Positions 1 to 64,000 of a stretch of 64,000 nt of DNA are shown here, in pieces (the stretch's first letter is position 1; each line of letters starts with the position of its first letter). Position numbers and translations under genes: made by a program. The notes beneath the pieces were generated by a model. It made no database searches. It was not told the origin of the DNA and saw only the letters and a list, made by a program, of their open reading frames with translations. Source of the stretch: Ensifer sp. IC3342 (lineage in GTDB: Bacteria; Pseudomonadota; Alphaproteobacteria; Rhizobiales; Rhizobiaceae); contig NZ_JADYVE010000012.1 in assembly GCF_020193655.1 (NCBI RefSeq), forward strand, positions 62,001 to 126,000. The letters are read 5' to 3'.

Positions 1-2
1 TC

Positions 3-260
3 GCTGAACTGGCCGGGATTTCGATCCCGACCATCCAGCGCATGGAGGCAAGCCCCGATGTGGTCCGCGGCAACGTGGACACGCTGATGCGGCTGCTGGC
101 TGCGCTCGATACCGCCGGCCTCGAATTGATCAATGAAGGAACTGTGAGCGAGAACGGTGGGCGCGGGGTGCGGCTGAAGGCCGCCGCCGGCGCCACGCCC
201 CTCCAGCGCCAAACCTCCAAGCCCGCCGGAAGCGGACGCGGCGCGAGGGCCCGCCCATGA
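3..260 (+). CDS. C-terminal part of an XRE-type HTH regulator (5' end outside window)
   Basis: An open frame enters from the left edge and ends at 260. The first residues read AELAGISIPTIQRMEASPD, the second half of a Cro/C1-type helix-turn-helix (recognition helix followed by the R-M-E-A segment), then a leucine-rich helix and a Lys/Arg/Pro-rich tail. The start lies outside the window. The stop overlaps the hyfB start in an ATGA junction, so it is probably co-transcribed with the complex downstream and may regulate it. That role is inferred from position only. The internal ATG at 42 would discard half of the HTH and is unlikely to be the start. Confidence 0.7.
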   Translation, partial: AELAGISIPTIQRMEASPDVVRGNVDTLMRLLAALDTAGLELINEGTVSENGGRGVRLKAAAGATPLQRQTSKPAGSGRGARARP

Positions 261-2278
261 CGCCGGTCCTTGTATTGCTGCTGTGTGTGCTGGCTTTCCT
301 AGCGACGGCGGTTTTGGCGATCTTCATCGCGCGAGCGAACCAGTCGACCTCGATCATTTACGGCATAAGCCTTGCCATCTCGGCTATCGCCTTTGCGACC
401 GCGCTCACGCAGCTTTTCGCAGCCGCCTCTCCTGCCATCCCCTCGGCCCTCGTGCTGCCTCTCGGTCTGCCATGGCTTGGCGCCCATTTCCGCATCGACG
501 CGCTTGCCGCATTCTTCCTCGCGGTCGTCGATCTCGGCGGCGTCCTTGCCGGCCTCTACGGGCTCGGTTACGGCCGACACGAGCACGCGCCGCAGCGAGT
601 GTTGCCATTCTTCCCGGCCTTTCTCGCCGGCATGAATCTCGTCATCCTGGCGGATGACGCCTTCACCTTCTTGCTCTCCTGGGAATTCATGTCGCTCGCC
701 TCCTGGGCGCTGGTGATGTCGCACCACCGCGAAGCCGACAACCGGGGCGCAGGCTATCTCTACATCGTCATGGCGAGCTTCGGCACGCTGAGCCTGCTGC
801 TCGCCTTCGGTCTCCTTGCAGGCCCCGCCGGCAGCTACGATTTCGCCGCCATCCGCGCTGCCGAACACACCCCCTCCACGGCCGCGGTCACGCTTATCCT
901 TCTGCTCCTTGGCGCCGGCTCCAAGGCCGGGCTCGTTCCCTTGCATGTCTGGCTGCCATTGGCCCATCCGGCGGCACCGAGCCATGTCTCCGCCCTCATG
1001 AGCGGAGTCATGACCAAGGTCGCGGTCTATGGGTTCATCCGGGTCATCTTCGATCTACTCGGTGCGCCGACATGGTGGTCAAGCATGGTCGTGCTCGCCT
1101 TCGGCGCCGGCACCGCGGTGATGGGCATCCTGCACGCGCTGATGGAGAAGGATCTGAAGCGGCTGCTCGCCTACAGCACGATCGAGAACATCGGCGTCAT
1201 ATTCGTTAGCCTCGGACTTGCGCTCGCCTTTGCGGCGAACGGCATGGATCTCGCTGCTGCATTGGCGCTGACGGCGGCGCTGTTCCACGTCCTCAACCAC
1301 TCGTTCTTCAAGGGCCTCCTGTTCTTCGGCGCGGGCGCCGTGCTGAGCGCAACGGGCGAACGCAACATGGAAAAGCTCGGCGGCCTCATCCACAAAATGC
1401 CCTTCACCAGCTTCGCTTTCCTTGTCGGCTGCGTGGCAATCTCCGCCCTGCCGCCGCTCAACGGTTTCGCTTCTGAATGGCTGGCCTTCCAGGCGATCCT
1501 GCAAAGCCCGGAACTGCCGCAATGGGGATTGAAGATCATGGTACCGGCGGTGGGCGGTATGCTGGCGCTCTCGGCGGCGCTTGCCGCCGCGTGCTTCGTC
1601 AAGGTTTTCGGCGTCACCTTCCTCGGCCGCCCGCGAACGCCCGTGGCCGTTGAGGCGCAGGAAGTCGACCGCTTCTCGCTTGCCGCGATGTTCGTGCTCA
1701 CGGCATTCTGCCTCCTTGCCGGCATCCTGCCCGGGCTCATCATCGACAGCCTCGCGCCGGTAACGCTCTCGCTGGTCGGTGGTCAGATGCCGGCGCAGGC
1801 GAGCGTGCCGTGGCTGTCGATCGTGCCGATCGCCGAGAGCCGCAGTTCGTATAACGGGCTGCTCGTTTTCCTGTTCACCGTCTTCTCGGCGTCGTTCACC
1901 GCATACCTCGTCCATCGTTTCGCCTCGCGCAAGCTGCGCCGCGCACCTGCTTGGGACTGTGGCTTTCCGCTGGCCGATCCCGCGACGCAATATACGGCCG
2001 ACAGCTTTGCCCAACCGATCAGGCGGGTCTACGGAACGCTCGCCTTCCGGGCGCGCGAGCGGGTGGACATGCCGGCGCCGGGCGATCTCCGGCCGGCACG
2101 GCTCGTCGTCGAGACACATGACCTGACCTGGGATCGGCTCTACCTCCCGATCGTGGGCGGCGTCGGATTTCTTGCCGAGAAGCTCAACCACCTGCAGTTC
2201 CTGACCATCCGCCGCTATCTCAGCCTGGTCTTCCTCGCCCTCGTTGTCCTGCTCCTGGTGTTGGCGCTATGGTCCTGA
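257..2278 (+). CDS. hyfB: Proton-conducting membrane subunit, HyfB/NuoL-M type
   Basis: A 673-residue integral membrane protein of the antiporter-like family shared by complex I (NuoL/M/N) and group 4 hydrogenases. It is hydrophobic almost throughout, with well over ten predicted membrane segments. The family proton-channel region KAGLVPLHVWLPLAHPAAPS is recognisable near residue 220, followed by a further conserved Lys/His region (HVLNHSFFKG) near residue 345. It is expected to move ions across the inner membrane, driven by the peripheral redox module. The start overlaps the upstream regulator (ATGA) and the 3' end overlaps hyfC by 10 bases, so all these genes form one translationally coupled operon. 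The HyfB name rests on family resemblance and gene order. Confidence 0.9.
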   Translation: MTPVLVLLLCVLAFLATAVLAIFIARANQSTSIIYGISLAISAIAFATALTQLFAAASPAIPSALVLPLGLPWLGAHFRIDALAAFFLAVVDLGGVLAGLYGLGYGRHEHAPQRVLPFFPAFLAGMNLVILADDAFTFLLSWEFMSLASWALVMSHHREADNRGAGYLYIVMASFGTLSLLLAFGLLAGPAGSYDFAAIRAAEHTPSTAAVTLILLLLGAGSKAGLVPLHVWLPLAHPAAPSHVSALMSGVMTKVAVYGFIRVIFDLLGAPTWWSSMVVLAFGAGTAVMGILHALMEKDLKRLLAYSTIENIGVIFVSLGLALAFAANGMDLAAALALTAALFHVLNHSFFKGLLFFGAGAVLSATGERNMEKLGGLIHKMPFTSFAFLVGCVAISALPPLNGFASEWLAFQAILQSPELPQWGLKIMVPAVGGMLALSAALAAACFVKVFGVTFLGRPRTPVAVEAQEVDRFSLAAMFVLTAFCLLAGILPGLIIDSLAPVTLSLVGGQMPAQASVPWLSIVPIAESRSSYNGLLVFLFTVFSASFTAYLVHRFASRKLRRAPAWDCGFPLADPATQYTADSFAQPIRRVYGTLAFRARERVDMPAPGDLRPARLVVETHDLTWDRLYLPIVGGVGFLAEKLNHLQFLTIRRYLSLVFLALVVLLLVLALWS

Positions 2279-3225
2279 TCTCCGCCCTTCTCGTCCAGGC
2301 TCTGCAGATGGTGGCCGTCGTGCTGCTCGCACCGCTCTTGACCGGCCTCACCCGCAAGATCAAGGCACGGTTGCTGCGCCGCCAGGGCCCCCCCGTCTTC
2401 CAGCCTTATCGCGACATCCTGCGGCTCCTGCGGAAGGACGTGGTGCTGGCGGAGAACGCATCCTGGTTGTTCCGCGTCGCCCCCTACCTGATTTTCGCCA
2501 TGACCTGGGTATCGGCGGCGCTCGTCCCCACTTTCGCCACCGGGCTTATGTTCAGCTGGAGCGCTGACCTGATCGCCATTATCGCGCTTCTCGGCAGCGC
2601 GCGCTTCTTCCTGGCGCTGGCCGGCATGGATGTCGGCACCAGCTTCGGCGGCATCGGTTCGAGCCGCGAGGTGATGATCGCGACGCTCGCCGAGCCGGCA
2701 ATGCTGCTGATCATATTCACGCTGGCGCTCGTGGCGGGCTCCACCCAGCTCTCGACGATCGCCGCCTTCATGACCTCGCCGGCGGTCGGACTGCGCGTTT
2801 CGCTCGGCATCGCCCTCATCGCCCTCACCATAGTGGCGATCGCCGAGAACGCCCGCATTCCCGTCGACAATCCCGCGACCCATCTCGAACTCACAATGGT
2901 GCACGAGGCCATGGTGCTCGAATATTCCGGCCGTCATCTGGCGATGATCGAACTGGCCGTATCGCTCAAGCTCTTGCTCTATATCTCGCTCATCGCCTGC
3001 ATCTTCGCACCGTGGAAACTGGTGGCCTCGGGAGCCGCTCCGGACGCCTATCTCGTCGCCATCGCCGCCTATATTGTCAAACTTGCAGTCGGCGGCGCCC
3101 TGCTTGCCCTGTTCGAGACCGCAACGGCCAAGATGAGGGTCTTCCGCGTCCCCGAATTCTTAGGCGCAGCCCTCATGCTCGGCCTGCTCGCTACCCTGCT
3201 GCTGTTCGTCTCCAGGAGCCTCTGA
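2269..3225 (+). CDS. hyfC: Membrane anchor subunit, HyfC/HycD/NuoH type
   Basis: A 318-residue membrane protein of the NuoH/HycD family, the subunit that anchors the peripheral arm and carries the quinone-site-like cavity in relatives. About eight hydrophobic segments are seen. The family loop RRQGPPVFQPYRDILRLLRK lies near residues 40-60, and the acidic loop IPVDNPATHLELTMVHEAM near residues 202-220 is strongly conserved in the family. The start overlaps the end of hyfB and the stop overlaps the next start (TGATG), typical of translational coupling. It should bridge the membrane subunits to HyfG and HyfI. Confidence 0.92.
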   Translation: MVLISALLVQALQMVAVVLLAPLLTGLTRKIKARLLRRQGPPVFQPYRDILRLLRKDVVLAENASWLFRVAPYLIFAMTWVSAALVPTFATGLMFSWSADLIAIIALLGSARFFLALAGMDVGTSFGGIGSSREVMIATLAEPAMLLIIFTLALVAGSTQLSTIAAFMTSPAVGLRVSLGIALIALTIVAIAENARIPVDNPATHLELTMVHEAMVLEYSGRHLAMIELAVSLKLLLYISLIACIFAPWKLVASGAAPDAYLVAIAAYIVKLAVGGALLALFETATAKMRVFRVPEFLGAALMLGLLATLLLFVSRSL

Positions 3226-3893
3226 TGACGAACGGCCTCGTCTTCGATATCGCTCATCTGCTCGCCGGCGGTCTCGTGCTGGTCAGCATGATGATGCTCT
3301 ACCAGGACCGCCTTTATGCGCTCCTGAATGTCTTCGCGCTGCACTCGTTCATCCTGACGCTGTCGGTCGCCTGGCAGGCCTTCGTCCAGGACGCGCCGCA
3401 TCTCTACGTGACGGCGACGATCGCGCTCGTCTTCAAGGCGATCATCATTCCCGTGGCGCTCCACCGCATGATCCGGCAGCTCGGCATCCACCGCGAGATC
3501 GAGACCGTCGTCGGCATTGGCGTGACCATGATCGTCGGCATCGGCCTTGTCGCGCTCGCGATGGTCGTGATGCTGCGCGTGACGTCCGAGGCAGACCCGT
3601 TGGCGCGCGAGGATCTCGCCTTTGCGCTCTCGGTCCTGCTGCTCGGCCTGCTGATCATGGTCACCCGCCGCAACGCCGTCAGCCAGATCGTCGGCTTCAT
3701 GTCGCTCGAGAACGGCCTGGTGCTTGCTGCGACCGGCGCCAAGGGCATGCCGCTGGTCGTCGAGATCAGCGTCGCATTCTCGGTCCTGATCGCCTTCATC
3801 GTGATCGGCGTCTTCCTGTTCCGCATCCGCGAACGGTTCGACACGGTGGATGTGCGCGCGCTCGACGACTTCAAGGGGAGGCGGCGCAAATGA
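3225..3893 (+). CDS. hyfE: Hydrogenase-4 component E-like membrane protein
   Basis: A 222-residue protein with about seven hydrophobic segments, matching HyfE, which corresponds to a fused NuoK-like unit of complex I-type modules. The frame stays open upstream to 3012, but the ATG at 3225 overlaps the hyfC stop (TGATG) and begins the hydrophobic N-terminus MTNGLVFDIAHLLAGGL, so this start is chosen. The conserved segment SQIVGFMSLENGLVL around residues 150-165 carries the NuoK-type membrane glutamate. The stop overlaps the hyfF start. Confidence 0.88.
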   Translation: MTNGLVFDIAHLLAGGLVLVSMMMLYQDRLYALLNVFALHSFILTLSVAWQAFVQDAPHLYVTATIALVFKAIIIPVALHRMIRQLGIHREIETVVGIGVTMIVGIGLVALAMVVMLRVTSEADPLAREDLAFALSVLLLGLLIMVTRRNAVSQIVGFMSLENGLVLAATGAKGMPLVVEISVAFSVLIAFIVIGVFLFRIRERFDTVDVRALDDFKGRRRK

Positions 3894-5341
3894 ACGCATT
3901 TGCCCTCGATCCGGTCGCCCTCGTCCTGCTGATACCGATCGTCGCCGCGGCGCTTCTGGCACTCTTGCCCGGCTATCGGCTGACGGCGCGGCTCAACGTG
4001 CTCGCAAGCCTCCTCACCCTGCTGGCCGCCCTTTTCCTGTTCGTGACCGAACCGCCGGCACCGGGGCAATATCTCGTCGTCGACGATCTCAACATCGTCT
4101 TCATCATCCTCAACACCTTCGTCGGCTTCACCACCAGCGTCTTCAGCGCCAGTTATATCGCGCATGAGCTCGAGACCAGCCGGCTCACGCCCGCGAACCT
4201 GCGTTTCTACCATGCGATGTACCAGATCATGATGTTCGGCATGAATCTGGCGTTCGTGTCGAACAACATCGGCCTGATGTGGGTCGCCGTCGAGCTTGCG
4301 ACGCTGACCACCGTGCTGATGGTCGGCATCTACCGCACGCACGAGGCGCTCGAAGCCGCCTGGAAATATTTCATTCTGGGAAGCGTCGGCATCGCATTCG
4401 CCCTCTTCGGCACCATCCTCGTCTACATGGCGGCCCAGCCGGTCGTCGGCGAAGGCTATGACGCCATGGTCTGGACCCTCCTGATCCGGCACGCCGCCAC
4501 TTTCGACCCGGGCATGCTCAACGTCGCCTTCGTATTCCTGTTGCTCGGCTACGGCACCAAGGTCGGCCTCGCCCCCCTGCATGCCTGGCTCCCCGACGCG
4601 CATGCCGAAGGGCCGACGCCGATCTCTGCCGTCCTCTCGGGGCTTCTCCTGAACGTCGCGCTCTACGCCGTGCTGCGCTTCAAGATCCTGCTCGCCGCGA
4701 GCCCGGAGGCGATTGCGCCCGGCCCCCTGATGGTGACGATGGGGCTCGCCTCGCTCCTCTTCGCCGCCTTCATGCTCTATCGCCGCCGCGACATCAAACG
4801 CCTGTTCGCCTATTCCTCGATCGAACATATGGGCATCATCGTCTTCGCCTTCGGCATGGGCGGGCCCATCGCCAATTTCGCCGGCCTCTTGCACATGGTC
4901 ATGCACTCGCTGGCAAAATCAGCGATATTCTACGCCGTCGGGCACATCGCCCAGATCAAGGGTACGCAGCGGCTCTCCAGCATCCGCGGCCTCACGGAAA
5001 CTCATCCGGGTCTCGGCTGGGGCCTCGTGATCGGCGTCGTCGCGATCGCCGGCCTGCCGCCGCTCGGGATCTTCATGAGCGAGTTCCTGGTCGTGAGCTC
5101 GACCTTTGCGAGGCAGCCCCTGCTTGCCATACCGCTTGTCGTCGGACTCCTGATCGCCTTCGGCGCATTGCTTCTCAGGCTCACCGGGGTCGCCTTCGGC
5201 CAGCCGCGCGGCAGCGTCGCCCCGGTCGAGGCATCCTACGTGCCCATGTATTCGCACCTTGCGCTGGTGTTCTCAGCCGGCATCTACCTGCCGCCGCCGC
5301 TGGTCGCCTGGTTCCAGCATATCGCCAGCCTTCTTGGATGA
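3890..5341 (+). CDS. hyfF: Second proton-conducting antiporter-like subunit, HyfF type
   Basis: A 483-residue antiporter-like membrane subunit, paralogous to hyfB in this operon. Signature regions are GTKVGLAPLHAWLPDAHAEG near residue 225, with the family lysine and proline-histidine pattern, and RRDIKRLFAYSSIEHMGI near residue 300. The HMVMHSLAKSAIFYAVGH stretch near 330 carries the later conserved Lys/His. Together with HyfB this gives the complex two putative ion channels, as in E. coli hydrogenase-4. The start overlaps the hyfE stop. The stop TGA at 5339-5341 is followed at once by the ribosome binding site of hyfG. Confidence 0.92.
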   Translation: MNAFALDPVALVLLIPIVAAALLALLPGYRLTARLNVLASLLTLLAALFLFVTEPPAPGQYLVVDDLNIVFIILNTFVGFTTSVFSASYIAHELETSRLTPANLRFYHAMYQIMMFGMNLAFVSNNIGLMWVAVELATLTTVLMVGIYRTHEALEAAWKYFILGSVGIAFALFGTILVYMAAQPVVGEGYDAMVWTLLIRHAATFDPGMLNVAFVFLLLGYGTKVGLAPLHAWLPDAHAEGPTPISAVLSGLLLNVALYAVLRFKILLAASPEAIAPGPLMVTMGLASLLFAAFMLYRRRDIKRLFAYSSIEHMGIIVFAFGMGGPIANFAGLLHMVMHSLAKSAIFYAVGHIAQIKGTQRLSSIRGLTETHPGLGWGLVIGVVAIAGLPPLGIFMSEFLVVSSTFARQPLLAIPLVVGLLIAFGALLLRLTGVAFGQPRGSVAPVEASYVPMYSHLALVFSAGIYLPPPLVAWFQHIASLLG

Positions 5342-5354
5342 AGGGGAGGAGCCA

Positions 5355-6869
5355 TTGCCACCCCTGACCGATCTCCTCCGCAACGGCCGTCCGGTCGAAC
5401 GGCATCACCCTTGCCAGCGCGCCGTCGTCGAGCCGGCGGTCTGGACGTCCGCAGCCCAGGGGCTTGCGGCGGGAGACTGGACGCTGCTTGGCCTTTGGGG
5501 CGACATGAAAGCCGTCCACATGGCGCTCCTCGAAGAGCCGACGGGCACGATCGGCATCGTCAGTCTGGAAGGGCTGGGAGGCAGCTATCCCTCCGTCGCA
5601 ACATACCATCCGCCGGCGTCACGGCTGGAACGCGCGATCCATGATCTCTTCGGGCTCGAAGCGGCGGAGGGGCCTGACAGGCGCCCCTGGCTCGACCACG
5701 GACGCTGGGGCGTGCGGTTCCCCCTGGGCGGCCGCGAGGCCGCCGGGCCGGAGGCTGCGCCTTACGCCTTCCTGCCGGCGGAAGGCGAAGGCCTCCACCA
5801 GATTCCGGTCGGTCCGGTGCATGCCGGCATCATCGAGCCCGGGCATTTCCGGTTCACGGCGAATGGCGAGACGGTGGTCCGCCTCGAGGAGCGCCTCGGC
5901 TATGTGCACAAGGGGATCGAGGGGCTGATGGCCGGAGCGAGCCTCGACCGGGCGGCAGGGCTTGCCGGGCGAACCTCCGGCGACAGCACCGTCGCCTACG
6001 CCTATGCATTTTCGCGCGCGGTCGAGGCTGCGGTAGGGGTCGACATCCCGTTGCGGGCCGTGTGGCTGCGTGCGCTGATCGCCGAGCTCGAACGGCTCGC
6101 CAATCATTTCGGCGATATCGGCGCGATCTGCAACGATGCCGCATTCGCCCTCATGCACGCGCACTGCGGCGTGTTGCGCGAGCGTGTGCTGCGCGCTGCC
6201 GACGTCGCCTTCGGCCACCGGCTGATGCGCGACCGAATCGTGCCCGGCGGCGTCGCCGGCGACCTCGGCCCCGAGGGGATCACCGCGTTGCGGGCCCTGA
6301 TCGCCGAGATACGGCAGAAGTTTCCGGCCTTGATCGAACTCTATGACAACACCGCATCGCTGCAGGATCGTACCGTCGGGACCGGCGTGCTCAAGCCTGG
6401 GCTTGCCCGTCAATATGGCGCCGCCGGCTATGTCGGGCGCGCCTCCGGCCGCGCCTTCGATGCCCGGCAGGCGCTTCGCTATCCGCCCTATGATCGTCTT
6501 GCTTTCGAGGTTCCCGTGCTGAGCGAGGGCGATGTCAACGCCCGCGTCTGGATTCGCATTCGCGAGGTCGAGCAGAGTCTGGCGCTTGTCGACCAGATCC
6601 TCGGCCAATTGCCGGAAGGGCCGCTGCGCGCCGAGATGCCGGCGGTTGGCGAAGCAAGGGAAGGCCTGGCGCTTGTCGAGGGCTTTCGCGGCGACGTGCT
6701 TGTTTGGCTCCGGCTCGCCGAAGACGGCACCATCGACCGCTGCACCTTACGCGATCCGTCCTGGTTCCAGTGGCCGCTTCTCGAAGCGGCGATCGAGGGC
6801 AACATCGTCGCCGACTTCCCGCTCTGCAACAAGTCGTTCAATTGTTCCTATTCCGGTCACGATCTCTGA
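5355..6869 (+). CDS. hyfG: Large subunit, HyfG/HycE-NuoCD like, lacking Ni ligands
   Basis: The 504-residue peripheral large subunit. The N-terminal third is NuoC-like (ERAIHDLFGLEAAEG, HGRWG) and the rest NuoD/HycE-like (RLGYVHKGIEGLMAG, ERLANHFGDIGAICND). The chosen start is TTG at 5355, seven bases after AGGGGAGGA, because the longer in-frame version would begin 83 bases inside hyfF. True [NiFe] hydrogenases hold nickel with two CxxC pairs. Here the first site reads R206-TSGDS and the second reads D467-PSW, with no cysteine at either. The only late cysteines, C491 and C497 in CNKSFNC, are at a different place. The protein should therefore not evolve or consume H2 by the standard mechanism. 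It fits the Ehr-type relatives of group 4 hydrogenases. The substrate is unknown. Confidence 0.88.
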   Translation: MPPLTDLLRNGRPVERHHPCQRAVVEPAVWTSAAQGLAAGDWTLLGLWGDMKAVHMALLEEPTGTIGIVSLEGLGGSYPSVATYHPPASRLERAIHDLFGLEAAEGPDRRPWLDHGRWGVRFPLGGREAAGPEAAPYAFLPAEGEGLHQIPVGPVHAGIIEPGHFRFTANGETVVRLEERLGYVHKGIEGLMAGASLDRAAGLAGRTSGDSTVAYAYAFSRAVEAAVGVDIPLRAVWLRALIAELERLANHFGDIGAICNDAAFALMHAHCGVLRERVLRAADVAFGHRLMRDRIVPGGVAGDLGPEGITALRALIAEIRQKFPALIELYDNTASLQDRTVGTGVLKPGLARQYGAAGYVGRASGRAFDARQALRYPPYDRLAFEVPVLSEGDVNARVWIRIREVEQSLALVDQILGQLPEGPLRAEMPAVGEAREGLALVEGFRGDVLVWLRLAEDGTIDRCTLRDPSWFQWPLLEAAIEGNIVADFPLCNKSFNCSYSGHDL

Positions 6870-6882
6870 GGGTTGAGCCATC

Positions 6883-7416
6883 ATGCGCAAGCTGCTGTTC
6901 GAAAGCCTGATCCGAGCACCGCTGACCGAACCGGTCGTTCGGCATGACGACGCGAGCCTCAGGGAACTCGCCGCCACTGTCGACACTACGGCCCGCCGGC
7001 GTCTGGGCCGCAGCCTGTCGATCCGCGAAGTCGACGCCGGCTCCTGCAATGGCTGCGAGCTGGAAATCCATGCCCTCAACAATGCGTTCTACGATATCGA
7101 GCGCTTCGGCATCCGCTTCGTCGCCTCGCCACGGCATGCCGATGTCCTGCTCGTCACCGGCCCGGTGACGAAGAACATGCGCGAGGCCTTGCAGCGGACA
7201 TACGACGCCACGCCCGATCCCAAATGGGTCGTCGCGGTCGGCAATTGCGGCCGCGACGGGGGCTGCTTTGCCGGTAGCTACGCCGTCGTGGGCGGGGTCT
7301 CGGAGGTCGTTCCGGTCGATCTCCATATCCCCGGCTGCCCGCCATCGCCGCTCATCATCCTCAAGGGCTTGCTTGCCCTGCTGGAGCATGTGAACGTTGA
7401 GGGCACCGCTTCGTAG
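6883..7416 (+). CDS. hyfI: Small iron-sulfur subunit, HyfI/NuoB type
   Basis: A 177-residue NuoB/HycG-family subunit. The four ligands of the N2-type [4Fe-4S] cluster are all present: C55 and C58 (SCNGCE), C122 (GNCG) and C152 (PGCPPSP), plus an extra C128. It would pass electrons to or from the large subunit at the membrane interface. It follows hyfG by 13 bases and closes the recognisable complex. No ferredoxin-type HyfH/NuoI subunit, HyfA, formate dehydrogenase or hyp maturation genes are found in the window, so the electron partner is not visible here. Confidence 0.92.
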   Translation: MRKLLFESLIRAPLTEPVVRHDDASLRELAATVDTTARRRLGRSLSIREVDAGSCNGCELEIHALNNAFYDIERFGIRFVASPRHADVLLVTGPVTKNMREALQRTYDATPDPKWVVAVGNCGRDGGCFAGSYAVVGGVSEVVPVDLHIPGCPPSPLIILKGLLALLEHVNVEGTAS

Positions 7417-7428
7417 GGACAAGTGTCG

Positions 7429-7881
7429 ATGCTACGATTTTTTCAGGCCGGGCTTGTCGCGACATGCGTTCAATTCGTCGCCGTGACGTTGCTGACGCTC
7501 GCGGTCTCCGCGAGCACTCGATATGGGCTGATCCCATCCTCCATCTACCGCTTCCTCGCCTGGTTCTACCTTTTGACCGCCTTTGGCGCGGCTCTCACAG
7601 GTAGCCATTTTGTCGATGCCACCACCGCCCATATCCGTCATGCGTCCCGCCTGATGCGGCCTGCCGAGCCGGATCTCGCGGCGAGGATCTTGCTGACTCA
7701 GCTTTGGTTGACGACCGCCGGCCTTATTGTCCTCTCGCTTCGTCCCCCGCCTGAAGCATTGAGGCAGGCCGGTCTCTGTCTGGGCAATGTCGATACTGCA
7801 TCGATCGCGTGGCCGGCGTTGATGACTGGTGGCGTCGCATGCTTTGGCGCCATGACCTATGCGACGATCAAGGCACTTTGA
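7429..7881 (+). CDS. Small membrane protein after the hyf-like operon
   Basis: A 150-residue protein with four hydrophobic segments, at about residues 8-28, 36-56, 82-102 and 128-148, and no family I recognise. ATG 7429 is preferred to the in-frame GTG at 7423 because it sits nine bases after AGGGA. It begins 12 bases after hyfI on the same strand and so probably belongs to the operon. It could be an accessory or assembly membrane protein, but nothing in the sequence shows this. Confidence 0.7.
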   Translation: MLRFFQAGLVATCVQFVAVTLLTLAVSASTRYGLIPSSIYRFLAWFYLLTAFGAALTGSHFVDATTAHIRHASRLMRPAEPDLAARILLTQLWLTTAGLIVLSLRPPPEALRQAGLCLGNVDTASIAWPALMTGGVACFGAMTYATIKAL

Positions 7882-8510
7882 TATGGCCATGCGGCCATGA
7901 AGCGATCGCCGTTTGAAAATGCCGACCGCTCACCGCAATAACCCGAATCGAGACAATCAACCCTGAGGAGGAACGACGAAGAACAGAAGTGGTCAGCAGC
8001 ATCATCGTGGTTATGGTAGCTCGCTGAGGCGCTGGAGTAGAAGGCGCAGGTTCCGTCGTCGCTTCGGGGGCCGACGGCGGAGGTGTCGGTTCGGTGGTTG
8101 TCGGTTCGGGAGGCGTCTCGGCTGTCTGCTGACCGGATCCCCGTATCAGGTGTGGTAACGCAAGAAGGACCAACCCGGCCGCTGCGTCACACTTGCTTTT
8201 GCGTTACAGCGGCTGATGTCAATTGCTGCTCGGGTGGACCCGAACTCATCAACAGTTAACCATATGAATTAACCTCTTAAATTCCATAAACAGAAGCTAA
8301 ATGACATCGTCTTTCCGTCATCCGGACGCCGATTTCTGCGCCTCATCACTATCGATAGTATCCAAGTATCGATAGTGATGGATTTGGGGTCGCTGAAGGC
8401 GGGAAGCTGGCTCGAGACATGGGCATCTGCAACGGCGCTCGTCCGGAGACAGGCATTGCAACAGCTGCAATCAATGATTAAATTGCAATCAGTGATGAAC
8501 GGAGGCTCCT
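7882..8510. other. Intergenic region of about 630 bases
   Basis: No convincing gene. On the minus strand a frame from a TTG at 8173 to 7868 codes a short hydrophobic start and a Thr/Pro/Ala-rich stretch, without an ATG or a clear ribosome binding site. It may be a decayed exported protein. The right half is AT-richer and holds the perfect inverted repeat listed separately, then a GGAGG site just before the antitoxin start at 8511. Confidence 0.5.
8344..8380. repeat. Perfect 14-bp inverted repeat, core ATCGATAG
   Basis: Arms at 8344-8357 and 8367-8380 (CATCACTATCGATA and its reverse complement) are separated by nine bases. There is no T-run on either side, so it is a poor terminator. It lies about 130 bases before a toxin-antitoxin pair and 1.1 kb before a tyrosine recombinase gene. 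A matching TATCGATAGCGAT core recurs at about 10709, just beyond that gene. It could be an operator or a recombination site. Confidence 0.6.
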
Positions 8511-8759
8511 ATGGCCAGCATGACCATCCGCAATCTCGACGATAGCCTCAAGCAGCGGCTCAGGCTGCGCGCCGCCGCGCACGGTCGCTCAATGGAAGAC
8601 GAGGCGCGCGACATTCTGCGCGTGGCACTGTCGACGAGTGAGCGGCAACCGGGCAATCTCGCCGCCGCCATTCGCGCCCGCATCGCGCCGACCGGCGGCA
8701 TCACGCTTGAAACACCCCCACGCGAGGCGATCCGCGAAGCGCCGGACTTCTCCGCGTGA
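8511..8759 (+). CDS. FitA-type antitoxin (ribbon-helix-helix)
   Basis: An 82-residue protein whose N-terminus MASMTIRNLDDSLKQRLRLR is typical of ribbon-helix-helix antitoxins of the FitA/StbC group. The segment AAAHGRSMEDEARDILR follows as in that family, and a C-terminal tail would wrap the toxin. GGAGG lies seven bases before the ATG. Its stop overlaps the toxin start (GTGA). It is expected to bind its own promoter as a complex with the toxin and to neutralise it. On a repABC replicon this pair probably supports plasmid maintenance. Confidence 0.9.
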   Translation: MASMTIRNLDDSLKQRLRLRAAAHGRSMEDEARDILRVALSTSERQPGNLAAAIRARIAPTGGITLETPPREAIREAPDFSA

Positions 8760-9184
8760 TCATCCTCGACACCAACGTGCTGTCGGAATTGCTGGCGCCG
8801 TCGCCGTCCGCTGCTGTCGAGGCGTGGCTCGTCGAGCAGCCGCCGACGTCGGTGTTCACCACGACCGTCACCGAAGCCGAGATCCTTTACGGACTGCGGC
8901 TTCTACCGGATAGACGCCGCCGGCGCGACCTCGAGGGGGCGATCGTCCCGATCTTTCGCGAGGATCTTGCCGGGCGCATTTTGCCATTCGACAGCGAGGC
9001 TGCAGACGCCTATGCCACGCTGGCCGTGGAGCGGCGCAAGGCCGGCCGCCCTATCAGCCAGTTCGACGCACAGATTGCCGCGATCGCCCGTTCTCGCGGC
9101 GCGGCGTTGGCAACGCGCAATGTCGCGGACTTCGAAGGCATCGGCATTGCCATCATCAATCCTTGGAACCACCAGCTCCCGTGA
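8756..9184 (+). CDS. PIN-domain toxin, VapC/FitB type
   Basis: A 142-residue PIN-domain ribonuclease. Metal-binding acidic residues are visible: D5 in MIILDTNVLSELL, E42 in TTTVTEAEILYGL, and a further pair in the ISQFDAQIAAIARSRG and TRNVADFEG segments near residues 103-125. The start is GTG 8756, overlapping the antitoxin stop, which couples translation of the two genes. PIN toxins of this type cleave RNA, often tRNA. All expected residues are present, so it looks active. Confidence 0.92.
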   Translation: MIILDTNVLSELLAPSPSAAVEAWLVEQPPTSVFTTTVTEAEILYGLRLLPDRRRRRDLEGAIVPIFREDLAGRILPFDSEAADAYATLAVERRKAGRPISQFDAQIAAIARSRGAALATRNVADFEGIGIAIINPWNHQLP

Positions 9185-9462
9185 TTTCGGGACGCCGATC
9201 GAAGGGAGCACCGTTGCCGGTAGGCTCAATCGGGAGAAGCCGGACTCAACAGTCGACGTTGAAATGATCGAGGCCCGGCTCCATGTCGGATTTCTCGATC
9301 GCAGCGATTTCATCGTCGCTCAATGTCACGGTTGCTTCTACGCAACGGTCACGCTTAGCCTGCGAGCGACGGTCGTTCCACGTCATTGCAATACTCCCTT
9401 TCGCGGAATACACGGGATATCCGTAGTTTTCTCAAATCCGCCGGAAAACGTCGGAGTCAATC

Positions 9463-10635
9463 TTGGGCAATCGTAAGTCACCGGGTGCCAACAGCCAAGC
9501 CGTCCTCCGCCGCGCCGAACAGCTCGACGCGCTTGACGCCATCCTGCCATTCGACCGGCGCGATCAGCTGGCCGCGCTTCTCACAGACGACGATGTCGAA
9601 ACCTTGAAACATCTCGCCGCCGAAGGCATGGGCGAAAACACGCTGCGAGCGCTCGCCTCCGACCTCGGCTACCTCGAGGCATGGTGTCAGCTCGCCACTG
9701 GCGCCCCCCTCCAATGGCCGGCGCCGGAATCGCTGCTGCTGAAATTTGTCGCCCATCACCTCTGGGATCCAGTCAAGCGCAAGGAGGACCCGACCCACGG
9801 CATGCCGGCGGAGGTCGAGGCCGCATTGCGGGCCGAACGCCTGCTCCGGGCCGACGGTCCGCACGCACCGGGCACGGTGCGGCGGCGGCTGACCACCTGG
9901 TCGATCCTCACCCGCTGGCGCGGCCTGACCGGCGTGTTTGGCGCGCCGTCGCTCAAATCCGCCCTGCGGCTTGCCGTTCGCGCCAGCGCCCGGCCGCGGC
10001 AGCGCAAGAGCCGGAAGACGGTCACCGGAGACGTGCTCGCAAAGCTCCTCGAAACATGCGCCAGCAATCGGTTGGTCGACGTGCGCGATCGGGCCCTGTT
10101 TTTGACCGCCTTCGCCTCCGGCGGCCGTCGCCGGTCGGAAGTGGTGGGATTGCGGGCCGAGGATCTCGTTGACGAGGAACCGGTACTCGCCGATCCGGCC
10201 GACAAGACCTCCCCTCCCCTCCCCTGTCTCAGCATTCACCTCGGCCGCACCAAGACGACGACCAGCGACGACAGCGCGCATGTGCTGTTGATCGGCCGGC
10301 CGGTGACCGTGTTGAAGCGATGGCTGGCGGAAGCTGCGATCCAGGAAGGACCGGTGTTTCGGCGCATCGATCAGTGGGGCAACGTGGACCGACGGGCGCT
10401 GACGCCGCAATCGGTCAACCTGATCCTCAAGCGCCGCTGCCAGCAGGCCGGCCTTGATCCGGCGCTGTTTTCAGCGCACGGCTTAAGATCTGGCTATCTG
10501 ACCGAGGCGGCAAGCCGCGGTATCCCGCTGCCCGAAGCGATGCAGCAATCGCTGCACAAATCGGTGACCCAGGCGGCGAGCTACTACAATAATGCCGAGC
10601 GAAAGTCAGGCCGGGCCGCAAGACTCGCCGTGTAA
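9463..10635 (+). CDS. Tyrosine recombinase / integrase
   Basis: A 390-residue site-specific recombinase. An N-terminal SAM-like DNA-binding domain (about 25-170) precedes the catalytic domain. The catalytic pattern is present: Arg in ASGGRRRSEVVGL, the HGLRSG box, a later His in QSLHKSV and the nucleophile Tyr in AASYYNN. The frame opens with TTG at 9463 after CGGAG. No ATG lies near it. Upstream there are 278 bases without a gene. The neighbours (toxin-antitoxin, repABC) suggest a role in plasmid dimer resolution or integration, which is inferred and not shown. Confidence 0.88.
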   Translation: MGNRKSPGANSQAVLRRAEQLDALDAILPFDRRDQLAALLTDDDVETLKHLAAEGMGENTLRALASDLGYLEAWCQLATGAPLQWPAPESLLLKFVAHHLWDPVKRKEDPTHGMPAEVEAALRAERLLRADGPHAPGTVRRRLTTWSILTRWRGLTGVFGAPSLKSALRLAVRASARPRQRKSRKTVTGDVLAKLLETCASNRLVDVRDRALFLTAFASGGRRRSEVVGLRAEDLVDEEPVLADPADKTSPPLPCLSIHLGRTKTTTSDDSAHVLLIGRPVTVLKRWLAEAAIQEGPVFRRIDQWGNVDRRALTPQSVNLILKRRCQQAGLDPALFSAHGLRSGYLTEAASRGIPLPEAMQQSLHKSVTQAASYYNNAERKSGRAARLAV

Positions 10636-10846
10636 ATACGCCCCTGATGATACGTCTGAAAGCGGATTGGGAGGCAGAGACGCTCCGAGCTGCTCTATAC
10701 CCCGCCAGTTATCGATAGCGATTGGTCGCATCGCAAACCATCCGCGTGACGGAATCGAGAGACTCGTTTGCTTTCATTTACCGAAAATTAACCACGCTCT
10801 TCAATGGGCATTAGGCGAGGCTGCGCATGCCCATGCCGGTCACCGG

Positions 10847-11743
10847 TCACCATGGCCTATACCAACCCGCGACTTCGGTCTGTGCGTCGCGATGCTTTCC
10901 GCCCAGCGTTGCCGCGTAGTAAGCCGCAACGGCGCTGACAAACAGGGCAGCGGCGGTCAAGAACGCACCCATCAGAGCAACCTTTCGGGCATTGTCAGCT
11001 ATCTCACGCGCATTCGCTGCTGCTGCCTTGGCGTCGGTTAGGAGCGCATCTACTCGTTGCTGGGCGGCGGCTTCGTCGATTCCTGCACGCGCGGCGACGG
11101 TGGAGGTCAGGTACTGCCGATCAGCCTCATTCAAGCTGTCCTCCGCAACCGATGCGATGAGAATGCGACCAACCTCGCCACGCGTTTCCGGTGGCAGGGG
11201 CGTCTGCGACGTGGCGTTGCCACGCAAGAAACGATCGACAGCGAGATCGTAGGTGCGTGGATCCTCGGGACCGGCCGCGGCGCCGGCGGTCACCACACTG
11301 GCAGTTCCGGCCGCAGTCGCGGCAACCCCGGCCGCACCGGATAGCGCGACCAGTGTGCTGAACACGACACCCAGTGCCCATACGATCAAGCCGTGGGAAC
11401 CGTCACGAATATCGGACTCGTATTCACTTGCGTCGCCTATCCGGCGGCGTAAGCGTCCCGCAAGATAACCGCCGGCGAAATAGCTCGACACTTGCACCCA
11501 TAGCATCCATAGCGCGGCGGCAACGGCGAACCAGATCAACGGTCTGCCCGCTCCCTCATCGAAGTCAGCAAATGTCAGCCCGAGTGCCGATCCGAAAGCG
11601 AGCAGGACAACGGATATCGCGCTCGCGACTATGGCTCCAGCAAAGATGGCTGCCCAATCTACATACGAGGGTTCCTCGGTTGACGTCACAGGCACAATGG
11701 ATTCCTTGGATTCCTTGCTTGGAGGCAATTCAGAGAGGGTCAT
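10847..11743 (-). CDS. Membrane protein of unknown function
   Basis: A 298-residue protein with about four membrane segments: near residues 30-52, 65-90, 120-150 and 255-280. A soluble stretch of about 100 residues between the third and fourth is Ala-rich and probably coiled-coil. The start at 11743 is chosen for AGGAGA seven bases upstream. The open frame reaches 11893 but that extension has no binding site. I do not recognise the family. It lies in the same orientation as, and 160 bases from, the 24-residue peptide gene. Confidence 0.75.
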   Translation of the reverse strand: MTLSELPPSKESKESIVPVTSTEEPSYVDWAAIFAGAIVASAISVVLLAFGSALGLTFADFDEGAGRPLIWFAVAAALWMLWVQVSSYFAGGYLAGRLRRRIGDASEYESDIRDGSHGLIVWALGVVFSTLVALSGAAGVAATAAGTASVVTAGAAAGPEDPRTYDLAVDRFLRGNATSQTPLPPETRGEVGRILIASVAEDSLNEADRQYLTSTVAARAGIDEAAAQQRVDALLTDAKAAAANAREIADNARKVALMGAFLTAAALFVSAVAAYYAATLGGKHRDAQTEVAGWYRPW

Positions 11744-11903
11744 TTGATTATCTCCTGCGTCCTGAGCGCCCACTTCAACCGAGTTTGGACCGAGGATCCG
11801 ACCGGAATCTGGCGGTTCGTGAAGCCTTGGCGTCCCATCTAATCTTTCGCGGCTGCATATGCTGCCAGCTCCGGGGGAGCTGGTTGGTGTCACGGCACAG
11901 CGA

Positions 11904-11978
11904 TTAATTCAGGCCGACTAAGGACAGCAACGCCATGATGACGACAACGAGCCCCACGAGATAAATGAGACCGTGCAT
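11904..11978 (-). CDS. 24-residue single-span membrane peptide
   Basis: A very short gene: ATG at 11978, strong GGAGG nine bases upstream, stop TAA at 11904. The peptide begins MHGLIYLVGLVVVIMALL and ends SLVGLN, one uninterrupted hydrophobic helix with no charged residue except a His at position 2. From memory, near-identical short hydrophobic peptides occur in other Hyphomicrobiales genomes. The function is unknown. It could be a small membrane regulator of a larger membrane protein such as its neighbour. Confidence 0.7.
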   Translation of the reverse strand: MHGLIYLVGLVVVIMALLSLVGLN

Positions 11979-12321
11979 GTCGGGTCCTCCAAAACATAAC
12001 TCTGGTTGCTACAACCATTGGAAGGGAAGAACGTTCCCGTCATCACGCCAGATCGAGCAGCTGCAGCAGCTATCTCTATGACGATAAAGCTGCATTAAAG
12101 GTCTGCGATTAGCCGGCGCGCTCTGTCGGGCTGGAACCTACCCGTCTCATTGTCGATCGCGCCATTGCAAAGTGCGGTGAGCTGGATGGTAGTGTCATTG
12201 TTAGCGGCGATAGCCTGAAACTTTTTAGGCAAGTCCGTCGTCGCCTCCTGAACATGGATGTCTCGGGCAACCCACCATACAGGTCACCCCGCCAGCGGTC
12301 TGACACCTTTGACGACAACGA
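11979..12321. other. Intergenic region between peptide gene and repC
   Basis: About 340 bases. The left 130 bases are AT-richer, with nothing recognisable beyond an expected promoter for the peptide gene. From about 12112 the plus strand has an open frame with gene-like composition (GLEPTRLIVDRAIAKCGEL onward) that lacks a start codon and runs antisense into the end of repC. It may be a gene remnant. No family was recognised. Confidence 0.4.
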
Positions 12322-13536
12322 TTACGACACTCTCCGCGCCTCCACGCCATTGCCCCTGAGCAGGGCCATCAACATCGGCCCGAGCGAAAACTCGCCGCGC
12401 GCCGCCTTTCGCGTGAGATCGCGCAAATAGCCGCCGGCATTGTTGATGTGCCCTGCCCTTTCGAGGATGCAGGCGACAGCCACCGCGGCATTCTGCTGCC
12501 CCATGACCTCGCAGGCGTCCTGATAGGCCGACGGGCTGACCCCCAGCGTCGATCGAACGACGACCGCCGCCGACATCAGGTCGCGCCAGCTTCCAACCGC
12601 GCCGCCCGGCCCGTAATCGTTGATCTCTGGGCAGGCCTTCAGCACCATACCCAACGGGAATGCCTTTATCGGCTCGCTCGTCGGCCGGCTGGTCTGGTTC
12701 GACTTCGCGCCCGGCTCTTTTCTAGAGCTAGGTTCAAGTTCACTGCTGGATTCGGTATTTGAATTCTGTATGTGGCGTTCATTCTGAACGGCATTGCTGC
12801 CCGTATCTTCGGAATTTTCCTGAATTTCCAGCCGGTTGATGATTTCCTCGCGCAGCATCTCCATTTCGTCGAGGATTGGCTGTATATCCGCGATCGTCGG
12901 CGTGCGGGGGATGCGCCCGGTCAGGCCGAGGAATATCTCCTCGATGTGTCCCCAGTCGCCGGCAGCCCCCTCCTCCATCGCAGCGCTGATCAGCTTGCGG
13001 ACGTCGCGCCGGCAGATCGACAACGCTTCCTTGGTGATGCGAAAGCGCTTGCGCTCTGCGGCAACCTGTTGTGCGGCGTGCGCCAGTTCCTCGGCGCGTG
13101 CCAGTAGCGGCGCCAGGTTGAAGCCGAACGCCTCCTCGATCGCACCGGTCTCGTCCTTGCGGGCGTAACGTTTGCCGTTGGCGCTATCCTTGCGCTGGAT
13201 CAGGCCAGCGTCGATGAGCGCGGCGAGATGCCGGCGCAGCGTCGTGCCGGCGATGCCGTGCGCGCGTACTGAGAGCTGGTCGTTCGACGGAAAAACGACG
13301 AGCCCTCGCTCCTCGCAAAGCTCGTTGTCCGGGTAGAACGTCAACAGCGCATCGAGAACCGCCAGAGCGCGGTCCTGGATGCCGAGCACCGCCCTCGCCT
13401 CGCAGGCGTCGCGAAACACCTTCCATTTGTCGACTGTCTTGCCGGGTCTGATTTCGGCCGTCCGCATCTGCCCTTTGATTTGGGCAAGCGAGATCGGCCG
13501 CCGCCCAAAGGGCGTCGTCACATTTCCAACCTGCAT
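12322..13536 (-). CDS. repC: Replication initiator RepC
   Basis: A 404-residue RepC, the replication initiator of repABC replicons, which acts in cis at an origin inside its own gene. The N-terminus MQVGNVTTPFGRRPISLAQ is diagnostic. A winged-helix DNA-binding domain covers roughly residues 40-170 (SVRAHGIAGTTLRRHLAALI) and a second domain the C-terminus (NAGGYLRDLTRKA). ATG 13536 fits the family start and has GAAGG just upstream. The frame also allows a GTG nine bases earlier. It is third in the operon, 179 bases after repB. That gap carries an antisense RNA gene that would limit its expression. Confidence 0.97.
   Translation of the reverse strand: MQVGNVTTPFGRRPISLAQIKGQMRTAEIRPGKTVDKWKVFRDACEARAVLGIQDRALAVLDALLTFYPDNELCEERGLVVFPSNDQLSVRAHGIAGTTLRRHLAALIDAGLIQRKDSANGKRYARKDETGAIEEAFGFNLAPLLARAEELAHAAQQVAAERKRFRITKEALSICRRDVRKLISAAMEEGAAGDWGHIEEIFLGLTGRIPRTPTIADIQPILDEMEMLREEIINRLEIQENSEDTGSNAVQNERHIQNSNTESSSELEPSSRKEPGAKSNQTSRPTSEPIKAFPLGMVLKACPEINDYGPGGAVGSWRDLMSAAVVVRSTLGVSPSAYQDACEVMGQQNAAVAVACILERAGHINNAGGYLRDLTRKAARGEFSLGPMLMALLRGNGVEARRVS
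12725..12850. other. Probable origin of replication inside repC
   Basis: The middle of repC is clearly AT-richer than its surroundings and codes a low-complexity Asn/Ser/Glu linker (ENSEDTGSNAVQNERHIQNS). In studied repABC plasmids the origin lies in such an AT-rich stretch within repC. The boundaries are approximate and assigned by composition only. Confidence 0.5.
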
Positions 13537-13595
13537 TTCCTTCACCTCTCAGAAGGCAAAAGAAGTCCGCTCACCAAAAACGGTGCCAAAGACTC

Positions 13596-13624
13596 TTGAC
13601 GGGGATTCGTGGAAATGCGATTCT
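13596..13624 (+). promoter_or_regulatory. Promoter of the counter-transcribed RNA
   Basis: TTGACG at 13596-13601 and GATTCT at 13619-13624 are 17 bases apart on the strand opposite to repABC. The -35 is near consensus and the -10 is weak. It lies in the repB-repC gap, directly before the small RNA and its terminator. Confidence 0.6.
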
Positions 13625-13629
13625 CAGAT

Positions 13630-13682
13630 CGCTACATCAGAGGAAGGCTTCCACGACGGCAACGTTTGGGGGCCTTTTTCTT
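13630..13682 (+). ncRNA. Counter-transcribed RNA (incA-type) controlling repC
   Basis: A short RNA of about 50 nt is predicted on the plus strand, antisense to the repB-repC leader. A promoter lies at 13596-13624 and a strong intrinsic terminator at 13644-13683. In all well-studied repABC plasmids a ctRNA at this place lowers repC expression and sets copy number and incompatibility. The position, length and terminator agree with that model. The exact 5' end is inferred. Confidence 0.7.
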
Positions 13683-13683
13683 T
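13644..13683 (+). terminator. Intrinsic terminator of the ctRNA
   Basis: A nine-pair stem (AAGGCTTCC at 13644-13652 with GGGGGCCTT at 13668-13676, two G-U pairs) with a 15-base loop is followed by TTTTTCTTTT. In published ctRNAs this hairpin also forms the kissing loop with the target leader. Confidence 0.75.
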
Positions 13684-13715
13684 TGCGGTTATCCTCCTAG
13701 TTCCAAGTCTGCGAA

Positions 13716-14708
13716 CTACTGTTTATTTCGCTGCACGAACTGATCGTGCAGCGTCTCAATCTGCGCCGCAACGAAGTCGACGAACCCAGTCGGCACGGAT
13801 TTGTTGAAAGCGAGTTTGGAGCCGGATTTGGCGTGGCTCACCTGCCCCAAAACAAGGCCGTGAGCTACGAGCTGCGTGGCGTCCACTGTCGCTGAGGCGG
13901 AGTCTCGCTCCGCGCCGAGCACGTCAAAAACGGCGTTAAATCGGGCGTCGCTTCCTCCGCTTAGAGTTTCGGGTCGGCCAAGCGCTTCCCGGGCCGCCTG
14001 GAGCGGCGCCGCATGTGCCGCCCATCGGGCCTCCAAGTCTAGCCAGCGCCGGCGACCGATCTCCGGGGCCGCGCCAATCTCTAGGACAATCTCTCGCGGC
14101 AACGCGTTGGCGAGCCGGATCATTTCCGAAATATGCGATTTGCCAGTGCTCAGTGACTTGCAGATCACGTCGCGACCGAAACCGGCCGCCTCTTGCGAAT
14201 GCGCGAAAAGGCAACGCTCTATGAAGGAGAGATCATTGCGGTTGCTATTCTCCCCGCCCTGAAGAACGACCGCATCAACATCACTGAGATCCCGCGCAAT
14301 CGCCTTGAACTTGATGCCCAAGAGTTTGGCGGCTGCGAGGCGGCGGCGACCGAAAACAATCTGAAACGGTTTTGCGGCGCCCTGCACTGGGCGCACAAGG
14401 CCAGGTGTGCTCTGCCCATGCTCTCCCATCGACTGCATGAGTTCGGTGAGGTTCGCCGCATCGTATGCCGACGCGAAGCGATCAGGAATCGCAGAATCCA
14501 GTACATCGTCGGGGTCAATCTCGATGATCTGACCGCCATCCTTCAGCAGCCGCTCAGCGAATTCGCTGCGCTCCTGGATCTGCCTAACCCCAGCCGCTAC
14601 TTTCAGAAGATGTGGGGACGTCGTTCTCTGACCCCCTCCCCTCTCGGGCGAGCTCTCAAGCTGACCCAGGACGTTAGCAAACAGGCCCTTCGAATCCTTG
14701 CGGCTCAT
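13716..14708 (-). CDS. repB: Partition protein RepB (ParB family)
   Basis: A 330-residue ParB-family centromere-binding protein. The N-terminal ParB/Spo0J domain has the FGRRRLAAAK box near residues 119-128 and ENSNRNDLS near 153-161, the positions that form the CTP-binding and clamp region in the family. A helix-turn-helix follows (ICKSLSTGKSHISEMIRLAN). ATG 14708 overlaps the repA stop (ATGA) and has GGGGGAGAG just before it. The frame also offers an ATG 12 bases earlier. RepB should bind the four parS palindromes at 16.07-16.46 kb and, with RepA, segregate the replicon and repress the operon. Confidence 0.96.
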   Translation of the reverse strand: MSRKDSKGLFANVLGQLESSPERGGGQRTTSPHLLKVAAGVRQIQERSEFAERLLKDGGQIIEIDPDDVLDSAIPDRFASAYDAANLTELMQSMGEHGQSTPGLVRPVQGAAKPFQIVFGRRRLAAAKLLGIKFKAIARDLSDVDAVVLQGGENSNRNDLSFIERCLFAHSQEAAGFGRDVICKSLSTGKSHISEMIRLANALPREIVLEIGAAPEIGRRRWLDLEARWAAHAAPLQAAREALGRPETLSGGSDARFNAVFDVLGAERDSASATVDATQLVAHGLVLGQVSHAKSGSKLAFNKSVPTGFVDFVAAQIETLHDQFVQRNKQ

Positions 14709-15880
14709 TCTCTCCCCCATGCCTTCCAGAATAGGCTTTCCAGTTCGGCGTTGGCCGCATTGATGGACTCGATGGCGCGGTCATAGGTCTTGGGAGCGGA
14801 GAAGCGCGTCCGCTGCACCTCGTACAGACTTTGCTTCCAGGTTAGCGCATCTGCGACCGCAGTTGACTTGATGACGGAGTTCAACAGCAGGTCTTCACCA
14901 AACACCTGCCGCATGAGGGCTGACATATTCGCCTGGGGATGGTCGTTGGGCTCGAATTTCGTGATGAGGAACTTTGCGAAATCCCATTGAGCCGATGTGC
15001 CGACCTCATCGAGGATCTGCATATATGATGCAGCGAGCTCGAGGAATTTGGCGGTCGAGTCCACGTCAAGCATATGCGCCGGAACCGGGATGACGACGCC
15101 TGTCGCGGCAGTGAGGGATGACAGCGTCAAGAAGTTCAAGGATGGCGCCGAATCCATCAGAATGAAATCGTAGTCGTCCGCAACCTGTTCGAGGGCCTGG
15201 GAAACGCGAAGCAGGAAGCCTGTTCCTCCGGCCCGTCGCATCTCCAGCGCGACGGCCGTTTCAAATTCGGTGAGTTCGAGGCCGGCGCAGATCACGTCGA
15301 AGCCGGCGATATGCGTTTGGTGAACGATCGACTTCGTTGGAACCGGATCCTCGAAACGAATCGCCGAATAGAGGGTATCCCCGCCTCTGTAGTCGAAGTT
15401 CGGGAGATTGCCATGCAGAGCTGTCAGAGACGCCTGCGGGTCAAGATCAACGGCGAGAACGCGGTAACCGCGTAAAGCCAGGTAATGTCCAAGATGGATG
15501 GTGGTGGACGTCTTGCTGGAGCCGCCCTTGAAATTGGTGACTGCGATAATCTGGCACTGTTCGTTGCCGGAGCGACGCGGGTTCATCCACTTCTTGCGGC
15601 CGTTTGCGGCGAGCGCCATTCGCAGTTCGAGGACCTGCTCTAGAGTATAGAGCCGGCGACCGTTGGAGATTTCGGGGGAAGGCCCCTGCTCCTTTGCGGC
15701 CACCTGCCGGATGTAAGCTTCGGTGACATCGAGAAGCTGGGCGACTTCTGTAGATGTGAATTTGCGCATAGTGCGCCGCGCATCTGGCGGAAACTGCGCC
15801 ATGCTCAAATTGTTCAACGCCAGCTCGAGCTTGCTGGAGAAATTCTCCATGAAGGAAAGGCTGCTGAGGTGTCGCGTCAT
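14705..15880 (-). CDS. repA: Partition ATPase RepA (ParA family)
   Basis: A 391-residue ParA-type ATPase with an N-terminal winged-helix region (FTSTEVAQLLDVTEAYIRQV, residues 41-60). The deviant Walker A KGGSSKTSTT is at 118-127 and Walker B-like DLDPQ near 145. Type Ia RepA proteins both partition the plasmid and repress their own operon. AGGA lies eight bases before the ATG. The operon promoter must lie in 15.88-16.05 kb, where an inverted repeat is seen. The stop overlaps repB. Confidence 0.97.
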   Translation of the reverse strand: MTRHLSSLSFMENFSSKLELALNNLSMAQFPPDARRTMRKFTSTEVAQLLDVTEAYIRQVAAKEQGPSPEISNGRRLYTLEQVLELRMALAANGRKKWMNPRRSGNEQCQIIAVTNFKGGSSKTSTTIHLGHYLALRGYRVLAVDLDPQASLTALHGNLPNFDYRGGDTLYSAIRFEDPVPTKSIVHQTHIAGFDVICAGLELTEFETAVALEMRRAGGTGFLLRVSQALEQVADDYDFILMDSAPSLNFLTLSSLTAATGVVIPVPAHMLDVDSTAKFLELAASYMQILDEVGTSAQWDFAKFLITKFEPNDHPQANMSALMRQVFGEDLLLNSVIKSTAVADALTWKQSLYEVQRTRFSAPKTYDRAIESINAANAELESLFWKAWGRE

Positions 15881-15911
15881 AAAAAGAATCCTTGGTGGTC
15901 ACTCTCGCCAC

Positions 15912-15931
15912 TTAACCGCTGTTGTGGTTAA
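15912..15931. promoter_or_regulatory. Inverted repeat upstream of repA, probable operator
   Basis: TTAACC at 15912-15917 and GGTTAA at 15926-15931 form an inverted repeat with eight bases between, centred about 40 bases upstream of the repA start. In repABC replicons RepA, helped by RepB, represses from sites in this region. The assignment rests on position and symmetry only. Confidence 0.45.
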
Positions 15932-16073
15932 CGATCTGCTAACAACCCCATAACTACTCAAAAACCCGCAGTTTCGAATTTTCTCCGCAACTAACCGGTA
16001 CTCCGATTCGGCCCGGCGCATCAATTGTGGCACGTGAATTCAGATTAGATGTGAATGGCTATGCTTCGCACAG

Positions 16074-16088
16074 GTCCCCGCGGGGAAC
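16074..16088. repeat. parS site 1
   Basis: GTCCCCGCGGGGAAC is the most divergent of four copies, having lost one T of the left arm. It matches the rhizobial parS pattern GTTNNNNGCNNNNAAC except at that position. It lies closest to repA. Confidence 0.75.
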
Positions 16089-16200
16089 TTCCGGCACCAG
16101 AGGGCAAATCGGCACGCAGCGCCCCACACACTGAAGCAAATATTGGATATCCCCGCGCCCGTGCCGACGACCCGCAGCACCCACGGCGAAGCTTGCGGCC

Positions 16201-16220
16201 AAGTTCCCCGCGGGGAACTT
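16201..16220. repeat. parS site 2
   Basis: A perfect 20-base palindrome, AAGTTCCCCG followed by its reverse complement. It is the longest symmetry of the four sites. The centre is 130 bases from site 1. Confidence 0.85.
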
Positions 16221-16232
16221 GAACATGAGACG

Positions 16233-16264
16233 GGATCAGACTGGCGCCACGCCGGTCGTTCGAA
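16233..16264. repeat. Copy of the ardC 3' end beside parS site 2
   Basis: These 32 bases match 16470-16501 at 27 positions. The second copy codes the last residues of ArdC (QTTGIPPV and stop). The first would code RTTGVAPV and stop in the same orientation. Both lie about 10 bases after a parS palindrome. This looks like the tail of a second, deleted ardC gene. Confidence 0.65.
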
Positions 16265-16316
16265 CACCACGAAGATAGCTCAGATCGTTAGCTCAGCGCA
16301 GCGGCAGCTTGTGCAT

Positions 16317-16334
16317 AGTTCCCCGCGGGGAACT
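16317..16334. repeat. parS site 3
   Basis: A perfect 18-base palindrome, AGTTCCCCG and its reverse complement, 115 bases centre to centre from site 2. It is expected to load RepB clamps. Confidence 0.85.
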
Positions 16335-16444
16335 CGCTCCTGACGAACGAGCGCCCCTGCCCCAGATTCTGCCTCCCACGCAAATAGTCACATGCTCGTC
16401 TGGGCCGACGAACGAACAGCCGGCCGCGACGGAGTTCGCGACGC

Positions 16445-16460
16445 GTTCCCCGCGGGGAAC
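16445..16460. repeat. parS site 4
   Basis: A perfect 16-base palindrome GTTCCCCGCGGGGAAC, 127 bases from site 3 and only 13 bases from the ardC stop codon. The four sites are nearly evenly spaced (130, 115, 127 bases). Confidence 0.85.
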
Positions 16461-16472
16461 TTTTGCACTGGA

Positions 16473-17351
16473 TCAGACTGGCGGAATGCCAGTCGTTTGA
16501 AGTCCGGGAAGGTAGCCGGCTGCTGCCTGGGCTTTGGCGGCGGCAGTGATGATCGCCCGCTTGTCGTTGTTCAACGCCTTGAGCCAGCTTTCCAGATAGG
16601 TCGCGGTGTTGTCGCGAGGATCGTGGGCCACCCTGAGATCGGCGCAGAGGAATGAAGCTGAGAGCTCGGCAACCAGCTCCTCGATCGCGTAGCTTTCACT
16701 GCCGAAGCGGCCGCTCAAGCCACGGTCGAGGCGATGCTTAGCGCCTGACCAGTGCAATATTTCGTGAAGCAAGGTCGGGTAAAGGTGAACCTCGTCGACG
16801 AAGCGTGCCCGATCGGGCATGAGGATGTCGTCGGGGGCGGGACGGTAGCAGGCGGTTGTTCCGCCGTAGGTGATCGCCGCGCCGGTGTTGCGGACGAAAG
16901 TTTCGACGGTCTCAAGATGCGGGACTGCCATTGCCGGCAGCTCCTCCACCGGCCGATAGAACCGGTCTGGAAGGTTCTCGATCTGCTCGACATTGAAGAC
17001 CGTGTAACCCTTGAGATAGGGAATTGCGCGTTCGTCATCTTCGCGCTCCTTGGGGGTGAAGGTGCCGTACTTGACGACAAGGGAGCCTTTCTCGCCCTTT
17101 CGGACCTGGCCACCGAGGTCCTGGGCTTGGCGGTAGGTCATCCAGGTGTTTTCCTCGTAGCCGGCGAGCTCACTTGCGAGCCACAGCATCAGAACATTGA
17201 TCCCGCGATAGGCTTCGCCGGTGGCGCGGCGCGGAACGAGGGAGCCGCGGCTGTTTCCGCGCCAGGGCCGGATCCACGGCCTTGTGCCGGCTTCAAGCTG
17301 CTCGATGATGGCATCGGTGATGCGCTGGTAGGTGTCCTTGATGCTCTGCAT
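16473..17351 (-). CDS. ArdC-like antirestriction protein / zincin metallopeptidase
   Basis: A 292-residue protein of the ArdC type: an N-terminal single-strand DNA-binding domain (DUF1738-like, TGEAYRGINVLMLWLASE near 50-68) and a C-terminal zincin-like peptidase domain with the metal motif HEILHWSGAKHR. ArdC proteins protect incoming plasmid DNA during conjugation. ATG 17351 has GGAG eight bases upstream. The frame continues upstream to 17426 without a better start. It is next to the parS array and transcribed in the same direction as repABC. Confidence 0.9.
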   Translation of the reverse strand: MQSIKDTYQRITDAIIEQLEAGTRPWIRPWRGNSRGSLVPRRATGEAYRGINVLMLWLASELAGYEENTWMTYRQAQDLGGQVRKGEKGSLVVKYGTFTPKEREDDERAIPYLKGYTVFNVEQIENLPDRFYRPVEELPAMAVPHLETVETFVRNTGAAITYGGTTACYRPAPDDILMPDRARFVDEVHLYPTLLHEILHWSGAKHRLDRGLSGRFGSESYAIEELVAELSASFLCADLRVAHDPRDNTATYLESWLKALNNDKRAIITAAAKAQAAAGYLPGLQTTGIPPV

Positions 17352-17572
17352 TGCCGTCTCCTTCCGTTGGTTGACGGCAAAAAACGGAGATAGCCGAAGC
17401 GAGCCTACGCACCCGTAGGGCCGCAACAGAGTGGAGGACCGCGCCAGCGGTTGCGTGGGGGAGGGGCTATCGTAGCTTGTTCGTCAAATCACCCAACGGA
17501 AGGAGAGGGCGCAGAACATCGGCGCCTCCTGCTCACGGATAGCTCTTGCAGCTGAAAGAGCCGGTGGGCCGG

Positions 17573-18622
17573 TTACCGCTCGCGATCGTCGTCATCACGC
17601 TCCCGACTGCGCTGTGCCGCCATTTGCGCCTCGATTTCCTTCAACTCCGGGCTATGGTCCTGTTGTGGCTGCCGCGCTGGCGCCCCCTGCGATTGCGCCT
17701 CCTGAGTGGGCTGCTCTCGCCTCACTCGGGAAAGGTCCGACCGGGCAGTGAAGGTGATCTCCCCGTCGTCCGGCAACCTCTCCGGCAGATCCGCGCGATC
17801 GGCGACGACAATCCCTTGATCGGTCACAAGGCTGGCAACGCGATTGTCGTGGCCGAGAACCGTTCCTGTGATCTCCTCGCCGGCGCGGGCGGCGCGGACA
17901 TGGTGTTGCAAGGGCTCTTCGCCGACCTCCCGCAAGTCTTCGAATGCGGATCGGAGAGCCTCCCGGCGCCCCGGATTCATCGCGTCCTCAATGACGTGCT
18001 TCATCGCGGGACTGGACGGGTCGTTCGTGGTCTCGATCGACGCCTCGATCATGCGCGGCTTGGTGATCACAGAGAAGTCGATTTCGCGGCCGTAGTGGCG
18101 GCCCAGCTCGGAAATAAACGCTTCCTGGGCACGTCCGTTTCCCTCTCTGAATGGATGCACATAGTTCAGCTCTGAGAGGACTTTCCCGGCGCGCTCAGCG
18201 AACTCCTCAGGCGTTGCATTGCGAAGGGCCTCTGGATCTCGGATCGGCTTCAGCGCCTCGTCCAGACCCATTTCTATGCGCGAGCCGGGCAGGAAGGACG
18301 TGCTGCCCTTAGAGAGGCCGCCGATCGGCTCTACGCGCTGACCCTCAACGACGGGACTTTCGTTGCGCGTATGACCGGCCCATTCGTACACATCCTGAAA
18401 AAATAGCCGTGAATCGCCTTCAGGTGAGCGTTGTCGAAATCGCCTTGCGGGCCGTCTCCTTCAGCAACTTCCGCCATCCGCACGGCGGTCGCGCGATACT
18501 CTTTCACGCGCAACTCGGAATGGGTTTCAATTCCCCATCTGTTTTTCAGAACGTTCGTCCGGTCTGGATCGTCCGAGGTGTTGGGTTAGGTGTAGGAACC
18601 TTTGGGGCGTTCATCAGCCATG
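17573..18622 (-). pseudogene. Fic-domain AMP transferase, broken twice
   Basis: The full-length gene should start at ATG 18622 (MADERPKGSYT) and end at 17573. Codon 12 is TAA (18587-18589) where relatives carry Tyr, and the frame continues unbroken behind it (PNTSDDPDRTNVLKNRWGIE). A second lesion lies at a run of six A on the plus strand (18398-18403): the frame needs a shift to pass from AIHGYFF to QDVYEWAGHTRNESP. Behind it the catalytic Fic motif HPFREGNGRAQ is intact. A Gln-rich, highly charged C-terminus follows. Fic enzymes AMPylate targets such as gyrase. The antitoxin gene is directly upstream. The A-run lesion could be a sequencing error. The stop codon is harder to explain that way. 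Confidence 0.85.
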
Positions 18623-18675
18623 GCGAAGCTCAACAAAAAGCCGCCAGCTCTCAGCGGGCCGCCTTGATCGGGAGG

Positions 18676-18879
18676 TTATCTGACAGGCGGCTCGATCATG
18701 AGCTGCCGGTATTCCTCGCGGGTGATGTCGCCGGCGACATAACGCGCGGTCGCCTCCTCGAGGACAGGATCGTGAACATAGCCCTGCCGGATATTGGCAG
18801 CGCGCGCCTGCTCGGCGGCCTTGCGCCGCTTCTCGATGGCTTCCGGGGAACGATCCGGACGGCGGGAATGCACGTTCAT
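18676..18879 (-). CDS. VbhA-type antitoxin of the Fic module
   Basis: A 67-residue protein matching the VbhA antitoxin family, which obstructs the Fic active site. ATG 18879 has GGAG nine bases upstream, and the longer frame to 19017 has no support. The family helix and end are clear (ARYVAGDITREEYRQLM). The inhibitory motif in VbhA is S-x-x-x-E-G. The aligned positions here are A28-x-x-x-Q32-G33 (ANIRQG), so both the Ser and the ATP-blocking Glu are lost. This fits relaxed selection after the toxin gene broke. It lies 53 bases before the fic start, same strand. Confidence 0.82.
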   Translation of the reverse strand: MNVHSRRPDRSPEAIEKRRKAAEQARAANIRQGYVHDPVLEEATARYVAGDITREEYRQLMIEPPVR

Positions 18880-18998
18880 CGGCAAATCTCCGGTACGGGC
18901 CACCCTAGCAGGAAAAATGCTGAAACTCCAGCACTTTGCCGGATTCTCCGGCCTTTCGAAGGTGGGCGCCCGGCTGCTCGCCGGGCGCTGTGAACGGT

Positions 18999-19331
18999 TT
19001 AATCGCGGGGTTCCCATTCGATGATCGCCTGCAGGGAGGCGTCGTCCTGGCCGGGGAACCGGCCGAGATTGGCGTTGTAGCGAAGCTTGCGGATCGAGAG
19101 GGTGTAGTACGGCTTGCCGTCCTGGTTATCTTTTTTCCAGATGCCGCCGACCTCGATGTCATGGCCGCGCGGTGACTTGGCGTAGATGCGGTGCGTCGGA
19201 GCCTTTTCATTGTCGGACGCGAACGGCACAACCTTGATGTCCATGTCGCGGTCGATGGTGGAGATGAGGCCGGCGCCCTTTGCGGTGTCGAGGTTGTCGC
19301 CGTCGAACTGGATGTAGTTGGTGATGTTCAT
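18999..19331 (-). CDS. DUF736 family protein
   Basis: A 110-residue protein of the DUF736 family, common on rhizobial and other alphaproteobacterial plasmids near ardC and partition genes. It is a mostly beta-strand small protein (ISTIDRDMDIKVVPFAS, EVGGIWKKDNQDGKPYYTLS). ATG 19331 has GGAG eight bases upstream. An in-frame GTG lies nine bases earlier. The function is unknown. It is first in a run of minus-strand genes leading through vbhA, fic and ardC to the replication operon. Confidence 0.85.
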   Translation of the reverse strand: MNITNYIQFDGDNLDTAKGAGLISTIDRDMDIKVVPFASDNEKAPTHRIYAKSPRGHDIEVGGIWKKDNQDGKPYYTLSIRKLRYNANLGRFPGQDDASLQAIIEWEPRD

Positions 19332-19811
19332 GTCTTTCACTCCTCTCTGGTGGTTGCGATGATCGTTCCAAAGGCACGGCGGAAAGCGGTGCCCACCGAA
19401 GGCCGGAGCGTCAGCGGAGGAGGCGAGAGGACGCGAACGTGCTGGTCGCCGATCATTTTTCCAAGATAGCTACGGGCTGCGACGCCACAGCGCCAAAACT
19501 TGCCGTCTTTCAACGCTATTGAAAAAACCTCATAAACCAAACAGGTGCAACAACGTGCTACACGCAAAAGCCTTTAAGGCGCGTGTTAGGCCGAGAATGC
19601 CCTTATTTCTTAATGGTTTTCCGTGTTTTTGCTGATCTTACGACGCCGCCTTTGAGGTCCCAAGGCTGAAGCAAGTTGCTGCAACAGTTCCTGAAACGCA
19701 AGAAAACCCGGGCGGGAAGGGGAGTTTGATGGTGTGGAACGGCCCTCCGAGCCGTCGCGGAAGATGACTATGCTGGTTCTCGAAGCGTCGGCATCAAGAA
19801 GGGGATACGCC
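19332..19811. other. Intergenic region left of the first IS110 copy
   Basis: About 480 bases. It should hold the promoter of the DUF736 gene and, near its right end, the left end of the IS110 element. Minus-strand frames here have no family resemblance. A small hairpin (ACGGCCCTCCGAGCCGT) lies at about 19739. Confidence 0.4.
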
Positions 19812-20844
19812 ATGGAAGGTATAGCAACCGTAGGACTGGATCTGGCGAAGAACACGTTCCAGGTTCATGCCGTGAATGCAGTTGGAGAAGTGATAGTTCG
19901 GCGCGCCTTACGCCGGTCGCAGGTCTTGGCTTTCTTTGAAAGGTTGCCGCCCTGTCTCGTTGGTATGGAGGCGTGTGGAAGTGCGCACTATTGGGCTCGG
20001 GAGATCGGCGCAATGGGGCACACAGTGCGCTTGATGCCAGCCGCCTATGTGAAAGCCTATGTCAAACGGAATAAGACGGATGCGGCGGACGCCGAGGCGA
20101 TCTGCGAGGCCGTGACCCGCCCAACGATGCGATACGTTGCAGTCAAAGGGGCGGCAGGAGCAGGCGGCGGCCATCATCTTGAGAACTCGCGACTTGCTCA
20201 CGCGACAACGAACACAATCCATCAATGTCCTGCGTGGTCATATGGCCGAGCTGGGGGTAATTGCCGCGGCCGGCGCGAAGAGCTGCGGCAAGCTGATTGC
20301 GATTGTACGAGACGATGCCGACGACAGGCTGCCGGCAATGGCGAGAGAGGCGCTAGCCGAGATCGCAGACCAGATCGAAAGCCTCAATGAGAAGATCGCC
20401 GCTTTGGAGCGCAAGATCGTTGCCACGGTGAGGCAGGATGAAGTCGCGCGGCGCCTGACAGCAATTCCCGGTGTCGGTCCGATCACAGCAGCGACAGTGA
20501 GGGCGGCAGTGCCCCATCCCGGAGGCTTTCGGAGCGGCAGGGACTTCGCTGCCTGGATCGGCTTGACACCACGGTCCAACTCGAGCGGCGGAAAGGAGAA
20601 ACTCGGTTCGATCTCGAAACGCGGAAATCCTCAGCTGCGCTCGCTATTGGTCGTCGGTGCAATGGCAATCCTGAAGCTATCGCGGAATGGCTTTGGAATG
20701 CCGCCGTGGGTGGCCGCCCTTCAACAGCGGCGTCCGTTCAAGGTTGTCGCCACGGCAATGGCGAACAAGATGGCAAGGGTCATTTGGGCCTTGATGATGA
20801 AGGGTGAACAATACAGTGCGCCCACAGCGATGATGAAACCATAA
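19812..20844 (+). pseudogene. IS110-family transposase, frameshifted (copy 1)
   Basis: The N-terminal RuvC-like DEDD half starts at ATG 19812 (MEGIATVGLDLAKNTFQVHA) and includes NKTDAADAEAICEA with the later acidic residues. At about 20145 the frame shifts from RYVAVKG to SKGRQEQAAAI, and the second half continues to 20844 with the helix-hairpin and C-terminal serine domain (LTAIPGVGPITAATV, FAAWIGLTPRSNSSGGKE, ISKRGNPQLRSLLV). IS110 enzymes normally come from one frame, so this copy is probably dead. Confidence 0.85.
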
Positions 20845-21371
20845 CGTCACACACTATTCCGGCGATTCCGCCGGATCATGGCAAGGTGCTTTCTGTTGAT
20901 GAATCGAAGGAGCGTCATCCCAGTGCAAATCAGACCGTTCCCCTCTTTGCGCATGGGAGCGCGTGAGTTTGATTAGGCGATTTGTGCTGCGGATATCATC
21001 ATGGCCAGCGGTTTTGACCGCGCAACAGGCCGGACATATGACCGCACCGGTCCACAGATTCAAAGACAGGAGTGGCCCTTGCCAAGCGGGCCGTTCCACA
21101 TATGAGGGGAGGGGGAATCGGGCCTCCCCTCAACATGATTGTGGGCCAGGTTGATTCTGGCCCACGGTCATCGGCGGTTGTGAAGCGGGAATGGCCGATC
21201 ACGCGGGAGGAACGTGACCGGCCCGCGACTGATGTCACTCAGCCGCTTGGGGGAACTGCTCGTCTTCCGCGGTGCTCTCGGCTCCAAGCTCCTGTTCCGC
21301 CTCGGCGGGGGCTATACGAAGCGGGAAGGATATCCAGCCGACCAAAGCAACGTCCAACGGCGTTTCGCTCG
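20845..21371. other. Intergenic region with IS end and gene debris
   Basis: About 530 bases. It begins with the probable right end of IS110 copy 1. Near 21235-21375 the minus strand reads ETPLDVALVGWISFPLR and then EAEQELGAESTAEDEQF to a stop, an acidic gene tail without a clear beginning. No intact gene. Confidence 0.4.
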
Positions 21372-21590
21372 TCAAAAAAGATCGCGCTTTACCGATCTAC
21401 CGGCTTCCTCGTATGCAGCCAGCCCGCCGATGAACTGCACGCGCTTGTCCGTCGCCGGAATCATTTCCTCGGTGAGTGCTCGCCGGATCGAATGAGGATC
21501 GCGGTTCCAAGAGGTGAGCGAGTTCCAGACGGCCACCTGTCTTTCGTGATCATCGCTCACCGTGAAGGCCGATATCTGCGCAGCGGGGGA
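21372..21590 (-). pseudogene. Fragment of a ParB-like plasmid protein
   Basis: The minus strand codes ISAFTVSDDHERQVAVWNSL, then IRRALTEEMIPATDKRVQFI, then AYEEAGRSVKRDLF and a stop. This matches the middle of the large ParB/RepB/Spo0J-family proteins found on rhizobial plasmids next to DUF736 and ardC genes. Both the N-terminal nuclease-like domain and the C-terminus are missing. Upstream homology is lost by about 21590. Confidence 0.6.
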
Positions 21591-21888
21591 GAGGGGGGCA
21601 AGGGGACAAATCGGAGGGAGATCACCCGCCCGAAGGGGCGACGCAAAATCCGCCTCGAGCGGATCCGCGTCGATCCTGCACGGAGCGAGCTAAGGGCGAG
21701 CGGAGGAAGGACGGGGAGACCGATTTTCCCCTTGCAGGGGAGAGGGGGCAGAGCGCCCTTTCCCCACCTAAGGGGACAATGAGCATACCATGCGCAGGCA
21801 TAGCCGAAGCCAGTTCGCGCACCGCTTGACCGGTTAAAAGGGCAGCCGCAGCAGGTTTAGCATAGCGCCGCCCGAAGGGCGGAAACCG
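21591..21888. other. Low-information region before IS110 copy 2
   Basis: About 300 bases of G/A-rich sequence with several short runs (GGGGGAGAGGGGGG and similar) and no gene-like frame. It separates the ParB fragment from the probable left end of the intact IS110 element. Confidence 0.4.
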
Positions 21889-23124
21889 GGACCGACATGG
21901 GATAATTGCGGTCAGTGCTATGCTGCCGCTGTTTCACAACCCGGGAGCAGGCCATGGAACAGTTCGTCGGACTGGACGTATCGCAGGACATCACACACGT
22001 GTGCGCCATTGGCAACGATGGCAAGATCGTTTGGCAGGGCACATGTTTTTCGACCCCGGACGGGATTTCAGGGGCGATCAAGGCCAAGGCGCCGAATGCG
22101 ATCCGGATAGGACTGGAGAGCGGTCCGCTGTCCACCTGGCATTGGCACGCGCTCAAAGCGGAAGGATTGCCGATCGTCTGTCTGGACGCCCGCCATGCCA
22201 AGGCGGCCTTGAACATGCAGATGAACAAGACCGACAAGAACAATGCTCATGGCCTGGCACAAATCGTCAAGGCTGGCTGGTATCGTGAAGTCGGTGTCAA
22301 AAGCTTCGACAGTCACACGGTTCGATCGATGCTGGGGGCGCGGGCTCAACTCGTCGCCATGCGCGTTGAAGTGAGCAACCAAATCAGGGGAATGCTGAAG
22401 ACCTTCGGCGTTGTCCTCAGGCGACGCGACGGACTGCCGTTCGAAACACTGGTCAGCGACGCGTGCGCGCCAGATGCTGGTCGCGTAAGTCATACCGTTC
22501 GCGCCTTGCTCACGGTCTACTCGGGCTTGAAGCAGCAAATTCTCTGCTTCGACCGAGAGCTGGCGCGTTATGCCAGGGGAAACGCGACATGCCGGCAGCT
22601 GATGACCATTCCGGGGATTGGGCTGTTGACGGCGATCGCCTTCATCACCGCAATCGATGATCCGGTGAGGTTCGCAAAGTCGAGCAGCGTTGGTGCCCAT
22701 CTCGGCCTGACGCCCAGGCGCTATCAGTCGGGCGAGGCCGACCACAAGGGCAAGATCTCCAAATGTGGAGATCCTCTCGTCCGTGCCTACCTGTTCGAGG
22801 CCGCGACCACCTTGTTGACGCGGGTCGAGAAATGGTCGGCGCTCAAGGCCTGGGGTCTGCGGATCGCGAAGAAGAGCGGCATGAAAAAAGCAGCTGTCGC
22901 CGTTGCCCGTAAGATGGCCGTCATAATGCACCGTTTGTGGGCGACTGGCGGAACGTTCCGATGGTCGTCGAGCGCGGCAATCGAGACCGCTTAGGGGCGT
23001 CTCGATCGATCACCAGATCCGTCACCTGACGGCAGCCCTGTCCCTTGCCGGGACGAAGCAGTGGTAATCCCGCGGGGGCAGTTGCGAGTCTTCTAAAACG
23101 GAATCGCGCGACCGACATTGGGAA
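21889..23124 (+). mobile_element. IS110-family element, copy 2, apparently complete
   Basis: The element holds one intact transposase. Similar short sequences lie outside it in direct orientation: GACCGACATGGGA at about 21890 and GACCGACATTGGGA at about 23110, which may mark the ends. IS110 elements lack classic terminal inverted repeats. The noncoding stretches on both sides of the gene (about 60 and 120 bases) are where a bridge RNA would be encoded. The ends are approximate. Confidence 0.5.
21954..22994 (+). CDS. IS110-family transposase (copy 2, intact)
   Basis: A 346-residue DEDD recombinase. The N-terminal RuvC-like domain begins MEQFVGLDVSQDITHVCAIG, with the acidic MNKTDKNNAHGLAQI segment near residue 88. 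The C-terminal part has the MTIPGIGLLTAIAFITAIDD hairpin and the serine-containing transposase_20 region (HLGLTPRRYQSGEADHKGKI). No frameshift or stop interrupts it. It is the only undamaged one of the four IS110 transposases here. The ATG at 21954 follows GGGAGCAGGCC and fits the family start. The frame reaches back to 21906. Confidence 0.92.
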   Translation: MEQFVGLDVSQDITHVCAIGNDGKIVWQGTCFSTPDGISGAIKAKAPNAIRIGLESGPLSTWHWHALKAEGLPIVCLDARHAKAALNMQMNKTDKNNAHGLAQIVKAGWYREVGVKSFDSHTVRSMLGARAQLVAMRVEVSNQIRGMLKTFGVVLRRRDGLPFETLVSDACAPDAGRVSHTVRALLTVYSGLKQQILCFDRELARYARGNATCRQLMTIPGIGLLTAIAFITAIDDPVRFAKSSSVGAHLGLTPRRYQSGEADHKGKISKCGDPLVRAYLFEAATTLLTRVEKWSALKAWGLRIAKKSGMKKAAVAVARKMAVIMHRLWATGGTFRWSSSAAIETA

Positions 23125-23600
23125 GCACAGCATCCGATGCCATGATGTGGCGAGCACCGGTCTCGACCACGGAGAGAACAGTGAATCCGGCAAGAGCAGG
23201 CTGAGAAAAAACACTTGATCGTTCCGCCCTCGGCAACCCTACGGCGCTCTCATGACGATCACGGATGAATGTGCACGTGTTTATTCTCGCATCAAAGCCA
23301 GCGCTGACGCAAGATGACGACCTGGCTGGTGTGCTGCGCGACTGTCGCCTGACAACGATTGATCACGCACTCATCCGCGGATTGGTTACCGCACGACCCT
23401 GTTCCGTCGTGGACCTGCCTCCTTCAACCTGGCGGGCATCGGATTTCCTGCCCCAGCGCCGTATCGAGGATTGTCCTACGTCGATCAGACCGCGCAGCAC
23501 GCCACCCAGGTCCTATGTCCTTCCCCTGAATCCCAGCTTCCTTCCCTGCAAACCGCGCGCTCCGGGCTGCGCAACCCCGACCAGCTTCGCCCTGTGCGCG
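23125..23600. other. Intergenic region between IS110 copies 2 and 3
   Basis: About 475 bases. A plus-strand frame from 23265 exists but has the composition of noncoding sequence and no family resemblance. It probably contains the right end of copy 2 and the 3' noncoding end of copy 3. Confidence 0.4.
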
Positions 23601-24654
23601 CTACCCTCGAGCCTCAGAGGCAACGACAGGCGTTTGCCGCGCGATATCCCAGATGAAGCCGGCAAGCTCTCGCGCGACCGCCGTGACGACTTTGACCGTC
23701 GGTTTTCCGGCCGCAGCCAGGCGCCGGAACTTGGCGCAAAGGCGTACCTGCGCTTTCCAGGCAATCGCGTTGATCTCATGCGCGATTGCGGTGTTGCGCC
23801 GTCGCAATGCCAGTCCCTCCCTGGCGAGAAATGTGCCATGCGGACTCGATGAGCATCGTGCGGGCAGCGGCATTGCCGGTCCGGGTGATCTCCCCACGCC
23901 TGATGCTCTTTCCGGTCGAGTGCTCGGCGGGAACAAGACCGAGCCATGCCATCAGCTGTTTGGGACTTGTGAAGCGATCGAGATCGCCGATCTCCGCCAC
24001 AAGCGTCACCGCCGCAATCAATTTTACACCTCGCAAGGCCTGAAGCGCTTCGACGATCGGCGCCAGCGTCCAGTCCGAAACCGCCTCGGCCAATACGTCT
24101 TCCAGCCGCTCGCAGCATGCCTCGAGGTCGTGGATGCGTCGCTTGTATTCCTCGAAGACAAACTGCTGATGTGGGAACGCGAATGTCAGCTCGGCCAACC
24201 AGTTCCAGTAGGACTTGCCCCAGATCGACTTACCGGTGAACCGCCGGTCATGGCGCAACAGGAAACTCTTCAACGCCGCTTTTGCGGCGGAAAGGTCTGT
24301 CTTGGCCTGTCGGCGCGCACGCACGACGTCCCGGATCGCCTCATGGGCCTCATCCGGAACCCAGACGGCAACAAGTTCGCCGGCGCGCAACAGACGGGCC
24401 AGCATGACGGTACAGTCAATCCCGACTTTCCGGAGATAGCGATAGATGACAAAGCCACAAGGGCCGGATTCGTAGCAGACGCAAAGCTCGAAACCGCCCT
24501 GAGCGATTTTCTTCAGCGCCGCGTGCAACGCTTCTGGTCGGTTCGCCACCGTGCCGAAATAGCGAACCTCCCGGTCGTTGCCTTCATCTGCCACCGCAAT
24601 GGCGACCGTCTCCTGATGAACGTCGAGGCCGATGTACTTCCTTCCCGCCGACAT
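23601..24654 (-). pseudogene. IS110-family transposase, frameshifted (copy 3)
   Basis: The N-terminal part starts at ATG 24654 (MSAGRKYIGLDVHQETVAIA) and runs through WVPDEAHEAIRDVVRARRQA, VKLIAAVTLVAEIGDLDRFT and LMAWLGLVPAEHSTGKSIRR. It loses frame near 23820, just after ESAWH. The C-terminal end continues in another frame (NTAIAHEINAIAWKAQVRLC and on to 23601). It belongs to a different IS110 subgroup from copies 1, 2 and 4. The single shift makes it inactive unless read through. Confidence 0.85.
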
Positions 24655-25197
24655 GTGAGCTTCCTTTCTGTTGCTCGTCCACAAAGAGCACATTCAAAAA
24701 GCTCCGAACTCGGCGCAAGTGATCGTCATCGGGTCAACCTGGCGGGCGCGGGTTGCCTTCGGCTGCTCCGCTCCCTGTCGGTCGCTGCGGCCGCTTGCCG
24801 GCCTGTGCCGGCGCGGCTGGAAAACGCCTCGCGCGACTACGCTGAACTTCTCAACAGGGTGGAGTCCGGAAGTTCGTCGGGATGGTGCCGAGTGACTGCT
24901 GTGACCATAGTTGCGGACGTTTTTGTCCAAATCCGTTTGACTGTCGACCCAGAATGCACGCATTCAAGCCCTACAGGCGCACCGCTGGTCGACAGATCGA
25001 TCGTGGCGACCTGGTGCGGAACGCCGATTTCCTCGAGAAGGATCCGGATCCCCAGCGAACAGGATCGGGGAGCATGAAAGATGGTGTAACGGGCGGATCC
25101 CGGCCCGCCAGGTTTGAAGGGCCGGTGGTCGTCCCTCACAATGATGGTGTCGCGGAGTCAGGAGTGGCCTGCTCCATAGCAGCACGGAGAGACGACC
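24655..25197. other. Region between IS110 copies 3 and 4
   Basis: About 540 bases with no intact gene. A minus-strand glutathione S-transferase fragment is listed separately. The rest should include the left ends of two IS110 copies. GGAGAGACGACC just before 25198 gives the ribosome binding site of copy 4. Confidence 0.4.
24977..25091 (-). pseudogene. Glutathione S-transferase N-terminal fragment
   Basis: The minus strand codes RYTIFHAPRSCSLGIRILL followed by EEIGVPHQVATIDLSTSG, the first beta-alpha-beta unit of the thioredoxin-like N-domain of bacterial glutathione S-transferases, including the catalytic-region PxSCS pattern. No start codon and no continuation are present. It is a leftover of a gene cut by IS activity. 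Confidence 0.6.
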
Positions 25198-26086
25198 ATG
25201 AAGCAGTATGCCGGCATCGACGTATCCCTGGAATACTCAAGGGTGTGCGTGGTGGATGCGGACGGCCGCATTGTGCGGGAAGCAAAGATCCTCAGCGAAC
25301 CCGATGCGCTGATCGCCTGGTTCGGCGAGTACGGCGTGGCGATGGAGCGCATTGGTCTGGAGGCCGGCCCCTTGTCCCAGTGGCTCCATGCCGGGATGGT
25401 GAAAGCAGGTCTTTGCGTCGAGCTGATCGAGACGCGCCACGTGCGTGCAGCCTTTAAGACGATGCCGGTCAAGACCGACAAGAAGGACGCCCGCGGCATT
25501 GCGCAGTTGATGCGGCTTGGCTGGTTCAGACCGGTCCACTGCAAATCTCTTGCCGCCCAGGAGGTGCGGGCGCTGCTGACCGCCCGCAAGCTTCGTTCAG
25601 GGCAAGCTTCACGACATCGAGATGAGCCTCCGGGGCATCCTGCGCGGCTTCGGCCTCAAGGTCGGGCCGACGACACGGCGCACTTACGCGGGGCGGATCC
25701 GCGAGCTGATTGCAGGCCATTCGACCTTGGAAGCGATCGCGACGGCACTGCTGAAGGTGCGCGACGCGCTTGTGCATGAATTTGCAGGTTTCGAGCGCAA
25801 GCTGCGTGCCATCGCCCGTCAGGACGACAACGCACGGCGGCTGATGACGACGCCAGGCGTTGGCGTTCTGGTGGCGCTGACGTTTGTCGCAGCCGTCGAC
25901 GCGCCGGAGCGATTCCGCTCCTCACGCGCGGTGGGGCCGCACTTCGGATTGACGCCGAAGAAATATCAATCGGGCGAGACCGATCAAAGCGGTCGCATCT
26001 CGAAGATCGGCGATGGCAGCGTGCGAACCGCGCTCTACGAGGCGGCCAATGAGTTGCTATCATCTGCAGCGGATAGCGCTCCTTGA
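25198..26086 (+). pseudogene. IS110-family transposase, frameshifted and 3'-truncated (copy 4)
   Basis: It starts at ATG 25198 (MKQYAGIDVSLEYSRVCVVD), with MPVKTDKKDARGIAQLMRLG in place. A shift near 25592 breaks the frame: TARKL should pass to VQGKLHDIEMSLRGILRG, which lies one base off. The second half runs through MTTPGVGVLVALTFVAAVD and HFGLTPKKYQSGETDQSG to LYEAANELL. After about 26056 the sequence is no longer transposase but the antisense of the molybdopterin enzyme gene, so the C-terminal part is missing. It is related to copy 2 by sequence pattern. Confidence 0.85.
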
Positions 26087-28625
26087 GTTCGGTATTGCGC
26101 AGCCCTTCCCAGGAGGGGATGTAACGATTGACCGGTGGGCGGTCCGGATTGTCTGCCGTGTTCCGCTTGAGGATCTCGGGCACGAATTCGAGTTTGCCGC
26201 TCGGCGTCTGCAGGCCCATGCCGAACTCTTCGGCGTACTGGGATGGCATGGGAGCCGGTTCCGGCAAATCCTTGCGCCTGCCCTCGGCAAACCAGCGCAT
26301 GTCGACGGGCTGGCGTAGTTCCGGCTTTTCGGGTGGCACGACGTAGTAGCCCTTGCGACAGAATTTCTTCCAGGAAATTTCGCCGGGCAGATCTGATGAA
26401 TCGAACACGCGCTTGACCCAATCGAGCTCGCTGCAGCCCTCGGTGAAGACAGCGCCCAGGCCCAGCCGGGTCAGGATGGCGGTGAATATGTCGTAGTCGG
26501 ACTTCGACTCACCCAAGGGCTCGATGCACTTATGCTGGAGGGTGATGACGCGATGATTTACGACGTTAACACCGTGATGGGCGTAGCCGCCGGAGTTCGC
26601 CCATTCGCCTATGTCCCAGCGCTCCAGCGAGGTGCAGGCCGGCAGTATGATATCGGCAAACTGCGCCTCGCCCTCCATCCAGATGGACTGGTTCACCACG
26701 AACTCGATGCTCTCGTGCCGATAGGCATCCACCCAGCGTCCCGATCGAGTAACGGTGCTGAGCGAGGAGCCGCCGTAGCGGTAGATCATGCGTATCGGCG
26801 AGTAGCCCGGCATGGGATAGCTGAAAGGGGCGAACTGGGCCTCCTGGGCCATGCCGTCCCAGAGATAGCCGGTGGCGTGACCGTTGATGATCGCGTCGGG
26901 CAGTTGCTGGCGCGGCACCATCTGCTTGACGGGATTCATCGTCAGGATGTGCGGCATGCGCTGATAATTATTGACCGCATTGCCTGTCCACGCCAGGTCG
27001 CCGGAAATCCCTCCATCTGCATAGCCCGGAAAATAAAAATGCAGGTCGTGCGGGACGCCGATCTGGAGACCGCCGAAATTGATGCCCGGCTTGCCCCAGC
27101 CCTGCATCGCCATCATCATGACCATGCAGCGCGCCCATTGCGCACCGCTCGCGCCGCGGCCTGCGCCGCCGAAGCCGGTGCCGGTCATCCCGACAGCTAG
27201 ATAGACTTTCCTGCCGCCCCACTTGCGGGCCAGGGCGCGCACGTCTCTGGCAGGTATGCCGGTCTCGGCCTCCTGCCATTCGGGGGTCTTGGGAACGCCA
27301 TCGGTTTCGCCCAGCAGATACGCCTTCCATTCGTCGAAGCCGGTGGTGCGAGTCGCGACGTACTCCTCGTCATAAAGGCCTTCCGTGACCCAGACATACA
27401 TGATCGCCTGAGCCAGAGCCGCGTCGGTCTGCGGCCGAACGGGAAACCAGCGTCCGCCCAGCAACTGGGCTGTCGGATTGCAATGCGGGTCGATATGCAC
27501 GAACTCGATGCCGAGTTCCTTGGCCCAAAGACGGCGCGTGGTGCCCTCGAACCCCGCATAGGCCCCATTGGTGCTTTCGGGATCGCAGGACCAGAAGACG
27601 ATCAACTCGGCTTCCTTGAGGCAATCCTCCACTCCGCCATAGCCCGCAGGCACGCCGACACGCATTGAATTGCCGAAATGGTGCATTGCGCCCCAGTACC
27701 ACCCCTCCCAACTGTCCGGATTGGCCGCGACCCGGGTGAAGCCGATCAGGTTGGCGAACCGCGTCAGCGAGCTCAGGTAATAGCCCACGTTTCCCCACTG
27801 GTGATGGGACGACATGGGGAACGTGATGGAGCCGGGCCCGTGGACGCGTTTCTGCCGGTTGATCTCCTTGGCTACAATGTCCAGCGCCTCGTCCCAGTCG
27901 ATCCGCACGTAGCCGGATTTTCCGCGGTTCTGGGGATTGCGTTCGCCATCGGGATCGAAATCCACCCGCTTCATTGGGTAAAGGATGCGCTTGTCCGAAT
28001 AGACCAGCGATTTCATTGTCAGAGCGTGGGGCGCTACCAGCGCGCGGCGGGGCGGGCTGAACTTACGCCCGCGGGCTTCGATCACCCAGGTGGACGGGTC
28101 GCTGCCGTCGAACTCGATGGGAGTAACCCGCAGTATCCTGCCGCCCTTGACGTATACGAACAGGGGACCGCCGTTGGTGCAGGTGGTGTAGCGAAGGCTG
28201 CCGTCGGGCATCGGCGTTCCCATGGAAAGCCCCGTGGTTTCACTCATGTTGAGCGTCTGCGTAAACCAGACGACCAGATCGTCTGGTCCCGTGGTCACGA
28301 CTTTGAAGTTCTTGGCCGCGTGGATGATTTCCAACTGATCGCGATTGGGCATCAGGAGCTTCAAGGCCGTCGACGCGTCCTTGAAAGACATGGCCACTTC
28401 GGCCTCGGCCGCCGAGCCTGCACGGGAACGGAATCTGCCGCCTCGGATTTCCACAATGCGCCCGATGCTCCCGTCCTGGAGACCGATCCACGCGACGAGG
28501 TTGCGCTGTTTCAGCCGTTCAGCGAATGCCGGGACGCGGGAGGCGGTGAGGTTCATCACTTTGGGCAGGGCAAAGAGGATGGCCCTGAGAACCTGCCGGT
28601 TCATCTTCGGCTTAAGGGCTAACAT
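25656..28625 (-). CDS. Molybdopterin oxidoreductase, 3' end replaced by antisense IS110
   Basis: A 989-codon frame. Residues 1 to about 856 are a molybdopterin enzyme of the DMSO-reductase superfamily, most like the transhydroxylase/acetylene-hydratase-type large subunits. The N-terminus (about 50-115) looks SCP2-like, and the core begins near YTTCTNGGPLFVYVKGG. Recognisable stretches include RILYPMKRVDFDPDGERNPQ, SHHQWGNVGYYLSSLTRFAN and WSCDPESTNGAYAGFEGT. No N-terminal CxxCxxxC iron-sulfur motif is seen. From about 26056 the frame runs antisense through IS110 copy 4 and is Arg/Ser-rich nonsense, so the C-terminal cofactor-binding domain is lost. It is probably non-functional. No small iron-sulfur subunit gene is next to it. 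Start ATG 28625 is tentative, and 28604 is possible. Confidence 0.75.
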   Translation of the reverse strand: MLALKPKMNRQVLRAILFALPKVMNLTASRVPAFAERLKQRNLVAWIGLQDGSIGRIVEIRGGRFRSRAGSAAEAEVAMSFKDASTALKLLMPNRDQLEIIHAAKNFKVVTTGPDDLVVWFTQTLNMSETTGLSMGTPMPDGSLRYTTCTNGGPLFVYVKGGRILRVTPIEFDGSDPSTWVIEARGRKFSPPRRALVAPHALTMKSLVYSDKRILYPMKRVDFDPDGERNPQNRGKSGYVRIDWDEALDIVAKEINRQKRVHGPGSITFPMSSHHQWGNVGYYLSSLTRFANLIGFTRVAANPDSWEGWYWGAMHHFGNSMRVGVPAGYGGVEDCLKEAELIVFWSCDPESTNGAYAGFEGTTRRLWAKELGIEFVHIDPHCNPTAQLLGGRWFPVRPQTDAALAQAIMYVWVTEGLYDEEYVATRTTGFDEWKAYLLGETDGVPKTPEWQEAETGIPARDVRALARKWGGRKVYLAVGMTGTGFGGAGRGASGAQWARCMVMMMAMQGWGKPGINFGGLQIGVPHDLHFYFPGYADGGISGDLAWTGNAVNNYQRMPHILTMNPVKQMVPRQQLPDAIINGHATGYLWDGMAQEAQFAPFSYPMPGYSPIRMIYRYGGSSLSTVTRSGRWVDAYRHESIEFVVNQSIWMEGEAQFADIILPACTSLERWDIGEWANSGGYAHHGVNVVNHRVITLQHKCIEPLGESKSDYDIFTAILTRLGLGAVFTEGCSELDWVKRVFDSSDLPGEISWKKFCRKGYYVVPPEKPELRQPVDMRWFAEGRRKDLPEPAPMPSQYAEEFGMGLQTPSGKLEFVPEILKRNTADNPDRPPVNRYIPSWEGLRNTELKERYPLQMIATHWPPRRARFARCHRRSSRCDRFDRSRPIDISSASIRSAAPPRVRSGIAPARRRLRQTSAPPERQRLASSSAAVRCRPDGRWHAACARNLQIHAQARRAPSAVPSRSLPRSNGLQSARGSAPRKCAVSSARP

Positions 28626-28634
28626 GTGCGCTCA

Positions 28635-28697
28635 CTAGGTCCGAGCGCCCAGAAATTCCGGTCCTGTCGCGCTGGCGCGCGCGGCTTGCTGTTTCAT
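28635..28697 (-). CDS. 20-residue open frame with a strong ribosome binding site
   Basis: ATG 28697 follows GGGAGGAGACGCCT, the best ribosome binding site near the molybdopterin gene. It codes MKQQAARASATGPEFLGART and then TAG, ten bases before ATG 28625. It is either a leader peptide or the remaining start of a deleted gene in front of the molybdopterin gene. No family resemblance. Confidence 0.35.
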   Translation of the reverse strand: MKQQAARASATGPEFLGART

Positions 28698-28722
28698 AGG
28701 CGTCTCCTCCCTACCAATCCAA

Positions 28723-28755
28723 TTGACTGATAAGTCATAATGACGATTAAGTCAA
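28723..28755. promoter_or_regulatory. Tandem TetR-like operators
   Basis: Two similar inverted repeats lie 17 bases apart just upstream of the 28697 start: TGACTGATAAGTCA (28724-28737) and TGACGATTAAGTCA (28741-28754). The TGACT/AGTCA half-sites match those at the TetR-controlled promoters near 43.8 and 47.3 kb. Confidence 0.5.
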
Positions 28756-29542
28756 TAACGTGGAGGTTGAGCCGTAACCGGCAATTTTGATCACCGGCGT
28801 TCAGAACTTTTGAATTGTCTCTGTGAGGGGGAGGATCCAAACACGCGGTGGCGGAATGCCCCTCCGCTCGCTCGGTGGCTCGGCGTGTGGCGGATACGAC
28901 CCTGGCACGGAGGAAATCTGCCAAAATGCCAGACAAGGCACAGCGTGTTGAGGGCTTTAGAGAATTGCTCTGCCGAGCCGCGCGAATGCTCGAAAGCTGG
29001 GGCGCCAAGGGTGCCCCAGCTCGACCCATTCTAGGCAGGCGAGTGGTGGCCGCCAGCGCCAGTCTTTGTCCCGAGCGGCCCATCCGCGGCCGTCGACATG
29101 CCCGCATCTCCGCAGGCATCAATGAACGCTTCGCGCGTGATGGCAACTGGCGCCACTCGGTTTAGGGCACGGCGGCATGTTTGAACCGCCCGATTATATT
29201 TTCTACCTTGATAGATGGCCCTATCCCCTTCGAGGAAATCGAGAGCGTCGTTGACAGAAGCGAAGACCTGAAAACAGCCCGTCCTTCATGCGGACGGTGA
29301 CGGGCGCCATCCAAACCAATTCCGGGTTTAGCGGGATGTCCTCTCCTTTCGCTCAATGCGGACAAGAGACTGTCCCGGGATCGCTCAATTGGCCGTAGCC
29401 GCCACCGCATATGTGCCATCCAGCGTGCATTCGACCATCACGACGCGCGTGATTTTCGGTTGGACTTTGACGTGGATCAAGGCTGCCTTGCGGCGAGGGA
29501 GTAGACAGATACGCAGATTTTTTCTTTGAAGGGAATATCGCG
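28756..29542. other. Intergenic region of about 790 bases before the export operon
   Basis: Plus- and minus-strand frames of 70-150 codons exist at 28694-29165, but they are Arg/Ala/Ser-rich, lack ribosome binding sites and resemble no family. The region must hold the promoters of the molybdopterin gene (left) and of the HlyD operon (right). GAAGGG at about 29528 is the binding site for the TTG start at 29543. Confidence 0.4.
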
Positions 29543-30646
29543 TTGTTGATCGATCATCCGCCGACCGCGAAGGATGAACAACAGCGTGCGGTTCCGCCAG
29601 GAGCGGTGAAAACCGAACGCGAGCACCATGCGGTCGAAGTCCAAAGGAAGGCGCCTCTCAAGCGGTACGTGACCGTGGCGGTGGTGCTGGGCGCGCTGGG
29701 CCTTGCCGGGGGCGCCGGCTTCTACCTTTGGAAGCAACAAACAGCCAGTGCCCTGCCGGAGGGCATCGTCAGCACCAACGGTCGCGTCGAGGCCACTCAA
29801 TTCGACATCGCGACGAAGATCGCGGGCCGCGTCATCGAGATCGTGCCACGTGAGGGCGATGTGGTACTGGCGGGGAGCATGGTCGCCCGCCTCGATCAGG
29901 CTGAGCTCGAAGCGCAGCTGCGCCAGGCGGAAGCTGAAGTCAAACGCGCAAGTCAATCGCTCGCGGCGGCGCAGGCGCTTGTCGAAAGCCGCAAGGCCGA
30001 GCTGACATTCGCCGACCAGGAGCTTGAGCGCGCCGAAGCGCTCCTCGAGAAAGGCTTTGGGACACGCGAGAAGCAAGAGGAGCGGAGGCAGCTCATTGTA
30101 AGCGCCGCAGCCGCCCTCAAGGCGGCGAACGCTCAGGTCGACGAGGCCCACGCGGCGATCGCGGCGGCGGATGCCCAGGTCGACCGGCTGAAGACAAGCC
30201 TCGCTGACGCGACAATCACCTCGCCTGTGCGCGGCCGGGTGCAGTATCGGCTGATCGAGCCGGGAGCAGTATTGCCGGCGGGTGGTCGCATTGCCACCGT
30301 GCTCGACCTCTCGGACGTCTATATGACCGTCTTTCTCCCGGCTGGGGTTGCGGGACGACTAGCCATTGGCGATGAGGCGCGCGTAGTGGTTGATGCCGCT
30401 CCGGAATACGTCTTTCCCGCCACCGTCTCATTCGTGGCGCCTGAATCGCAGTTCACTCCGAAGACGGTGGAGACCCAGTCGGAACGCGAGCAGCTTTATT
30501 TCCGGGTGAAGCTGCATGCGCCACCCGAAGTGCTCAGAGAAATGGAGGATGCGGTGAAGGGCGGCCTTCGCGGGATGGGCTACGTTCGGGTCGATGCCAC
30601 GGCGGCCTGGCCCGCCTGGCTAGCCGTCAAGGTTCCCAATGCATGA
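29543..30646 (+). CDS. HlyD-family periplasmic adaptor (YhiI-like)
   Basis: A 367-residue membrane fusion protein. One N-terminal membrane segment (about 43-65) is followed by a biotinyl-lipoyl half (VSTNGRVEATQFDIATKIAG), a long coiled-coil hairpin (about 125-220), the second lipoyl half (ATITSPVRGRVQYRLIEPGA) and a beta-barrel. It links an inner-membrane ABC exporter to the outer envelope. The start is TTG 29543. A second TTG follows directly. It overlaps the next gene by eight bases. Gene order matches yhiI-rbbA-yhhJ of E. coli. Confidence 0.9.
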   Translation: MLIDHPPTAKDEQQRAVPPGAVKTEREHHAVEVQRKAPLKRYVTVAVVLGALGLAGGAGFYLWKQQTASALPEGIVSTNGRVEATQFDIATKIAGRVIEIVPREGDVVLAGSMVARLDQAELEAQLRQAEAEVKRASQSLAAAQALVESRKAELTFADQELERAEALLEKGFGTREKQEERRQLIVSAAAALKAANAQVDEAHAAIAAADAQVDRLKTSLADATITSPVRGRVQYRLIEPGAVLPAGGRIATVLDLSDVYMTVFLPAGVAGRLAIGDEARVVVDAAPEYVFPATVSFVAPESQFTPKTVETQSEREQLYFRVKLHAPPEVLREMEDAVKGGLRGMGYVRVDATAAWPAWLAVKVPNA

Positions 30647-33440
30647 GCGCGCCACACAGCCGAGCGTTGACATTGCGGTCGCCGCCTCGCTTGAGGGTGT
30701 CTCGCACCGTTACGGCAAGGTCGTCGCGCTCGACGATGTGAAAGTCACCATTCCGGGCGGCTGTATGACCGGGCTGATCGGTCCCGATGGCGTCGGCAAA
30801 TCGACCTTGCTGGCGTTGATCTCGGGTGTGCGCAAAATCCAGTCGGGCTCAGTTTGGGCATTGGACGGTGACATGCGCGACCAGGCGCACCGCCAGCGCA
30901 GCTATGCGCGCGTCGCTTATATGCCGCAAGGTCTGGGGCGCAATCTCTACCCGACCCTCAGCGTCTTCGAAAACCTCGACTTCGTCGGGCGGCTATTCGG
31001 ACAGCCGGAGGCCGAGCGGAAGGCACGCATCGACGATCTGTTGCGCAGTACCGGTCTCGATCCATTTCCGGACCGGCCCGCAGGGAAGCTCTCTGGCGGC
31101 ATGAAGCAGAAGCTGTCTCTGTGCGGCGCGCTGATACACGATCCGGACCTTCTCATCCTCGACGAGCCGACGACGGGCGTCGACCCGCTTTCGCGCCGGC
31201 AGTTCTGGGAGTTGATCGATCGCATCCGTGCGCGCCGGCCGCAGATGAGCGTCATCGTCGCGACCGCCTATATGGAGGAAGCCGATCAGTTCGCCTGGCT
31301 CGCAGCGATGGACGCCGGCCGCGTCATCGCAACCGGATCTCCCGCCGAAATCAAGGCGCGAACCGGCGCCGACACCCTCGAACAAGCCTTCATTTCGCTG
31401 CTGCCGGAGGACAAGCGCGGCGACCATAGAGGCGTCCAGATCCCGCCTCGCGTGACGCAGGCCGGCCCGCCGGCGATCGAGGCCGATGGGCTCACGAAAA
31501 AGTTCGGCACGTTCGCCGCGGTCGATCACGTGAGTTTCCGCATTGAGAAGGGGGAGATCTTCGGCTTTCTCGGCTCGAACGGCTGCGGCAAGTCGACGAC
31601 CATGAAGATGTTGACCGGCCTCTTGCCTGTATCGGAAGGGAAGGCGTTCCTGTTCGGCAAGCCGTTGAACGCAGACGACATCGAGACGCGCCAACGCGTC
31701 GGCTATATGTCGCAGGCGTTCTCGCTCTACAGCGAGCTCACGGTCTACCAGAATTTGCAGATGCACGCCAAGCTGTTCGACCTGCCGGCTGCCGAGCAGG
31801 GGCCGCGCATCGAGGAAATGCTCAACCGCTTCGGCCTCAGGGACGTCGCTGACACCATGCCGGAGAGTCTGCCGCTCGGCATGCGGCAACGGCTGCAGCT
31901 GGCGGTCGCCGTCCAGCACCGCCCCGAGATGCTGATACTCGACGAGCCGACTTCGGGGGTCGACCCCGTGGCCCGCGACCAGTTCTGGGAATCGCTGGTC
32001 GATCTGTCGCGCAAGGACGGCGTTACGATTTTCCTGTCCACGCACTTCATGAACGAAGCGGAACGTTGTGACCGCATTTCGCTAATGCATGCAGGCAAGG
32101 TGCTGGCGGCGGACGCGCCGCGCGCGCTCACCGAGGCGCGCCACGCCGAGACGCTCGAAGAGGCGTTCATCGCCTATCTCGAGGATGCGGTGGCCGCCGC
32201 CAAGGGACCAGCGAAAGCGCGCGAACCTGCAGCCGAGTTGGTGTCGGCGACTCCCACCGCGGAGCGGACAAACAGTGCGCGATTCAGCCTTGCCCGGCTG
32301 TGGGCCTGCGCACGGCGCGAGGCCGTGGAGATCATCCGCGATCCGGTGCGCATCGCCTTTGCCCTGCTCAGCCCCGTCCTCCTGATGTTCGCGTTCGGCT
32401 ATGGCATCTCATTCGATGTCGAGCATCTGCGCTTCGCGGTATTCGATCAGAGCCGCTCACTCGAAAGCCGGGAGTTCCTGGAGGGTTTCGAAGGCTCGCG
32501 CTTCTGGAGCCGGCAGCCGGATATCACCGCTCCTGATCAGATCCCGACTCGCCTCCGCGCCGGCGAGCTCAAGTTCGCGATCGAGATCCCACCTCTCTAT
32601 GGCAGCGATTTGCTTAGGGAACGCCGCCCGGAGATTGGTATTTGGATCAACGGCGACATGCCGAACAGGGCCGAGACCACGCGCACCTATCTGGGCGGAT
32701 TGACGCTCGACTATCTGGCCAAGCAGTCCGCACGCCGCGCCGGGGACATGGCTGCCTTGCCCGGCACTGCCACGGGCAGCGAATCATCTGCCCTGCCTGT
32801 CAATTTCGAATCCCGCTTCCGCTACAACCAGTCGCTCAAAAGCGTCTATTCGATGGTGCCGAGCGTCATCATGATGATGCTGATCCTGATCCCTGCCATC
32901 ATGACGGCGCTGGGCGTCGTGCGCGAGGTCGAAACAGGATCTATCGCCAACTTCCGCTCCACGCCGCTGACCAGCATCGAGTTCCTGCTCGGAAAACAGG
33001 TGCCTTATCTCATCATCGGTCTCATCAGCTTTGCTACGCTGATGGTGTTGGCGCTGTTCGTGTTCGCCGTGCCGGTGAAGGGCTCTTGGCTGGCGTTGAT
33101 TGTCGGCGCGTTCATTTATCTCGGGGCTTCCACTGCGTTCGGCCTGGTTGTGTCGACCCTCACCCGCACTCAGGTGGCTGCGGTGTTCGCCACTGCGATC
33201 ATCGCGCTGATCCCGACTTCACAGTTCTCAGGACTCCTGGTTCCCGTCTCCTCGCTGTCAGGTGCCGGACGCGCTCTCGGACTCGCTTTCCCGGCCTCAT
33301 GGTTCCAGCAGATCAGCACGGGCACGTTCAACAAGGCGCTCGGTTTCTCCGAGCTTTGGCTCAACCATTTGGTGCTCGCCGTATTCGTCCTCGCCTTCGT
33401 TACCGTGGCAAGCCTGATTCTCAGGAAACAGGAGTCCTGA
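30639..33440 (+). CDS. rbbA: Double-ATPase ABC transporter fused to a permease (RbbA-like)
   Basis: 933 residues in three parts: ATPase 1 (about 12-245; Walker A GPDGVGKST, signature LSGGMKQKL, Walker B LLILDEPTTGVDP), ATPase 2 (about 278-510; Walker A GSNGCGKSTT, Walker B LILDEPTSGVDP) and an ABC-2 permease (about 555-933) with an N-terminal membrane anchor, a large periplasmic loop and five C-terminal spans. The second signature reads LPLGMRQRL, so the canonical LSGGQ is altered there. The E. coli homologue RbbA is also described as a ribosome-associated ATPase. Here the HlyD partner and second permease point to export of an unknown substrate. Confidence 0.93.
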   Translation: MHERATQPSVDIAVAASLEGVSHRYGKVVALDDVKVTIPGGCMTGLIGPDGVGKSTLLALISGVRKIQSGSVWALDGDMRDQAHRQRSYARVAYMPQGLGRNLYPTLSVFENLDFVGRLFGQPEAERKARIDDLLRSTGLDPFPDRPAGKLSGGMKQKLSLCGALIHDPDLLILDEPTTGVDPLSRRQFWELIDRIRARRPQMSVIVATAYMEEADQFAWLAAMDAGRVIATGSPAEIKARTGADTLEQAFISLLPEDKRGDHRGVQIPPRVTQAGPPAIEADGLTKKFGTFAAVDHVSFRIEKGEIFGFLGSNGCGKSTTMKMLTGLLPVSEGKAFLFGKPLNADDIETRQRVGYMSQAFSLYSELTVYQNLQMHAKLFDLPAAEQGPRIEEMLNRFGLRDVADTMPESLPLGMRQRLQLAVAVQHRPEMLILDEPTSGVDPVARDQFWESLVDLSRKDGVTIFLSTHFMNEAERCDRISLMHAGKVLAADAPRALTEARHAETLEEAFIAYLEDAVAAAKGPAKAREPAAELVSATPTAERTNSARFSLARLWACARREAVEIIRDPVRIAFALLSPVLLMFAFGYGISFDVEHLRFAVFDQSRSLESREFLEGFEGSRFWSRQPDITAPDQIPTRLRAGELKFAIEIPPLYGSDLLRERRPEIGIWINGDMPNRAETTRTYLGGLTLDYLAKQSARRAGDMAALPGTATGSESSALPVNFESRFRYNQSLKSVYSMVPSVIMMMLILIPAIMTALGVVREVETGSIANFRSTPLTSIEFLLGKQVPYLIIGLISFATLMVLALFVFAVPVKGSWLALIVGAFIYLGASTAFGLVVSTLTRTQVAAVFATAIIALIPTSQFSGLLVPVSSLSGAGRALGLAFPASWFQQISTGTFNKALGFSELWLNHLVLAVFVLAFVTVASLILRKQES

Positions 33441-34567
33441 TGCGCAAGCGGCTCATCAATATTCTGGCACTCGGTGTCAAGGAACTTTACAGCATCCGCG
33501 CCGACCCAGTCATGCTGGTGCTGATCCTCTACACGTTCACCTACGCCGTGTACGCAGTTGCGACTGGCGCCAAGCTCGAGGTCTACAACGCCTCGGTCGC
33601 CATCGTCGATGAGGACCGTTCCGAAATCTCGAGGCGCATCAACGAGGCCATCCTACCGCCTTTTTTCCAGGCGCCGCAGGAAATCTCGGCCAGCGAAATT
33701 GGTCCGGCCATGGACTCCAACCGCTTCATCTTCGTCATCGAAATCCCGCCGAAATTCGAACAGGACCTGCTTTCGAATCGGAGGCCAAGCGTACAGATCA
33801 ACGCCGATGCCACGGCGATTGCCATTGCAGGCAATGGTTTGGGCGACCTGCAGCAGATAATTGGCCAGCAGGTCCTGAGCTATGTCCAGAATGCCAGCGG
33901 GGCACCTTCGCTGCCGGTCAATTTCGTGTTCCGCGTCATGTTCAATCCCAATCTGCACTCGCACTGGTTCACGTCGGTGATGCAGATCATCAACAATATC
34001 ACCATGCTGTCGGTCATCTTGACCGGCGCCGCTTTGATCCGTGAGCGCGAGCATGGCACCATAGAACACCTGCTTTCCATGCCGGTGACACCCAACGACG
34101 TCATGCTCGCCAAGATTTGGGCGAACGGCCTTGTCATCGTCTTCGCGGCCGCAGTGTCCATGATGATCGTGGTGCAGCTCGTCCTTCAGGTCCCGATCGC
34201 CGGCTCGCTCTGGCTGTTCCTGGCAGGTACACTGCTGTACCAGTTCTCGGTGACGGCGCTCGGCATCCTGATTGCGACCTTCACGACCTCTATGGCGCAG
34301 TTCGGGCTCTTGTGTATCCCGATTCTCGTGATCCTGCAGTTGCTGTCGGGCTCGAGCACGCCGCTCGAAACCATGCCGCAATGGCTCCAGAATGTGATGC
34401 AGCTCGCGCCTACGACACATTTCGTCAGCTTCGCCCAGGCGGTCCTCTATCGCGGCGCCGGCCTCGCGATAGTATGGCCGCAGATGCTCGCGATAGCTGT
34501 CATCAGCGCCCTGATTTTTGTCTTGTCCGGCCTTCGCTTTCGCAAAACACTCGTCGCCATGCAGTAG
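33440..34567 (+). CDS. yhhJ: ABC-2 type permease (YhhJ-like)
   Basis: A 375-residue ABC-2 permease with one N-terminal membrane segment (about 25-42), a periplasmic domain of about 130 residues and five to six C-terminal spans. The family segment IREREHGTIEHLLSMPVTP lies before them. The start overlaps the rbbA stop (TGATG). It is the third gene of the exporter. The permease half fused in RbbA and this protein would form the heterodimeric channel. Confidence 0.92.
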   Translation: MRKRLINILALGVKELYSIRADPVMLVLILYTFTYAVYAVATGAKLEVYNASVAIVDEDRSEISRRINEAILPPFFQAPQEISASEIGPAMDSNRFIFVIEIPPKFEQDLLSNRRPSVQINADATAIAIAGNGLGDLQQIIGQQVLSYVQNASGAPSLPVNFVFRVMFNPNLHSHWFTSVMQIINNITMLSVILTGAALIREREHGTIEHLLSMPVTPNDVMLAKIWANGLVIVFAAAVSMMIVVQLVLQVPIAGSLWLFLAGTLLYQFSVTALGILIATFTTSMAQFGLLCIPILVILQLLSGSSTPLETMPQWLQNVMQLAPTTHFVSFAQAVLYRGAGLAIVWPQMLAIAVISALIFVLSGLRFRKTLVAMQ

Positions 34568-34647
34568 GCAGCCGACAAAGAGGCCGGAACGCTGCACTTC
34601 GAACAACTCCAAATCCTCATCCTGCTTCCGAGCGTTCGATCACCTGC

Positions 34648-34881
34648 ATGAACAACAGGGAGATCTCCGGAATGCGTGATTTCTTCGACGCGATCCTTGA
34701 ACCCATGTCGATGGATATGGAGCCCGCACCGGACTCGATTCGGGCGGAGCCCAGCTTGGCGCTCAAGGCAGCGGAGGATCAATGCTGTTCCAGCCACCCT
34801 CCCGAGAAGCCGGCCCTGCGCAGGCCAGACACTACCCGTGGACAGCGGCGCATGATGTTCCAAATCAAGCCCGTGCGATAG
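34648..34881 (+). CDS. Small acidic open frame downstream of the exporter
   Basis: A possible 77-residue protein (ATG 34648, or ATG 34672 after AGATCTCCGGA) containing MRDFFDAILEPMSMDMEPAP. It follows the permease by 80 bases on the same strand, but its last 100 bases are antisense to the end of the glycoamylase-like gene. No family is recognised. It may be spurious. Confidence 0.3.
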   Translation: MNNREISGMRDFFDAILEPMSMDMEPAPDSIRAEPSLALKAAEDQCCSSHPPEKPALRRPDTTRGQRRMMFQIKPVR

Positions 34882-36107
34882 TTTTCGACCATCAAGACAA
34901 CCGGCCCCTGATCGATGCCAAAATGATAGGGGCTGATCCACCATCCGGTGGGGCTATCCTCCGCAGCAAACGTCCGGTTGAACGAGGGCACGAAGCCGTA
35001 AAGTCGCGTCATCCCGAGGCTCATCGTGGCAAAGTTGCCCGCCGTCGGGATCACGATCTCCGGCGCGAAAGGGAGGGAGGCGATGACGACCCACGGTGAT
35101 ACCGTCCCGTCGTCGGGGCCGAACGGCGCACCGCGAGCGATGTAGTCGAAGAACTCCCGCTTGACCCCGTCCACCTCGCGCGTGACCCAACCGGGCCCGT
35201 CGCTCGCAGTGAACCCCCAACAGCGTTCTCCGTAGCCGGCAAAGTTCATGGGATTGCGAATCGCATATTCCTGCTGGACAAAAGTCGCGTGACGACTGTT
35301 CTCGAAATAGTCGCTGTCGTGCTGCCGCATGAACTCGTCGCGGATGCCGCGGAAGTCCACCCACATATGCGAAAGCTGATGGGTAAAGAGCGGTCCCGAA
35401 TAAAGAAGTTCGCGGCCGTAAATCTTTGTCCATTGGTAGGTTTCGGTATAGGCCGCGTAGCTTTCCGACGGCAGCGCATGGGTCGGTGATCCAAGGCCGA
35501 GAAGGTACAGCAGCGGGCCTTCATCGTACCCACGCCACCGATGGGGGATGAACCCGTGTTCTGGACGCCAGCCATGCGTCAGCGTCGGGCCGCCGTCGCA
35601 GGCCCAGTTCCAGTCGGCGCGCTCATAGAGCGCCGTTGCTTGCCGGCGAATTTCGGACTCGTCTTGTGTGTCACGATCGAAATAGGCCGCGACAGTCAGA
35701 GCCCCCGCGAAAAGGAACGCCGAGTCGATGGTAGACAATTCGCACTGCCGGACGCGCCGCCCCGTCTCGATGTCCAGGAAATTATAGAAGAAGCCCTTAT
35801 AGCCAGATGCGTCCGGCTCTGGTCCCTGGGGAAGCCCCATCAAGTATCGCAGCACCCTGCGGGTGATCTTCGCCGCAAACTCGCGGATGATGATGCCGCG
35901 TTCGACGCCGACGGGGGTCGCCGCCAACGCCATGCCGATTGCCGCGATGCTTGCCGGGGCATCTGGTGCCGTCTTGTCGCGAACCAGACCGTTGTCCGGG
36001 TTCGTTTCATGAAGATAGTACAGCAATGTGGTGAACTGCAGCCGACGCCAGTCGTCGTCGGTCGGGAGTCCCTGGAGGTCAGCTTCGGTCGGCGGCATCT
36101 CCCGCAT
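34779..36107 (-). CDS. Glycoamylase-like family protein (PF10091 type)
   Basis: A 442-residue protein of the glycoamylase-like family (COG5368), an alpha/alpha-barrel fold. Characteristic stretches are YKGFFYNFLDIETGRRV, WRPEHGFIPHRWRGYDEGPL, SGPLFTHQLSHMWVDFRGI and SPYHFGIDQGPVVLMVENYR, with many conserved Trp, His and Asp residues. Members include beta-glucan-processing proteins and domains fused to cyclic glucan synthases. No signal peptide is visible, so a cytosolic place is likely. ATG 36107 is chosen over the in-frame TTG at 36116. It stands alone between convergent and unrelated genes. Confidence 0.85.
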   Translation of the reverse strand: MREMPPTEADLQGLPTDDDWRRLQFTTLLYYLHETNPDNGLVRDKTAPDAPASIAAIGMALAATPVGVERGIIIREFAAKITRRVLRYLMGLPQGPEPDASGYKGFFYNFLDIETGRRVRQCELSTIDSAFLFAGALTVAAYFDRDTQDESEIRRQATALYERADWNWACDGGPTLTHGWRPEHGFIPHRWRGYDEGPLLYLLGLGSPTHALPSESYAAYTETYQWTKIYGRELLYSGPLFTHQLSHMWVDFRGIRDEFMRQHDSDYFENSRHATFVQQEYAIRNPMNFAGYGERCWGFTASDGPGWVTREVDGVKREFFDYIARGAPFGPDDGTVSPWVVIASLPFAPEIVIPTAGNFATMSLGMTRLYGFVPSFNRTFAAEDSPTGWWISPYHFGIDQGPVVLMVENYRTGLIWNIMRRCPRVVSGLRRAGFSGGWLEQH

Positions 36108-36295
36108 GGCTGTCAATCACGTGTTAAATGAAAGTCGCTCGGAGGGCCGTCGTCAATTGTCATGGCTGGGATCTCGTCGAGTCGGAATCGGCCACAACCG
36201 AGAACTCATCCTTACGGCAACTTCAACTGCTGCTCCACGACGACATCACCAAGCGTGACGGCATCGCATTGAAATCGTTGGCGCGGCAACCCGGC

Positions 36296-36907
36296 TCAGG
36301 ATCTCGGGAAAGCGGCGCGCTTGAGCGCATCCCACCCCCGCTGGTTCGCCTGATCGAACGCCTTGCGCGCCTCCGACAAGGCCGAGCTCATCGATATCCA
36401 GGAGTCGCTTCCCGCCTGCTTCAATTTCTGCAGTCGGGCTTCGGCCTCCGCCGCATCCACCCTCATCTGCTTGATAGCCGCATCAATGTCGGCGCGCCTA
36501 GCGGCGGCGACCCTGGCCGCTTCGTAATGGAGCTTGTCCGCGGCCTCGCGCCAAGCGTTTGCTTGCGCAGCGGCAACCTTGCGGAAAGTCGCTTGTTGCT
36601 GCTCAATCTGCTCGCCGATAGTCTCGAAATAGCTTTCGACCTGGGCTTCGAAGCCGTGCCACAGCGACTCCAGCTGTGCGTTGCTGGCCTTTATGGCGGT
36701 TTCGCCCGCTTCAGCCTGTGCCTTGACCTGGGCCTGAAACTCGTCGCGCCGCTTGCTCAAGTCGGACATCAGTTGATCGACCCTGCGTCGAAGCTCTGTC
36801 TTCCCCTGATCGGTCTTGGTCTCAAGCGACGCCAATACGGCGTCCATCTCGTCGAGACGTTCCTTGGTCCAGCTCAGGTAGGAATGCATACTGCTTTGCT
36901 CCGGCAT
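36296..36907 (-). CDS. Coiled-coil protein of unknown function
   Basis: A 203-residue, almost entirely helical protein, rich in Ala, Glu, Lys, Arg and Gln with heptad-like spacing from about residue 15 to 160 (RRRVDQLMSDLSKRRDEFQA, VESYFETIGEQIEQQQATF). There is no signal peptide or membrane segment. The codon pattern is clearly coding. It may be a structural or scaffolding protein. A few neighbours of this type occur in rhizobial stress loci, but no function can be assigned. A GGAGG-like site (GGAGGCTGTC) precedes the ATG. Confidence 0.75.
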   Translation of the reverse strand: MPEQSSMHSYLSWTKERLDEMDAVLASLETKTDQGKTELRRRVDQLMSDLSKRRDEFQAQVKAQAEAGETAIKASNAQLESLWHGFEAQVESYFETIGEQIEQQQATFRKVAAAQANAWREAADKLHYEAARVAAARRADIDAAIKQMRVDAAEAEARLQKLKQAGSDSWISMSSALSEARKAFDQANQRGWDALKRAAFPRS

Positions 36908-37284
36908 GACAGCCTCCGTTTTTGAACATATTGCCTAAACGAGGTCCTGCACACGTTGATTGAGATCAAAGCCGACACCGTTTGAAGGTCGGCGGCCCAA
37001 AAAGTCGTGAGTTGGAGGGGGGACTTTGGTTAGGTCACTACATCGCTTTTCAGCCAGCTATGCAGCCGGGCATTAGACGGTTAAGGAGGAACCCACCTTC
37101 TCCACCTGCTTGCCACGGCAAACTTGCCGAGAACGGCAAGTTTGCCCGGACCGAGATCGGTCACCTCGCGGGCATGACTCCACAGGGAGCAGGCCGCGCT
37201 CCCTGGCAGGACCGCACGCACGCGAAGGATCCGGGGACCTCGCGCGGCAGCCGCCGCGCGATTGACTGCCCAGCGGTCCTGACC
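36908..37284. other. Intergenic region with a strong hairpin
   Basis: About 375 bases without a gene-like frame. It holds the promoter of the coiled-coil gene at the left and a 13-bp perfect stem (listed separately) near the centre. Confidence 0.5.
37117..37146. repeat. 13-bp perfect stem with AGAA loop
   Basis: GGCAAACTTGCCG at 37117-37129 pairs perfectly with CGGCAAGTTTGCC at 37134-37146 around a four-base loop. No T-run follows on either strand, so it is not a classic intrinsic terminator. It lies between the ends of the RND operon and the upstream side of the coiled-coil gene. Confidence 0.7.
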
Positions 37285-38565
37285 TCAGTACGAGATCTGC
37301 CCGTCCACGATCTCTCCGCTCGAGGGGGAAAGCTCGCGTTTCAACACTTCGCGTGCTTCGCCGCTGATGACCGATGCCGGAGCCGCGACGGCCACGCGCG
37401 CCGCCGAACCTGCGAAATTGGCTGCCGCCACGCCTGCCCGGTCCGCGAATGTCACCTCGCCTCCCGAAAGCGTTTGACCGGCTAGGCGCCGGCCGAGCAG
37501 ACGCACGATCTCAGGGCTGTCGGCGAAGGCATTATGGCCAAGCGGATCGTTCGAGGCGATGGCGCTCGTGTCGATAACCGAAACACCAAGCTCCTCCAGC
37601 GCGGCGGCATAGGGCCTGAGATCGGACCCTCCGACCCGGTCAACTCCGCCCGACAGCCAGCGAGAAGCCTCGAGCGCCTTGTCTCGCGTCGATGTCAGGA
37701 TCGCGAAATGCGGCCGTTTGGGCCCCATCTCGATGAACTGGCGGCGAAACACATCGATATCGATGTCCGGCGACGCAAGCACGACATTCTTGATTTTGGC
37801 CGGGATTGCTTTTTCGCGCATGGCAACGCCGCGCAACGCCTCCGCGGCGAGCCAGCTTCCCATCGAATGCGCAAGGATCGTCACATCGGCGACGTCGGGG
37901 CTCCTTGTCGCTTGGAGGATCAGGTCCTCCAAGGCTCGCCGCGAGTAGTTGGCGCTTTCCTTGTCATAGAGATAGTCGAAAACGCGAGCCCGCGACGGCC
38001 AGGCGAAGAGGATCGGTGTCGCATTAGTGCCTGAGTCGTGAACTATCTGGGCGAAGCGAAAAACGGCATCGGCATAGGTGTTGTTGAAGCCGTGGACAAA
38101 GATGAGCACCTGCCGCTTGGCGTTCCGGTTCTTGCGAAACCATGCGAGTGCCTGCCCTTCCGTGGCAACCTTGCCGACTTCAAGGACTGAAAACTCCTTT
38201 TCCGGGTTCGGCGGCACCCGCGAGGGCCATTGCACCTCGCCGATCTTGCGGTTTCGATCCGGAGGAATGGAGACGGTGACGTTGTTTAGTGAGATCGCTG
38301 TTCCGCGCTCGCCCGAATAGAGGCGACCGGGATCGTTTGATGACTTGCGCGTCGTCGCCACCAGCATGTTCACCCGATTGGCGTCGCTGGCGGCCACCTG
38401 AGGAGGCTGAAGGACGTTCTCCACCCGGGTAGCGCAGCCGGGTGCGACGAGGCAAAGCACCAACAGCGAAGCAAGCGCCCGCTGCGGAAACGCATGTATC
38501 GCAGTGGTCCGGTGCGGCCCCCGGGCGAAACGACGCCCGGGGAAAGAGAGACTGGAAATCGCCAT
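37285..38565 (-). CDS. Lipoprotein alpha/beta hydrolase (DUF900-like)
   Basis: A 426-residue protein. An N-terminal signal ends in LVLCLVAPGC, a lipobox, so it should be a lipoprotein. The hydrolase domain has the oxyanion region IFVHGFNNTYADAVFRFAQI and the nucleophile elbow LAHSMGSW. Later Asp and His residues (near ASPDIDID and DPLGHNAF) can complete the triad. The family is the DUF900 alpha/beta hydrolases. The start at 38565 follows the pump gene stop (TGACATG), so it is the last gene of the RND operon. The substrate is unknown. The frame reaches 38610. Confidence 0.85.
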   Translation of the reverse strand: MAISSLSFPGRRFARGPHRTTAIHAFPQRALASLLVLCLVAPGCATRVENVLQPPQVAASDANRVNMLVATTRKSSNDPGRLYSGERGTAISLNNVTVSIPPDRNRKIGEVQWPSRVPPNPEKEFSVLEVGKVATEGQALAWFRKNRNAKRQVLIFVHGFNNTYADAVFRFAQIVHDSGTNATPILFAWPSRARVFDYLYDKESANYSRRALEDLILQATRSPDVADVTILAHSMGSWLAAEALRGVAMREKAIPAKIKNVVLASPDIDIDVFRRQFIEMGPKRPHFAILTSTRDKALEASRWLSGGVDRVGGSDLRPYAAALEELGVSVIDTSAIASNDPLGHNAFADSPEIVRLLGRRLAGQTLSGGEVTFADRAGVAAANFAGSAARVAVAAPASVISGEAREVLKRELSPSSGEIVDGQISY

Positions 38566-38566
38566 G

Positions 38567-41500
38567 TCAGTTCTGCTCGATCTCACGCGGTATCCGGAAC
38601 CAGGCGACATAGAGCGCCGGCAGGAACAGCAGCGTCAGCGCCGTTCCCACGACGATTCCACCCATCATCGCGTAGGCCATTGGTCCCCAGAATATCTCGT
38701 GCGAGATCGGGATCAGCGCCAGGGTCGCAGCGGCAGCGGTCAGCATGATCGGCCGCATGCGATGTTCGGTCGCCTCGATGACCGCCTTCCACGGCGACAG
38801 GCCCTCTGCGCGCAATTCCTCGATCTGCACGATCAGGATCACCGAGTTGCGGATGAGGATGCCGACGAGCGCGAGCACGCCGAGCAGCGCGACGAAGCCG
38901 AGCGGGGCGTTGCTCACAAGCAGAGCCACGACAACACCGATGAGAGCCAACGGCGCAACTGAGAAGACCAGGAACAGCCTATGGAAGCTCTGAAGCTGGA
39001 TCATCAGGAGCGTTGCCATGATGAGGAGCATGGCCGGCACCACCGTCGCAATGGGACCCTGCGACTTGGCGCTTTCCTCAACCGCACCGGCGATTTCAAC
39101 GTGATAGCCGATCGGTAACGTTTGCTCGAACGCCGCAATCTCGTCGGCTAGCGCCTTCACGATTGTTGCTGGCTGCGTCGTATCACTGATCCCGGCCTTA
39201 ACCGTGATGGTCGGGAGCCTATCGCGCCGCCAGATCGTCGGCTGTTCGAGTTCATAGCGAAACCTTGCGACCGAGGACAATGGGACAGACTGGCCGCTGC
39301 TGGATTGCAGTTGCAGATCCAGCAGCGTGTCGATCGATCCCCGCTCCGTTTCTGCTGCCCGGCCGACCACATTGACCAGATAGATGTCGTCCCTGACCTG
39401 CGTTGCCGCGTCCCCGCGTACGACGGTGTTGAGCGCCATGGCGACGTCCTTGGATGAGACGCCGAGCTGCCGCGCCTTATCCTGCAGCACGTCAAGCTTG
39501 ACGACGCGCGCCGGTTCATTCCAGTCAAAGGCGAGGTTCTTAAGGGAAGGATGAGTGCCTACAATAGAGCCCAGTTTGTGTGCGAGATCGCGCACGGTTT
39601 GGAGGTCCTCGCCGGACACGCGGTACTGAATCGGTTTGCCGACCGGCGGACCGATTTCGAGGAGCTTCACATAGGCATCAGTTCCGGGAAAAGTCCGCTG
39701 AAGATAGGCCTCCACGTCCCGCTTCAGATTGTCGCGAGCCTTGAGCCCTTTGGTGACGATGACAGTCTGCCCGAAGGCAACGTCGGCCGGCTGCACGTCG
39801 AAGGAAAGGATGAAGCGCGGCGCGCCCCTTCCGACATATGTCGACCAATGCTCGACCGCAGGGTTGCCGGTCAGCACCTCACGCTCAAACTGACCCATCT
39901 GGCGACTTGTTTCGGCAATCGAGCTGTTCTGCGGCAGATTCCAGTCGACGATGAGTTCCGGCCGGTCGGAGCTCGGAAAGAACTGCTGTTGCACCATGGA
40001 CAGGCCGGCGACCGATCCGGCGAAGAGGAGGGCCGTGGCGACGATCGTAATCCAGCGCCAGCGAAGGCAGAATTGCAGCAGCCGTGAAAACGCCCTCGCG
40101 GACCAGCCCTTGTGTTCGGCATGCTTCTTCATCGTCTTGGGCAGCAAGGTCACGCCGAGCAGGGGCGTGAACAATACGGCAACGATCCAGGACACGATGA
40201 GCGATACGGCGATGACGACGAAGAGAGAGAAGGTGAACTCGCCAGCGCTGCTCTTGTTGAAGGCGACGGGGATGAAGCCCGCGACGGTCACGAGCGTGCC
40301 GGTCAACATTGGGAAGGCCGTGGACGTGTAGACGTAGGTGGCGGCCTTTTTCAGGCTGTCACCCATTTCCAGCCGCGCCACCATCATCTCGACTGCGATC
40401 ATCGCATCGTCGACGAGAAGACCGAGCGCGATGATGAGCGCTCCGAGCGAGATTCGCTGCAGCGAAATCCCAGTATAGAGCATAACCATAAAGGTGATGG
40501 CGAGAACGAGCGGGATTGCGATCGCCACGACCAGGCCGGCCCTTAACCCGAGACTGATGAAACTGATCACGAGCACGATCGCGACCGCCTCGAACAGGGC
40601 CTTTGTGAAGCCCCCGACTGCCTCGTGAACGACTTTCGGCTGGTCGGATACCTGTTCGACCGCGACGCCGACCGGAAGGTCCTGAACGATCCCGGCCATC
40701 GTCTTTTCCAGCGTTTCGCCGAAGGCAAGCACGTTGCCACCTGTCTTCATGCCAATCGCGAGCCCGATCGCCGGCTTTCCATTGAAGCGGAAGAGCGAGC
40801 TTGGCGGGTCGACATAGCCGCGGGTGACGTTGGCGACGTCCGTCAGCGGGAAGAAGCGGTCGTTTACCCTGAGATTGATCCCGCGCAAGGTGTCTTCGGA
40901 GATGAAGCGGCCGCCGACGCGCAGCGCGATGCGCTCCGGTCCCGCCTCAACGAAACCTGACTGCGTCACGGCGTTTTGCGCCTGCAGTGCGGAGACGATC
41001 GCGGCGCGGTCGATGCCGAGAGCTGCGATTTTGCGCGTGGAGAATTCGAGATAAATGGCCTCGTCCTGTGCACCGACGATGTCGACCTTGCCCACGTCTC
41101 GAATCTTGAGGATCTGCGTTCGGGCGTCCTCCGCGAAATCGCGCAATTCCCTGTGACTGAGGCCGTCGCCGATAAACGCATAGATGTTGCCGTAGACATC
41201 GCCGAACTGGTCGTCGAAGAACGGACCGATAACGCCCTGCGGAAACTCATGCGTGATATCGTCAATCAGGTTGCGCACCCGCGACCAGGTGGGTTTCACA
41301 TCCACAGCGTTAGTCTCCGGCAGCAGATCGACGAAGACGATCGTCTGACCGGCGGTGGTGATACTGCGGGTATGTTCGAGATTGTTGAGTTCCTGCAGCT
41401 TCTTTTCGATGCGATCGGTAACCTGCTGCGTCACTTCCTGAGCGGAGGCGCCGGGCCACTGGGCCTGGATCACCATCGTCTTGATGGTGAAGGATGGATC

Positions 41501-41617
41501 TTCCTCGCGGCCGAGGGCCATATAGGCGTATGCGCCTGCCACTGTGAAGATGATCATGAAATACCAGACGAGCGAGCGATGCTCGAGCGCCCAGTCTGAA
41601 AGGTTGAACTTGTTCAC
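38567..41617 (-). CDS. RND-family efflux pump (AcrB/MdtB-like)
   Basis: A 1016-residue inner-membrane resistance-nodulation-division pump with 12 predicted spans and two large periplasmic loops. The proton-relay aspartates are in LGLLVDDAMIAVEMMVARLE, and repeat-two regions such as FVALLGVLALVGILIRNSVI and MRPIMLTAAAATLALIP follow. The size and motifs fit hydrophobe/amphiphile exporters, not heavy-metal ones. The start overlaps the adaptor stop. No outer-membrane channel gene is in the operon, so it probably uses a chromosomal TolC-type protein. Confidence 0.94.
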   Translation of the reverse strand: MNKFNLSDWALEHRSLVWYFMIIFTVAGAYAYMALGREEDPSFTIKTMVIQAQWPGASAQEVTQQVTDRIEKKLQELNNLEHTRSITTAGQTIVFVDLLPETNAVDVKPTWSRVRNLIDDITHEFPQGVIGPFFDDQFGDVYGNIYAFIGDGLSHRELRDFAEDARTQILKIRDVGKVDIVGAQDEAIYLEFSTRKIAALGIDRAAIVSALQAQNAVTQSGFVEAGPERIALRVGGRFISEDTLRGINLRVNDRFFPLTDVANVTRGYVDPPSSLFRFNGKPAIGLAIGMKTGGNVLAFGETLEKTMAGIVQDLPVGVAVEQVSDQPKVVHEAVGGFTKALFEAVAIVLVISFISLGLRAGLVVAIAIPLVLAITFMVMLYTGISLQRISLGALIIALGLLVDDAMIAVEMMVARLEMGDSLKKAATYVYTSTAFPMLTGTLVTVAGFIPVAFNKSSAGEFTFSLFVVIAVSLIVSWIVAVLFTPLLGVTLLPKTMKKHAEHKGWSARAFSRLLQFCLRWRWITIVATALLFAGSVAGLSMVQQQFFPSSDRPELIVDWNLPQNSSIAETSRQMGQFEREVLTGNPAVEHWSTYVGRGAPRFILSFDVQPADVAFGQTVIVTKGLKARDNLKRDVEAYLQRTFPGTDAYVKLLEIGPPVGKPIQYRVSGEDLQTVRDLAHKLGSIVGTHPSLKNLAFDWNEPARVVKLDVLQDKARQLGVSSKDVAMALNTVVRGDAATQVRDDIYLVNVVGRAAETERGSIDTLLDLQLQSSSGQSVPLSSVARFRYELEQPTIWRRDRLPTITVKAGISDTTQPATIVKALADEIAAFEQTLPIGYHVEIAGAVEESAKSQGPIATVVPAMLLIMATLLMIQLQSFHRLFLVFSVAPLALIGVVVALLVSNAPLGFVALLGVLALVGILIRNSVILIVQIEELRAEGLSPWKAVIEATEHRMRPIMLTAAAATLALIPISHEIFWGPMAYAMMGGIVVGTALTLLFLPALYVAWFRIPREIEQN

Positions 41618-42711
41618 GGGCGCTGCTCCTGTTCGATTCTCACGCTCTGTCCCTCGGTCAGTTGATTCACGCCGGCGATGACAACATTGTCCCCGTCCGT
41701 AAGCCCGGAGACGACCCGGACGGAACGGATGTCAGCGGAGGAAATGTCGAGCCGCACGGATCTCAGTGAAACTGTGTGGGTCGCCGGGTCGACCACCCAG
41801 ACATGGTCGGCGCCATCCTTCCTTACGACGGCCGCCGCAGGCAGGCCGATCCGGGGCGGTTGCTGCACCTCTGGTGGAGCTGCGGTCACCACCGATCCGA
41901 GGCGGAAGACCTCCGGCGCCTTATCGATCGCGATTTTCAGCCTGTGCATGCGGGTGCCGGCATCGGCCTGCGGTCCGATCTCGCGCAGAACTCCGGAGGT
42001 CCTGAGCGTCTCGTCGAGCTGAAGGGCGATGTCGAACCGCTCCCCCAGACGCAGGGATCGCAAGTGGGTTTCCGGAACGTCGACGACCACGTCGCGCCGA
42101 TCGAGGCGCGCGAGTCTCAGCACCGGCTGGCCGGCAGTTACCGTCTGCCCGACTTCGGCCGAGGTGGCGGTGACAACACCATCGAACTCGACCTTCAACG
42201 CGGCATAGCCAAGCTGCTCGCGCGCCTTGTCGAGGCTGGCATTTGCCTTCCCGACATTGGCCCAGGCCGATTTTAGCGCCTGCTCGGCAAGATCCAGATC
42301 CGCGATGCTCGCCGCGCTCGTCGAGGAAAGCCGGCGCTTGCGGTTCTCCGTCAACATGGCGTTCTCAAACTGCGCTTCAGCGTTGCGAAGGTCGGCTTCG
42401 GCGCTCCGGACCGCAAGCTCAAGAGCGAGCGGATCAATCTCGGCCACGACATCGCCTGCCCGCACGAGGTCGCCGACATTCACTTTGCGCGCCACGACGC
42501 GCCCCAATGTGCGAAATGCAAGATCGGTTTCCACCGGGGCCTGGACGATTCCGGGGAAGTGCGCTGTCTCCGCCTGCGCGGCGCTCGCCGCGACGGATTT
42601 GACGGGCCGCGACTTGGCCGGCTCGCCAGCGTTGGCATCCTGATCGCGGCCGGCAAGAAGCGCGAGTGCTGCGACGAGTGAAAACGAGAGGTGAGAGCGG
42701 TAACGAGCCAT
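41614..42711 (-). CDS. RND periplasmic adaptor 1
   Basis: A 365-residue membrane fusion protein with an N-terminal signal-like segment (LSFSLVAALALLAG), a lipoyl domain (VARKVNVGDLVRAGDVVAEI), an alpha-hairpin (about 105-165), a second lipoyl half (VEFDGVVTATSAEVGQTVTA) and a beta-barrel with a proximal domain. Its stop overlaps the pump start by four bases. It lies one base after the other adaptor, so the operon codes two different adaptors for one pump. Confidence 0.9.
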   Translation of the reverse strand: MARYRSHLSFSLVAALALLAGRDQDANAGEPAKSRPVKSVAASAAQAETAHFPGIVQAPVETDLAFRTLGRVVARKVNVGDLVRAGDVVAEIDPLALELAVRSAEADLRNAEAQFENAMLTENRKRRLSSTSAASIADLDLAEQALKSAWANVGKANASLDKAREQLGYAALKVEFDGVVTATSAEVGQTVTAGQPVLRLARLDRRDVVVDVPETHLRSLRLGERFDIALQLDETLRTSGVLREIGPQADAGTRMHRLKIAIDKAPEVFRLGSVVTAAPPEVQQPPRIGLPAAAVVRKDGADHVWVVDPATHTVSLRSVRLDISSADIRSVRVVSGLTDGDNVVIAGVNQLTEGQSVRIEQEQRP

Positions 42712-42712
42712 C

Positions 42713-43777
42713 TTACTTGCCCTTCCAGGCCACGGCTTGGCCTTCCTTGAGAAACTTTCCGCCCTCGGTGACGATCAGGTCTTGTGGGGCGATCCCACCG
42801 GCGACGATCAGATCGCTTTTGCGATAGCTCGCGACCGCAATCTTCCTGAGCGAAACGGAGCGGTTTTCGGGGTTGATGAGCCACACGGCGGGCTCGCCCA
42901 TCGCGGAGGCAATCGCGCCCGCGGGCAGGATGATTCCCTTGCGCGACGGAGAACGGAATTCACCGACGACGGGCGTACCGAGCGGCCATTGCGCATCGTC
43001 CGGCAGTGCCACCTTGATGCGGACCGTTCCGCTTCTCGTGTCGATGAAGGGAGAGACTTCCCTGACGGTCGCTTGCGTTTCCAATGCGCGATCCGCGATC
43101 GGTGCCACCTCGACGGCGGCTAGCGGCCTTCCTTCCAGGAAGAACGCCTCGAACACCTCGAAGACGGCGTCTCGCGGGCCGTCATGGGCGAGCGTGAAGG
43201 CAGGCTGCGCCGCGGAGACCACTCGACCGACCTCGATTTCGCGTGCGGTGATGATGCCGTCCGCGTCGGCTTTCAGTTCCGTGTAGGACAGGGCGTCCTT
43301 GGCCGTCGCCAGCGCCGCTTCGGCAGCCTCCAGTGACGCTCGCGCGGTTCGCAGCTCCTTGTCTGCCTGGTCGAAGGTCGCCTGTGAAATCGAGCGCGAA
43401 CGCAAAAGCGCCTCGTACCGATCGAACGTCAGCGTCCTCTGTTTGACTATCGCTTGCGCCGACTCGAGCCCGGCCCGGGCGACCTCCACATCGGCCCGCT
43501 GTTCTTTGTCCTCAAGGCGGGCAAGAACATCGCCGGCGCGCACATGCAAGCCAACATCGACGAAGCGCTCGATCACCCTGCCACTGACGCGGAAGGACAG
43601 GTCGGACTGAATTCGCGCCTTCACCTCCCCGGTGATCTCGGCGCTGGGCTGATACTCGGCCGACGAGGCGCGAACGGCGCGCACCTGCTGTGGCGATGGC
43701 GTGACTTCGGCTTTCTCTTCGCAGCCGGCGAGATAGGCGCAGGCGAGACCAATTCCAATCAAACGAAAGGGCTGCAT
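42713..43777 (-). CDS. RND periplasmic adaptor 2 (lipoprotein)
   Basis: A 354-residue membrane fusion protein. ATG 43777 has GGAG seven bases upstream and gives the lipoprotein signal MQPFRLIGIGLACAYLAGC. The longer frame to 43846 would bury the signal and is rejected. The lipoyl, hairpin and barrel regions are in order (VDVGLHVRAGDVLARLEDKE; ELKADADGIITAREIEVGRV). It is the first gene of the four-gene efflux operon. The TetR operator lies 50-70 bases upstream. Confidence 0.9.
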   Translation of the reverse strand: MQPFRLIGIGLACAYLAGCEEKAEVTPSPQQVRAVRASSAEYQPSAEITGEVKARIQSDLSFRVSGRVIERFVDVGLHVRAGDVLARLEDKEQRADVEVARAGLESAQAIVKQRTLTFDRYEALLRSRSISQATFDQADKELRTARASLEAAEAALATAKDALSYTELKADADGIITAREIEVGRVVSAAQPAFTLAHDGPRDAVFEVFEAFFLEGRPLAAVEVAPIADRALETQATVREVSPFIDTRSGTVRIKVALPDDAQWPLGTPVVGEFRSPSRKGIILPAGAIASAMGEPAVWLINPENRSVSLRKIAVASYRKSDLIVAGGIAPQDLIVTEGGKFLKEGQAVAWKGK

Positions 43778-43827
43778 TTTTTGCTCCGTTACGGTTTGCA
43801 ACCAAGAGGACGATGAGCTAGTATCAC

Positions 43828-43845
43828 TGACTAACGGGTTAGTCA
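43828..43845. promoter_or_regulatory. TetR operator of the RND operon
   Basis: An inverted repeat TGACTAAC-GG-GTTAGTCA with perfect eight-base arms lies between the divergent efflux operon and tetR gene, 50 bases upstream of the operon start. The layout is that of AcrR/TtgR-type local repressors. Confidence 0.75.
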
Positions 43846-43981
43846 ATTAAGATGGAAGTGCACGTTGGCGGATGGTCAAAGCGGGCGAGGCAGCCCGGCC
43901 TAAGCCACCGGTTAACCTGTTAGGATCGCTTGAAGCAGGCGATTCGACCAAACGCCATCACCCATCAGGAATGGAAGTGAG

Positions 43982-44611
43982 ATGAAAAAGACCGAGAAGA
44001 GGACCTCGAGGGCAGAACAAAAAGCCCGGCGCCCTCAGGAGATCCTTGAAGCCGCGTTCGAGGAATTCACTGTCAAGGGATACGCGGCTACGCGGGTGGA
44101 AGACGTCGCTGCCCGCCTCGGCGTGACGAAAGGAACCATCTATCTTTATTTTCCGACAAAGGAGGTTCTCTTCGAGGAGATGTTCCGCCACATGTCGACG
44201 CCGTTCAAGGATGTGCTGGACTCTGTTGGCGGCTTCAAAGGCACGTGCGCCGACCGGCTGCGGGCACTCCTGCTCCTCGCATACGAAAAGATCCCGAACG
44301 ACCGGAAAACAAGGGAACTCCTGCGCCTGACGTTGTCTGACGGAACGCGTTTCCCCGACATCGTGGACCGACACTTTGACGAGTTCATCGCCCCGCTGGT
44401 CGCAGCTGTCCGCGCACTCGTCGACGAGGGAGTGTCTGCGGGCGAATTCCGCCGTGGAGCGGCTGCAAATTATCCTGACGTCGTCGCCAGTTCGATCCTT
44501 CACGTTGCCGTATGGCGGCTGATGTTTGCGGACCGAAGGTCGATCGATGGACCGGCATTCATGGAGGCGCACTATGATCTCGCCCTGAACGGACTTTTGC
44601 AGCGTTCGTAG
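43982..44611 (+). CDS. TetR/AcrR-family repressor of the RND operon
   Basis: A 209-residue TetR-family regulator. The HTH lies at about residues 25-65 (GYAATRVEDVAARLGVTKGT, IYLYFPTKEVLF), and the C-terminal ligand domain is helical and ends QRS. It is divergent from the efflux operon with the 18-bp operator between them, so it is expected to repress the pump and be released by a pump substrate. The GGAATGGAAGTG before the ATG serves as binding site. Confidence 0.93.
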   Translation: MKKTEKRTSRAEQKARRPQEILEAAFEEFTVKGYAATRVEDVAARLGVTKGTIYLYFPTKEVLFEEMFRHMSTPFKDVLDSVGGFKGTCADRLRALLLLAYEKIPNDRKTRELLRLTLSDGTRFPDIVDRHFDEFIAPLVAAVRALVDEGVSAGEFRRGAAANYPDVVASSILHVAVWRLMFADRRSIDGPAFMEAHYDLALNGLLQRS

Positions 44612-44723
44612 CGCGCGAGGCTCGAGGGCGCGCGATCCACCTGCCATGGTCACTTCGGCTTCGGTACGGCAAAGGGCCACGGCTGCTCGCGTCCGTTCCG
44701 TCCGGCCTGCCGTGCGTTCGGCG

Positions 44724-45311
44724 TCAGGCGATGGTGAGGCTTCGCGCAAACTGCTCGCCTCCGAGTACGACGAAAGAAATTACGGCCATCATCAGGCCGC
44801 GCCGGAAGCGCGCCTGCTTGATGATTCTGACGCGGGATGTTTTGAGCAGTTCGGCGGCGAGTACCGAAGTCCAGTCGGACCTCAGTGCCTGTTGGACGAA
44901 GTCTTTGAGATCGGTGAATAAGTCGGGATCGACATAATACACACGCTGCTCAGCTCCGCCGGACGTTTTGGCGACAAGTTGCTTATCCGCGCGCGCCCGA
45001 GTCGGATAGAGCACCTGCCCGAACTGCAGGATCGGCATCATGACGATACCCCAGACCACCGCGAAGAACATCGGGCCAAGCGGTGCACGCGTCGGCAGGA
45101 GATCGCCGAAATGCAGCACCAGATTGAGCGCAAGGATGTAGCCGGCTCCAACGATCTGCGCCTTCGTGTCGTAGGACCGCGCCGTCACTTGCGTTTCCTG
45201 CAGGGCGGCAAGCAGCATCTTGTCTGCATAGTCGCGGCTGTTCTCACGGGGTTCCTCGTGCACTGCGGCATCCGATCGAAGGAAGCGGACTGACGACGGT
45301 GTCTCGTGCAT
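44724..45311 (-). CDS. Membrane protein resembling the Pycsar effector (PycTM) fold
   Basis: A 195-residue protein. An N-terminal helix (YADKMLLAALQETQVTARSY) leads into two close membrane spans (about 52-72 and 78-102), then a soluble middle (RVYYVDPDLFTDLKDFVQQA and a helical linker) and a last span (about 172-190). The order of helix, DTKAQ-type turn, two spans, paired helices and final span is that of the PycTM domain, the membrane effector of cyclic-UMP/CMP antiphage systems. I judge this by pattern only. No cyclase gene is present in the window. It forms a two-gene operon with the small protein upstream, 14 bases away. Confidence 0.65.
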   Translation of the reverse strand: MHETPSSVRFLRSDAAVHEEPRENSRDYADKMLLAALQETQVTARSYDTKAQIVGAGYILALNLVLHFGDLLPTRAPLGPMFFAVVWGIVMMPILQFGQVLYPTRARADKQLVAKTSGGAEQRVYYVDPDLFTDLKDFVQQALRSDWTSVLAAELLKTSRVRIIKQARFRRGLMMAVISFVVLGGEQFARSLTIA

Positions 45312-45325
45312 GGCTGAGCCTTCCG

Positions 45326-45532
45326 TCAGTGCTCGGGTGCGAAAACGAGCGCCGTTATCGCGTCCGGATCCGCGGCGTCCTCAGGGATGCGGTTCACTGC
45401 AACAAAGAGTGCCGCCAGAGAGACCAGCGTCAGCACGGTGGCCTCCGCGAGTCCGCTGACGATGGCTGACCAGGTAAGGAGGCAGGTGCAAACAACACAG
45501 GGATTAAGTAACTCGCCGGGCGACGGGCGCAT
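45326..45532 (-). CDS. Small two-span membrane protein
   Basis: A 68-residue protein with two hydrophobic segments (CVVCTCLLTWSAIVSGLA and TVLTLVSLAALFVAV) and an acidic C-terminus (IPEDAADPDAITALVFAPEH). ATG 45532 is chosen because GGAGG lies five bases upstream. An upstream extension to 45595 lacks support. No family is recognised. It is first in the operon with the PycTM-like gene. Upstream lies a GACT/GGTC palindrome that may bind one of the neighbouring TetR proteins. Confidence 0.7.
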   Translation of the reverse strand: MRPSPGELLNPCVVCTCLLTWSAIVSGLAEATVLTLVSLAALFVAVNRIPEDAADPDAITALVFAPEH

Positions 45533-45626
45533 GAAAGCCTCCGCTCGAGACATTCGAGGTTTTGGGTTTGAGGATGGTGAAGCGCTGAGTGGCAAGCTCA
45601 GTCATATTTGAACAATAAGTCATTTC

Positions 45627-45638
45627 GACTAATTGGTC
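45627..45638. promoter_or_regulatory. GACTAATTGGTC near-palindrome upstream of the small membrane operon
   Basis: A 12-base imperfect palindrome (one mismatched pair) of the GAC...GTC type, 95 bases upstream of the 45532 start and next to a further AAGTCA half-site. It is a candidate TetR operator. Confidence 0.4.
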
Positions 45639-45857
45639 AATATGAGAATAGCGAAACGGTGCCGTGCGAAAAAGCGTGGCGGGCGAGGGGATAAAGACCG
45701 TGCTGCTCCCGGCTGTGGTTGGTTCATTGGCTTTCGTGTGCAAGGCTGGGCGCCGGAGGAGCCGCTTGCATTGAGCAGATGGGAAATGAAGGAGTGGCGC
45801 TCAGTCCTTCCGACGCAAGGCGGCCCCGTAAAGACAGGCTTCAGACTGGACATTCTA

Positions 45858-45868
45858 GTCAGTATGAC
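45858..45868. promoter_or_regulatory. GTCA-GTA-TGAC palindrome before tetR
   Basis: An 11-base inverted repeat 33 bases upstream of the TetR gene at 45902. It probably mediates autoregulation and is similar in core to the other TetR sites in this region. Confidence 0.4.
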
Positions 45869-45901
45869 CTATTCGTTTGAGAGTTTGAGGATTTCTGCAC
45901 T

Positions 45902-46561
45902 ATGGCAAACATCAATCCGGCCCGCCGAGCCGAAATCGGGCGCGAAAAGCGAGCGAGAACCCGAGCGCAGCTTGTTGAAGCTGCCAATTCGCTGTTCGCT
46001 AGACAGGCCGTGGAATCTGTCACAGTGGATGACGTCGTTAGGGAGGCCGGGGTCGCCAAGGGTACGTTCTATGTTCACTTCGATAGCCTGGAGGCATTGA
46101 CTGCGGCAGTTGCGGAGGAACTGGTGCAGTCGTTCGACGAAATGTTGCAGCCGGGCCGGGTCTCCCTTTCCGAGCCCGCGCTACGAATTGCTTTCGGATG
46201 CAGGGCATTCATCGACAAGGCTCTCAATGACTCCCGATGGGCTGCAGTCGCGGCAAGAATGACGGCAGCAACTCCGAAGGGTGGCGAGAACATTCGCCGC
46301 CGCCTCTTCGAAGACCTCCAGCAGTTGCCGACGGAATCGCCGGAAGAGACGTCGGCGGAGCTGAATCTGGAAGTTGTCGTCGGGATCATGCTCCAGATCT
46401 TGCGCGCGTTGGGTGAAGGCAGGTTGTCCTCGCTCAACCGTGACGCTGTCATCAGCGCCATCCTCCGCGCTATCGGCCTCGGTGCTCAGGAGGCGGAGTC
46501 GGTCGTTGAGCGCTTGCCCACTACCGTGCCCGAGAAGTCCTCTCGAGCCGCAGCGAACTGA
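45902..46561 (+). CDS. TetR-family regulator
   Basis: A 219-residue TetR regulator with an Arg-rich start (MANINPARRAEIGREKRART) and an HTH at about 30-65 (VTVDDVVREAGVAKGTFYVH). It is a paralogue of the regulator at 46675-47277, sharing the ARRA-IGR--RARTRAQ N-terminus and helix spacing. It is divergent from the small membrane-protein operon and may control it. The ATG follows a weak site. Confidence 0.9.
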   Translation: MANINPARRAEIGREKRARTRAQLVEAANSLFARQAVESVTVDDVVREAGVAKGTFYVHFDSLEALTAAVAEELVQSFDEMLQPGRVSLSEPALRIAFGCRAFIDKALNDSRWAAVAARMTAATPKGGENIRRRLFEDLQQLPTESPEETSAELNLEVVVGIMLQILRALGEGRLSSLNRDAVISAILRAIGLGAQEAESVVERLPTTVPEKSSRAAAN

Positions 46562-46674
46562 CGACATGCTTGCTGACAAACTGCGCGTCTGCGGATTGCA
46601 CTGCGCGATGGACACGCGAGGACGGGCATGATCGCCCTATCATGCCCGTCACGGACAGCTTCACCGGATGCCGG

Positions 46675-47277
46675 TCAGAGCTTGCGGTTCTCGTGTGGGG
46701 CACTCCCGAGGGCCCGAAGTGCCGCCTCCAGAGCGTGCCAGGATAGTTCGGGCGGAGCGGCTCGCTCGATAATGCCGCGTGTAACCTGCAGCCAGATTCC
46801 CACGAAGATGTCGACGGCCAGTTCCGGGTCCCGCACTGTCACGCGGCCTTGTGCAATCGCCTCGGCAAGATCGACTTTAAGACTATCTCGGACACTGCGG
46901 GCGAACTCGGTCGGCCTTTGCGACGTCTGAACGACCAACCGCGCCCATTCATTGTCAGAGATCGCTTTTTCCAAGCATTGCGTGAAGGCGAAAGACAAGC
47001 GCGCGATCGGATCCCGCAGCTCGGCCCGGGCGGGTGTCAGAAGTTCGTCGAAGTTCCGTCCAAGTTGCACACTCACTGCTGCAACCAGCTCCTCAACGTT
47101 TTCGAAGTGATAGTAGAAGGTGCCCTTGGCGACCGCCGCTGCCTCTGCGACGGCATCAACGGTAAGTGCAGCGCCTGCAGCAAGCAACGCCGCTCCGGCT
47201 TCGAGGATTTGCGCGCGCGTCCGCGCCCGTCTGTCGCGTCCGATTTTTGCCCGTCGTGCAAGGTCAATCTTCGCCAT
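46675..47277 (-). CDS. TetR-family regulator of azoR
   Basis: A 200-residue TetR regulator: HTH TVDAVAEAAAVAKGTFYYHF near residues 38-57 and a helical C-terminal domain. It is divergent from azoR with a perfect 12-bp palindrome in the shared promoter region, so it is expected to repress azoR and itself until a quinone, azo or thiol-reactive ligand is bound. It is a close paralogue of the 45902 regulator. The two are convergent, with about 110 bases between their stops. Confidence 0.9.
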   Translation of the reverse strand: MAKIDLARRAKIGRDRRARTRAQILEAGAALLAAGAALTVDAVAEAAAVAKGTFYYHFENVEELVAAVSVQLGRNFDELLTPARAELRDPIARLSFAFTQCLEKAISDNEWARLVVQTSQRPTEFARSVRDSLKVDLAEAIAQGRVTVRDPELAVDIFVGIWLQVTRGIIERAAPPELSWHALEAALRALGSAPHENRKL

Positions 47278-47315
47278 TCGCCATCCTGTCTTGCATCTTC
47301 GCCGAATTTCACCTT

Positions 47316-47327
47316 GACTATATAGTC
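47316..47327. promoter_or_regulatory. Operator palindrome between tetR and azoR
   Basis: GACTATATAGTC is a perfect 12-bp palindrome 39 bases before the tetR start and 93 bases before azoR. TTGACT at its left edge could serve as a -35 element, so repressor binding would block RNA polymerase. Confidence 0.7.
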
Positions 47328-47419
47328 GAAATGACCGTAACGTACAATTGAATTTGCCCGGGGCTGCCTGCCTCGGTTATTTCGCGTCCCCTGCTGATAC
47401 CCATGTGTGAGGTTTATCG

Positions 47420-48040
47420 ATGCCATCCCTTCTGCACCTCGATTCCAGCATACTCGGCGAAAACTCTGTCAGCCGCGCACTTTCGGCTGCGGTGGTCGCA
47501 CGCCTCAAGAATCTCGATCCGACCATTGACGTGGTCTATCGCGACCTCGCGGCTCACCCGATCCCGCACCTCTCGGGCAGTTACGTGGCCGTCGTTAGGG
47601 GAGGCTTAGAAGCCGGCCACGATGCCGCGCTTCAGGCCGACCTTGAACTCGGCGGAAACGTTCTGGAAGAATTTCTGGCAGCCGAAACGGTCGTTCTTGG
47701 CGTGGCGCAGTATAATTTCAGCGTGCCCAGCCAACTGAAAGCGTGGATCGATCGCATCGCGGTCCCAGGCAAGACCTTTCGCTACACCGAAAAGGGACCC
47801 GAAAGCTTGGTAGGAAGCAAGAGGGTCATCATAGCTCTGGCGCGCGGTGGCTTCTACGGGCCGGGTTCCCCAGCCGAGAATTTCGAGCATACGCTGAGTT
47901 ATTTGAAGAGCGTGTTCGCCTTCATAGGTATTGCCAATCCTGAGGTCATCGTCGCAGATGGCATTAACGTGAGTTCCGAGCAGCGCGACGCCTCCCTGAA
48001 GGAGGCAAAGGCGCAGATAGCCGGCCTGAAGGCGGCCTAG
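47420..48040 (+). CDS. azoR: FMN-dependent NADH-azoreductase
   Basis: A 206-residue flavodoxin-fold quinone/azo reductase. FMN-binding regions are SSILGENSVSRALS at the N-terminus (phosphate loop), the PQYNF-type segment AQYNFSVPSQLKAWIDRI and the ARGGFYGPGSPAENFE loop. AzoR enzymes reduce quinones and azo dyes by two electrons and protect against electrophile stress. The divergent TetR gene and operator suggest induction by such compounds. The start ATG 47420 fits the family start MPSLLHLDSS. Confidence 0.95.
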   Translation: MPSLLHLDSSILGENSVSRALSAAVVARLKNLDPTIDVVYRDLAAHPIPHLSGSYVAVVRGGLEAGHDAALQADLELGGNVLEEFLAAETVVLGVAQYNFSVPSQLKAWIDRIAVPGKTFRYTEKGPESLVGSKRVIIALARGGFYGPGSPAENFEHTLSYLKSVFAFIGIANPEVIVADGINVSSEQRDASLKEAKAQIAGLKAA

Positions 48041-48184
48041 GTCATCACCAACGCGCGTGGGCTGAAGGCCTCTAAGAGCCCAGCCAATCACCGCGAGGAC
48101 GGTATGTCAGCCCCATCATCCTTGGGCGCGAACCGGCTCCGAGCGGCCGCCATCCCGTAACGCTTCACCATCGACCTCCTAACC

Positions 48185-49038
48185 TTGTTTCCGCATGCGA
48201 TCGCGGAACTCGGTGAGGTCATTGGTGGGATCGGGGTTGGGGCCAGCCAGATACACCTCAATGCCAACGAGATCGCGGCGGCAGCCGACGACCTCGCGCA
48301 GCGCACGGAGCGTCAGGCGGCCAACCTCGAAGAGACCGCGGCTGCAGTGGAACAGGTGACACGCACCGTGCAGCAGACGGCCGAAAGCGCAGATCAGGCG
48401 AATTCGACGGTGATGGCGGCACGTGCGAATGCAGAATAGAGCGGCGAGATCGTCAGCCACGCCATCGGCGTGATGCAGGAGATTCAGACGCACTCAGCAG
48501 TATCGCCCGTATCGTCGACGTGATCGACGAGATAGCTTTCCAGACCAACCTATTGGCGCTCGATGCCGGTATCGAGGCAGCGCATACCGGCGAAGCGGCA
48601 GGGGCTTCGCGGTCGTCGCCTCCGAAGTTCGCGCTTGCCCAGCGTTGCGCAGATGCGGCCAAGGACATCCAGTCGCTGATTGCAAAGTCGCGCGATCAGG
48701 TCGAGGATGGCGTCGCCTCGGTCAACCAGGTCGCGCTATCGTTGCAGCAGATCGTCGCTCAGGTTGTCGAGGTAAGCTCCGTGTTCCACGCCATCCGTTC
48801 GAGCACTGCCGAGCAGGCGACGGGTTTGCATGAGGTCAACAGCGCCATCGGCCAGATGGACCAGATTACGCAGCAGAATGCGGCCATGGTGGAGCAGGCT
48901 AATGCATCCAGCCATGCGCTGACGGCCGAGGCCGAGCAGATCGCGCTGCGCCTCGGCGCCTTCAGGACGTCCGGCAGTGCGAATGCGGGTGCGGCGTCCC
49001 CTCTACCACCAGTTCGTTCGCTGCGATGCGCTTCTTAG
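48185..49038 (+). pseudogene. Methyl-accepting chemotaxis protein remnant
   Basis: Only the HAMP end and the cytoplasmic signalling domain remain. The first part reads IAAAADDLAQRTERQAANLE and LEETAAAVEQVTRTVQQTAE, then meets TAG after ARANAE at about 48437. A second frame reads IARIVDVIDEIAFQTNLLAL, and just behind it the invariant GEAGRGFAVVASEVR tip is scrambled by two compensating shifts (it reads GEAAGASRSSPPKFAL). The C-terminal half (HEVNSAIGQMDQITQQNAAM) is again in frame. The sensor domain is absent. It is clearly dead. Confidence 0.85.
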
Positions 49039-49475
49039 GCGTATGTGGGTATGGCGGCTGACTGGATCGAATCGAGCGACACGAGATACCAACACTCCGG
49101 ACCTTTGTGCCATCGACGAGCAATGGCCGCCTTGGTGAAGGTTTTTCGATGCGGGCCGCGGCGCGACGGTGGCGGCTGGGCCTGTGTCGGCCCACGTTGA
49201 AAAACCTCCCAAGGAGGAGGCCGCGGGGGCTGGGTGGAGCGCCTATGGGGAAAGCGTGCGGCTGCGGTTTTTGAAGGTGGCTATTGGTGGGAACGTGAGC
49301 CGGAGAAGGGTTGCCGCGAAGGCTTGCGATGAGACGATCGGGATTGGGTGGCAGCTCTTTCGCAGGCTCGCATCGGCGGTTTTGCAGTGTGCTGGGTTTG
49401 CCTGACGCAAACCGGCGCGACCCTGGAACGCGTCGCAGATCCGGGCTGGCCTTGGCTGATGTGACATGCGTTTCG
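49039..49475. other. Intergenic region between receptor remnant and IS91
   Basis: About 435 bases with no supported gene. A plus-strand frame ending near 49405 (VAIGGNVSRRRVAAKACDET) has no start with a binding site and no family match. The right side should include one end (ori or ter) of the IS91-type element. Confidence 0.4.
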
Positions 49476-50669
49476 TCATGCGGCGTCCTTTCGGGGTGGC
49501 TCACGGGATCTGGGCCGCTGGCCACGGCGGAAGATCTCGACGATGCGCATCGGGCCGCCGCAGTGCGGGCATGGCTCTCTCAAGGTGAGCGGGATGCTCT
49601 CGGTGGCTGGCGCGTCGTCCTGCGAGGGCGCGTCCACCCCGAGCAGTGTGCGTATTTTTGCGACGTTGGCCTTGCGGCCTGCGCCGGCCAGCAGGCCGTA
49701 ATGGCGGATGCGATGGAAGCCGTCCGGCAGCACGTGGATCAGGAAGCGGCGGATGAACTCGTCGGTGGCCAGCCCCATCACCTTTTGCCGGTCACCGGTC
49801 TTGAGGCGGTAATCCTTCCAGCGGAAGGTGACCGCCTCGGCATCCGCGCTGATCAGGCGGCTGTTGGAGATCGCCACGCGGTGCGTATAGCGGCTGAGAT
49901 AGGCCAGCACGGCCTCGGGACCGCCGAACGGGGGCTTGGCGTAGACGACCCATTCGGATTTGCGGAGCGGCGCAAGCCAGGCGGCGAAGGCATCCGCCTC
50001 GGCGAGCCCGGCCAGATCCCCGAAGAAGGCTAGATCGCCGGATTGATGCAGTGCCATCAGTCCTTCGACAAACAGCCGCCGGAGCAGACGCGACAGCACT
50101 CGAACAGGCAGGAAGAACCCGGGGCGACATGAGATCCAGCGCGTGCCACACAGCGACAGCCCACCACCGGGCACGATGATGTGCACATGCGGGTGATGGG
50201 TCAGCGCCGATCCCCAGGTGTGCAGCACGCTGGTCAGGCCGATGCGGGCGCCGAGGTGCCGGGGATCGGCGGCGATGGTGGTCAAAGTCTCGGCCGACGC
50301 CCGAAACAGCAGATCATAGACAGCCTTCTTGTTCCAGTAAGCAATCTGCGCGATGCCCGCGGGGACGGTGAAGACAACATGGAAATACTCGACCGGCAGC
50401 AGGTCCTCGGCACGGGCGGCCATCCAATCCCGCGCCGCGGGTCCCTGGCACTTCGGGCAGTGCCGGTTCTTGCAGGAATTATAGGCGATGTGGTCATGCC
50501 CGCACTTGGCGCAAGCCGCCACATGCCCGCCGAGCGCCTCGGTTCGGCAGGCTTCGATCGCCGCCATGACCTTGAGCTGGGTCAGACTGACATGTCCGGC
50601 ATTGGCCCGCCGCCACGCGGGGCCGTAGGTGCGAAAGATGTCAGCGATCTCCAGCGTGGCCCGGGACAC
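49476..50669 (-). CDS. IS91-family HUH transposase
   Basis: A 397-residue IS91-type rolling-circle transposase. The N-terminal zinc ribbon is clear (CAKCGHDHIAYNSCKNRHCP), the HUH metal motif is HHPHVHIIVPGGG, and the tyrosine region is YLSRYTHRVAISNSRLISA. A second Cys-rich site (PCPHCGGPM) sits near the end. It lies 12 bases after the companion integrase gene on the same strand. The gene is intact. IS91 elements can mobilise adjacent DNA by one-ended transposition. Confidence 0.94.
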   Translation of the reverse strand: MSRATLEIADIFRTYGPAWRRANAGHVSLTQLKVMAAIEACRTEALGGHVAACAKCGHDHIAYNSCKNRHCPKCQGPAARDWMAARAEDLLPVEYFHVVFTVPAGIAQIAYWNKKAVYDLLFRASAETLTTIAADPRHLGARIGLTSVLHTWGSALTHHPHVHIIVPGGGLSLCGTRWISCRPGFFLPVRVLSRLLRRLFVEGLMALHQSGDLAFFGDLAGLAEADAFAAWLAPLRKSEWVVYAKPPFGGPEAVLAYLSRYTHRVAISNSRLISADAEAVTFRWKDYRLKTGDRQKVMGLATDEFIRRFLIHVLPDGFHRIRHYGLLAGAGRKANVAKIRTLLGVDAPSQDDAPATESIPLTLREPCPHCGGPMRIVEIFRRGQRPRSREPPRKDAA

Positions 50670-50681
50670 GCGACCCGGGTG

Positions 50682-51568
50682 CTACTCCAGTCCGCGTCGG
50701 AGCGTTTGATCCTGCAGCGTCTTCAGGGTCTCGAACGGACTGACCGTGTCGCGGATCGTCTTGGTGGCGACATGGGCATAGCGGGCGGTGGTCACCAACC
50801 TGGCATGGCCGAGAAGGACCTGGATCACCCTGACGTCGGTGTTTGCTTCCAAAAGGTGGGTGGCAAAGCTGTGCCGCAATGTGTGCAGCGTCGCCGGCCT
50901 GGTGATCCCCGCCATATGCTTGGCCGACATGAACGCGCGGCGGAGCTGCCGCGGCGAGATCGGGTTGATCTTCGGCTTGCCGGGGAACAGCCATCCCTGC
51001 GGCCGCGCTTCACGCCAATAGTCGCGCAAGAGCTCCAGCAGGCCCGGCGACAGCATCACCTTGCGGTCCTTCTGCCCCTTGCCCTGTTCGACATGGATCA
51101 GCATCCGGTCGCTGTCGATGTCGCTGATCTTGACGTTGCAGACCTCGGAGGCGCGCAGTCCGGCGCCATAGGAGATGCTGAGCGCCGCGCGATACTTCAG
51201 GCCCGGTCCCGGAGCCGCCATCAGCAGGTCGGAAACCTCCTCGACGCTCAAGACCACGGGCAACTTCTGCGGCTGCCGCCGGAACTGCATGTGCCGCTTC
51301 ATCTCCTCGCGGCCGCAAGTGATGCCGAAAAAAAACCGCAGCGCCACGATGCGGGCGTTGAAGGTCGTCGGCGTCCGCCCGCATTGGTCATCTGCAGCTG
51401 GTAGGCGCGCAGGTCATCGGGTGTGGCGGTGTCCGGAGATCGCTTGAGAAACCCGGCGAAATCCTTGATCGCTCGGATATGCGCCTGCTGGGCCTTGTCG
51501 CCCAGCCCACGGATGCGCATGTCTTCGATCATCCGCTCGCGCAGCGGGGTGGTCCTCTCCTCCGTCAT
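50682..51568 (-). pseudogene. Tyrosine recombinase of the IS91-type element, frameshifted
   Basis: The N-terminal domain starts at ATG 51568 after AGGAGG (MTEERTTPLRERMIEDMRIR, IRAIKDFAGFLKRSPDTATP) and loses frame near 51385, where LQMTNAG should continue as TPTTFNARIVALRFFFG one base off. The catalytic half is intact to 50682: Arg in GAGLRASEVCNVKISDID, HTLRHSFATHLLE, LLGHARLVTTARYAHV with the nucleophile Tyr. The family companion gene is normally one frame. Either a mutation, a sequencing error in a G/C run, or programmed shifting. Confidence 0.8.
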
Positions 51569-51948
51569 GGGAACCTCCTGTCTGATGATTGAGAGCACCC
51601 CAATCGTCAGCCAGGATCGCAAACCCGCAAATGCACGGCGGTCAGATCATTGCTGCATCCTCACCACGGGCGCCAGTGCCGCGCGAGCGGCTTCGTCCAC
51701 GGGTCGAAACGCGTCGATTGCAGCTTCCGAGGTAAGGTCTGGAAGGGGCGCAAACTTGCCGCGCCATTCGTGAGCGCCGATCTGCAGCGCCGCTCAATCC
51801 AGATTGTTGTGATTGCAGTCATGGGCGATCGGTCGATGCTCCTCGCCGCAACGAGAAAGCATCACCGCTTCCCGGATTTAGCCTCACCCGGCCTTCTGGC
51901 CACCTGAGATCTCGCCTCTTCTGCTCACCTTCGCTGGGGCCCTAAGAG
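51569..51948. other. Intergenic region right of the IS91-type element
   Basis: About 380 bases. No gene-like frame with a binding site. It contains the other end of the IS91-type element, which lacks inverted repeats, and the 3' side of the MFS gene. Nothing else was recognised. Confidence 0.4.
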
Positions 51949-53157
51949 TCAGCTGCGGGGCTGCAGCAACGCCAGGACGATGGTCGATGCCGCCAAGACG
52001 GCGGTAATGATCAACGGCCCGGAAGCGCCATGGTGATCGACGATGTAGCCGCCGAACACCGCACCCATGCTGATGGCGACCTGGAACGAAACGACCATCA
52101 AGCTGCCAGCAGCCTCCAAGGCATCCCCTGCGCCCCGGGACAAGTTAGTAGGCAATACCACCGGAGCCATCCCAAAAGCTAAACCCCAAAGTGTAACGAG
52201 CGCAAACGCGATGCCGCTACGTGCACCCCAGAGTACGAGAGCAAGCGCCGCAAACGCCATCAATACGCCGGTGACAGCGAGTGCCATGCGGATATTGGCG
52301 TCTGCCAGTCGGCCGCCGGCGACATTGCCGATCACAGCGGCGATGCCAAACCCGAGGAGCGCCAAGGCAATCGGCCCCGTGCCAAGGAGCGTCACTTGTT
52401 CGAGGAAGGGTCGCACGTAGACCGAGCCGGCAAAATGTCCGGTCATCAGCAAGAGGATGGCAAGCATTCCGAGTTGAACAGTGCGCCGTTTCGTCAGCCG
52501 GAAGACGTCAGAAAGACTGTTGCTTGTGCTTGCGGGTAGTGTCGGCAAGCTGAGTATCTGCAGCAGCATCGCAACCGCCGCGAGGCCTGCCGTCATGCCT
52601 GTGGCGGCACGCCAGCCGAGCCAATCGCTGATCAAAGCACCCATCGATGGTGCAGCGATGGTGGCAAGAGAGACGCCGAGGGTGACTATAGCCATGCCCC
52701 GACCTGTCGCATTGGTGCCAACCAATCTCGCCACGACGGCAACTGAAAGCGCCCAGAAACCACTTAGCGCCACGCCCAGCCCGGCTCGGCCCAACAACAA
52801 TAGCCAAAAATCGGTCGCGAGCGCGGCCAGAAGATTGGAGCCGATAGCCAAGGCACTTAGGCCAACCAGGACAGTCTTCCGGTTCAGTTTGCCGATGAGA
52901 ACATTGCTCAACAAGGCCGTCACCGCGCCAACAGACGCGGTGGCGGTGACAACCTGACCGGCGGTTCCCTCGCTGATGCCAAGGTCACGCGCCATTGGCG
53001 TCAACAGGCCTGCGGGCAGGAATTCAGCTGACACCAGCGCAAAGCTTGTGGCTGCCATTGAAATGACGGCAAGCCAGATAGTGGGGCTCCATGCACTCGG
53101 AACGGCAGAATCGAGGCCAATCGCGGGGCCGTCAAGCTGTGATGTTGTGTCCGTCAT
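51949..53157 (-). CDS. MFS exporter (DHA1, drug/purine efflux type)
   Basis: A 402-residue major facilitator with 12 predicted spans. The N-terminus ASFALVSAEFLPAGLLTPMA and the motif-A-like loop LIGKLNRKTVLVGLSAL are typical of the DHA1 group that includes NepI, AraJ and similar exporters. GGAGG lies eight bases before the ATG. It is directly downstream of, and on the same strand as, an AraC regulator (59-base gap), which probably controls it. The substrate is not predictable. Confidence 0.9.
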   Translation of the reverse strand: MTDTTSQLDGPAIGLDSAVPSAWSPTIWLAVISMAATSFALVSAEFLPAGLLTPMARDLGISEGTAGQVVTATASVGAVTALLSNVLIGKLNRKTVLVGLSALAIGSNLLAALATDFWLLLLGRAGLGVALSGFWALSVAVVARLVGTNATGRGMAIVTLGVSLATIAAPSMGALISDWLGWRAATGMTAGLAAVAMLLQILSLPTLPASTSNSLSDVFRLTKRRTVQLGMLAILLLMTGHFAGSVYVRPFLEQVTLLGTGPIALALLGFGIAAVIGNVAGGRLADANIRMALAVTGVLMAFAALALVLWGARSGIAFALVTLWGLAFGMAPVVLPTNLSRGAGDALEAAGSLMVVSFQVAISMGAVFGGYIVDHHGASGPLIITAVLAASTIVLALLQPRS

Positions 53158-53216
53158 TGAAGTACCTCCAAGGTTTGGACGTCTTCATAGCGGAGTCTTT
53201 CAGGATGATATGTACC

Positions 53217-54197
53217 CTAAAGTCCGAATTCTGTGTCCGTTCGTCCGGAAATGGTGCGGCGCACAACGCCAGGTGAAACGCTGGTGATGCGCTTGAAGGC
53301 GCGAGCGAAAGAAGCTCCAGATTCATAGCCCAGTTGAGAAGCGACCTCGGCAACCGACATGTTTTGACCGAGTAACTCTCGTGCAAGCTGCATGCGCAGA
53401 CGGGCGAGATAGCGTGCCGCGCCTTCCCCCAAAATGGCGCTGAAGCGTTCCGCGAAGATCGAGCGCGATTGACCTGCCACGCCAGCAAGGGTCTCAAGCG
53501 TCCAGTCATGGCCGGGATCTCGGTGCATGGCTGCCAGCGCACGACCGATATGAGGATCACGGATCGCGGCGAGCCAGCCGCTGGTCGAGGCTCCGCTGCA
53601 ATTGACCCAGCAGCGAATAAGCCGCGCGACGAGTACGTCCGCCATGCGTGACAAGACCGTGGCGCTGCCTATCTGGGGCTGCGACGCCTCTGCCGTCATG
53701 GCGGCGAGGAGGGGGCCGACGATCGGATCATTGCCAGCAACATCACAGCCCTTGATGATCGGTGGCATCAGAGCGATCAAAGGGTTGAGGGCATTCGCAC
53801 CCAAAGCCATGGAACCGCAGAACAGGGTGCTCGTCGCTCCTGTTCCTTCATGCACCACTTCGCAGACATTGCCCCCCAACTTGGTGACGTGACAGCTCTT
53901 AAGCGAGTCCCCGACAACATCAGGCTTGCTGGCCAGTCGGTGTTCGACACCTTGTGGCAACAACACCAGATCGCCGTCTTTTAACTCCTGCCATCCCTGG
54001 GCTTCGGTATGGACCCAGCATGGCCCCTCACTGACGAAATGAAAGCGAAGCAGCTGTTGCTGCGGAAAGGCGATGCTCCATGGATGGCGTAGCTCACAAC
54101 GGCCGTAGTTGACCCCACTCAGGCGAAAGTCCTGTAGAACTTCGCTTAGTGCGTCCGTAAGAATATGTTTCGGAGATTGGGATGAATGATCAAGCAT
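53217..54197 (-). CDS. AraC-family regulator with cupin sensor
   Basis: A 326-residue AraC/XylS regulator. The N-terminal cupin-type sensor covers about 20-190 (LLRFHFVSEGPCWVHTEAQG, DGDLVLLPQGVEHRLAS) and the two-HTH DNA-binding domain about 215-315 (WTLETLAGVAGQSRSIFAER; SVAEVASQLGYESGASFARA). It is located directly upstream of the MFS gene in the same direction and is the likely activator of that exporter. Confidence 0.9.
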   Translation of the reverse strand: MLDHSSQSPKHILTDALSEVLQDFRLSGVNYGRCELRHPWSIAFPQQQLLRFHFVSEGPCWVHTEAQGWQELKDGDLVLLPQGVEHRLASKPDVVGDSLKSCHVTKLGGNVCEVVHEGTGATSTLFCGSMALGANALNPLIALMPPIIKGCDVAGNDPIVGPLLAAMTAEASQPQIGSATVLSRMADVLVARLIRCWVNCSGASTSGWLAAIRDPHIGRALAAMHRDPGHDWTLETLAGVAGQSRSIFAERFSAILGEGAARYLARLRMQLARELLGQNMSVAEVASQLGYESGASFARAFKRITSVSPGVVRRTISGRTDTEFGL

Positions 54198-54904
54198 TGG
54201 GCCAATTTATATGCCAGGCGTCCGGCATGCAAGTAAGGCATCTGTGCCATGGCCGCCTTCGGCGTCATCATTGGCAATGGGCAACTGCCCCTTTTCCTTT
54301 GTGGAAGTCCGATGTCTCGGCCTAGCTGACGCCCGGACGTACCCGTGCGTTTTGGCCGCATGGGCAGGCAGCGGGGAAGGCCGATGGCACGTACCCTCCG
54401 TCAGAAGCCCTGCTCCCAACGGAACAAGAAGCCCACCAGGGCTCCATTCGGAAGGCAATGTCCGCCGTCCGGCAGATGCAAACTCCGCGTTAATTGAGTC
54501 GCTTATCCGATGCGAAGTCGGTAAACCCTATTGCCGCGTCGATGCATCAAGCGATTCAAACGGTTCCTTTCGGGCGGCGGTGATAACTGCCTCTATGACC
54601 GATAAGAGGGCGCACAGCGGTCGTCCGCGAAGCGTGGCGGGAATGACTGGACCGGGCTCAAACTCGCTGTTCATCGTGCGGGACGGCAACGGCAGCAATG
54701 GGTCGACAGCAGCCCTATCTCCACGGCCTCCGAGGCGCGCAGCGAGGGATGTTCCCGTTTTGTGCTAAAAAGATTGCATAATGTATCGATGGGAACTGTC
54801 GGCCCCCGAATTCGCGATGGTGTTGGGAAGAGTCAGAGCTCGAGCCTGCTCTGGAATTTGTCGTGCATGTGCATTACATTTGCCGCATTAAAGGAGATTG
54901 CCAG
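54198..54904. other. Intergenic region of about 700 bases
   Basis: A plus-strand frame of 185 codons (54211-54768) is present but is Ser/Pro/Arg-rich, has no ribosome binding site and resembles no family, so I do not accept it. The right end holds the toxin-antitoxin promoter and AAAGGAG just before 54905. Confidence 0.45.
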
Positions 54905-55213
54905 ATGGCTTCGAATGCACTCGTCCAGACTCGGATAGATGCCGACGTCAAGGAGCGCGCTACCGCAGTTTTGGAAAACATGGGTCTGACAGTTTCGGAC
55001 GCCGTTCGAATTCTGTTAACCCGGACAGCGAACGAAGGCGCCCTGCCGCTGGAACTTGTCAGCCACAGCGAAGCGCATGACGCTTGGTTCCGTGCGAAGG
55101 TATTGCAGGCTCTCGAGGATACGCGACCCGATCTCGATGATGCCGACGTCGAGATGCGCTTTCGTGCGCGCAGGGAGGCAGCCGTGCGTAAAGCAGGGGC
55201 GGGTGACCGATGA
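54905..55213 (+). CDS. RelB/DinJ-type antitoxin
   Basis: A 102-residue antitoxin. The N-terminal ribbon-helix-helix is typical of RelB/DinJ (ALVQTRIDADVKERATAVLE, then MGLTVSDAVRILLTRTANEG). The acidic C-terminal part would bind the toxin. ATG 54905 has AAAGGAG seven bases upstream. The frame extends to 54863 without support. Its stop overlaps the toxin start (ATGA). The pair probably stabilises the replicon. Confidence 0.93.
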   Translation: MASNALVQTRIDADVKERATAVLENMGLTVSDAVRILLTRTANEGALPLELVSHSEAHDAWFRAKVLQALEDTRPDLDDADVEMRFRARREAAVRKAGAGDR

Positions 55214-55503
55214 GGCTTGTCTGGGCGCAATATGCGCTGGACGATCGCGAGACAATCTTCAGTTACATTGAACGAGAGAATCCCAGAGCGGCGGTCCACG
55301 TCGACGAGGAGATCGTCCGCGCTGTCCGCCGTCTTCTTGACTTTCCCGAAAGTGGTCGTCTTGGTCGGATCGCCGGGACCCGGGAGCTTGTCATCCCGCG
55401 TACACCTTTCATTGCCGCCTACACCGTGATGGGGGATAGAGTTCGCATTCTACGTGTTTTGCATGGCGCCCAGACGTGGCCCGTAGAGTTCAACGACGAA
55501 TAA
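55210..55503 (+). CDS. RelE/ParE-superfamily toxin
   Basis: A 97-residue RelE/ParE-fold protein: MRLVWAQYALDDRETIFSYI, the Arg-containing FPESGRLGRIAGTRELVIPR strand region and IPRTPFIAAYTVMGDRVRIL, ending in LRVLHGAQTWP as is usual for ParE/RelE toxins. The H-x-x-Q-x-W-P end is the family signature. Members are either mRNA endonucleases on the ribosome or gyrase inhibitors. The sequence does not settle which. It is coupled to the antitoxin by a four-base overlap. Confidence 0.93.
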   Translation: MRLVWAQYALDDRETIFSYIERENPRAAVHVDEEIVRAVRRLLDFPESGRLGRIAGTRELVIPRTPFIAAYTVMGDRVRILRVLHGAQTWPVEFNDE

Positions 55504-55903
55504 ACGCGATCGACGCTACTGTCTCGCGGTCTCAGGTTCGATACCGCTCAAGGCGAGGGATGGGAGTCGACATCCCGCACTGGGCGGCATGTTGCCGGCT
55601 TCCGATCTTCTCAGGCGGGTGGTGAGCGGAAGTCTAGCGCCAACGCGCTGGATGGCGAGTTTGCGCCAACAAACGAACCTTGACCTGTGCCCATCGAAGT
55701 CGGGACGACACATGACTTTGTCATCTTGAACGTACTGGCCGAATCGCACGCGGCTGGGGCCGCTATTTCACAGGTGGCAGCCGGCCTTAGATCTGCGTTC
55801 ACTCCGGCAGGCATGAATAAATAGATGTTGGCGGCGCCCCAGGAAAAGACCTTTCCATACAAGCCCGCCTGTCGCCCAGGCGGACCGGTCGCCGCCGTTT
55901 CCT
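55504..55903. other. Intergenic region of 400 bases
   Basis: No supported gene. At about 55685-55827 the plus strand reads VPIEVGTTHDFVILNVLAES and AAISQVAAGLRSAFTPAGMN to a stop, with gene-like composition but no start codon. It may be a gene tail left by rearrangement. The family was not recognised. Confidence 0.4.
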
Positions 55904-56506
55904 TCAGGTCAGAAACGTGTGCAACGCTTGCAATTCCTCAGGTCGGATCTCATGTCCGCCGGAATGGTAGCATGCCTCTACGCGGGCCCTCTGTGCCGCA
56001 AAGTAGTCGACGAGCCGCTCCGTGAGCGGCAGGGGGCAAATCGGATCGCGTTGGCCAGCGGTGACCAGGATTCGTCGATCTTTCAACTGCTTGTTATCCG
56101 AGGGGATCCAAGGAATGAGCGGATGGAGCAGGGCAGCTCGATCGAAAAGCGTGGGCCGGCTGAACAGAACTGACGCAAGGATGTTTGCTCCGTTTGAATA
56201 GCCGAACCCATATATTGCCCGTCCGGGATTTTCCGCTTTGTGGGCAGCAATGAAATCGGCCATCTTATCTGTTCGCCTCGCCAGGTCCTGCATGTCGTAG
56301 GAGCCTTCGCTCGTTCGGCGAAAGAAGCGCAGCGCGCCAGATTCCGACACGTCCCCACGCGGCGAAATCAGCCCAGCATCCGGCAAGATTTGCCTGGCCA
56401 GCTCGGCGAACTGATGCTCGTCTCCACCCGTGCCGTGAAACGCGAAGACGATGGGCGCGTTGCGTCGCGGCGCTCTTATGAGCGCCTGATAGGATGAGAT
56501 CGTCAT
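55904..56506 (-). CDS. Phospholipase/carboxylesterase-type hydrolase (MhqD-like)
   Basis: A 200-residue alpha/beta hydrolase. The oxyanion region is FAFHGTGGDEHQFAELARQI, the nucleophile elbow is GFGYSNGANI, the acid lies in GQRDPICP and the His in YHSGGHEI. The size and motifs match MhqD-type carboxylesterases, which accompany MhqO ring-cleaving dioxygenases in quinone and aromatic stress responses. GGAG precedes the ATG. It lies 51 bases after the dioxygenase gene, same strand, so the two form an operon. Confidence 0.9.
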   Translation of the reverse strand: MTISSYQALIRAPRRNAPIVFAFHGTGGDEHQFAELARQILPDAGLISPRGDVSESGALRFFRRTSEGSYDMQDLARRTDKMADFIAAHKAENPGRAIYGFGYSNGANILASVLFSRPTLFDRAALLHPLIPWIPSDNKQLKDRRILVTAGQRDPICPLPLTERLVDYFAAQRARVEACYHSGGHEIRPEELQALHTFLT

Positions 56507-56557
56507 GGCGATTTTCTCCGTCGGGCTGGACCCGAATTGCCGCTGTCCCGAAGCCGG

Positions 56558-57490
56558 TTAGTCTCTGATCGGCTCGAGGCGGCGTGAGATCTCGTCGCGA
56601 TAAGGCTCGTAGCGCGTGGGAAGCTTCAGGGCTTCACCGAGGTGCCCGGTGTCTTCATCGCGATCAAATCCCGGCTCGTTGGTGGCGATCTCGAACAGCA
56701 CACCGCCGGGCGTGCGGAAGTAGATCGCCCAGAAGTAGTCGCGATCGATAACTGGCGTGACCTGATAGCCGGTGTCGATCAGGGCCCTGCGGACCTCAAG
56801 CTGGGCCGCGCGATCGTCCACCGCGAAGGCGATGTGATGCACGGAGCCGGCGCCGAGCCGCGCAAGATCGGCAGTGGGGACGATTTCCAGGTCGACGACG
56901 TCGGCGCCGTTGCCGCCGCTGATCGCGAAGCGTGACCACTCGCCTTTGCGGTCGACCTCCTGGTAACCCATGAAGCTCAGAAGTTCCCGCGTTGCGCCAG
57001 GATCCGTAAGACGCAGAGTTGCGCCGTGGAAGCCCCTGACGGCCTTGTCCGCGTCCACTTCAGTGCCGGTCCAGCCGCGGCGCGGATCGTTTTTGACTTC
57101 GACCAGAGAGAAGGCATCGCCGTCCGGGCCTTTGAACTGAAGGCGCTTCTCGCCCCAGAGTTGGTGCTCAGAAAGTCCGGCGATACCGCGCGAGGCAAGC
57201 CGTTCTTTCCAGTAGCCGAGCGTGTCCTCAGGGATGGTGAAGGAGGTCTCGCCCACTTCGCCAGCGCCAGGACGTCCCCTGGCGATATGGGGAAACGGGA
57301 AATAGGTCATCACCGAGCCTGGCGTGCCGATCTCGTCACCGTAGTAGAGGTGATACACCTTCGGGTCGTCGAAATTCACGGTCTTCTTTACGCGTCGCAG
57401 GCCGAGCGCTTTTGTGAAGAAGTCGCTGTTCTCCTGAGCGCTGGCGGCCATCGACGTGACGTGATGAAGGCCTTTGATCTGTGTGAGCAT
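56558..57490 (-). CDS. Ring-cleaving dioxygenase, glyoxalase fold (MhqO-like)
   Basis: A 310-residue protein of two vicinal-oxygen-chelate modules. The first starts MLTQIKGLHHVTSMAASAQE with the metal His in LHHVT. The second has RGFHGATLRLTDP, VHHIAFAVDD, and the metal Glu in GVLFEIATNEPGF. It belongs to the MhqO/LinE-like extradiol dioxygenases. GGAGG lies 11 bases before the ATG. A LysR gene is divergent 121 bases away. In Bacillus the matching genes detoxify hydroquinone and catechol. The same use is inferred here. Confidence 0.93.
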   Translation of the reverse strand: MLTQIKGLHHVTSMAASAQENSDFFTKALGLRRVKKTVNFDDPKVYHLYYGDEIGTPGSVMTYFPFPHIARGRPGAGEVGETSFTIPEDTLGYWKERLASRGIAGLSEHQLWGEKRLQFKGPDGDAFSLVEVKNDPRRGWTGTEVDADKAVRGFHGATLRLTDPGATRELLSFMGYQEVDRKGEWSRFAISGGNGADVVDLEIVPTADLARLGAGSVHHIAFAVDDRAAQLEVRRALIDTGYQVTPVIDRDYFWAIYFRTPGGVLFEIATNEPGFDRDEDTGHLGEALKLPTRYEPYRDEISRRLEPIRD

Positions 57491-57587
57491 GGCGGGTTTC
57501 CCTCCGGACTAGCGTGTATCGGCTGATCTGAAGACAAACTCGCTCAGGTCCTCACGAAAGTGAACAGCAATAATATTGACAAAATTG

Positions 57588-57602
57588 TTGCACATATTGC
57601 AA
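57588..57602. promoter_or_regulatory. LysR operator overlapping the lysR promoter
   Basis: TTGCACATATTGCAA is a perfect inverted repeat with five-base arms, ending 10 bases before the LysR start codon and overlapping a TTGACA -35 region spacer (57576-57581). LysR proteins usually bind such T-N11-A sites. This one would give autorepression and control of the divergent dioxygenase operon. Confidence 0.55.
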
Positions 57603-57611
57603 TAAAACAGC

Positions 57612-58511
57612 ATGGGCGATCTGAGCGATATTCGAGTATTCCTGGCTGTTGCGCAGCAGCGCAGCTTCACGGCGGCGGCGCGACAGTTGTCGATGACACC
57701 GCCGACCGTGACCCGCGCCGTCAGTGCGCTAGAGGACAGCCTGGGAGTGCAGCTCCTGCTGCGCACCACTCGTCAGGTTTCTCTGACATCTGCCGGCGCC
57801 GTCTACGCGGCGCGGGTAGAGCCACTGATCAGACAGTTTGATCAGGTGAGAGAGGATCTGCGCGAAGAGCAAGGGGAGGTGGCCGGGCTGATCCGCATCA
57901 ATGCGCCGCTTTCACTCGGTCAACAACTGCTGCCGGACATCGTGTCGGGGTTTCGGGCCGAATATCCGCGGGTGAGCGTTTCGCTGTCCCTGACCGACAG
58001 CTTCATCGACATCGTGTCCGAGCGTTTCGATCTCGCATTGAGAGTTTCGGAGGCGCCGCGCGACAGGTCGACAATATGGCGCAAGGTGTGTCGCGTGCGG
58101 CGCATCCTTGTCGCCTCCCCAGGCTATCTCGCCAGTTTCGGAACACCTGAGACGCCCGATGACCTCAGTCGACATGCCTGTATCGCCTACGACGAGGAGG
58201 CGATCTCCGAGACCTGGGAACTGACGAACAGCGGGCGGACCCGAAAGGCGTTGGCCGGCAAAGTGCTGGCGGCGAACAACGGCGAGCTTATCGGCAGACT
58301 GGCGGAAGACGGGCAGGGCGTAGCCTTGCTGCCGCATTTCATCGTCGACGACGCTTTGGCGCGCGGCGCGTTGAAGCAGGTCCTTCCCGAGTGGGAGCCT
58401 CCCGAGCTCTGGCTCACATTGTACTATCCGCCATACGAGAAACTGCCGATGCGCGTTGCAAGATTCTCGGACTTTTTCGAAAAGTACGTTACCCATACAC
58501 GCCCGCTATGA
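57612..58511 (+). CDS. LysR-family regulator
   Basis: A 299-residue LysR regulator: winged HTH at 1-60 (RVFLAVAQQRSFTAAARQLS, VTRAVSALEDSLGVQLLLRT) and a periplasmic-binding-protein-like effector domain at 90-295 with YPRVSVSLSLTDSFIDIVSE. It belongs to the DmlR/AaeR-like LTTR group with a short C-terminus. It is divergent from the dioxygenase-hydrolase pair with the operator in the shared region and probably controls them in response to an aromatic compound. Confidence 0.93.
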   Translation: MGDLSDIRVFLAVAQQRSFTAAARQLSMTPPTVTRAVSALEDSLGVQLLLRTTRQVSLTSAGAVYAARVEPLIRQFDQVREDLREEQGEVAGLIRINAPLSLGQQLLPDIVSGFRAEYPRVSVSLSLTDSFIDIVSERFDLALRVSEAPRDRSTIWRKVCRVRRILVASPGYLASFGTPETPDDLSRHACIAYDEEAISETWELTNSGRTRKALAGKVLAANNGELIGRLAEDGQGVALLPHFIVDDALARGALKQVLPEWEPPELWLTLYYPPYEKLPMRVARFSDFFEKYVTHTRPL

Positions 58512-58752
58512 AGCGGCGGCGAGCTCCAGTCCTATTGTCGCTCGAAGGTGTCTTTCCCGGCAAAAGGCGAGCAAATGTTACAAGAATTTGACGGCGCCTG
58601 CAGGCATGCTTCCTTTGAATCGGACTTGAACGGCCTATATGGGGGCCCTTCTGTGATCGAGATCCTTGGGTCTTTCAAACCGCGAATACGGCCGCTCGGT
58701 CCGGTCGCGACCGGACCTCTCGCAGCAGAAAGAAAATTACTTGGAGCCGCGA

Positions 58753-59661
58753 ATGAATCATAGGACCGGAACGGAAGAGGGCGTCGGCGCTCATTTTGGG
58801 CTGCCGCATGCTCCATGTCTCCCGGCTCGACCGGTTCGGGACGCCGGGTTTTCCGTGACGCGCCTGGAATGGCGGCTTAACGGGGATGCCAACCGCCTGG
58901 TGTCCTTGCCGCCCGACGAAGCCCACTTTCTGATGCTGTACCTCAAGGAGGCGTATCATTGCGACGTTGCTCCCGATGGCACCGAGAGCGAGACTCGCCG
59001 CTTCCGGCAAGGTTCCATTTGCCTCGTCGATCTTGCCCATGGCGCCTGCATCCGGCTGTTCAGCGATCTCGACTCCCTCGCCTTCCAACTGCCGCGAGAA
59101 CTCTTTCGGGAAATCGCCGAGTTCTCGACTGCCCCAAAAGTAACCAGGCTTCGATGCCGGCGGGGCGAGGACGATGAGGTCTTGCGAAATCTCGGAGCGG
59201 CCCTTCTGCCGCTGTTCGAGAGGCAAGGGAACTCCCACACTCCGGTCTTACAGCACATTGCCATCGCCATCTGTGCCCACTTGCTTCATGCTTACGGCGA
59301 TCATCGCGGCCAGGGGGTTTCCAGTTCAACGCAACTCACTGTTTGGCAGGAAAAGGCAGCCAAGGACTTCATGATCGACCATTTTGCCGATCAATTCCCA
59401 ATTGCGGCAGCAGCTTTGGCGGCTGGTGTTTCCATCCGTCGCTTCATCGAAGGCTTCAAAGGCGCTACGGGCCAGACGCCGCAACAGTGGCTACTGGGCT
59501 ATAGAACAACACGTGCCAAGCAGTACCTCAGCGAGCGCTCTTTGACACTCCCGGAAATCGCCAGCCGGTGTGGCTTCAAGGACCAGGATCATTTTACCAA
59601 GGATTTCTGTCGCATGACGGGCAGCACCCCATCAGCCTGGCGGGCGCGTTGGCTGCATTGA
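58753..59661 (+). CDS. AraC-family regulator (first of three)
   Basis: A 302-residue AraC regulator. ATG 58753 has GGAG six bases upstream. The frame reaches 58666 without support. The N-terminal sensor half (about 20-185) is not recognisable as a known ligand domain. The C-terminal HTH pair is clear (QFPIAAAALAAGVSIRRFIE; LTLPEIASRCGFKDQDHFTK) and ends with the STPSAWRARW family tail. It is the first of three paralogues in a row on the same strand. Confidence 0.9.
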   Translation: MNHRTGTEEGVGAHFGLPHAPCLPARPVRDAGFSVTRLEWRLNGDANRLVSLPPDEAHFLMLYLKEAYHCDVAPDGTESETRRFRQGSICLVDLAHGACIRLFSDLDSLAFQLPRELFREIAEFSTAPKVTRLRCRRGEDDEVLRNLGAALLPLFERQGNSHTPVLQHIAIAICAHLLHAYGDHRGQGVSSSTQLTVWQEKAAKDFMIDHFADQFPIAAAALAAGVSIRRFIEGFKGATGQTPQQWLLGYRTTRAKQYLSERSLTLPEIASRCGFKDQDHFTKDFCRMTGSTPSAWRARWLH

Positions 59662-59703
59662 CAGCGGTTTTGGTTTCGTGTCGGAATAAGGGTCGCTACG
59701 CAT

Positions 59704-59750
59704 TCGAACTTTGGACTATTGCAACAACGCGGTCGAACCCTGGACTATTG
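59704..59750 (+). promoter_or_regulatory. 18-bp direct repeat, probable AraC binding sites
   Basis: TCGAAC--TGGACTATTG occurs at 59704-59721 and again at 59733-59750, identical except for two bases, with starts 29 bases apart (close to three helix turns). It lies 63-109 bases upstream of the second AraC gene. Direct repeats of this length are usual AraC/XylS targets. Confidence 0.6.
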
Positions 59751-59812
59751 TAGCATCCGAAACAGCGTTGAACGGTGTATCGCGCCTAGCCAGAAATCGG
59801 GAGACCACATCG

Positions 59813-60721
59813 ATGGCGCTGCACGAAGGATCGAACGCCGCAAGCTGTGGGCGTGGCCTGATCATCAAGTCAATTGCTGCCGGCGATATAAGGGTTACGA
59901 GGACCTATTCCGATCGGTTCGATCTGGACATCGCACCGGCCATCCCTTGCACAGACGCATTTGGCGTCATTGTTCAGCTTCGCGACTTCGATGCCCATCG
60001 GCTATGGCGAAGTGGCAGATTGGTTTACGAGGGCGGACACGCCAGGGCGTCGCTGGCAATCACCGACCTACGCGACCAGTGGCAGTGCCATCATCTCTCG
60101 CCGTTCGACAATATCCGCTTCCATGTTCCGTTTTCACGCATGCGTGCCTTTGCGGAAGAGGTGGGCCGTAGTGAATACACGGCACTCAGTTGTGTCCAGG
60201 GTCGCATAGATCCGGTGATGTATGGCCTTGCCCAGGCATTGCTGCCATCGCTCGACGATCCCGACAACGCCAATCCTCTGTTCTTGGAGCAGATCAATCT
60301 CGCGATGCTGGCGCACCTCAGTCAAACCTATGGCGGGCTGCACTTTCCGGTGGACAAGAAAGGGACCTTGGCGCCCTGGCAGGAAAGACTCGCAACGGAA
60401 TTTTTGGCTGCTCATTTCAACAAGCCGTTCTCGATCGGAGATCTGGCTTCTCGCTGCGAATTGTCGCGCAGCTATTTCAACAAGGCTTTCAAAGAGAGCT
60501 TTGGGCGCACCCCTTCAAGATGGCTCAGCGAGTACCGGGTCGCGCGGGTCAAGGAACTGCTGTTGCAGGACCTTTCGATTGCGGAGGTCGCGATCAATTG
60601 CGGCTTCGCGGATCAGAGCCACATGACCAGGGTCTTCACAAGTCTGACTGGCGACACACCGGCACGCTTCAGACGAAAGAATAGGGCGTTCGGCGTGGCC
60701 TTGGATCCGCTCGGGGTCTGA
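59813..60721 (+). CDS. AraC-family regulator (second of three)
   Basis: A 302-residue AraC regulator starting at ATG 59813, ten bases after GGGAG. The in-frame extension to 59711 would run through the direct repeat and is rejected. The sensor half (CTDAFGVIVQLRDFDAHRLW, HHLSPFDNIRFHVPFSRMRA) is of the type found in many rhizobial AraC proteins. The HTH pair is complete (PFSIGDLASRCELSRSYFNK; LSIAEVAINCGFADQSHMTR) with GDTPARFRR at the end. Confidence 0.92.
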   Translation: MALHEGSNAASCGRGLIIKSIAAGDIRVTRTYSDRFDLDIAPAIPCTDAFGVIVQLRDFDAHRLWRSGRLVYEGGHARASLAITDLRDQWQCHHLSPFDNIRFHVPFSRMRAFAEEVGRSEYTALSCVQGRIDPVMYGLAQALLPSLDDPDNANPLFLEQINLAMLAHLSQTYGGLHFPVDKKGTLAPWQERLATEFLAAHFNKPFSIGDLASRCELSRSYFNKAFKESFGRTPSRWLSEYRVARVKELLLQDLSIAEVAINCGFADQSHMTRVFTSLTGDTPARFRRKNRAFGVALDPLGV

Positions 60722-60753
60722 TCACCTCCACCGGCTCAGATCGTTCAAAACGG

Positions 60754-61812
60754 ATGAGTTTCGTACAAGAATGTTATTTCAGTCGCGGCGATGATGCGCC
60801 GATTCAGGGCGCTCCGCGCACCTCCGCACAGGGCCTCGGTCCTATGCCGATGATCGTGGTCGAGAGGTTTTCGCTCCAGGTAAGCTCAAAGTACGGGACC
60901 CAAGGCATGACGGGCGTCGCTTCCATCGCAGCCATCAAGAGACATGACAGTCTCGGTTGCTCCATGGACAAGCTCGACGACGACCGAACGATCGAGGGCC
61001 GCGACATGACGTTCTATCGCAAGAGGTCTGCGTCGGCGCCGCAAGACAGGGTCACGACACCAGCGACCGGGCGCGGATATCTGCTCGGTCTTTCCGCAGC
61101 AGGCGGACACAGGCGCCGGATCTTCCGAGTGCATCATTCGACTGTCCATGATTTCGAGCAAAACGCCATCTATCTGCGGGATTTCGCCGATGACTATCGC
61201 GCTGATCTCAGCGGTTCCTTCGACTTCATGCTGCTTGAAATCAACCACCACGCACTCGAGCGGATCGCCGACGCGGCGGACTTGAAAGGTGTCGGCGAAT
61301 TGCGCCCGATTGCCGCGCACCCAGATCCCGTGCTCGGCGGCATGCTGGGCGCCCTGTTCGCGACAGTTGATGGGAGCGCGGACAGGAGCGCCTTGTTTGT
61401 TGACCAGCTCTCTATCGCAATCGGAGTTCATGTTGTTGAGCAGTACGGCAACGGCCGCGGCGGCGCGGCCGTCCGCGGACGCCGGCTTTCCGCACGTTGC
61501 CAGGCCAGGATCAGGGACCTCGTCCAGAGCCAGTTGAATGGCGAGCTGAGCGTCGAACAGCTCGCTTCGGCCTGCAATCTCTCGCAGACAACTTTTCTTC
61601 GTGCCTTCCGCGAAACCATGGGGAAGACTCCGCATCGATGGCTGCAGCAACAGCGCATCGAAAAGGCCGTTGATTTGCTGCAGTTCTCACAAACCCGATT
61701 GAGTGAGATCGCTAGCGTTTGTGGCTTTTCCGACCAAAGCCACTTCACACGTGCATTCGTACAGGCGATGGGCACCACCCCCGGCGCATGGAGACGAAGC
61801 CGGCAGTCCTGA
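60754..61812 (+). CDS. AraC-family regulator (third of three)
   Basis: An AraC regulator of up to 352 residues. The start is uncertain. ATG 60754 gives the full frame, but the family-like sequence begins only near MDKLDDDRTIEGRDMTFYRK, so ATG 60907 or 60964 may be the real start. The sensor half has HRRRIFRVHHSTVHDFEQNA and YLRDFADDYRADLSGSFDFM. The HTH pair is intact (ELSVEQLASACNLSQTTFLR; TRLSEIASVCGFSDQSHFTR). It follows the second paralogue by 32 bases, and the isochorismatase-like gene lies 238 bases downstream as a possible target. Confidence 0.88.
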   Translation: MSFVQECYFSRGDDAPIQGAPRTSAQGLGPMPMIVVERFSLQVSSKYGTQGMTGVASIAAIKRHDSLGCSMDKLDDDRTIEGRDMTFYRKRSASAPQDRVTTPATGRGYLLGLSAAGGHRRRIFRVHHSTVHDFEQNAIYLRDFADDYRADLSGSFDFMLLEINHHALERIADAADLKGVGELRPIAAHPDPVLGGMLGALFATVDGSADRSALFVDQLSIAIGVHVVEQYGNGRGGAAVRGRRLSARCQARIRDLVQSQLNGELSVEQLASACNLSQTTFLRAFRETMGKTPHRWLQQQRIEKAVDLLQFSQTRLSEIASVCGFSDQSHFTRAFVQAMGTTPGAWRRSRQS

Positions 61813-62050
61813 ACACGGCTCGACAACAAACAGCAGATCGAACAACGAGAGCCTCAGGGAGGCCAAGAGCCCCTTGCCGCCGCGCGGTTGAAGAGTGTCT
61901 TGGTGGCTCAACTTCGGCACTTCATCTCGCATCGGCCTCAGACTTGGCCGCGATTAAAAAATACAAAAGTCCATCGTTGGCTACAAGAATCGCGCCCCCG
62001 TCCTCGGCATAGTCGCAAACATCGGCAACCAACAGAAAGAGGCCAGTATC

Positions 62051-62707
62051 ATGACGCTGAACGCAACACCGACGCCCGGCAACCTTCTCGTCTCGCCCAA
62101 GGATCACGCGCTGATCATGATCGACTTCCAATCGCAAATGTCGTTTGCGACAAAGTCGATTGACGCTGTGCAATTGCGCAACAATGCGGCGCTGGTCGCA
62201 AACGCGGCTGCCGGTTTCAAGGTCCCCACGATTCTGACGACGGTTGCGGAAAAGAGCTTCTCCGGGCCCATGTTCGCTGAGATCACCGATGCCTTCCCCG
62301 GACAGCCGCTCCTCGACCGCACCTCAATGAATACCTGGGAGGACGCAGGGGTGATCGAAGAGGTCAACCGCATCGGTAAGAAGCGCCTTGTGTTCTGTGG
62401 GCTTTGGACATCGGTCTGCATTGTCGGTCCGACCCTGTCGGCGCTCGATCAAGGCTTCGAGGTCTATGTGATCGCCGACGCCTGTGGCGACGTGTCCGAC
62501 GAGGCGCACGAGCGCGCGATGGACCGCATGGTGCAGGCCGGCGTCCGGCCGATGACGGCGCTCCAGTACATGCTCGAACTGCAGCGCGACTGGGCCCGCA
62601 CCGAGACCTATGACATGACGACGGGCATCGCCAAGAAGTTCGGTGGCGCCTATGGCCTCGGCATCATCTACGCCAAGACCATGTTTGGCGCTTCCGAAGG
62701 CCACTGA
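62051..62707 (+). CDS. Isochorismatase-family hydrolase (YcaC-like)
   Basis: A 218-residue cysteine hydrolase. Catalytic residues are visible: Asp in HALIMIDFQSQMSF, Lys in TTVAEKSFSGPM, and the nucleophile Cys in LVFCGLWTSVCIVGPTLSAL. The sequence resembles YcaC and other isochorismatase-like hydrolases of unknown substrate. It is followed by the XapX gene (88-base gap) and amidohydrolase gene, a set likely to be co-transcribed. One of the AraC regulators upstream may control it. Confidence 0.92.
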   Translation: MTLNATPTPGNLLVSPKDHALIMIDFQSQMSFATKSIDAVQLRNNAALVANAAAGFKVPTILTTVAEKSFSGPMFAEITDAFPGQPLLDRTSMNTWEDAGVIEEVNRIGKKRLVFCGLWTSVCIVGPTLSALDQGFEVYVIADACGDVSDEAHERAMDRMVQAGVRPMTALQYMLELQRDWARTETYDMTTGIAKKFGGAYGLGIIYAKTMFGASEGH

Positions 62708-62795
62708 CATCCAGGGGACCTGCTCAGCCGAGCACCCGCTCCGGCCGCGCCCCCGCGGTCGGAGCGGCGACGACCATTCGTTAAAGGGATTGACG

Positions 62796-63086
62796 ATGAA
62801 GATGTATCTCCTCTCGCTCGGGGCCGGCCTTCTCGTCGGCGTAATCTACAGCCTGCTCAACGTTCGCTCCCCGGCTCCGCCGGTGGTTGCGCTGGTGGGG
62901 CTCTTGGGGATCCTCGTCGGCGAACAGGCGGTGCCTCTCGTCAAGCGCCTGATGTCGGGCAATCCGGTCACCGTTTCCTGGTTCGGTAGCCGCTGCATCC
63001 CCCATCTTTTCGGGGAACTGCCGACCGGGGCAGATCATGCTCATGCTGCTGCACCTGACCGGGCACCGACGCGGGAGATCAGCTAA
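62796..63086 (+). CDS. XapX-domain small membrane protein (DUF1427)
   Basis: A 96-residue protein. The first 50 residues form the XapX domain with two membrane segments (YLLSLGAGLLVGVIYSLLNV, PVVALVGLLGILVGEQAVP). The C-terminal tail is polar and His/Ala-rich. ATG 62796 follows AAAGGGA. An upstream in-frame extension to 62643 runs through the end of the previous gene and is rejected. XapX proteins often neighbour isochorismatase-like hydrolases. The function is unknown. The stop overlaps the next start (TAATG). Confidence 0.88.
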   Translation: MKMYLLSLGAGLLVGVIYSLLNVRSPAPPVVALVGLLGILVGEQAVPLVKRLMSGNPVTVSWFGSRCIPHLFGELPTGADHAHAAAPDRAPTREIS

Positions 63087-64000
63087 TGCCGACCCGCCGC
63101 GGTTTTCTCGGAGCAGCGTCTGCGCTGGCGCTCCCAAACCTGTTTTCATTGGCGCGCACCGCCAATTCCGCTTCGACCTCAGGAGACAAGCCAATGAGCG
63201 CTGATCTGATCTTCCACAACGGTCTGCTGACAACGCTCGACCGCACGAATCCGAACGCGACGGCCGTCGCCATCAAGGACGGCAAGTTCCTCGCGGTTGG
63301 GCAGGATCAGGAGATCATGGCGCTTGCCGGGCCTGACACCAAGGTCGTCGACCTCAAAGGCAAGCGCGTCCTGCCTGGTCTCAACGACAACCACACCCAC
63401 GTCGTCCGTGGCGGGCTGAACTTCAATATGGAGCTGCGCTGGGACGGCGTGCGCTCGCTTGCCGACGCGATGGACATGCTGAAGCGGCAGGTCGCGATCA
63501 CGCCGCCGCCGCAGTGGGTGCGCGTCGTCGGCGGCTTCACCGAGCACCAGTTCGCCGAAAAGCGGCTGCCGACGATCGAGGAGATCAATGCGGTCGCCCC
63601 CGAGACACCGGTGTTCCTTCTGCATCTCTACGACCGGGCGCTGCTCAACGCCGCCGCACTTCGCGCTGTAGGCTTTACCAAGGAAACGCCGAACCCTCCC
63701 GGCGGCGAGATCACTCGCGATGCCGAGGGCAATCCGACGGGTCTCCTGCTCGCCAAGCCGAATGCGGGCATTCTCTACTCGACGCTTGCCAAGGGGCCGA
63801 AGCTTCCCTTCGAGTACCAGGTCAATTCGACGCGTCACTTCATGCGCGAGCTCAATCGCCTCGGGGTCACCAGCGTCATCGATGCGGGCGGCGGCTTCCA
63901 GAACTACCCGGACGACTACGCCGTCATCCAGAAGCTCGCCGATGAAGGTCAGATGACCGTCAGGCTCGCGTACAATCTCTTCACGCAGAAGCCGAAGGAG
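63086..64000 (+). CDS. Amidohydrolase (YtcJ-like) with Tat signal, 3' end outside window
   Basis: The first 305 residues of a longer protein. The N-terminus MPTRRGFLGAASALALPNLF is a twin-arginine signal, so it is exported folded with metal. The amidohydrolase-3 domain begins near residue 38 (ADLIFHNGLLTTLDRTNPNA), and the metal-binding motif is LPGLNDNHTHVVRGGLNFNM. GGFTEHQFAEKRLPTIEEIN and TSVIDAGGGFQNYPDDYAVI follow the YtcJ-type pattern. The coding frame is open to the end of the window. The start overlaps the XapX stop. The substrate is unknown. Confidence 0.92.
   Translation, partial: MPTRRGFLGAASALALPNLFSLARTANSASTSGDKPMSADLIFHNGLLTTLDRTNPNATAVAIKDGKFLAVGQDQEIMALAGPDTKVVDLKGKRVLPGLNDNHTHVVRGGLNFNMELRWDGVRSLADAMDMLKRQVAITPPPQWVRVVGGFTEHQFAEKRLPTIEEINAVAPETPVFLLHLYDRALLNAAALRAVGFTKETPNPPGGEITRDAEGNPTGLLLAKPNAGILYSTLAKGPKLPFEYQVNSTRHFMRELNRLGVTSVIDAGGGFQNYPDDYAVIQKLADEGQMTVRLAYNLFTQKPKE

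Follow-up and report, generated by a model that had tools for sequence, protein, structure and literature searches.

Genes and features at the locus

The window, a 64,000-nucleotide stretch of the genome of Ensifer sp. IC3342, carries on its minus strand an open reading frame of 989 codons (25656-28625), which begins as the large subunit of a molybdopterin hydroxylase and ends in antisense through a remnant of an IS110-family insertion sequence (IS). The presence of this hybrid frame had been noted in the original prediction and was confirmed. Comparisons with a second IS copy of the same genome, situated on contig C25 (the C25 copy), and with related genomes, including those termed G018 and G026 below, delineate the following features:

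24567-25081, no strand assigned: left flank, contiguous with an 8.6-kb operon segment in G018; the IS insertion point lies at about 25077-25081
25078-26051, plus strand: IS110-family, IS1111-type remnant, with the left end, the left subterminal inverted repeat and a part matching 284 of 345 transposase residues
25085-25094, plus strand: left subterminal inverted repeat TGTAACGGGC, identified from the C25 copy and located by reading the window sequence
25592, plus strand: 1-bp insertion relative to the C25 copy, shifting the transposase frame
25656-26048, minus strand: tail of 130 non-native codons (plus stop) that closes the 989-codon frame, antisense through the IS
26049-28625, minus strand: truncated AhtL/RhL-like molybdopterin hydroxylase large-subunit gene, comprising native codons 1-858 and two bases of codon 859
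26050-26051, no strand assigned: deletion junction, at which IS homology (to 26051) overlaps enzyme-gene homology (from 26050) by 2 bp

A large subunit lacking its C-terminal domain

Pfam searches with the window frame recovered the AhtL-like domain 1 (PF21423, E = 9.2e-25) and the Molybdopterin domain (PF00384, E = 1.4e-25) but no Molydop_binding domain (PF01568), which occupies residues 853-970 of the intact 999-residue protein of Ensifer sesbaniae. Compared with the intact relative, the window gene is missing about 140 C-terminal residues that correspond to this domain. Relatives were also retrieved with the first 856 residues of the frame and the best 80 of 295 loci were kept; 77 of these have a visible stop and every one of the 77 extends 137-168 residues beyond residue 856, the remaining three ending at contig ends. 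Because all relatives with a visible stop run so far past this point, the large-subunit gene is truncated, and the counter-proposal that the family normally ends near residue 856 is refuted.

The intact relative aligns over residues 143-988 with the large subunit of pyrogallol-phloroglucinol transhydroxylase (AhtL/PgtL; PDB 4v4c), from which it differs by about 140 additional N-terminal residues, and the lost Molydop_binding domain falls inside the aligned stretch. The window gene has 67% identity to a gene on plasmid pLuFRes1 of Aromatoleum anaerobium, the host strain being the resorcinol degrader that carries the resorcinol hydroxylase RhL. In the related genome G018 and in Ensifer canadensis a 4Fe-4S small subunit adjoins the large subunit, whereas in the window it is missing. 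Hence, in contrast to AhtL/PgtL and RhL, the window gene has neither the C-terminal domain nor a small subunit, and by its sequence is a broken AhtL/RhL-like relative and not a working member of the group.

The IS1111-type remnant and its neighborhood

Two open pieces on the plus strand (25198-25779 and 25622-26086) are the two parts of a single IS110-family transposase split by the insertion at 25592. The Pfam domains of the DEDD transposase of the IS110 family, PF01548 and PF02371, fall on its two halves, and the model NF033542 matches each half at 94.8 and 95.9 bits respectively, both below the whole-protein cut-off of 140. The C25 copy is 96% identical to the IS in the window and its transposase is open over 345 residues. 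It has 10-bp subterminal inverted repeats (TGTAACGGGC and GCCCGTTACA), the right one of which lies about 240 bases past the transposase stop. Subterminal inverted repeats and a non-coding region downstream of the transposase, the source of the guide RNA, are features of IS1111 elements (PMC11187229). The C25 copy resembles the type in its 10-bp repeat, and its stretch of about 240 bases is a candidate for the non-coding region. The window copy, on the other hand, is a left-hand remnant: relative to the C25 copy it lacks the last 61 transposase residues, the putative non-coding stretch behind them and the right end, such that of the two repeats only the left one is kept and GCCCGTTACA is deleted. 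The same paper gives 7 bp between the left end and the repeat in IS1111 elements, and as the match to the C25 copy starts at 25077 we place the left end at about 25078. In two further IS copies (L099 and L100) ATTACCCCA stands instead of AAAGATGG directly before the left inverted repeat.

The remnant belongs to a group of three different IS110-family transposase genes that occupy about 4 kb of the window (21906-22994, plus; 23776-24693, minus; 25198-26051, plus and broken). In G018 pieces of window 20840-23540 are found directly after the counterpart of window 48492, at the opposite end of the shared block (L116 12061-15341), which indicates that the two genomes differ by a rearrangement of this IS-rich left part. 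A repeat search of the whole window found no repeats of 60 bases or more, and a literature search returned nothing linking IS110 elements in Sinorhizobium with gene fusion, pseudogenes and deletion.

A single junction truncates both genes

The enzyme-gene homology at the DNA level stops at 26049 or 26050, according to the relative compared, and the IS homology to the C25 copy ends at 26051. When the nearest relatives are compared, the two homologies have 2 bp in common (TG, 26050-26051); with relatives that read ATG there, the overlap is 3 bp. On the two sides of this point, the sequence following the junction in the window was seen in none of the 14 IS copies compared, and that preceding it in none of the 13 enzyme-gene relatives compared (17 were tried). 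Thus, as originally predicted, one junction removed the C-terminal parts of both genes, homology to both being lost at 26050-26051; the single point of loss stands and its position, earlier put at about 26056, has to be moved. The native part of the enzyme ends not at residue 856 but with codon 858 and two bases of codon 859, and in the transposase terminus previously read as LYEAANELL the residues ELL are already the antisense of the enzyme gene. Likewise, the transposase does run to the junction in terms of homology, which reaches 26051, but not as an intact frame, being broken by the insertion at 25592. The observation of mutual truncation is therewith confirmed, and its reading as a deletion is supported by the sequence comparisons described below.

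The junction was seen in one assembly. An 801-bp query spanning it gave some match in 22 of 33 genomes of the genus (16 candidates scored per genome), and in the 32 other genomes no close match crossed the junction among the at most 16 first-look candidates scored for each. In one of them (G005) two IS matches of 69% identity pass the junction by a few bases on the IS side. Among 72,556 plasmid records none matches a 301-bp junction query over 80% of its length; 73 records give some match, and in the 60 of these that were listed it ends by window position 26051.

The undeleted arrangement in related genomes

In G018 (locus L109) window 24567-25081 corresponds to positions 1-511 and window 26050-36444 to positions 9118-19501, and 8,606 bp (L109 512-9117) stand where the window has the IS remnant. 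In G026 window 24857-25081 and the enzyme gene occur in the same order, 8,678 bp apart, and the intervening operon DNA is about 91-93% identical to that of G018. At the left site both genomes continue past GAAAGA into similar sequence, whereas the window enters the IS. The DNA missing from the window encodes the remainder of the large subunit, its 4Fe-4S small subunit and another seven open reading frames of the operon. Besides the remaining large-subunit sequence, the G018 segment contains, according to Pfam searches, the small subunit (Fer4_11), a TetR regulator, an AMP-binding enzyme, three Glyoxalase/VOC frames, an FAA hydrolase and a Toluene_X porin. Plasmid pT173c of Ensifer canadensis has the order large subunit, 4Fe-4S protein, TetR, acyl-CoA synthetase, two VOC proteins, FAA hydrolase and porin.

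We observed that the uninterrupted site of G018 (L109 ~512-530) has TCGCATAA right after the insertion point and that of G026 (L133) has TTGCATTA, and that TCGCATAA resembles ATCGCATAATGTATC, which in other IS copies flanks the inverted repeat on its right. This sequence is possibly the target of the IS; the likeness was noticed after the fact. On the minus strand at 24837-25077 an N-terminus resembling glutathione-S-transferases (FHAPRSCSLGIRILLEEIG) was recognized by eye, interrupted by the IS; the counterpart of this reading frame in G018 matched no Pfam family.

The missing DNA was also sought in the window's own genome. The 8.6-kb G018 segment matched there only by its 32-bp left edge and one 118-bp stretch of 72% identity (40 of 95 first-look candidates scored). 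Protein searches with the lost C-terminal part and with the 4Fe-4S small subunit, in which all candidates were scored, gave no matches in this genome, although as a control each query matched once in G018 and once in G026. Other molybdopterin enzymes that a search brought up in the window's genome are 27-28% identical. The suggestion that the C-terminal domain might be found elsewhere on the replicon was accordingly not upheld by either DNA or protein searches of the genome. A search of the same genome with the deleted right part of the IS (query L002 2440-2800) returned only the source C25 copy, besides pieces of 35 and 44 bases.

Two relatives keep the undeleted order, and searches of the window's own genome did not recover the intervening DNA; the junction was therefore produced by a deletion rather than by a simple insertion. 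The original prediction had left a choice between deletion and recombination of an IS copy with the gene: the first is favored by these data, and the second holds only as a joining of unrelated ends with 2-3 bp of overlap. Homologous recombination between two IS copies was rejected, as it would leave the right end of the IS at the gene.

Proposed course of events and alternatives

Based on these observations we propose, with a probability of about 0.89, that an IS inserted beside the operon and that an end-joining deletion of about 9 kb later removed the right end of the IS together with the operon up to codon 859. In the first step an IS1111-type element entered at about 25078, on the far side of the operon and 8.6 kb from codon 859, as comparison with the two uninterrupted sites in G018 and G026 shows. 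The subsequent deletion would begin at transposase codon 284, take in the remainder of the IS (about 0.45 kb if the C25 copy serves as the measure) and about 8.6 kb of the hydroxylase operon, and end at large-subunit codon 859. Its outcome is directly visible in the comparison with the relatives, and we infer that a single event produced it. The ends would finally have been joined by illegitimate end joining with a trivial overlap of 2 bp, which is near chance and by itself indicates no repair route. The genome carries Ku-family genes (six matches, all over the cut-off), so a route of this kind is available to the organism, making it possible without thereby demonstrating it. How the insertion of the IS, its frameshift and the deletion followed one another is likewise inferred. 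Both the enzyme and the transposase would then be dead, and the 989-codon frame would be a by-product.

Among the alternatives, a chimera of the assembly or library that joins two separate places of the genome has a very small likelihood. The assembly is a draft of 115 contigs, the junction is absent from the other records listed, and the IS of the window and the C25 copy share an identical stretch of at least 35 bp that ends exactly at the junction. However, the C25 copy does not run into the enzyme gene, and a repeat-driven mis-join would need to make do with the 2-bp overlap. Furthermore, the two IS copies can be told apart by a divergence of about 4% and by the frameshift peculiar to that of the window, and searches of the assembly did not bring up the intervening operon at another place. 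In two relatives the left flank and the gene are ordered and oriented alike, with about 8.6 kb between them, unlike what would be expected of a random chimera.

Slightly less probable again is an aberrant deletion made by the RNA-guided transposase of the IS1111-type element itself, with cuts falling within the transposase gene and at enzyme codon 859. The concentration of three IS110-family transposases, whole or broken, at 21906-26051 speaks for such an activity, and if this explanation were true the 9-kb deletion would represent a destructive side reaction of RNA-guided transposition. Nevertheless, the breakpoint lies inside the transposase gene rather than at an end of the IS, and the gene side does not, by eye, have the GGAA-type flank found right of other copies.

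The idea that the 989-residue hybrid is a selected, functional gene fusion is close to negligible. In its favor, the frame stays open for 130 codons past the junction, a length reached in that register by 2.3% of sequences when the C25 copy is randomised synonymously and by 0.4% when the codons of the window copy are shuffled. Against it, both the cofactor-binding domain and the iron-sulphur subunit have been lost, and the antisense register, one of three, is open for the same 130 codons in the C25 copy, where there is no fusion, and for 79-250 codons over 14 IS copies, C25 included (13 read over 857 bases and one over 376). A special meaning of the long antisense frame was rejected on account of the fusion-free C25 copy and the variation in length among copies. 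We therefore regard the tail, on the evidence of these reading frames, as incidental, though it is longer than most randomisations.

Age of the loss and state of the gene across the genus

The enzyme gene is present in 6 of the 33 genus genomes. In three (G026, G025 and G005) it has 999 codons and no stop. The other three carriers are broken, each by a different lesion: the window by the junction described above, G018 by a 4-bp gap with a change of frame, and G032 by an insert of about 1.5 kb (L111 11936-13431) that splits the large-subunit gene and encodes an IS110-family transposase (PF02371 and PF01548). At codons where the five other sequences agree, the window differs by 9 synonymous changes and 1 non-synonymous change; the corresponding numbers of synonymous and non-synonymous differences are 9 and 5 for G026, 19 and 5 for G018, 16 and 8 for E. 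sesbaniae, and 35 and 1 for G025. Given the ratio of 9 to 1 and the lack of any stop codon in the native part of the window gene, the loss looks recent, and the large-subunit gene seems to have been under constraint until a short time ago. A scarcity of non-synonymous changes is not peculiar to the window, as it is also seen in the intact gene of G025 with 35 to 1.

The locus is a well-documented but ordinary instance of pseudogenisation and gene decay. It nonetheless shows clearly how a catabolic operon was lost: the large subunit is cut, and the partner subunit, the regulator and the genes behind them have disappeared, whereas two relatives retain them in place. For annotation this means that the 989-residue open reading frame should not be named a working hydroxylase. 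Judging by the three different lesions in three of the six carriers, these bacteria seem able to do without the pathway.
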